Shown here piece by piece: positions 1 through 25,798 of a stretch of DNA of 25,798 nucleotides. The position numbers were made by a program, and so were the translations under genes. The DNA comes from a virus: positions 1 to 25,798 of IMG/VR virus record IMGVR_UViG_3300032323_003558; one strand, given 5' to 3'. The number at the start of each line of letters is the position of its first letter. The stretch's first letter is position 1. The notes beneath the pieces are model-generated. The model searched no databases. It was not told the origin of the DNA and worked only from the letters and a program-made list of their open reading frames with translations.

Positions 1-11
1 ATCCGTATTTC

Positions 12-1169
12 TCATTGCCCGCCATCAACAAGTTCATTCAATATCTCTTTCCAGTCTGTGTTTCTAACCTTATCAACCTTTGCCATATTTTCTAGGAACT
101 TACTCCATATAGCGTCGTCGCCAGGTAGGCGAGCATGCTCTATAATATCGTTGATGTGCTTGTGATTGATTGCACCTAGATAGTCTATTGCCTTAGATTT
201 AAGATCCTTTGGTAGATTTCTAATATCAAAATACTTTGGGTCGTGCAACCTATTTTGCAAACTAACCTCGACCAACGCTGGCATGGTATCTGCCCAATCT
301 ATAATATCTTGGATATAAAACACGTTTAGTATGCTAACGGTCGGTTGGATAACCACCCTAAACATATCGCATTCCGTCATGAATCTCCTAACATTGGTAT
401 CTATGCTAGACCAAGTTGATCCGTACCTTATGTATTCTGCCTGGGAACCAACGGCATCGATGCTAGGCATCATGATGCCTTTAAAATTCTTCAGCATTTC
501 GATCCATTTATAATTGAAAGCCTGGAAGTTGCTGTTGAATTCTAGTGTTACGGTTTCGTTATACCCCTTGGCTACTAACTTTTCCAAGATGGCATATGTT
601 GATTTGATAAGGCTTGGTTCTCCGCCGGTGAAGTAAATCCGCGACCCCGGAGAGATCTTGTCAAAGAGGTCATCGATATCCTTGAAAGAGTACGGAGATG
701 CGAGGTCAAACTTAGAAACCTTATTACGTATCTCAACGTAATGATCTTGATGATCGGGGTTGGATCGAACCTCATCTAGGATTGAGCTGGACGATTTAGG
801 TCCGCACGTTATGCACAGCATGTTGCACCTATTGCTGAGCCGTAGGTCAACTACTGAATATCCGGGCTTTTCGTAATCGTCTATGGAATTTCTAGATAAC
901 CACGAGCTATTTTCTCGAGTTCGTTTTGACATAAACCCGTTGTTGTCATTCCACTCGCATCTACCGCAGCTTTTGGGATATTCGCCTTTTAAAAACTTAT
1001 CTTTAACCGCCTTGAGATAGTCACTTGATTCGTATTTAGATATGTCTCCCCTATAATTTTCGGTATTATCCATCCAACAACACGGCCTTACACCACCAGA
1101 CGGAGTTGTGGCTATTCCGGTCCAAGGCATTATGCAAAATGATTTTGATATGTTATCTGTTATACCCAT
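12..1169 (-). CDS. Radical SAM protein with N-terminal twitch-like cysteine set
   Basis: 385 aa from the ATG at 1169. The N-terminus carries a twitch/SPASM-like cysteine set: FCIMPW (C12), PCC (C30, C31) and CGRC (C68, C71). The radical SAM core follows, with CX3CX2C at C115/C119/C122 for the [4Fe-4S] cluster that cleaves S-adenosylmethionine, and a GGEP motif near 182-185 that normally contacts SAM. This order, auxiliary-cluster domain before the core, matches the family usually named twitch domain-containing radical SAM protein. An in-frame TTG at 1187 gives six more residues. I prefer the ATG because it overlaps the upstream oxygenase stop by 10 nt, exactly as the paralogous junction at 1932-1941 does. 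It is the last gene of the cassette in the window. Substrate unknown. Confidence 0.88.
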   Translation of the reverse strand: MGITDNISKSFCIMPWTGIATTPSGGVRPCCWMDNTENYRGDISKYESSDYLKAVKDKFLKGEYPKSCGRCEWNDNNGFMSKRTRENSSWLSRNSIDDYEKPGYSVVDLRLSNRCNMLCITCGPKSSSSILDEVRSNPDHQDHYVEIRNKVSKFDLASPYSFKDIDDLFDKISPGSRIYFTGGEPSLIKSTYAILEKLVAKGYNETVTLEFNSNFQAFNYKWIEMLKNFKGIMMPSIDAVGSQAEYIRYGSTWSSIDTNVRRFMTECDMFRVVIQPTVSILNVFYIQDIIDWADTMPALVEVSLQNRLHDPKYFDIRNLPKDLKSKAIDYLGAINHKHINDIIEHARLPGDDAIWSKFLENMAKVDKVRNTDWKEILNELVDGGQ

Positions 1170-1726
1170 GATGAAAATCCAGTGCAAACCTCATCGTAGT
1201 CAAGATTCTTATATGTGACAGAAAAGAATATGGCAGGCCTTGCAGCAACATGTATGGCCCCGTGCGGCAGGGCAACGTTATGTATGACTGGATGCTCTAG
1301 ATTATATTTGTCAAATAGCGTATCGTTCCAATCGTAAAACCAATTTGGAGGGTCGTTAACGGTATCCACGTCCCTGGGTGTAAAATTACAATTTGTTGAT
1401 GAAAGTTTTGATAAATCTTTACCCACAAGCGAAAATATAAAAGAGTTTTTGAGATCTACGGCCATTGGGATGTGTAGTGCGGTCTTTCGTCCTCTGTCGA
1501 TGTGAGGCAACGACGTGCCAGTGACATAATATACCTCAATCGCGTGAGCAGGGAGTGGCAAAAACTGGTTCAAGTAGTCAACATCATCATGTTTCAACAC
1601 CGAGCCTGAATGCTCTGGCGTCCACTTATGCTGGGGGTGTGTGTTTTTGAATTTCTTATCATATATGCGAGCAAAGGTCTCCGTGACTGTTGCAGGAAAG
1701 TTCTTCAAAATCTTAATGTTGTCCAT
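1160..1726 (-). CDS. 2OG-Fe(II) oxygenase-like protein, copy A
   Basis: 188 aa. PHIDRGR supplies an H-x-D pair (H75, D77). Late in the protein ALPHG (H155) is followed eight residues later by R163 and a hydrophobic FFSV strand. This H-x-D...H...R order is the facial triad plus 2-oxoglutarate-binding arginine of double-stranded beta-helix oxygenases. The length suits a single catalytic domain. Such enzymes hydroxylate or otherwise oxidise proteins, nucleic acids or small molecules; the substrate here is unknown. An AGGAT ribosome-binding sequence lies about 10 nt before the ATG. The 3' end overlaps the downstream radical SAM gene by 10 nt, so the two are probably translationally coupled. A paralogue is encoded at 1932-2510. 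Assignment rests on motifs, without a search. Confidence 0.72.
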   Translation of the reverse strand: MDNIKILKNFPATVTETFARIYDKKFKNTHPQHKWTPEHSGSVLKHDDVDYLNQFLPLPAHAIEVYYVTGTSLPHIDRGRKTALHIPMAVDLKNSFIFSLVGKDLSKLSSTNCNFTPRDVDTVNDPPNWFYDWNDTLFDKYNLEHPVIHNVALPHGAIHVAARPAIFFSVTYKNLDYDEVCTGFSSWV

Positions 1727-1773
1727 TGAAAATAATCCTATTGATGTTTTTACAACTCACGGAATCATAAATG

Positions 1774-1941
1774 CTATTGCATGTTCTCATTCCACGCATG
1801 CTGAGCTGCATCGTGCGCCGAATCTAATTCCCAGCTTTCTGACTTGATTTTTAAACATTCACACATTAAGATCTCATCGGTGTGTTGAGTAGAATTAAAA
1901 GTCCGTGAGTGCAATCTCGATATGCTGTTGGTCATACCCAT
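1774..1941 (-). CDS. 55-codon ORF starting like the adjacent radical SAM gene; probable remnant
   Basis: Reading from the ATG at 1941 gives 55 codons to a TAG at 1774. The ATG overlaps the stop of oxygenase copy B by 10 nt, the same geometry as between copy A and its radical SAM gene. The first eight residues, MGMTNSIS, resemble the start of that radical SAM protein, MGITDNIS, and similarity then stops. The rest has one CEC and an acidic, helical-looking C-terminus with no motif I recognise. The simplest reading is the 5' stub of a deleted or replaced radical SAM gene in a duplicated oxygenase-radical SAM module. A real small protein is possible. It occupies most of the 205-bp gap between the oxygenase genes. 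Confidence 0.35.
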   Translation of the reverse strand: MGMTNSISRLHSRTFNSTQHTDEILMCECLKIKSESWELDSAHDAAQHAWNENMQ

Positions 1942-2510
1942 GCAGCAAACTTTGAACAGATTTCTTCGTATGGCATTACGTATGATACAGAAAAAAAAGC
2001 TCCTATCTTTTTAGAAAAGTTTGCACCGCCGTGGGGTAAGGCTACGTTGTGTAACACTGGATGTTCAAAGTAGTATCTTTCAAAAGAAAGATCATCCCAG
2101 TGATAAAACCAGCTGTCGGGATCGTTAACCACAACAATGTTAGCCGATATCCGTCGCGGGCTAAACTCTTCTTTCTTTGCTACAAGATTCGGAATAGACG
2201 TGTTTTTTACCGAATATATAAACATGTTTTTAGCATCTACATTTATTGGAATTTGAAAAGCACTTTTTCGTCCTCTATCTATATGAGGATCGATCCTTCC
2301 ATTAGCATAGTATATTTCGATACTTAGAATATCCGGTATTGGTAACAGTTGTTTCAACGCATGAAAGTCTTCGTGCTCTAATGCAGATGCTGAGAAACTT
2401 TTTGACCAACGATCCTGGGGATCCTTGCCGTCAAATTTAGAGTTATATACCGCACGAAACGCTTGGAGAACTCTGTTAGGAGTGTTTTTAAGAACCGTGA
2501 TGTTATCCAT
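1932..2510 (-). CDS. 2OG-Fe(II) oxygenase-like protein, copy B
   Basis: 192 aa, clearly paralogous to the protein at 1160-1726. Both start MDNI, both have PHIDRGRK, HNVALPHG and FFSV, and both end in a WV dipeptide. Putative iron ligands are H76, D78 and H160. At the position where copy A has arginine (R163), this copy has lysine (K168) in the stretch SKKIGAFF, so 2-oxoglutarate binding may differ. The ATG at 2510 forms a TAATG junction with the upstream radical SAM gene, sharing one base, which indicates translational coupling. The DNA here is noticeably more A+T-rich by eye (roughly 37-42% G+C in lines I counted) than the sheath gene. Substrate unknown. Confidence 0.72.
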   Translation of the reverse strand: MDNITVLKNTPNRVLQAFRAVYNSKFDGKDPQDRWSKSFSASALEHEDFHALKQLLPIPDILSIEIYYANGRIDPHIDRGRKSAFQIPINVDAKNMFIYSVKNTSIPNLVAKKEEFSPRRISANIVVVNDPDSWFYHWDDLSFERYYFEHPVLHNVALPHGGANFSKKIGAFFSVSYVMPYEEICSKFAAWV

Positions 2511-3625
2511 TAAAATACTGTCCTTTCTCGATTGCTGTCGCTTGCGCTACTGAAATCATAGATGCTTCCGCATGTGCGACCACAGCACATCAGCTTACCT
2601 ACGGGTAACGACTCCATATCTAACGACCAGCTTTCGACCAATTTAGCGCCAATCCAATCATGGTTGATTATGTCCTCGATGGTGTGGTGTCTTAGTGAGT
2701 TAAAATCGAAGCCGTAGTGATCTAACAATTTCTTGATCTGAACCTTTTGGGTGTTTTTGCCATGATGGTACATACCGCTGGCCGTCCACGTGCATGGCCA
2801 CAACCTTGCCTCGAAGTCCACGAACACGGCTTTTTGTTTACGAAATTTGCAATCAATGCTGGTCCGGTTTATGTAGTTGCTCCAGCTACCAAAATCCTTC
2901 ACGATTTGGTCGAACTGTAGGCTGCTTCCGGCTAGATACTTGTTCGTGGGAGCTTGCAACGCATACTCTGATCTTTTCGTGCTTACCTTGTCTGCGAGCT
3001 CGGTCTTTACCCATCCCTGGTAGTTCTTTTCATTTATGAATCTGTTGGTCTTCTTCACGTTGAACTCAATGAAGCCGAGCTTTTGAGCAAGTTCCTTTGC
3101 CTCTTCTACCTGGTGCTCGTTATGCGCGAATACGAGGAAGTCCCAGCGAGCCCGTCCGTTGGCCGCGATGAATGCCCGCGCATTATCCATGATCTTGTCG
3201 AAATTGCTGTTTACCCTGTAGATGCCGTTGGTATCGCCCAGCCCGTCTATGCTGAATACGACTTTCCCCCTATCACCAATGATTCCCGCCAACTCAGTCC
3301 ACCAATCGCGGCTTCTTGCGCTACCATTTGTCATTATGTTGATAAATGCCGAACTTCCCTGTTCGCGCAACCAAGACAGGCATTCAAGGATGTTGTTGCT
3401 GGCTATGACATCTCCGTAGTTACCGCACTGGGTTATTAGTTTCACGTTTTTTATGAGCTTATCCGGAAAAATACGCCTGTAGTCGTCTATGGTTAATTCC
3501 CCGATAGGCATTTCTGGATTTAAGGAACCGTTATACACACGCGCGCATTGTGGACAAAGCAGGTTGCATCGGCTTGTGTGGTCTATCTGCACCGATTCTA
3601 TTTGATCGATCTCAAGATATTTCAT
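2510..3625 (-). CDS. Radical SAM protein with C-terminal SPASM-like cysteines
   Basis: 371 aa. RCNLLCPQC near the N-terminus gives the radical SAM CX3CX2C cluster (C20, C24, C27). The usual GGEP position is occupied by CGNYGD, as in the two related proteins at 9681-10682 and 10679-11758. A shared HNEHQ motif lies in mid-protein. Cysteines in the C-terminal third (CKFRK, WPCTW, MCCGRTCG) form a SPASM-like auxiliary cluster region. SPASM enzymes often modify peptides but also act on sugars and small molecules. It overlaps its upstream neighbour by 4 nt (ATGA) and its downstream neighbour by 1 nt. Substrate unknown. Confidence 0.87.
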   Translation of the reverse strand: MKYLEIDQIESVQIDHTSRCNLLCPQCARVYNGSLNPEMPIGELTIDDYRRIFPDKLIKNVKLITQCGNYGDVIASNNILECLSWLREQGSSAFINIMTNGSARSRDWWTELAGIIGDRGKVVFSIDGLGDTNGIYRVNSNFDKIMDNARAFIAANGRARWDFLVFAHNEHQVEEAKELAQKLGFIEFNVKKTNRFINEKNYQGWVKTELADKVSTKRSEYALQAPTNKYLAGSSLQFDQIVKDFGSWSNYINRTSIDCKFRKQKAVFVDFEARLWPCTWTASGMYHHGKNTQKVQIKKLLDHYGFDFNSLRHHTIEDIINHDWIGAKLVESWSLDMESLPVGKLMCCGRTCGSIYDFSSASDSNRERTVF

Positions 3626-5001
3626 TTCGGTTCTGTATCTTTCAGGAGATCGTACAGCTCTGGTATGTATGTTTCAATGCTGTGGCCACGGATCTTATCC
3701 AGTTTGCGCGTTACCTGCCAAAATCTTGGAAGTTCTTCGCTGAAATCCTTGGCATACATGTAATCAACATATTGATCCAAGAGGCCGGTGACGGACTTAA
3801 TGCTGGCTTCCTTGCGATCCGCCTTGAAATCGCTTTGCTCAATGAGAGCCACGAGATGTGGTTTAAATCTCTCGTACTTGGCCTTGACCGTCTCCTTGGC
3901 AAAGGGAGGCAGCATCCGTATGTTATAAAACTTCGGACCATGTAGGGGATGGGGCGTTATTACCGGCATCCAGTTGTCATCATTTACTCGCCGTATTTTG
4001 TTCAGCAATATCCATTCCATGAATTCGGGAAAGTGCAGAACGTTGAAAACATTTATCGTCGCTGCTATCCAGATACGAAAGTTACCTTCAGCCTGGCTGA
4101 GCTTGATCAGATTCTTGTGTATTTGATCGAAGTTGGACGGATACCTCATGTAATGGTTGATATCTCCAACCCCGTCGATGCTAGCTCCGATGTTAACCTG
4201 CTTAAAGTGTTTCCATATGCTTAGTGCTCTAGCTGGAACGTTCGTTAAGTTTGTGTTGTATTCTATTAGCATCTTAGGCGCCTGTCCTTGATCAACACAT
4301 TTTTGCAGGAACTCGTAGTGACGATCGATGAGAAGAGGCTCTCCTCCAACTATGTATAACTTGGTGATCTGCGGTATCCGCTCATACATCTGGGCCCAGT
4401 AGCTTTCGCTTTCGTGCCAACCGTAAACGTCGTTTTTTGGAGAATACCTGCCGTTTTCGTTCTCCACTAGCTCAACCACACCGTGGCTATCCTTGAAGGA
4501 CGGACCCCATAGTTTAACCTGATCGTTGTACCATTGGCTGCTATCCGTTGGTCCGCACATGCGACATTTTAAATTGCAAAGATTACCAAATCTTACGTCA
4601 TAGAACGTGCTAGCTATTTCTTTTGTATCGATGGAACCGTCCTCGGTCGTGTGCTCGAGCAGATGGTCCCAGCTGAAGGTACCGCGTTGGATCCATACAA
4701 GATTTTCGTAATGCTGCCTGGAGTTCATCCCTGCGGCACTTTCGGTTTGGCATCTCACGCATTCAGGATGCCACTTTCCTTCCATCATCGTCCTGCGTAT
4801 CTCGCGCGCTAGTGGACTGTTTCTAGCACTTTCTAGGTTTGAATGATTGGCATTGTAAACCTTGCCATCCTCGTCTTTTAGGATTCCAGCAGAGGGTCCG
4901 TGCTGTGCCTGGCAGCATATCCGGATGTCACCGTTAGATCTCAGGCTTTGGCTGATCCAAGGGATGGGACAAAGGGTTGAGTTTTTCCAATCTATGGTCA
5001 T
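3622..5001 (-). CDS. Radical SAM protein with N-terminal twitch-like cysteine set
   Basis: 459 aa. The N-terminal cysteines are C11 (LCPIPW), C29/C30 (RICC) and C81/C84 (CVRC). The radical SAM cluster is C142/C146/C149 in LCNLKCRMC, and GGEP is at 219-222. An ID(G)VG strand typical of these cores follows in mid-protein. It resembles the proteins at 6951-8282 and 8279-9673 most closely, sharing the insert between the auxiliary and core cysteines with an acidic DGSID-type turn. ATGA overlaps join it to both neighbouring genes. It probably installs or rearranges a bond by radical chemistry; the substrate cannot be inferred from sequence. Confidence 0.88.
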   Translation of the reverse strand: MTIDWKNSTLCPIPWISQSLRSNGDIRICCQAQHGPSAGILKDEDGKVYNANHSNLESARNSPLAREIRRTMMEGKWHPECVRCQTESAAGMNSRQHYENLVWIQRGTFSWDHLLEHTTEDGSIDTKEIASTFYDVRFGNLCNLKCRMCGPTDSSQWYNDQVKLWGPSFKDSHGVVELVENENGRYSPKNDVYGWHESESYWAQMYERIPQITKLYIVGGEPLLIDRHYEFLQKCVDQGQAPKMLIEYNTNLTNVPARALSIWKHFKQVNIGASIDGVGDINHYMRYPSNFDQIHKNLIKLSQAEGNFRIWIAATINVFNVLHFPEFMEWILLNKIRRVNDDNWMPVITPHPLHGPKFYNIRMLPPFAKETVKAKYERFKPHLVALIEQSDFKADRKEASIKSVTGLLDQYVDYMYAKDFSEELPRFWQVTRKLDKIRGHSIETYIPELYDLLKDTEPK

Positions 5002-6314
5002 TTTAGGAAATCCATGTGTGGGAATGCCGTCCAGTAATCGATCTGTCTGAGCTCTGAAAGCTTATTATAGTATTCCCTAGCTTTCTTCCGTAGACCCTCG
5101 TCGTCAATATCAGCGTTGTTTAGGGCCGTAATAAGACCTCGCACGGCCTTGATCTCTCGACCTTTGTTGGGACTAATGGTGCAAAACCAACTGGTCGATA
5201 TGAATTCTTCTAGCCTTGATATCTCAACCTTCCTAAGCTCAAGGGGTACTAACTCGTGTCTTAACCATTCCTTGCCCCTTACGGTGGTAAAACCGAGGTG
5301 AAACCGCGTGTTATTTGTTTTGGCACAGTAATCATCCAGATACCTAAGGAGATCCACGATGCCTATGCAATTTGCCGTTTGTAAGCAGGTCTGGGTTACC
5401 GTGGACCAGCCGTCATGCAAAGACGTGCTCATTTCTATGCTGCGGATCACGTGCGGCCATTTGGTGTGGTATCGTATCAGCTCGTCCTGGCGCATGTATG
5501 CGTCAATGCTAAAACGTAACAAACCGCCTTTAAACTTATTTAGGAGGGAAATTATGTCCTCATCTATGAGGGTAGCATTGGTACTAATGTCCAGCGTGAT
5601 GTTAGCAGCGAATTCGGTTGCTGCTATTTCTTTCATGAAATCCACGCTGTGCTTGTCAGCAAAAACCTCGCCACCCCTAAACTCCATGTAAAGGATGTTC
5701 CTAAGATTTTCCATTATCTGGGATTTGAAAAATTGGCTCTCGCTTAGATATTCGTCACCGCCCTGCTTTGCGAGCTCCAAGCTGCCCTGCATTTGTCCGG
5801 TCATTCGTGAGCCCCATTTTGAATATTCTTTGTATATCATGCTGCTTAGATTTGGACTGCACATGATGCAGTTAAGATTGCACTTGGTGCTTAGTCTTAC
5901 TTCCCACCATTGGGGCATGATGTCCACGTAGCCGTTGTTTTTGTGGTATTCCTCCAGCAACGGTAAGACCCGCTCAAGGAACCTACGATTCTTACCCTGT
6001 CTCTTGCTACCTAGGCCGCTCTCTTCCATGCGATAACAAAATGAGCAATTAGATATCCGATCACCTCTCAACATGCGCATCCTGAAATCCATCATGAATC
6101 TGCTATTCCATAGATCGGCGATGGAATCCTCAGCGAGATTAAAAACCTCGGTATCGTTGTTGTAGGTCTCCGCGGTGAGCTCACCGATGGTAAGATGTTT
6201 TGGAATTCCCTTGTCCAGCCCACCTATGCTACAGCATACCCGAGCGTCTCCCTTACCTCTCGTGTTTAGTTGCACGAACGGCACTGTGCAGAAGTTCGCG
6301 TGATTGATGTTCAT
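4998..6314 (-). CDS. Radical SAM protein with N-terminal twitch-like cysteine set
   Basis: 438 aa. The N-terminal set is C9 (FCTVPF), C27/C28 (RVCC) and C90/C93 (CSFC). The core cluster is C145/C149/C152 in KCNLNCIMC. GGE at 214-216 is followed by V rather than P. It is the most divergent of the five proteins with this architecture. Its ATG at 6314 lies just inside the divergent upstream region shared with the plus-strand SDR gene, and a CATAAATA late-type promoter sits 36 nt upstream on the same strand. It is therefore the first gene of a sub-operon running to position 12. The start has only a weak ribosome-binding sequence, but MNINHANFC places the first cysteine at the usual distance. Confidence 0.86.
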   Translation of the reverse strand: MNINHANFCTVPFVQLNTRGKGDARVCCSIGGLDKGIPKHLTIGELTAETYNNDTEVFNLAEDSIADLWNSRFMMDFRMRMLRGDRISNCSFCYRMEESGLGSKRQGKNRRFLERVLPLLEEYHKNNGYVDIMPQWWEVRLSTKCNLNCIMCSPNLSSMIYKEYSKWGSRMTGQMQGSLELAKQGGDEYLSESQFFKSQIMENLRNILYMEFRGGEVFADKHSVDFMKEIAATEFAANITLDISTNATLIDEDIISLLNKFKGGLLRFSIDAYMRQDELIRYHTKWPHVIRSIEMSTSLHDGWSTVTQTCLQTANCIGIVDLLRYLDDYCAKTNNTRFHLGFTTVRGKEWLRHELVPLELRKVEISRLEEFISTSWFCTISPNKGREIKAVRGLITALNNADIDDEGLRKKAREYYNKLSELRQIDYWTAFPHMDFLK

Positions 6315-6350
6315 GTCGAATCTTTATGTTTTGAATGGGATCAGCAAAAA

Positions 6351-6358
6351 TATTTATG
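6351..6358 (-). promoter_or_regulatory. T4-type late promoter octamer, CATAAATA
   Basis: The minus strand reads CATAAATA, matching the NATAAATA core of T4-type late promoters. It lies 36 nt upstream of the ATG at 6314, about the spacing seen at the sheath gene. It would restart minus-strand transcription after the inverted SDR gene. This is motif evidence only; the octamer is short and the DNA here is A+T-rich. Confidence 0.45.
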
Positions 6359-6364
6359 TAGACG

Positions 6365-6370
6365 AAAGGA
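6365..6370 (+). promoter_or_regulatory. Ribosome-binding site deciding the SDR start
   Basis: AAAGGA lies eight bases before the ATG at 6379. This is the ideal Shine-Dalgarno distance for that ATG, while the ATG at 6370 and the upstream TTG/ATG codons at 6304-6315 lack a properly spaced site. It supports a start directly before the nucleotide-binding strand. Confidence 0.6.
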
Positions 6371-6378
6371 TGGTACCA

Positions 6379-6960
6379 ATGCAATCGAACAAAAGGATTT
6401 TGATCTCCGGTAACAAGGGACATGGTGTAGCAAGCGGGATCGACCAGATCATGTCGTCAGATTATCATCTCGAGTTTTGTAGCCGAAAGAATGGCTTTGA
6501 TCTCACCAGTGAATCAGGGCGCCAGAGATTTGTCGAGCTAAGCCTGGGATATGACGTCTTCATCAATAACGCGGCCCTTTGGAGATTCAATCAAACCCTG
6601 CTGGCAGAGGCCGTTTGGAAATCTTGGACCGAAAATAACAAGACAGGTCACATCATAAATCTTGGTAGCACGGCCGACAGGCAAATTTATGGCGGTAACT
6701 GGACATACCCTGCTGAAAAGAAAGCTCTCAGACATCAAAGCATCAGCCAAGCCATGTCATCCTTGGGCGGCAGCGGGATCAAGGTCACGTACCTTGCATA
6801 TGGATACGTGAGCACACCAAACATAGAAAAGAAGCACCCGACCAAGAAAAAGCACGAACCGGTGGAGATAGCTAGATTGATCAAATGGATCATCGAATAC
6901 CCCGTCGATAACAGCAATCTCATCGAGATAGTTTTAGATCCGATCCAATCTCAGAGATAA
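6379..6960 (+). CDS. Short-chain dehydrogenase/reductase (SDR)
   Basis: 193 aa from the ATG at 6379; the frame is open back to 6304. It is a Rossmann-fold NAD(P)-dependent oxidoreductase. SGNKGHG at residues 10-16 is the glycine-rich dinucleotide-binding turn, D41 in FDLT fits the adenine-site aspartate, and INNAA at 62-66 is the NNAG motif. S97, Y110 and K114 (YPAEK) form the catalytic Ser-Tyr-X3-Lys set, so activity is expected. At 193 aa it is short for a classical SDR (about 250). It is the only plus-strand gene in the left 14.9 kb. It overlaps the neighbouring gene convergently by 10 nt at its 3' end. Context suggests redox tailoring of whatever the radical SAM enzymes act on; substrate unknown. 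Confidence 0.83.
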   Translation: MQSNKRILISGNKGHGVASGIDQIMSSDYHLEFCSRKNGFDLTSESGRQRFVELSLGYDVFINNAALWRFNQTLLAEAVWKSWTENNKTGHIINLGSTADRQIYGGNWTYPAEKKALRHQSISQAMSSLGGSGIKVTYLAYGYVSTPNIEKKHPTKKKHEPVEIARLIKWIIEYPVDNSNLIEIVLDPIQSQR

Positions 6961-8282
6961 TCGTGCTTACGGAGCAAGCTAGCAAGCTCAGGTAGCATGG
7001 TATTGATGCTTTCATTTCGCATCTCATCAAGTGATCTGGTAAAACGTAGAAAGCTTTTGAATTCGTTTGAAAGATCCTGGGCAAGCATGTATCTCAGGTA
7101 TCCCCTGACGAGGCTGGCTAATTGTGTCCTGATGTGATCGTTTAAAACGGCAACGGTTTGCCCTTCTAACCAGTTTTCTATGCGACTTCTTATGTGTTCC
7201 TTTATTTCCGGTGGAAGTACCTGCACGTTAAGATGCAACGGGTGTCTCAGCAAATGCATGTTGATCACGTTTGAGATGTCACGAACGTCGTCCATGTGAT
7301 GCACCGAAAACACCCAGTCGAGCAGCTCTGGAAGATAAAGGATGTTATACGCCATCACCGTTGATGCAACCCAGTGGTTGCAGTTTTTCATGGTGGAGAG
7401 TTTCTTGTAGTTCTTCTCGATGGCGCTCCATCGAGATGGGTAACGGATGTAGTCGTTTACCTCGCCCACACCGTCTATGCTGGCACCAATTCTTACTTCT
7501 AGGAAATTGGTCCAAAGTGATAGTATGCGATCTGGTATGTTGGTGATGTTGCTGTTATAGTCGATTATGATCCCTTGGCTTGCTCCTGAGGCGACAAGCA
7601 TTTCCAGGAACTCTTGGTGCTTCTTGATAAAGACCGGTTCTCCGCCGCTGATGTGTATTTTTTTGATGGTCTTGGTCGCTGATATGCAGGACAACAGATC
7701 CGATTGCTCATACCATCTGAAATCTCCGTCGTTGGTGGCCAGTATCTTGCCTTCATGGTTGGAAAGATGAACGGTGTCTGGATTGACATTAAATTTCTTG
7801 TTTCCCAATCCGTACCAATCCTCATACCATGCTGTGCTTTCCCCCGGCCAGCATGACCGGCACTTGATATTGCAGAAATTGCCAAAGCGTATGTCCGCTT
7901 CTCGGAGACCAAACAGGGACGTATCGATGGTGCCATCGTCGGAGGTATGGATCGCACATTCGTCGTAGGTGACTTGGTTTACCTCGGTCTTTGACCACTG
8001 TCTACGGCTCGGAATACCGAGCTCGTCCTCCTGATTGCATCTCGAACATGCCGTGTGCATTTCGCCGCGCAACATGGCAGAACGAACATCCTTGACTAAC
8101 TCGCAGTTGCGTGCCTCTTCTACGGTGTTGTGTTTTGCATTGAGTATGCTACCATCTTTGTCCCTAAAGATGCCCATGGTGACCTTGTCGGCATGGGACT
8201 GGCTGCAAAGCCTATAGTACCCGTTCAACCTGGTGGAAACGCTGTTCCACGGTATAGGACACCAGCTCTTGTTCTCGGTCAT
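6951..8282 (-). CDS. Radical SAM protein with N-terminal twitch-like cysteine set
   Basis: 443 aa. N-terminal cysteines are C8 (WCPIPW), a single C26 (LCSQ, where paralogues have CC) and C79/C82 (CSRC). The radical SAM cluster is C137/C141/C144 in FCNIKCRSC, and GGEP is at 213-216. It is closest to the protein at 3622-5001, sharing FGN(L/F)CN(L/I)KCR and the spacing to GGEP. It starts with an ATGA overlap on its upstream neighbour. Its 3' end overlaps the convergent SDR gene by 10 nt. The loss of one of the paired cysteines may alter ligation of the auxiliary cluster, though the remaining four could suffice. Substrate unknown. Confidence 0.87.
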   Translation of the reverse strand: MTENKSWCPIPWNSVSTRLNGYYRLCSQSHADKVTMGIFRDKDGSILNAKHNTVEEARNCELVKDVRSAMLRGEMHTACSRCNQEDELGIPSRRQWSKTEVNQVTYDECAIHTSDDGTIDTSLFGLREADIRFGNFCNIKCRSCWPGESTAWYEDWYGLGNKKFNVNPDTVHLSNHEGKILATNDGDFRWYEQSDLLSCISATKTIKKIHISGGEPVFIKKHQEFLEMLVASGASQGIIIDYNSNITNIPDRILSLWTNFLEVRIGASIDGVGEVNDYIRYPSRWSAIEKNYKKLSTMKNCNHWVASTVMAYNILYLPELLDWVFSVHHMDDVRDISNVINMHLLRHPLHLNVQVLPPEIKEHIRSRIENWLEGQTVAVLNDHIRTQLASLVRGYLRYMLAQDLSNEFKSFLRFTRSLDEMRNESINTMLPELASLLRKHDYL

Positions 8283-9673
8283 TCAACCAGTTCTTTTAAC
8301 AAGGGGAAGGTTTTGGCGAAAGAAAGACCTCTCATCCCGTCAAGCAGGCGCAGGTATTCCCTTGTCTCCGGTAGCCTTGCGGACCAGTCCTCTGAATTCA
8401 TGAAATTGATTATGCCCTTGAACCTCGGTAACCCGTAGCTAGCTGATAGCCACTGTTCCTTTGTCAGACCAGCAGCCTTGACCCCGGTGAACTTGTCCCA
8501 ATTTTCCTCCATCCACGGAAAGAACTCTTCTTGGTATTTCCTCGTGATCTCTTCCTTGAGGTGGCGGGGAAGGACCTTCACGTTTAGCTGTGGAGGCCAA
8601 TATGCAAAATGCATGTTGATGCCTCCTGCTCCGAGGGGCCAAGCATTGATCTTCTTGAATCCCTGTGACACCTTCCACTTAACGAACTCTGGCAGATATG
8701 GGATGTTCAGTGCCATGCAGGTGGTAGCCGTTGTGACCGTTACGTTGTCCGATGTCTGGTCAAGCTTCCAAAATACCTCCTCTTGATGGTGCCATTTTGA
8801 TGGGTATCTTATGTAATCGTTCTGTGCTCCGTATGCATCTATGGAGTAATGGAAACGAACATTCCTAAAATTGCTCCATATATCAAAAAGGTCATCACGC
8901 CATTCGACCCCGTTCGAGTTGTATCTAAGCTCTATCTTGTCGGCAAAGCCACGCTTTATGCACTCCTCAAGCAGATCGTAGTGCTCATCTATGATGAGGC
9001 TTTCGCCACCCGCGAAATACAGCTGATAGAGGTTAGGGATCTGGTCAAAAAGCTCATTCCAGAATCGAGGATTGTTCTTGTGCCAGTTGTAGCTAGCGCC
9101 ATGATTACGCCCTTTGTTGTCCCATTGGCTGGTGTTTTTCAACCTCTCGTTCTGTATCTGGGGGAACATCTGGTTCCATTCTTTTATCCAACCAGAGCTA
9201 TCGTGCGGGCTACACATGACACACGCCAGCTGGCACTTTGAACCCATTCTTAGGTCAATGTACCTTATCTTTACCGGAAGGCTGCCGTCAGCCGTCGTTT
9301 CGCTGACCAATTGGTCGATGTCATACCTAGCGTCCCAGTAGTTGTTTTCCCAATTGCGCTTGCTTAAATGGCCAGCTTCCTCCTCCTTGTAGCATTTTAG
9401 GCAGCTAGCGGGTTTTTCGCCCCTTAGCATGAGCTTGCGAACGTTTCTCATGTAGTCTGAGTTCCACGCATCCTCCAGGGACGTATGGTTGAAATTGGCA
9501 GGCACGCCGTCATTGGTTTTCACGACGCCGACCTCACCGCCTCCTATCTTCTTGTTCGAATCAGGATCCTGCACGGAGCTGGCGTTCGACGTGCAACATG
9601 TTCGCATCTTGCCGTCGGGCCTGCTGCTTAGATGTATCCACGGCAGGGCGCAAAAGGTTTTTGATTGATTCAT
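8279..9673 (-). CDS. Radical SAM protein with N-terminal twitch-like cysteine set
   Basis: 464 aa. Auxiliary cysteines are C8 (FCALPW), C26/C27 (RTCC) and C91/C94 (CLKC). The core cluster is C147/C151/C154 in KCQLACVMC. The SAM-contact motif reads GGES instead of GGEP. The ATG at 9673 follows the previous stop by 7 nt, and CGTAAATA lies four bases upstream across that stop. The 3' end overlaps the next gene by 4 nt (ATGA). It has the family's usual order, auxiliary domain before the TIM-barrel-type core. Substrate unknown. Confidence 0.88.
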   Translation of the reverse strand: MNQSKTFCALPWIHLSSRPDGKMRTCCTSNASSVQDPDSNKKIGGGEVGVVKTNDGVPANFNHTSLEDAWNSDYMRNVRKLMLRGEKPASCLKCYKEEEAGHLSKRNWENNYWDARYDIDQLVSETTADGSLPVKIRYIDLRMGSKCQLACVMCSPHDSSGWIKEWNQMFPQIQNERLKNTSQWDNKGRNHGASYNWHKNNPRFWNELFDQIPNLYQLYFAGGESLIIDEHYDLLEECIKRGFADKIELRYNSNGVEWRDDLFDIWSNFRNVRFHYSIDAYGAQNDYIRYPSKWHHQEEVFWKLDQTSDNVTVTTATTCMALNIPYLPEFVKWKVSQGFKKINAWPLGAGGINMHFAYWPPQLNVKVLPRHLKEEITRKYQEEFFPWMEENWDKFTGVKAAGLTKEQWLSASYGLPRFKGIINFMNSEDWSARLPETREYLRLLDGMRGLSFAKTFPLLKELVE

Positions 9674-9677
9674 GTGA

Positions 9678-9685
9678 TATTTACG
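9678..9685 (-). promoter_or_regulatory. Late-promoter-like octamer at a start codon, CGTAAATA
   Basis: The minus strand reads CGTAAATA and spans the stop codon of the upstream radical SAM gene, four bases before the ATG at 9673. The gp15-like gene has GGTAAATA four bases before its ATG. A late promoter here would start transcription almost at the start codon, so this may be chance or a different signal. Confidence 0.2.
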
Positions 9686-10682
9686 GCCATTTTCTGCTAA
9701 GATTGTCTCGGAAAACCCCGCATGTGCGTATGCACCTTGACAACGGACGTTCAGTCCATCTTGAGGCTACCTCTGTGAAAAATCCCGTGGATACTATTTC
9801 ACTGAGGGTGGAATTCTTGATGTTCGGCGGAGATTCAATGTCATCAAGGGACGTGTATGATGCATAAGGTTCGACCCGATCGGTATTGTAATGGTAACCA
9901 AGATTACAGCATGGATACACCCTGCCGTCCGCTGCAACATAGATGCTACGTTCTTTCTTGGCATAGCACGATATGTCACCCGACCATTGTGTGTTTTTCG
10001 AGATTCGATTTGGATTTTTGGCTTCGAACTCGGACTCGTCTATGGACGGGGCTTCTAGCTGATACAGCACCTTGCCATGGGAGTCCAGAACGTCAAACTT
10101 ATCACCCTTGAATCGATTGGTGATTATCTGTTCAAAGAATGAAAATCCGTGGCACTTTGACAGCTCTCGAGCCTCGTTGATCTGATGCTGATTATGCCTA
10201 AAGGTGATGAACTTCCATCCTGCTATACCGCCGGCATTGATGTAGGATTTTGCATTTTCCATCAATTTCTTCCACGACACGTTTCGCCTGTATAGGTGGT
10301 TCGTGTCCTCCAGCCCGTCTATGCCGAACACCACCGTTAGCTTTTTACCAGCAATGGTTGCCAGTCTAGCCCACCAGTCCGGAGTCCTAGCACCGCCGTT
10401 CGTCATCATGATAATCGGCGTGCCGAATCTGTCTAACCACCGTTCGACGATATCATGCAGGTTCGGATGGATGCTAGGATCGCCGTAATTGCCGCACAGC
10501 GTTAGCTTGCCTATTTGCATGTCAAATCTGTCAAACCAGCTCGCATCAAAGTAAACGTTTTCCAGATTTGGATTGATGGCATCCCCTGATCGATTACGAA
10601 GGCACATCGGGCATGCAGCATTGCATCTGGTCGTGGCTTCTACGTGTACGTACGAAAGCTGGTCAGTGCTGTAAAAGGTCAT
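9681..10682 (-). CDS. Radical SAM protein with C-terminal SPASM-like cysteines
   Basis: 333 aa. The radical SAM cluster is C20/C24/C27 in RCNAACPMC. CGNYGDP stands where GGEP normally does, and HNQHQ occurs in mid-protein. C-terminal cysteines (SCYAK, YPCCN and CIRTCG) form a SPASM-like auxiliary region. FGIDGLEDTNHLYR is the conserved core strand shared with the two sister proteins. It is the shortest of the three. It overlaps the upstream sister gene by 4 nt (ATGA), so the two are an adjacent paralogous pair and may act together. The following gene starts 7 nt after the stop. Substrate unknown. Confidence 0.88.
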   Translation of the reverse strand: MTFYSTDQLSYVHVEATTRCNAACPMCLRNRSGDAINPNLENVYFDASWFDRFDMQIGKLTLCGNYGDPSIHPNLHDIVERWLDRFGTPIIMMTNGGARTPDWWARLATIAGKKLTVVFGIDGLEDTNHLYRRNVSWKKLMENAKSYINAGGIAGWKFITFRHNQHQINEARELSKCHGFSFFEQIITNRFKGDKFDVLDSHGKVLYQLEAPSIDESEFEAKNPNRISKNTQWSGDISCYAKKERSIYVAADGRVYPCCNLGYHYNTDRVEPYASYTSLDDIESPPNIKNSTLSEIVSTGFFTEVASRWTERPLSRCIRTCGVFRDNLSRKWP

Positions 10683-11758
10683 TCAAACTGTTCCCTGAAC
10701 GCGTCAAAATCCTCTCCGCATTTTTGAGAACACACCTTTAGCTTGCCATCCGAGCAGGACTTCATGCTCCATGTTCGCTCTATAGAATCAAAGATACCGG
10801 TATCGAAGACCTGCTTGAGACCATTCCTGGCATCTAACGCATGCTTACCGCCAACGGCATCGATCATCTGCCAGATCTGCTCGGTACGGGGATTCTTTTG
10901 CCACCACTTGTACATCCGACCTGCCGTCCAGCAGCACGGCAACGCAAGACCTTCGGCGGTTATGAACAAGCTAGCCTCGTCCTTGACCTTGCATCGTATT
11001 TTGGCCGAGTCGTAATAATTCTCCATGCTTCCGTGCTTGGCTATCAACGATGATTCTTTTGACAGGGCCTTGTTCTGGTACTGTTCAGATGGTTTTCTCA
11101 GCACGGATTTCTCATCACCACGGCGATCCACCACCGTGTGCTCGTTCTTACCGGCATCCCGAGCGGTGCTGAAGAACCTAGCGGTCTTTTTGGCAACGAA
11201 CTTTTCGAAGCCCAATTGGTTAGCCAGGTATCGCGCGTCGTCGACCTGATGCTGATTATGTTCGAAAACTATGAAATCCCATCTAGCCCGACCACCGGCC
11301 GCTATGAACGAGGTGAATGATCGTTCGACACTTTCCCATTGCACGTTTTGTCGGTATATGTGGTTGGTGTCCTTAAGACCATCGACGGAAAAAATCACCG
11401 TACCGTTTCGTCCCATGATCTTAGCTAGCTCCTGCCACCATTCCGGTGACCTAGCCCCGCCGTTGGTATTCATGCTGAGCCACATTCGGTCGTTGTGCTG
11501 CCTAAAATACCTAAAGACCTCCAGGGTATCGTCGGCTACTATCGGATCTCCCAGATTGCCACACATGTACATCGTGTTAAGCTGCCCGATGAAGCCGGGA
11601 TCGAAGATCCTTTGGCAATCTGCAAGCGTCAGTTCTGAGAGGTCTATGTGTGGATTTAGTTGGCCGCCGTTCTGGTTTCGATCACACATAGGACACGCTG
11701 CCTGGCAGCGTTGCGTGATCTCTAGATGTACGGTGCGTATGTCGTCTAGATCGTACAT
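10679..11758 (-). CDS. Radical SAM protein with C-terminal SPASM-like cysteines
   Basis: 359 aa. The core cluster is C18/C22/C25 in RCQAACPMC. It has CGNLGDP in the GGEP position and HNQHQ in mid-protein. C-terminal cysteines lie in IRCKV, LPCCW and CSQKCG. It is closest to the protein at 2510-3625, sharing GGRARWDF/NGRARWDF, KKT(A/N)RF and the CCW/CTW context, and is adjacent to a third sister. Start: ATG at 11758, 6 nt after the stop of the 76-aa gene, with an AGG-containing leader. It is the first radical SAM gene in transcription order and directly follows the small protein gene, so that small protein is a candidate partner or substrate. Confidence 0.88.
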   Translation of the reverse strand: MYDLDDIRTVHLEITQRCQAACPMCDRNQNGGQLNPHIDLSELTLADCQRIFDPGFIGQLNTMYMCGNLGDPIVADDTLEVFRYFRQHNDRMWLSMNTNGGARSPEWWQELAKIMGRNGTVIFSVDGLKDTNHIYRQNVQWESVERSFTSFIAAGGRARWDFIVFEHNQHQVDDARYLANQLGFEKFVAKKTARFFSTARDAGKNEHTVVDRRGDEKSVLRKPSEQYQNKALSKESSLIAKHGSMENYYDSAKIRCKVKDEASLFITAEGLALPCCWTAGRMYKWWQKNPRTEQIWQMIDAVGGKHALDARNGLKQVFDTGIFDSIERTWSMKSCSDGKLKVCSQKCGEDFDAFREQFE

Positions 11759-11764
11759 GGTAAC

Positions 11765-11995
11765 CTAAACATCCTTGTGGATGAGCGTTACATCCTGGCC
11801 CGGCCCTGCCAAGCTTGGTAGATCGCCGTGTTCGGCCATGTAAGACCTGAGAAGGTTTCGATACCACTCAACAGAATCATGGTTGGTCATCTTGTTGAAT
11901 TTTGATAGCTTGTTGTTGTCAGCACCAAGTGCTACCAACATGCGAGATACCTCGAGCTGTAGCTGGCGGGTGGTTAATTGTTCAAGTTCGGTCAT
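11765..11995 (-). CDS. Small helical protein of unknown function (76 aa)
   Basis: I do not recognise this protein. It is coupled by a 4-nt ATGA overlap to the upstream methyltransferase-like gene and lies 6 nt before the first radical SAM gene, so it is very likely translated. Residues 1-55 look alpha-helical and charged (MTELEQLTTRQLQLEVSR). A glycine/proline-containing tail follows (LPSLAGPGQD) and ends in a short hydrophobic-charged stretch. It has no cysteine, signal peptide or membrane segment. Position alone suggests an accessory subunit, substrate-carrier or substrate of the adjacent SPASM-type enzymes. This is inference. Confidence 0.7.
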   Translation of the reverse strand: MTELEQLTTRQLQLEVSRMLVALGADNNKLSKFNKMTNHDSVEWYRNLLRSYMAEHGDLPSLAGPGQDVTLIHKDV

Positions 11996-12756
11996 TTGTG
12001 TCCGATCACCATAAATCTTTTGTATGTATCCAAATCCAAAGAACCTGAAAACAGTACCTTTCGCAGGTTCACGCTGTCCATGAATTCCTCGACGCTTTCG
12101 ACGTGCGCAACGTGGGTGTCGTCGTGCTTGGTATTGGTATTTTGTAGCACGATCGGTACGTTATTCGGCAGCTTGTATATCCACGAACGGATGTCATCAA
12201 AATGATCACAGGAGGTATTGATGATGCAATCGGGCTTTTCATGCACTGGTTTTGACAGCGTGTTGTTAGACTTGCGACCTACCAACTCATAAGTGCTATC
12301 GGATGAAAATACCATTGTCAAGGCGTTCTCAGTGATCGCTTTGAATTTCCAACTTTTTGCCGTGTTATCTATGTTTAGCTTGTCTGCAGGCGGCTGGCAA
12401 GCAGGATCAAGATCAAAGGATCTTATCTTGTCCACGGTCATGCGCTGATCCCTAAACATCAACCAAGGTAAGACTCCTAGCCAACCGCCCATCGTATAAA
12501 CACAAGAAAAGCTAGTTTGAATTTTGGTAAGCTCATCTATCAACCAAAGCTTAGATCTTAGCTGACCTTTTGAAAACGCGTCTGCCCACGGGGCGTCTGG
12601 AAAAGATTGTATTGCCCGTGCCATGATGGTTAGGTCAGCCTCGAGGGGTGACTGCATGCATTGTATGATCTTTGGCCAGTTTAGATCCTGGGAGCATATC
12701 ACCGCCTGGGCGATGGTATTGATTACCGAAGCTTTGTCGAGGCTTTGTTCATTCAT
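11992..12756 (-). CDS. Class I methyltransferase-like protein
   Basis: 254 aa from the ATG at 12756, which gives an 8-nt ATGAATGA overlap with the upstream gene; the frame is open to 12792. Residues about 85-94 (CVYTMGGWLG) fit motif I of a class I SAM-dependent methyltransferase, FDLDP at 114-118 fits the acidic end of strand 2, and INTSCDH at 179-185 fits the motif IV region after strand 4. I associate this Rossmann-like pattern with environmental T4-like phages, where such genes sit near glycosyltransferase-like genes, but this is from memory. Acceptor substrate unknown. The neighbouring glycosyltransferase-like pair suggests a sugar or glycosylated product. A non-catalytic fold relative is possible. 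Confidence 0.55.
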   Translation of the reverse strand: MNEQSLDKASVINTIAQAVICSQDLNWPKIIQCMQSPLEADLTIMARAIQSFPDAPWADAFSKGQLRSKLWLIDELTKIQTSFSCVYTMGGWLGVLPWLMFRDQRMTVDKIRSFDLDPACQPPADKLNIDNTAKSWKFKAITENALTMVFSSDSTYELVGRKSNNTLSKPVHEKPDCIINTSCDHFDDIRSWIYKLPNNVPIVLQNTNTKHDDTHVAHVESVEEFMDSVNLRKVLFSGSLDLDTYKRFMVIGHK

Positions 12757-13450
12757 GGTTATCAAATTCCTGCCGTAACCATGAAAAATCATTGATCATC
12801 GCAAGTGCCTTCTTGTCATCCTTATGCTTGGTCCCATAGTCACGTCCACACAAGGCTCCGCTCATGTTCTCTTCCCAAAAATCCATCTTGGTAATTTTGG
12901 ATGCATCACACCACACATCGAGCCTGTGGGCTGTCTCGTCCTGCTTGGTGTTCGGAATGATGCTCGATGCTAGCTTGACGCACTCCCTGAATGCGGTCCT
13001 CCATGCGTGGAATGCCGATCCGTGGTAACGATGTTCGCTGGTCATTCTATGTACTATACGATAGCTCAGCTTAGCACCGCTCGTCATGTCAACGGCCGAT
13101 CTGTTAAGATTGTTGATGAACGTGCGTGTTGGAAAGAGCTTGATCGCGCCGTGGCCATACACGAGACCGTTGAAAGGGTTTACGGCCCTCATCACATAAA
13201 CCGAATCGTCTTTCGCATCTCCTTCGACCATTGCTAGATCTTCACGAGCATTATCCGTTAACCAGTTATCGCCATCGATGCACCAGAAAAATGCAGTTGA
13301 CGACATGTTTGCACATGCTAGGTGCGCGTCGTGTATCCCGCTGATGTTCGAAACGCACCGTACCTGCGTGCCGACGACCGCTGCGGCACGTTCGTGATTT
13401 TCAGCGAAATGGGGTTCGTCCCAGCGTGTCATGAAGATGTCATTCATCAT
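12749..13450 (-). CDS. Glycosyltransferase-like protein with DGD motif, copy 2
   Basis: 233 aa. GIHDAH (38-43) is followed by FFWCIDGDNW with DGD at 59-61, placed where GT-A enzymes have the DxD that binds metal and sugar nucleotide. Further on, YGHGAIKLFP resembles YGNGGPKLW in the neighbouring protein at 13447-14388. The two share layout (strand, GIH(D/N)A, DGD, YGxG, FR(E)SVK or FRECVK) and are paralogues. No membrane segment or signal peptide. It starts with a 4-nt ATGA overlap on its paralogue. Acceptor unknown; the assignment is by motif only. Confidence 0.57.
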   Translation of the reverse strand: MMNDIFMTRWDEPHFAENHERAAAVVGTQVRCVSNISGIHDAHLACANMSSTAFFWCIDGDNWLTDNAREDLAMVEGDAKDDSVYVMRAVNPFNGLVYGHGAIKLFPTRTFINNLNRSAVDMTSGAKLSYRIVHRMTSEHRYHGSAFHAWRTAFRECVKLASSIIPNTKQDETAHRLDVWCDASKITKMDFWEENMSGALCGRDYGTKHKDDKKALAMINDFSWLRQEFDNHE

Positions 13451-14388
13451 ATGAAACCACTCCTAGCTGGATTTTGATATATGTTCTTGACCCACTTGCT
13501 TGTGTTAACGTCGTGCAATGGTGTCCAAAACCCAACGTCCTCAACGAGCATGTCGCCGAGGGCACGGCAAGCAGCCTCGCAGTCGTCAGCATGCCGTTCT
13601 ATCATGCTTTCTAGATATGCTGATAGGGTTTGATAGTCATTTAGCAGCTGATACCGCAGCGAACTCTTCATCTTGAGATATCTTGGCGAATTGCTTAGGT
13701 TTCGGGAGGTCCAATGGTCCACCAAACCCAGCCTCGAACCGTACACGGCCCATAACCCATATTCAACATCAGCACCCGTGCTACACCAAATATGAACCCG
13801 CGATAGATTGGAGTTCGCTACCGACCGAATGGCAAGGGACCAGTCATCCATGATCTTGCCGTTGTTCGACATGAACTTTACCGATTCACGGTATCCAGCC
13901 CTTGCTGCCTGCAACGGACACTGATTTATCACGGTTGTGGAAAATGTTTGATTTATTTGGTAATACCTAAACGTGGTAAAGAAATCCACCGATATCGTAC
14001 CATTTACGACGTCATGCGTGTTTTTTGTCGCTATCAATCCCTTTTTCCAAAGCTTCGGGCCACCATTGCCATAGCAGAGCTCGTTAACCTTGTTGATCGA
14101 TCCAAAGGAGTAAACGCACGGGATCGATTGGACAGGGAGAGTGAACGAGTCAAATCTAAGATTATCCCAGATCCACGTGTCGCCGTCCACGATCAGGAAC
14201 CACTCTGTTTCCGCTAGCTCATCGGCAGATCTATATGCGTTGTGTATGCCTTGCACACCGTCAACCCGCTTGACATTGCCCGGCCAGACCTTTCGTGCTT
14301 GGTCGTAAAATGCGTCCTTTCCGAGCTCGTCGTACGACACGAAAACCAAGTCGATGTCCTTTAGGTCCAGGACCATTGTTTCATGCAT
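13447..14388 (-). CDS. Glycosyltransferase-like protein with DGD motif, copy 1
   Basis: 313 aa. An N-terminal strand (DLVFVSYDE, 14-21) is followed by GVQGIHNA (44-51) and FLIVDGDTW with DGD at 68-70, a DxD-type motif at the usual GT-A position. YGNGGPKLW follows. The arrangement matches the neighbour at 12749-13450, with a C-terminal extension of about 80 residues containing helical, acidic stretches. Soluble, cytoplasmic by appearance. The ATG at 14388 overlaps the previous stop by 8 nt (ATGCATGA). Likely transfers or senses a sugar nucleotide; donor and acceptor unknown. It could alternatively be an inactive relative. Confidence 0.57.
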   Translation of the reverse strand: MHETMVLDLKDIDLVFVSYDELGKDAFYDQARKVWPGNVKRVDGVQGIHNAYRSADELAETEWFLIVDGDTWIWDNLRFDSFTLPVQSIPCVYSFGSINKVNELCYGNGGPKLWKKGLIATKNTHDVVNGTISVDFFTTFRYYQINQTFSTTVINQCPLQAARAGYRESVKFMSNNGKIMDDWSLAIRSVANSNLSRVHIWCSTGADVEYGLWAVYGSRLGLVDHWTSRNLSNSPRYLKMKSSLRYQLLNDYQTLSAYLESMIERHADDCEAACRALGDMLVEDVGFWTPLHDVNTSKWVKNIYQNPARSGFI

Positions 14389-14674
14389 GACCTATCTGGC
14401 TCCATTGTTGTATGGCGAGCTTGCCTATTGCCTCGGAAAAGCTAGCATCGAGCAGCTCTTTCGAAATGGCAAAATAGCTATCCCTATGGCTTGCGGGTAA
14501 CTGTGCTAGAACGGTTCCCATCGTGGTTGCCAAAGACGAGATGATCACACCGATCGCGAACGTGGACCCCATTTCCGCTTCGATCCGTTCGTAATGCTCC
14601 AACACGGCATCGTAAAGCTGCTGTGTAACCTGGAATTGTGCATCCGAGAACTCTTCTAAATCTTTTTGTTGCAT
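14381..14674 (-). CDS. Small protein with hydrophobic central helix (97 aa)
   Basis: I do not recognise it. The ATG at 14674 is chosen because it follows the previous stop by one base with a purine-rich GAAAG leader; upstream in-frame codons run into the neighbouring gene. The first half is polar and helical (YDAVLEHYERIEAEMG). A hydrophobic, glycine-containing segment at about residues 40-60 (FAIGVIISSLATTMGTVLAQL) could be a membrane helix or a packed core helix. A second amphipathic helix follows. It lies between the 68-aa protein gene and the glycosyltransferase-like pair in the same coupled operon. Confidence 0.65.
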   Translation of the reverse strand: MQQKDLEEFSDAQFQVTQQLYDAVLEHYERIEAEMGSTFAIGVIISSLATTMGTVLAQLPASHRDSYFAISKELLDASFSEAIGKLAIQQWSQIGHA

Positions 14675-14675
14675 C

Positions 14676-14882
14676 TTACTTTCTTTTCCGATTGTTGATG
14701 CCAAGTAGCGTGGTAACCGTGTCCCGACCTTCGTCGTTGGTCGGATGATTCTGCTCCAGCCATTCCTCAACCTCAAGGCATGTGCGCTGGTTTTTGGATA
14801 CCAATCGAAGCATTTGAATCGCTTCCTCCAGCTGTAGCTCCAGCGCCTGCACGCGGCTCACGTTGACATTGTTGTTAGACAT
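14676..14882 (-). CDS. Small coiled-coil-like protein (68 aa)
   Basis: Unrecognised. From the ATG at 14882, MSNNNVNVSR is followed by a leucine-rich heptad-like segment (VQALELQLEEAIQMLRLVS) that suggests a short coiled coil, and a basic C-terminus (NNRKRK). The frame is open upstream to a TTG inside the terminator hairpin, which is unlikely to be used. It is the first gene of the minus cassette downstream of the sheath terminator. It could be an assembly factor linked to the sheath gene rather than part of the cassette. Confidence 0.6.
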   Translation of the reverse strand: MSNNNVNVSRVQALELQLEEAIQMLRLVSKNQRTCLEVEEWLEQNHPTNDEGRDTVTTLLGINNRKRK

Positions 14883-14927
14883 GATAAAGATTATCGATAT
14901 CCTTGGTCTAAAATCAACCAGATAAGA

Positions 14928-14952
14928 AAAAAGGGGCAACTTGCCCCTTTTT
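14928..14952. terminator. Bidirectional rho-independent terminator after the sheath gene
   Basis: A-tract, GGGGC, five-base loop AACTT, GCCCC and T-tract form a symmetric hairpin centred on 14940. It starts 24 nt past the sheath stop codon. With A-tract and T-tract on either side it can terminate in both directions and would uncouple the cassette from sheath transcription. Confidence 0.85.
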
Positions 14953-14969
14953 CCTCCGGTAATTATACC

Positions 14970-14977
14970 GATTTATT
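14970..14977 (-). promoter_or_regulatory. Weak late-promoter-like octamer, AATAAATC
   Basis: The minus strand reads AATAAATC across the sheath stop codon, one mismatch from NATAAATA. It would drive the cassette, but the terminator hairpin lies between it and the first gene, so it is a poor candidate. A TATAAT-like hexamer also occurs a few bases downstream. Confidence 0.15.
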
Positions 14978-17900
14978 ACGCACTAGCGCCAGGGAGAGGA
15001 TCATCCCTGTTTAGTATGCGGATCGGGATGTAGATGAACTCGATCGCCTTTTCAGGCTTGATCGCGATATCGATCCACAGCTCGTTCCTATCTATCCTGT
15101 CAGGCGTGTTGTTGCTCTCATCGCACACTACCGCAAAGTCAAAAAGCGCGCGGAGCGTTACGAGGTTTTGCATAAACGCAACAAACGTCCCAGAAACGTT
15201 TTGCCGGGTCTGGGAGTCGTTTGGTTCAAACAGGAACGGCTTTGCAAGGATGTCCAGCTGGTACTTCAGGTAATTGATCAACCTTGCAACATTGATGCGA
15301 TCAAGCGCCGTTGCTACCGGATTGAGCGTCTTTTGTCCGTACACTACGAGACCACGTCCTGGTATAAATGCGATCGGATTGATCTTGTTGGTGTACATGA
15401 CATCACGCTGCCCCTCGTTAAGGATCACCGGAGTGAACTCTCCTTCAGAGTTGAGGTAGCCAACGCTGCTTACGCCGGTCACCAATCCGCGGTTGAACCC
15501 TGCCGGGGCAAACCACGGGAACGCGACCTGGTCGTTATATGCAATGGTGCGCAGGGCGATCATGCTGGCCGGGACCATTACCTCGTTGCCGTTAAGATCC
15601 GTGCCAAGACCCCAGGGATAATACAGGGCAGCGTAAGGAGTGCTGCTTGTAAGACCGTCTGCGCCGTTACCAGTGGTGTTATTGGCATTGTTGGCCCAGT
15701 TCACGAAGTCCGTGCCGGTCGGCGGAAGCGTTGCTGGTGTATCGGCAACTATGAACGCCACTTCCTTTTTATCAACGTTTAGGGTGATCATCTCGTCGAG
15801 GCACTCTACGTACCCGGGCGTCGCGATGAGGTTGAAGAACGTCTGTTCGGCACGTGCGTCCTCGTTGCCAGCAATGGCACCTTGCAGGCCACGTACCACC
15901 ACGATCCTCTGGGCATCGCTACCCATGTAGGGGCTACCGTCCGCCCTGTTTCCGCTTTCGGTAACCCAGCGATCCTTCCACGCAGCGCTCGGGAAGTAGT
16001 TCTTCCTATACACCTTAACGTTGTTGGTGCTGTATCTGGTATTAAACAGCATCATCCCGGCGGGATAGAGAAGCGCGTTCGGCGCATCAGGATCGACGGT
16101 GTTGCTGGTCACCATGTCGCTAGCAACCTCGCTGCCGCCTTCCAGGCACGTGGCATTTGGGCGCGCATCCGCAAATATCACACCCGCTGAAGTGGTCTGG
16201 TCCGTGTTGTCGACGTCCACCCATGACTGGGTCATGGCGTCGTACCTCTTGATAGCCGGATACATCGCCTGGCTGGTGTCGATCCATATGTCATAATCAA
16301 CCAGGGGTGCTAGCGTGCTTTGCGTGGTTGGCTCAACGCTGCTAAGGGTTGGGCCATTCGGGTCAGTGGCCGGGTACCTGTTCTTGTATCCCAACCACTG
16401 CGTGCCATCATTTACCATTATGTCGGCACGCAGGTTGCTATTGAACCACAGGGTCCCGTCGACCGGATCACCCTGCGGAGCGACTTGCGACGGGGTATAT
16501 GTCAGCGCTATCCACGAAGAGCCGTTCCACCTCTTGACAACATGGCTGGCCTCGGCTGGTGTCGTACCGTCGCTGTTGTACTGAACAAACACGCTGCCTA
16601 TTTGCTTTAGACCACCAAACGCCGAATCCGCCGCGGTTGTGCTAGAGTACATCGGCACGGTTCCGGTGTTAGGCTTGGTATTCAGGGAACGCCATACTCC
16701 TGCTGAGTATTCCTTGACCACGTAGTTGGCACCCTGATTGCCCGGTGTGGTGTTGATCCACACGTTGGTCGCTGCCGTGGACGCAACATCTGCCGGGACA
16801 GTAAGGCTAGGCGAGTAGCCCTGGTAAACCAATGCCCGTCCAAAGGTGGTTCCTGCCGCAATGCCTGCTACAGCAAGAGGGCCGAGATTGTTGTTGGTCG
16901 GATCACCGCGCAGGTCTTCCACCGTAAAGCTCGTGCCGTTTGAGTTGGTCAGCTTGAGCTTGTTATCAGCGGTCTTGCTTGCCACGATCGGGCCGTTGGG
17001 GAAGCTCACGGTGTTGATCTGTGTGATCAGCGCGTCGACGCTCACGGATCCCGTCGGTCCGGATGTTTCTGCGGGAACATGGACCACGACATAGCCGCTA
17101 CCGGCGTCAACCTTGAAGCTTACGCTCTGCAGGAAAGACGACGTGAGGTTGAAAGTCGCGCTCGATCCAGCACCGCCGGTTACCGAAACCGCACCGGTCG
17201 GGTACACCGTGTAGCTGCCCGCAACGCCGACCGTAACGGTGTTTATGCCCCATGTTAGGTCGATGGCGGCCGCCGAACCGGATCCGGTCGAAGAGCTCGG
17301 TGTCACCGGATTGGTCGGTATTGAAACTCCGGTGTACTGCCCGGCTTGCACCAGCGTCAGTCCGGTTATGGCATTGCTAGCGCTGGGGTTAACAGAGGTA
17401 ACCCTGAGCTTGACGTCGGTCGTATAGCTCGGACCGGAGAACGTTAGAACATCGTTCACCGCATATCCGGAGCCGCCGTTGTCAATTTCGAAGCTTACGA
17501 CCTTTAGGCTTGCAACGGCTAGCGTGGTTGCCGTTGTAAACGTTCCTCCGACAACCGTAAGGGCATTACCGACCAGGTAGTTCGTGCCTGCATTGACCAC
17601 GGTAGCTGACGCCGTTTGCAGCGTTGATGCCGGGAACGTCGGGTTCGACACGGTACCCGTTACCGAGCTCCAATATGTGTTGGTCGGTGCTAGACCGGCA
17701 TCGCTGAAAGGTGTTCCGGTGATACCAAGCTGATCGCTCACGTCGTTGATGTTTATGTCAGTGCCGTCGTAATTGGTGATGCGGAGGTAGTTAAGGCTGC
17801 CAACCGTGTGTACGCTGGCAACGGCGTTTGTTCCGCTTCCTCCGTTTAGCGCCGTGTTGATGGCCGCCACGAACCCTGCTAGGGTGCCGCCCGACGGTAC

Positions 17901-19058
17901 CGTAACGAGAAGGCTCGATCCGGTCCCTATCTTGACCCGACCCTGCTCGGTGGCAACGAATGCTGGGTTTTCCTGGCTTCCTGTGATGACACGGGGAACC
18001 GCTTCCCTCCATCCCCATCCCGGGTAGGTGTCGTCAGTGCTACCAACCTTGAACCACCAGCTGGCGCTACCGCCGCTGGTCGTCACGCTTATCTTTTCCC
18101 AGATTTCGTTGGTATATGCCCCGTTAGCGTCCTTGAGCGTGTTAACCGCAAAATCACCCGCGATGCCGAAGATCTGGCTCGGTAGTATGACGTTTTCCGG
18201 GATAGCCGTAAGACCGAGATCAGTTAGCACGCTTGGTGTGCTGCCCACCAGTGATATCGACGTGTTAACACCGGACGAAATAAGCCTGATGTTGTAAACA
18301 TCGCCGAACGTGCTGGCCGTCAATGAATACTTTTCAACCCTGCTGAATATGGACGCAGACACGTCCTGTATCGCAAGCGCCGCATTGCTGTTGATCTGGC
18401 TAACAACGGTTGCCAGGCTCATGCCCAGGGTTAGCGGAATGCTAACACCGTTAACCACCAATGATCCAGCCGCCGTGATGACCGCCGCCGAACCGCTGGC
18501 TATCTTTGGTGTGCTACGGCCTTGCACTATCCTTTCTAGGTTAGCATCGCTGTTGATCACCAATGGTGACCGGCTTTGCCAGCTAAAGGCCGGGTTCGGA
18601 TTGCCATTGCTCCTAAACAGTCCCCATGTGGTGCTTGATAGATCCAGCCAATGCTGCCCTGTAACGGCAGGTCCGGTGGGCGCGTTGCTGGTTGGCACCA
18701 GCTCGCCGAGGTCCACATCCGCTCGGATGGCGTATGCCTGGTTGGCTATGCCAAGATACTCGTAAAGGGTGAACAGGCCCAGCTCGTTCAGCTGGTTATC
18801 CTGCTGAACGCTGCCGCCGCTGCTGTAGAACACCGGATTGCCAAAGGTCTTAAGGGCGTCTCTCTGGCTCGTGATGAGATACAGTCTACCGGCGTTCTCG
18901 TCTCTCGTGCCCTCGGCAATGGCCGTCGTGCTACCTGGCTGTAGCTTGTTCTTTTTCGTTGCCAGCACTATGAGAGGTATGGTTCCGGGACCGGCTGGAC
19001 CATACTGACTCTCATCAGTCACTGTTACGGACACGCCTGGTGAACTTAAAATTGCCAT
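14976..19058 (-). CDS. Tail sheath protein (gp18-like), greatly enlarged
   Basis: 1360 aa, about twice T4 gp18 (659 aa). The N-terminus (SSPGVSVTVTDES) and the C-terminal 230 residues (NPIAFIPGRGLVVYGQKTL, ARLINYLKYQLD, then EFIYIPIRIL near the end) are typical of contractile sheath proteins; the C-terminal domain forms the inter-subunit weave. Between them lies a long threonine/serine/glycine-rich beta insertion. It has three modules resembling flagellin-hook IN repeats (about residues 186-283, 366-448, 644-733), GSGY-type turns at about 486-655, and four WxxT/W-type repeats at about 766-951. These would decorate the outside of the tail. A late promoter lies at 19091-19098 and the RBS is AGAGG before the ATG. 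Confidence 0.93.
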   Translation of the reverse strand: MAILSSPGVSVTVTDESQYGPAGPGTIPLIVLATKKNKLQPGSTTAIAEGTRDENAGRLYLITSQRDALKTFGNPVFYSSGGSVQQDNQLNELGLFTLYEYLGIANQAYAIRADVDLGELVPTSNAPTGPAVTGQHWLDLSSTTWGLFRSNGNPNPAFSWQSRSPLVINSDANLERIVQGRSTPKIASGSAAVITAAGSLVVNGVSIPLTLGMSLATVVSQINSNAALAIQDVSASIFSRVEKYSLTASTFGDVYNIRLISSGVNTSISLVGSTPSVLTDLGLTAIPENVILPSQIFGIAGDFAVNTLKDANGAYTNEIWEKISVTTSGGSASWWFKVGSTDDTYPGWGWREAVPRVITGSQENPAFVATEQGRVKIGTGSSLLVTVPSGGTLAGFVAAINTALNGGSGTNAVASVHTVGSLNYLRITNYDGTDININDVSDQLGITGTPFSDAGLAPTNTYWSSVTGTVSNPTFPASTLQTASATVVNAGTNYLVGNALTVVGGTFTTATTLAVASLKVVSFEIDNGGSGYAVNDVLTFSGPSYTTDVKLRVTSVNPSASNAITGLTLVQAGQYTGVSIPTNPVTPSSSTGSGSAAAIDLTWGINTVTVGVAGSYTVYPTGAVSVTGGAGSSATFNLTSSFLQSVSFKVDAGSGYVVVHVPAETSGPTGSVSVDALITQINTVSFPNGPIVASKTADNKLKLTNSNGTSFTVEDLRGDPTNNNLGPLAVAGIAAGTTFGRALVYQGYSPSLTVPADVASTAATNVWINTTPGNQGANYVVKEYSAGVWRSLNTKPNTGTVPMYSSTTAADSAFGGLKQIGSVFVQYNSDGTTPAEASHVVKRWNGSSWIALTYTPSQVAPQGDPVDGTLWFNSNLRADIMVNDGTQWLGYKNRYPATDPNGPTLSSVEPTTQSTLAPLVDYDIWIDTSQAMYPAIKRYDAMTQSWVDVDNTDQTTSAGVIFADARPNATCLEGGSEVASDMVTSNTVDPDAPNALLYPAGMMLFNTRYSTNNVKVYRKNYFPSAAWKDRWVTESGNRADGSPYMGSDAQRIVVVRGLQGAIAGNEDARAEQTFFNLIATPGYVECLDEMITLNVDKKEVAFIVADTPATLPPTGTDFVNWANNANNTTGNGADGLTSSTPYAALYYPWGLGTDLNGNEVMVPASMIALRTIAYNDQVAFPWFAPAGFNRGLVTGVSSVGYLNSEGEFTPVILNEGQRDVMYTNKINPIAFIPGRGLVVYGQKTLNPVATALDRINVARLINYLKYQLDILAKPFLFEPNDSQTRQNVSGTFVAFMQNLVTLRALFDFAVVCDESNNTPDRIDRNELWIDIAIKPEKAIEFIYIPIRILNRDDPLPGASA
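16195..16765 (-). repeat. Four-fold W/T-rich repeat within the sheath insertion
   Basis: Protein-level repeat at about residues 766-951. Each unit pairs a strand such as NVWINTT, GTLWFNS or DIWIDTS with a second strand such as KRWNGSSWIAL or KRYDAMTQSWV. The units are diverged at DNA level. Similar pairs (GDYFLRTD plus FRREANKWVRV) occur in the gp14-like protein, so this looks like a mobile surface module of the virion. Confidence 0.5.
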
Positions 19059-19090
19059 TTCTTACCTCTTTCGGATGGTGGTTTGCCTGA

Positions 19091-19098
19091 TATTTATC
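19091..19098 (-). promoter_or_regulatory. T4-type late promoter, GATAAATA, for the sheath gene
   Basis: The minus strand reads GATAAATA, 32 nt upstream of the sheath ATG, matching the NATAAATA core recognised by T4-type late sigma factors (gp55 type). A clear AGAGG ribosome-binding site lies between it and the ATG. It is the best promoter match I found in the window. Confidence 0.72.
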
Positions 19099-19176
19099 GC
19101 ATGCCACTTAAAACCAGCTTGATTTCAACTACCAGGTTCGTTGATGTACCACGCGCCTACATGGCATAATGCCAGC

Positions 19177-19773
19177 ATGCAAAAATTGGTTGGTATAGTT
19201 GGATTGATCGGAAGCGGTAAGGGCACGGCGGGAGACTTTCTGGTGGAAAAGCACGGGTATGTGCGCACCAGTTTTGCACATTCCCTAAAGGACGCCGTTT
19301 CTTCGATATTCGGATGGCCCCGGGATCTCTTGGAAGGAGATACCAAGGAAAGCCGCGTGTGGCGAGAGATCCCGGACGGTTTTTGGAGCTCCAAGATGGG
19401 GAAGCCAGTTACTCCTAGATGGGTCTTGCAGTACTTTGGCACGGACGTGATGAGAGATCATTTTGCCAAGGACGTATGGATTTGGAGCATAGAAAAACGC
19501 CTAGCGTCTGCACCGGGTCCGGTGGTGATAACCGACGTGCGATTCCCGAACGAGATCGATCTGATCAAAAGCCTCGGAGGCAAGCTGATCTGGGTTAGGC
19601 GCGGTCCCGAACCAGAGTGGCTGGCAACGGCATTGCATGACAAATCACTAATGCAAGAAACGGACGTGCATGCAAGCGAATGGTCGTGGATAGGCGAGCA
19701 CGACTACGATGTCATCTGGAACGACTCTGATATCGGCATGTTTTACAAGAAAATAGAAAGCAGCGTTCTTTGA
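19177..19773 (+). CDS. Deoxynucleoside monophosphate kinase (T4 gp1-like)
   Basis: 198 aa from the ATG at 19177. GLIGSGKGT at residues 9-17 is a P-loop, placed directly after the first strand as in phage dNMP kinases. TDVRFPNE and WVRR further on match the family's later core. The enzyme phosphorylates dNMPs with ATP to feed phage DNA synthesis in the cytoplasm. An alternative ATG at 19144 adds 11 residues and has a better-spaced AGG; I prefer 19177 because family members start a few residues before the P-loop. Divergent from the sheath gene; the stop overlaps the TTG start of the next gene. Confidence 0.85.
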   Translation: MQKLVGIVGLIGSGKGTAGDFLVEKHGYVRTSFAHSLKDAVSSIFGWPRDLLEGDTKESRVWREIPDGFWSSKMGKPVTPRWVLQYFGTDVMRDHFAKDVWIWSIEKRLASAPGPVVITDVRFPNEIDLIKSLGGKLIWVRRGPEPEWLATALHDKSLMQETDVHASEWSWIGEHDYDVIWNDSDIGMFYKKIESSVL

Positions 19774-20333
19774 CCAACATCTGTTTCAGCGGCGGAGCGG
19801 CCGGTTCTGACCATGCCTGGGGCATGATGGCGGTGGACAAGGGACATGAGCTTATCCACTTTACCTTTTCAGGGCACAAGGTAGTTGATACGCAGCATGC
19901 CAAGAGGTTGTCGTCCATGGAGCTGTCTGACGCCGACGCCGCGGTCGCACGCGCAGCCAAGAGCATGAGAAGAAGGTTTCCGAGCAAGACCGAGCACGTT
20001 AACAACCTTCTTCGGCGAAATTGGTTCCAGGTAAGATTTGCCGAACGGGTGTACGCCGTCGCTAATTTATTGCCCGACGATGCAGGAATACTGAAGATCT
20101 CTGGTGGGACGGCTTGGGCTTGCCAGATGTACGTTGATAGATGGTACGGCGGTCGAGATCTCGTGGAATGCGAGCTGTATTTCTATGACATGGTGTCGAA
20201 GAGATGGATGCAGTGGTGGGAAACATGGGTTGACATAGATCGCCCACCCATCCCCCACGGCCGTTATGCTGGCATAGGTAGCCGGGATATAACCGATGAC
20301 GGCATACGTGCTATCTTCGAAGCCTACGGATGA
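19770..20333 (+). CDS. SLOG-superfamily-like protein
   Basis: 187 aa. ICFSGGAAGSDHAWG (about 4-18) is the glycine-rich nucleotide-binding start seen in SLOG/DprA-like Rossmann proteins. NNLLRRNWFQVRFAERVYAV follows in the middle, GGTAWACQM later, and a GIGSRD motif near the end. I recall proteins of this shape in T4-like phages, function unknown; nucleotide-derived ligand binding is expected for the fold. The start is a TTG whose TTGA overlaps the dNMP kinase stop; the first internal ATG would remove the glycine-rich loop. It converges on the PTH2 gene with a 10-nt overlap. Confidence 0.65.
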   Translation: MTNICFSGGAAGSDHAWGMMAVDKGHELIHFTFSGHKVVDTQHAKRLSSMELSDADAAVARAAKSMRRRFPSKTEHVNNLLRRNWFQVRFAERVYAVANLLPDDAGILKISGGTAWACQMYVDRWYGGRDLVECELYFYDMVSKRWMQWWETWVDIDRPPIPHGRYAGIGSRDITDDGIRAIFEAYG

Positions 20334-20812
20334 AGGTCAAGCCCCTCGAACAAGCCACGGAAACGGACGTCGTTTCGATCCCCAACGAACCACGCACAGG
20401 TGACCTCCTCTCGGACCATAAGCACCTTGCCGTTGGTTAGGTGCTTAACGACCTTGGTGGTGTCAGTTTGCGGGATCAGGCCGGCTATCTCCGTGTTTTC
20501 CACGAAGAACGGATAGCTTGGGTCAACCACGGTGTTGAACACTACCACGTCCTCACCGGTCGCATCAGCCATCTGCCCTCGCTGGATGATGTCATCCAGG
20601 GTTGCACCCAGCACCAGCGTGGTGTTGAAATACACCGCACCCTGCTGGATGCCATCCTTGATGTAGTCCTGGACCAGCTGCCGCTTGCCATGCTTGGCCA
20701 TCATCTGGACACCAGCATGGTGGACCTGGGCAGCGGCCTTTCCGGGATTCATGCTGGGCAGGTCCGTCCTCAGCAGGACATAAACGACCAATTCTCGTTG
20801 AGTATCTTCCAT
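20324..20812 (-). CDS. Peptidyl-tRNA hydrolase, PTH2 type
   Basis: 162 aa. LVVYVLLRTDLPSMNPGKAA opens the protein and AAAQVHHA continues the PTH2 signature (GK-x-A-A-Q...HA). PTH2 enzymes release peptides from peptidyl-tRNA and are the archaeal/eukaryotic-type family, distinct from bacterial Pth. The ATG at 20812 is chosen for a strong GGAGG five bases upstream (20818-20822); the frame is open to 20863. A role in recycling host or phage tRNA during infection is inferred. The 3' end overlaps the SLOG-like gene convergently by 10 nt. Confidence 0.78.
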   Translation of the reverse strand: MEDTQRELVVYVLLRTDLPSMNPGKAAAQVHHAGVQMMAKHGKRQLVQDYIKDGIQQGAVYFNTTLVLGATLDDIIQRGQMADATGEDVVVFNTVVDPSYPFFVENTEIAGLIPQTDTTKVVKHLTNGKVLMVREEVTCAWFVGDRNDVRFRGLFEGLDLHP

Positions 20813-20884
20813 GCTATCCTCCGTGTTTGACGTTGACATAGCATGGAAGCTATCAGAGATCAACCGTTTATCTTCAAGGATGCT

Positions 20885-21787
20885 CTATAGTCCGAGGCTC
20901 TTGAGTGCATCCTTGGCCATCTTTATTCCTTCTTCAGCCGCCTTGGCATCTGGTCCAGCACTGGCGCCCTTTGGCAACACGCCCTCGCAGATCAGGGTAG
21001 CAATGATCGGGCTTATGGCAGATCCAACGGCTATGCCAACCCCAGCCGGTGTACCCCATAGATATGCGTTGCTGATGGTGGTATTGATGCAATTGGACAA
21101 CACATTGAAGGTTAGATTCTTGTTAACTTGGCCCTTGACGCCGGGTATCATGAACAGGCCTTCGTTGATGATGTAGGCAAGAGAACAGGAAAGTACCATG
21201 GTTTGCGCGGCAGTAACCTGCTTGCCACCTTGTGCTGCAAACCATGCCACCCATGTTGCACTAGCAGCGGTCGAGTTAATGGTGCCAGGATCAGCAGGTG
21301 CGGGCTTCGGAGTGAAATACATGACGATTCCGGTGGTCAGTGCCATGTTGAGCCCGATGCGGCAGGCGTTGGCGTCAAGCCATGCGTATGCATCCTCGGC
21401 ACCCTTGGCCACGGCCTCGGCGCCGTCCTTGAAGGCGTCGACCGCTATCTGCGATCCCTTCTTCCACTCGTCGCTGGTAACGTTGATCCCCTGCTTGGCG
21501 GCTTCCTCCGTGTTCTTGGCCACGGTATTAGCAACACTGGCTGTCACCGCTGCCGTGTTGTTGGCGAGGCTTACAGAGTAATTATAGGCATCCGTTGCTG
21601 CCTTGCTGACATCCTTGTAAGCGTCAGTGGCCGTGTTTTCCACGGTCTTGACCACGTCATTGGTGGTCTTCTCCACGGTCTTAACGACGTCAGTGGTGGT
21701 CTTCTCCACCGCCTTTCCTGCATCATTGAACGCTTTGTTGATGTCCTTGGTGCTGGGCATCTTGACCTTTGGCATTTTTATTCCCAT
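20885..21787 (-). CDS. Protein with LEA/synuclein-like 11-residue repeats and membrane segments
   Basis: 300 aa, not a recognised family. Residues about 16-70 (and more loosely to about 100) form tandem 11-residue units such as VEKTTTDVVKT, VEKTTNDVVKT, VENTATDAYKD and VSKAATDAYNY, an amphipathic hendecad pattern seen in LEA and apolipoprotein/synuclein-type membrane-binding helices. The second half has hydrophobic segments at about 142-157, 190-215 and 250-275 with glycines, like short membrane helices. No cleavable signal is obvious. RBS AAGGAG lies 7 nt before the ATG. Its place among structural genes suggests a virion or envelope-interacting protein, but this is inference. Confidence 0.72.
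   Translation of the reverse strand: MGIKMPKVKMPSTKDINKAFNDAGKAVEKTTTDVVKTVEKTTNDVVKTVENTATDAYKDVSKAATDAYNYSVSLANNTAAVTASVANTVAKNTEEAAKQGINVTSDEWKKGSQIAVDAFKDGAEAVAKGAEDAYAWLDANACRIGLNMALTTGIVMYFTPKPAPADPGTINSTAASATWVAWFAAQGGKQVTAAQTMVLSCSLAYIINEGLFMIPGVKGQVNKNLTFNVLSNCINTTISNAYLWGTPAGVGIAVGSAISPIIATLICEGVLPKGASAGPDAKAAEEGIKMAKDALKSLGL
21578..21709 (-). repeat. 33-bp tandem repeats encoding 11-residue units
   Basis: Four consecutive 33-bp units encode residues 27-70 of the membrane-associated protein. The first two units differ by only a few bases, with the later ones more diverged, which points to repeat expansion by slippage or unequal recombination. Confidence 0.75.
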
Positions 21788-21858
21788 TTGATTTCTCCTT
21801 GTTAAGGTTCAACGAGAAATATAATGCAGATCTGGAATAGGGCCCAAATTATGGATGA

Positions 21859-22611
21859 TCAGCCTATGACTATACCGGGCGGCGAGCTCAGATCAATGTA
21901 CAGATCCAGTTCTTTCTCAAGCTGCTCAAACATGGCCGTTGCCTCTTGCTTGAGGGCGTCGCCCTTGAGCGTGGTCCCTCCCTGCGGACCGATCATGGTG
22001 TTGAACTTGCTGTATGCCTCACCTAGCATTTGCTTGCACCAAGCCAGGGTATAGCTCCTCACCCATGGCCGGCTGTATGGGTCCTGTAGTATGTGATCGT
22101 CCGGTTTGACCTTCATGACCCACAGGAGCAACTGCTCGCCACCTGTAGGCTTTCGAACCAACTGTAGCTTTTTGGTAACAGGATCGAAGGTGTAGTTTAG
22201 GTTAGCACCAAACATCCTTCCTGCCTGCTTGAGATAGTCGTTGAACAGCTCGTATGTCAGGAGACCTGCCGTGTAGCCGCCGCCGGCGCCTGCCTGGAGA
22301 AGATACAGATTCGTGTATGCTAGCGAAAAGGGATCAAGGCTGGTCCCACCGCCAGTTTCTCCAAGACCTCTCCTGAATATCTGCCTTACCTGCACGACCT
22401 CATCGGGCAGTGTGTAAACGTTGGTTTCGTATAGAAGCCGCAGAAACATGTAGGCCTCCTCCATGGAGTTTCCTGCGCGCTGGCGATACCTGTCGAGCGC
22501 CAGATTGCAAGCCGTCTCGTAGTGCTCCGGGTCCAGCTCGATATCGATCATCTGGCCGCCTAGCATGAGGCGAACCTCGTTGATTAGCTGCTGTCGTAGC
22601 GGTGTTGCCAT
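21859..22611 (-). CDS. Putative neck/virion structural protein (gp13-like)
   Basis: 250 aa. The N-terminal pattern VRLMLGG...IDIELDPEHYETA, then LALDRYRQRAGN and YTLPDEVVQV, is one I associate with a conserved structural protein of environmental T4-like phages, commonly labelled neck protein. PYSRPWVRSYTLAWCKQMLG and GPQGG near the C-terminus support it. In T4, genes 13, 14 and 15 are adjacent and build the head-tail neck; here gp14- and gp15-like genes lie just across the divergent promoter region. The GGTAAATA promoter is 18 nt upstream of the ATG. Structural role fairly sure, the gp13 equivalence less so. Confidence 0.6.
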   Translation of the reverse strand: MATPLRQQLINEVRLMLGGQMIDIELDPEHYETACNLALDRYRQRAGNSMEEAYMFLRLLYETNVYTLPDEVVQVRQIFRRGLGETGGGTSLDPFSLAYTNLYLLQAGAGGGYTAGLLTYELFNDYLKQAGRMFGANLNYTFDPVTKKLQLVRKPTGGEQLLLWVMKVKPDDHILQDPYSRPWVRSYTLAWCKQMLGEAYSKFNTMIGPQGGTTLKGDALKQEATAMFEQLEKELDLYIDLSSPPGIVIG

Positions 22612-22629
22612 GTTTGGTCCTCTGTATCT

Positions 22630-22637
22630 TATTTACC
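22630..22637 (-). promoter_or_regulatory. Late promoter-like octamer GGTAAATA (gp13-like gene)
   Basis: The minus strand reads GGTAAATA, 18 nt before the ATG at 22611. It is mirrored on the plus strand 36 nt away by an identical octamer, making a divergent late promoter pair in the only gap between the two neck-gene units. Confidence 0.6.
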
Positions 22638-22673
22638 AGGTGGCCAAGTCAGCATCTACAACGATCAGGTTTT

Positions 22674-22681
22674 GGTAAATA
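22674..22681 (+). promoter_or_regulatory. Late promoter-like octamer GGTAAATA (gp14-like gene)
   Basis: The plus strand reads GGTAAATA, 20 nt before the ATG at 22702, followed by an AGGAG ribosome-binding site. Identical to the octamer on the opposite strand at 22630-22637. Confidence 0.62.
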
Positions 22682-22701
22682 TCACCATCTAGGAGATCGA
22701 C

Positions 22702-23820
22702 ATGCCGCCACTGTCCTTATGGAAGGGAGTAGCCGTCAAGACCGACGATTTCAAGTTCATAGATCGAATGGTCGCTGAGCAATACCGTGTTGGTGGTACG
22801 GAGTTTTACATACACAAGTTCATTGGTTCGAACGACAGTTCAGAGGAAAGCTTACCGGTAAATCTCGACCAAACTGGTGCCGGCGACCCTACCCTAACCG
22901 TACAAGACGTGCTGAACATGGAGATAAGGGATCGCAGGTACGACGATGATGTCTACAGCATGCGTGGTCATTACCAGGTTAGTGACACGGAGTTTGATCT
23001 CCGGCAGTTCGGTCTCTTTCTCACGAACGAGACCATATTCATTACCTTTCACCTTAACCACATGGTCGATCAGCTAGGTCGCAAGCTCATGAGCGGCGAT
23101 GTGATAGAGATTTTGCATCAACGGGACGACTTGGTGGCCGGATCGCCGGCCGCTATCAGCAAGTTCTATGTCGTGGAGGAAGGTACGCGACCAGCAGAGG
23201 GTTACAGCCCGACATGGTGGCCTCACATATGGAGGGTTAAGTGCAATCCAATAACGGACAGCCAGGAGTTTGCTGACATCCTCGGAAGACCTGCGCTGGA
23301 TGCTAGCGGTGATACCATTCCGAATCCCAATTGCGATGGGAAGGATACCACTCTCAAGGACATCCTTAGCACCAAGGAAAGCGAGCTCAAGATCAACGAT
23401 GCGATCGTTACCGCCGCGGAAGCCGCGGTTCCGTTTCGTTATTTCCAGGCCCAGCACTTTTACTTCCTGCCGAATCAGGATCCGAATTTCATGGGACAGG
23501 ACATTTGGACGGGCGCTGGTATCCCTCCTAACGATAGTAAACCGGTAAACAGTGGTGCGGCATGGCCAGCTACGCCATTGGTCGGGGATTATTTCCTGAG
23601 AACCGATTACAGCCCTCCGCAGCTTTTCAGGAGGGAGGCTAACAAATGGGTCAGGGTGCAAATAGCATGGAGGAACCCATGGCGTCCGGCAACACAGACG
23701 CTCGTGAGCTTCATCAACAACGACGACGCTATCACAACCCTCGACGACGGCACGCAGATACCAGAAAAGCAAAACCTGAGGACCGCCGTCAAACCAAAAC
23801 TAGATCCGGACATCATTTAA
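22702..23820 (+). CDS. Neck protein (gp14-like)
   Basis: 372 aa, longer than T4 gp14 (256 aa). FIDRMVAEQYRVGGTEFYIHK matches the start of gp14-type neck proteins (the T4 equivalent is RGVECYYVPR); GDVIEI and the later YVVEEG...WRVKCNPI fit the core. Gp14 seals the neck under the portal with gp13. Residues about 280-330 add a W/T module (GDYFLRTD, FRREANKWVRV) like those in the sheath insertion, accounting for extra length. AGGAG lies six bases before the ATG. A GH19 gene follows after 10 nt. Confidence 0.62.
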   Translation: MPPLSLWKGVAVKTDDFKFIDRMVAEQYRVGGTEFYIHKFIGSNDSSEESLPVNLDQTGAGDPTLTVQDVLNMEIRDRRYDDDVYSMRGHYQVSDTEFDLRQFGLFLTNETIFITFHLNHMVDQLGRKLMSGDVIEILHQRDDLVAGSPAAISKFYVVEEGTRPAEGYSPTWWPHIWRVKCNPITDSQEFADILGRPALDASGDTIPNPNCDGKDTTLKDILSTKESELKINDAIVTAAEAAVPFRYFQAQHFYFLPNQDPNFMGQDIWTGAGIPPNDSKPVNSGAAWPATPLVGDYFLRTDYSPPQLFRREANKWVRVQIAWRNPWRPATQTLVSFINNDDAITTLDDGTQIPEKQNLRTAVKPKLDPDII

Positions 23821-23830
23821 GGAGTGAAAC

Positions 23831-24454
23831 ATGTCATTTGATTTCGCATTTACGCAGGACAAGCTAGCGGCCTGCGTCAAGAACCCAAACATCGCCCAGT
23901 GGTACGGACCTCTGTGTGATATACTACCAAAGTATGGCATAACCACCAAGCTGCGAGTGGCGGGTTGGATCAGCCAGTGCGGACACGAAAGCGGGGATTT
24001 TAGGTCCGTGCAGGAGAACCTGAACTACGGTGCCAAGGGATTGCTCGGTGTGTTCCCCAAGTATTTCCCATCCCAGCAGCTGGCGGAATCATACGAGCGC
24101 AAGCCAGAAATGATCGCCAACAAGGTCTACGGCGGTCGAATGGGCAACGGGCCCGAGGCTAGCGGAGAAGGGTGGAAATTCCGCGGTCGTGGTCTGATCC
24201 AGGTGACCGGCAAGGAAAACTACACCAAGTGCTCTCAGGCACTGTATGGAAATACCGTGCTTCTTGAGAACCCTGATCTACTGCTGGACGTTGACGGTGC
24301 AATACGGTCGGCGTGCTGGTACTGGAACAGCCGTTCGCTCAATGCCGACGCGGACAAGGGAGACGTGGTGTCCATGACCAAGAAGATCAACGGCGGAACT
24401 CACGGTCTGGACGATCGTCAGCGTCGCTACGATCTATGCATGAAGACCCTGTAA
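23831..24454 (+). CDS. GH19 family peptidoglycan/chitin hydrolase
   Basis: 207 aa, a single GH19 catalytic domain. QCGHESGDF places the likely catalytic glutamate at E53, with E62 in VQENLNY as the second conserved acid. RGRGLIQVTGKENY at about 117-130 and the C-terminal GG(T)HGLDDR complete the family pattern. No signal peptide or cell-wall-binding domain. In phages such domains act as endolysins or virion-associated lysozymes cutting peptidoglycan. Its place between gp14- and gp15-like genes, 10 nt after gp14 with an AAGGAG site, makes co-expression with structural genes likely. Confidence 0.9.
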   Translation: MSFDFAFTQDKLAACVKNPNIAQWYGPLCDILPKYGITTKLRVAGWISQCGHESGDFRSVQENLNYGAKGLLGVFPKYFPSQQLAESYERKPEMIANKVYGGRMGNGPEASGEGWKFRGRGLIQVTGKENYTKCSQALYGNTVLLENPDLLLDVDGAIRSACWYWNSRSLNADADKGDVVSMTKKINGGTHGLDDRQRRYDLCMKTL

Positions 24455-24471
24455 GATAATAGCACAGCTAG

Positions 24472-24518
24472 GCCGAGTATCGGTACGGTAAATATTCCAT
24501 GCAATACTGGTACTCGGC
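24472..24518 (+). repeat. Inverted repeat enclosing the gp15-like start codon
   Basis: GCCGAGTA at 24472-24479 and its exact complement TACTCGGC at 24511-24518 flank a 31-base loop containing GGTAAATA and the ATG at 24499. In mRNA it could place the start codon in a hairpin loop. The arms are short, so chance is possible. Confidence 0.35.
24487..24494 (+). promoter_or_regulatory. Late-promoter-like octamer GGTAAATA next to the gp15-like ATG
   Basis: Same octamer as the divergent pair at 22630-22681, but only four bases before the ATG at 24499. If used as a late promoter the transcript would be nearly leaderless, and no Shine-Dalgarno site is visible here. Confidence 0.3.
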
Positions 24519-25798
24519 TCAGCTCCGCCAATACAGGCTACAGTTCATAAGGGCCTTCAGCAACTTTTACGTTAAGTACGGGAACGGAGATCTGGTAAGG
24601 GTCCCGTGCCGGTACGGCGACCCCACGAGGATAGCGGCCTCGGTTCTCAGGGGGAACAGCGAGAACAAGATCCTAAGCACTCCGATGATCACCTGCCTTG
24701 TCACCGGTCTTAACATGTCCCCGTCAAGGCGGCAAGATCCGCAGCTAGTGCAATCGGTGCAGGTAAACGAGCGCAAGTATGATAACGAGCTCGGCCGATA
24801 CACCAACGAGATCGGAAATCGCTATACCGTTGAAAGGTACATGCCTGTCCCGTATGATCTAACCATGCAGGTGGACATCTGGACGGAAAATCTAGATATA
24901 AAGGAACAGCTCCTCGAGCAGATATTGGTCCTTTATAATCCTGCCATCGACGTTCAAACGTCCGTGAATCCGATCGACTGGACGGTCCTAAGCATAATCG
25001 AAATGCAGGATAGCATTACTTGGACATCAAGAAGCATACCTGTCGGCACAGAAAACCCCATAGATGTCGCGACCTTTCTTTTCAAGCTTCCGATCTGGAT
25101 AAATCCTCCGGCAAAGGTAAAAAGGCAGAGCATCATACATCAGATAGTGACCAACGTAGTCGAGGGCTACAAGCAAGAGAACGCGATAGAGTGGGACGAG
25201 TATCAGCTACTGGCCCGCAACGTAACCACGCCCGGCGATGCGACGATACAGGTTGATCCTCTGTTGAATGGTTCGTATGCGATCAGGCTTTGCGATTCGG
25301 GCGGATCGACCGACGATCGGCAGGGATTACCGACGATCACCAACTCGACCGTCAATCCCACCCCAGCAGTGGACACGACGTTTGTTTGGAATGGCAAGAC
25401 TTGCAGGATAAGAGATGTCACATCGCTCGATAGGATGGTAGCGGACATAAGATCGTCATTGTCAGGCACGGCGCTCAACTGCGTGCTATTCAACGACACC
25501 ACCATCCAGTTCGTCAACGGTAGCGGTACTGATAACGTGTTTTCGAACGTTACCCCAGGAGCCGTGCAATCATTGGGCCTTGCTGAAACGACATATCCCG
25601 GTGGCAAGCTAGCATGGTGGAGATTGCTGCAACAATATGGATCAACAAGACCATACTCGGTATTTGGTACCAATGCTAGCCAGATACGCCTAAAGACCAG
25701 CGACGATCTAGAGCAAACCAACACCGACATAGTCGGCTGGTTCGATGTTGACCCCATAGATCAAAACCTCCTGATCTGGTATCCCGACGAGCAAAGCC
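24499..25798 (+). CDS. Tail completion/sheath stabiliser protein (gp15-like), 3' partial
   Basis: At least 433 codons, open to the window end. MQYWYSAQLRQY and FIRAFSNFYVK, then VRVPCRYGD, parallel the T4 gp15 start (FYNSSFRRY...FSNIQIK...IRVPITYA). RYTVERYMPVPYDLTMQVDI and LPIWINPPAKVKRQ fit the rest of the core. Gp15 caps the tail tube and sheath and joins the neck. T4 gp15 is 272 aa; this one carries an extra C-terminal part (beyond about residue 250) with a hook-IN-like stretch (VADIRSSLS...VQSLGL) like those in the sheath. The ATG at 24499 is chosen because homologues start with this WYS/R-Y segment. Confidence 0.72.
   Translation, partial: MQYWYSAQLRQYRLQFIRAFSNFYVKYGNGDLVRVPCRYGDPTRIAASVLRGNSENKILSTPMITCLVTGLNMSPSRRQDPQLVQSVQVNERKYDNELGRYTNEIGNRYTVERYMPVPYDLTMQVDIWTENLDIKEQLLEQILVLYNPAIDVQTSVNPIDWTVLSIIEMQDSITWTSRSIPVGTENPIDVATFLFKLPIWINPPAKVKRQSIIHQIVTNVVEGYKQENAIEWDEYQLLARNVTTPGDATIQVDPLLNGSYAIRLCDSGGSTDDRQGLPTITNSTVNPTPAVDTTFVWNGKTCRIRDVTSLDRMVADIRSSLSGTALNCVLFNDTTIQFVNGSGTDNVFSNVTPGAVQSLGLAETTYPGGKLAWWRLLQQYGSTRPYSVFGTNASQIRLKTSDDLEQTNTDIVGWFDVDPIDQNLLIWYPDEQS

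Follow-up and report, generated by a model that had tools for sequence, protein, structure and literature searches.

Why does a phage keep a long row of radical SAM (rSAM) genes beside its tail genes, and on what would the encoded enzymes act? The window analysed here is the whole stretch of 25,798 nucleotides of the IMG/VR record IMGVR_UViG_3300032323_003558. Its minus strand carries a tightly packed row of eight rSAM genes, two genes for GT-A-like proteins, one for a methyltransferase-like protein and one for a conserved protein of 76 amino acids. The eight CX3CX2C proteins that the initial annotation had pointed out within 11.8 kb are all rSAM proteins, supported by solid family matches, and the reservation that most of them might lack this fold was thus dismissed. 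Nearly all genes had been described as joined by overlaps of 1-10 nt. Most spacings are indeed tight (overlaps of 1-8 nt or gaps of 6-7 nt), but overlaps of 44 and 28 nt and gaps of 636 and 205 nt also occur. Since the row reaches the contig end, it is possibly incomplete.

The contig is that of a jumbo phage, a myophage with a structural block related to those of Atu_ph07 and PA5oct. The sheath is 42-53% and a virion protein 38-41% identical to jumbo phage proteins, and the neck matches phrog_211. The tail sheath gene (14976..19058, minus strand; phrog_10581, 1.5e-257; 42-44% identity to Atu_ph07 and Phosso) borders a variable slot. P16 (14381..14776, minus strand) adjoins the sheath as the last gene before this slot and is conserved at this place in the contigs L189, L191 and L193; in three sheath relatives, P16 is followed by a P13 homologue. 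The tube side of the slot lies outside the window, and we infer it from relatives. In L191, the order is sheath, P16, methyltransferase-like gene and tube; L189 holds another cassette there, about 8 kb long, and the window one of more than 14 kb. The G+C content (52-58% in the tail genes versus 41-50% in the row) would fit a chimera in which the assembly had joined a bacterial locus to a contig of a phage, a doubt raised already in the initial annotation. Such an artefact is extremely improbable, and was rejected as a general account: many independent contigs have the same core beside structural genes of a phage, relatives have P16 at the border of the slot, and the 76-aa protein P12 is known from viral-type contigs only.

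Membership in the N-twitch rSAM family was assessed for P1, P4, P5, P6, P8, P9 and P10 with the full NCBIfam profile NF033640 (N_Twi_rSAM) at the curated cut-off of 170 bits. Five proteins, those noted before for their N-terminal twitch cysteines, scored 263-414 bits, with alignments that cover almost all of the profile: P1 (12..1187, TTG start, near the contig end; 296 bits), P5 (3622..5001; 375 bits; 78% identity to its counterpart in the relative L077), P6 (4998..6314; 263 bits; Pfam SPASM and rSAM models also above cut-off), P8 (6951..8282; 336 bits) and P9 (8279..9673; 414 bits), all encoded by the minus strand. The five have seven invariant cysteines in common, of which C8, C26, C91 and C94 belong to the N-twitch and C147, C151 and C154 to the SAM cluster. 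P9, located near the core, is the most conserved, with 66-83% identity in 79 viral loci and mostly 51-61% in Bdellovibrionota. Its single match in PDB profile searches was the sactipeptide maturase SkfB (E=0.009).

The three proteins previously described as having SPASM-like C-terminal cysteines are P4 (2510..3625; PF04055, E=1.7e-3; phrog_21308, 3e-18; 80% identity to L077), P10 (9681..10682; PF04055 and SPASM above cut-off) and P11 (10679..11758; PF04055, E=1e-6; phrog_21308, 3e-19), again on the minus strand. They have the cysteines of the RS cluster in common, as well as four invariant ones towards the C-terminus (C256, C275, C343 and C347); only P10 passed the Pfam SPASM cut-off. P4 and P10 reached 33-41 bits in the NF033640 scan and are not members of that family.

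The partner proteins were assigned with different degrees of confidence. The two DGD proteins of the initial annotation are GT-A-like, as judged from the predicted structure of one of them, P14 (12749..13450, minus strand). An AlphaFold2 model built from 44 sequences had a pLDDT of 93, while the single-sequence version was unusable (pLDDT 31). Foldseek searches of the PDB gave mostly GT-A enzymes as top matches; the 50 matches listed (E 4e-6 to 2e-4) were either GT-A enzymes or nucleotidyltransferases of a GT-A-like type. With a GT-A-like fold in the model and a DxD-type motif, P14 is predicted to be a GT-A-like glycosyltransferase. P15 (13447..14388, minus strand) is a P14 homologue by alignment and has local matches to P14-bearing fusions; the DGD/DAD motif is conserved in the GT-A-like proteins.

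For P13 (11992..12792, minus strand), the conserved motifs SFDID.C and IINTSCEH are suggestive of a methyltransferase at the level of sequence, but no Pfam, PHROG or PDB profile, including those of class I methyltransferases, was matched. PDB profile searches with P13 and P14 gave nothing meaningful. Two further proteins had been proposed to be 2OG-Fe(II) oxygenases, namely P2 (1160..1726) and its paralogue P3 (1932..2510; 47% identical), both on the minus strand. Across 11 homologues, both parts of an HxDRGR...PHG pattern show little or no variation, but neither protein matched a Pfam, PHROG or PDB profile, DSBH oxygenases included, and the best family match among the homologues was Cupin_2 (E=0.039). 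From the motif, P2 and P3 are possible Fe(II)/2OG oxygenases or cupin-like proteins. The embedded short-chain dehydrogenase/reductase (SDR) P7 (6304..6960) is genuine (Pfam adh_short, 28.1 bits versus a cut-off of 26.6) and intact, with GxxxGxG and YxxxK kept, and lies on the plus strand, opposite to the row. Homologues of P7 are situated inside the cassettes of relatives.

P12 (11765..11995, minus strand) overlaps P13 by 4 nt and is separated from P11 by 6 nt. It is encoded at no fewer than 408 confirmed viral-contig loci in IMG/VR (at least 408). In 137 sequences, 12 residues are conserved at 100%, and 34 of these sequences contain a cysteine; the invariant residues include W, Y, H, S and GP. 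P12 is conserved along its length, and a hypervariable core as in RiPP precursors was not found. In ten Bdellovibrionota genomes, nothing better than fragments at E=0.0075 was obtained. Its PDB profile search yielded short alignments with designed helical repeats and with antibody light chains, which were put down to chance.

The neighbourhood survey of viral contigs called for by the initial annotation revealed a recurring rSAM-bearing core, and the slot of the present row adjoins the tail sheath. The conserved order in IMG/VR is glycosyltransferase (P14), methyltransferase-like protein (P13), 76-aa protein (P12) and rSAM/SPASM protein (P11), usually followed by the N-twitch protein P9. P11 is downstream of P12 in 43 of 44 full-flank P12 loci. 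Orthologues recur in order in other contigs and are under purifying selection (pN/pS of about 0.12-0.25 for P4, P5, P6, P9 and P11, each compared with L077), so the array is not a product of chance. Identities are mosaic: P4 and P9 are 80% and 66% identical to L077, versus 44% and 78% to L024. Related cassettes are about 40-50 kb long and have up to 21 N-twitch rSAM proteins per contig, with sugar-nucleotide enzymes and tail fibres. Two contigs on record as parts of bacterial MAGs, L111 and L112, were counted as phage on account of a phage-type cassette with P12; L126 and L129 may be phage contigs too. A protein search of 50,697 phage records gave three weak matches for P9, one for P11, and none for P12, P15 or the P14 fusion; accordingly, the search turned up no close relative of the cassette in culture. 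The P9/P11 lineage, with glycosyltransferase and methyltransferase-like partners and without P12, is also present in Bdellovibrionota chromosomes.

The initial annotation had suggested a multi-step modification pathway with a virion protein, a small protein of the cassette or a surface glycan as target. A pathway of this class has the best support of the explanations considered, and among the three targets the evidence leans to glycan tailoring, owing to the invariant GT-A-like partners, the sugar-nucleotide enzymes of relatives, and the tail-fibre and tail neighbours. P14 homologues are located upstream of P12 in 44 of 44 full-flank loci. Cassettes of relatives encode UDP-glucose dehydrogenase, an epimerase/GDP-mannose dehydratase, DegT/StrS aminotransferase and carbamoyltransferase, together with B12-rSAM, QueC-like and 2OG/Asp-hydroxylase proteins, and are adjoined by tail-fibre or virion proteins. 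GT2, UDPGP, NTP_transferase and hexapeptide transferase genes also occur at the P9 loci of Bdellovibrionota, to which P11, P13 and P14 often belong. Against a glycan count the partial structural matches of P14 (TM 0.35-0.48), the lack of a sugar-nucleotide gene in the window, where the row extends as far as the end of the contig, and the often housekeeping neighbours of distant bacterial N-twitch rSAM genes. In addition, the SPASM enzymes studied so far are mostly peptide modifiers, and no substrate of any N-twitch rSAM protein was found in the literature consulted.

Taken as a whole, it is just on the probable side that the row represents one allele of a cassette that is modular, is shuffled horizontally and occupies the sheath-tube slot of a jumbo myophage, and that the enzymes of the row form a putative glycan-tailoring pathway directed at tail proteins of the virion or at glycans of the host surface. 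P14 and P15 would transfer sugar. P11 and P9 would catalyse a shared radical step on this sugar or on the carrier of it, and in phages P12 would be an obligate partner. The SDR could reduce or oxidise, P13 methylate and the HxD proteins hydroxylate, and the accessory enzymes P1, P4, P5, P6, P8 and P10 may add a variable layer of oxidations, epimerisations or deoxygenations, different from one phage to another. Late expression is probable, as the row shares its strand with the tail-region genes and overlaps them, which makes a virion tail or fibre protein somewhat more likely as acceptor than an early host target. A bolder extension, a combinatorial glycan factory with a fixed core of 4-5 genes of Bdellovibrionota descent and up to about 20 shuffled rSAM tailoring enzymes producing a phage-specific virion or receptor-masking glycan, is tentative and rather doubtful.

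Within the glycan explanation, the next choice after a virion acceptor is remodelling of the host envelope (O-chain or capsule), by which receptors would be masked and superinfection blocked. The same was proposed for glycosyltransferases in comparable pelagimyophage islands (Zaragoza-Solas et al., PMC7029224), and the rSAM lineage stands beside GT2 genes in bacterial chromosomes. With late expression suggested by the same-strand overlap, and neither a flippase nor a polymerase of the O-antigen-conversion type in the window, this sub-case appears unlikely. Maturation of a peptide or protein is slightly less likely still. Here, P11 and P9 would cross-link or epimerise P12, or a virion protein escorted by it, and accessory rSAM enzymes would add RiPP-like marks. 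P12 is the only small protein found throughout the cassette family, sits between P13 and P11 and does not vary in its W, Y, H, S and GP positions, and the one PDB match of P9 is a sactipeptide maturase. A small protein target is therefore backed by the place of P12 in the core, but P12 lacks a variable core, is free of cysteine in most sequences, and is missing from the bacterial loci with P9, P11, P13 and P14; such a system would not need glycosyltransferases or sugar-nucleotide enzymes either. A diffusible aminocyclitol- or nucleoside-like molecule acting on the host or competitors is quite improbable. Relatives do encode a protein resembling amidinotransferases, with a weak match to arginine deiminase, besides their carbamoyltransferase, DegT aminotransferase and B12-rSAM proteins, a set reminiscent of aminoglycoside clusters. 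Neither exporter nor resistance gene was noticed in the cassettes, however, which are located in tail gene blocks and differ strongly in gene content between phages.

Hundreds of aquatic jumbo-phage contigs give large regions to oxygen-sensitive radical enzymes, and a core common to hundreds of related viruses suggests the building or remodelling of an elaborate surface sugar. The universal small core plus its phage-specific partner offers a testable five-gene handle on an rSAM family without an assigned reaction in the literature found, and on why large phages keep a chemistry otherwise met in predatory bacteria. That rSAM cassettes occur in host-recognition islands of marine phages is already in print; descriptions of the core, the 76-aa protein, the slot or the link to predators were not found, nor was the name of the N-twitch family found applied to phages.

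Among known systems, the hyperplastic region of cyanomyoviruses (Millard 2009) is reportedly a hot spot for host-like genes among tail genes, located at gp15-gp18; it is similar in location and differs in gene content. The Bdellovibrionota genomes examined have 10-42 NF033640 matches each and P9 orthologues, in many cases with P11, P13 and P14 homologues nearby, whereas their arrays are chromosomal, occupy both strands and lack P12; no paper on these arrays was found. BtrN of butirosin biosynthesis, a twitch rSAM enzyme with an aminocyclitol as substrate (PMC9012708), speaks for a glycan and would parallel the present proteins in combining rSAM and one auxiliary cluster with a sugar-like substrate, but its twitch is C-terminal. 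A T4-like genome from the environment, TARA_ERS488813_N000010, has 12 rSAM genes (Nishimura 2017, PMC5332604) and likewise unites many such genes in a single marine myovirus, but they were remarked there only as a load of Fe-S proteins. Also close is the host recognition cluster of pelagimyophages, which holds rSAM gene cassettes (Zaragoza-Solas 2020, PMC7029224). It too is a variable island among virion genes, with glycosyltransferases, UDP-glucose dehydrogenase and rSAM cassettes that come and go. The pelagimyophages have genomes of 132-164 kb and the island between VrlC and gp14, whereas the present cassette belongs to a jumbo phage, occupies the sheath-tube slot and combines eight rSAM genes with a conserved P14-P13-P12-P11 core.

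Profile matches identified all eight radical SAM candidates of the initial annotation as radical SAM proteins. They are encoded in a minus-strand row (12-14388) filling the left part of the 25.8 kb virus record. Five N-twitch proteins (P1, P5, P6, P8 and P9) scored 263-414 bits, above the cut-off of the NCBIfam profile NF033640; P4, P10 and P11 are radical SAM/SPASM-like, with Pfam matches from weak to clear. Cysteine sets did not vary within either class. The tight gene joining described initially was found as overlaps of 1-8 nt or gaps of 6-7 nt, with four exceptions. The SDR embedded in the row (P7) is apparently intact but lies on the opposite strand. P2 and P3 had been read as 2OG-Fe(II) oxygenase-like; both contain HxDRGR...PHG, and neither matched an oxygenase family. 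P13 carries motifs of the methyltransferase kind but obtained zero library matches.

A structure was predicted for P14 (pLDDT 93), and GT-A glycosyltransferases, e.g. WrtF, TarP and SunS, dominated the Foldseek matches listed. Because TM-scores were 0.35-0.48, the model supports the GT-A fold class and no close family. P15 is a homologue of P14. In relatives, P14 is often part of proteins of 500-1066 aa. Such long proteins were seen at L013:4368-7568 and G013:16276-19185 and in the loci L032 and L044; in L013, the longest, a string of about 100-aa repeats precedes the glycosyltransferase domain.

Orthologues of P9 with 66-83% identity were found at 79 viral loci, and one further relative had 41%. 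Maps of relatives showed the order P14-P13-P12-P11-P9, followed by a varying radical SAM set. A scan with the 76-aa protein P12 only gave at least 408 confirmed loci. Of the P12 loci listed, 44 had complete flanks: all 44 had P14 and P13 upstream, 43 had P11 downstream, and 29 had P9 within 5 kb; P14-P13-P12-P11, usually plus P9, is thus the fixed unit. Twelve P12 residues were 100% identical across 137 sequences. Long contigs (up to 330 kb) had 3-21 N-twitch matches each, and radical SAM regions spanned about 40-50 kb in those mapped. A virus contig of 518,643 bases (L294) carries P14, P13, P11 and P9 homologues in order. Two loci filed in Rickettsiales and Gammaproteobacteria MAGs (L111, L112) have a phage-type cassette with P12 and are probably mis-binned phage contigs.

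The right part of the window is a jumbo-myophage tail block, higher in G+C than the row. It encodes a tail sheath (14976-19058, 1360 aa; 42-44% identical to those of the phages Atu_ph07 of Agrobacterium and Phosso of Sinorhizobium), a neck protein and a virion protein with 41% identity to Atu_ph07. Since most listed phage homologues align with about half of the sheath, in two pieces, a large insertion in its middle is likely. Between sheath and neck (19141-20863) are a dNMP kinase-like, an unknown and a PTH2-like gene; an endolysin/chitinase-like lysis gene (23831-24454) lies inside the structural block. The small genes P16 and P17 beside the sheath (14381-14939) overlap by about 100 nt, and the P16 start may be miscalled.

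In three relatives with sheaths 63-72% identical, a P13-like protein directly follows P16. The tail tube comes immediately afterwards in L191, and after nearly 8 kb of other genes in L189. This sheath-tube slot in L189 (5233-12897) holds an unrelated cassette, by eye hydroxylases, a Rieske oxygenase, PP-loop proteins, a desaturase and an acetyltransferase. In the window, slot content exceeds 14 kb, counted up to the window edge, before the far border. The cassette occurs at different sites, as it is distant from the sheath in relatives of 330 and 306 kb. Identities of neighbouring genes rank in conflict (P4 80% and P9 66% to L077; P4 44% and P9 78% to L024), as expected if recombination had shuffled the cassette.

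Bdellovibrionota MAGs carry P9 orthologues, mostly at 51-61% identity. The contigs concerned reach 936 kb, and homologues of P11, P13 and P14 are often present as well; P12 was not found with these loci. The Bdellovibrionota genomes examined had 10-42 NF033640 matches each, and 14 control genomes had none above cut-off. Some of these genes form dense arrays with GT2, UDPGP and nucleotidyltransferase genes. On one Bdellovibrionota chromosome (G031:C1 745-775 kb; L177, L178), more than 10 N-twitch genes lie in 30 kb. In the P9 tree, viral sequences clustered with marine Bacteriovoracaceae/Halobacteriovoraceae, and other Bdellovibrionota fell outside (support 99/95). Descent of viral P9 from Bdellovibrionota is likely, short of proof because the root is a midpoint root; the tree speaks to gene lineage, not phage host.

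Cassettes of relatives hold sugar-nucleotide enzymes and aminotransferase, carbamoyltransferase, amidinotransferase-like, B12-radical SAM, PP-loop/QueC-like and hydroxylase proteins. Genes adjoining these cassettes encode tail-fibre or virion proteins. What the data establish is limited to protein families, gene order, selection and the slot; glycan tailoring is the favoured reading, and its reactions, substrate and timing are inferred. The core would carry out one common radical step, and accessory radical SAM proteins would supply variation. The acceptor would somewhat more probably be the virion tail or fibre than the host envelope, because the row overlaps tail-region genes on the same strand.

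No description of the core with P12, of the slot that this jumbo clade has between sheath and tube, or of the Bdellovibrionota link was found in the literature searched, which covered few subscription papers. Radical SAM cassettes are mentioned in passing in the host-recognition island of pelagimyophages (PMC7029224), as is a T4-like genome with 12 radical SAM genes (PMC5332604).
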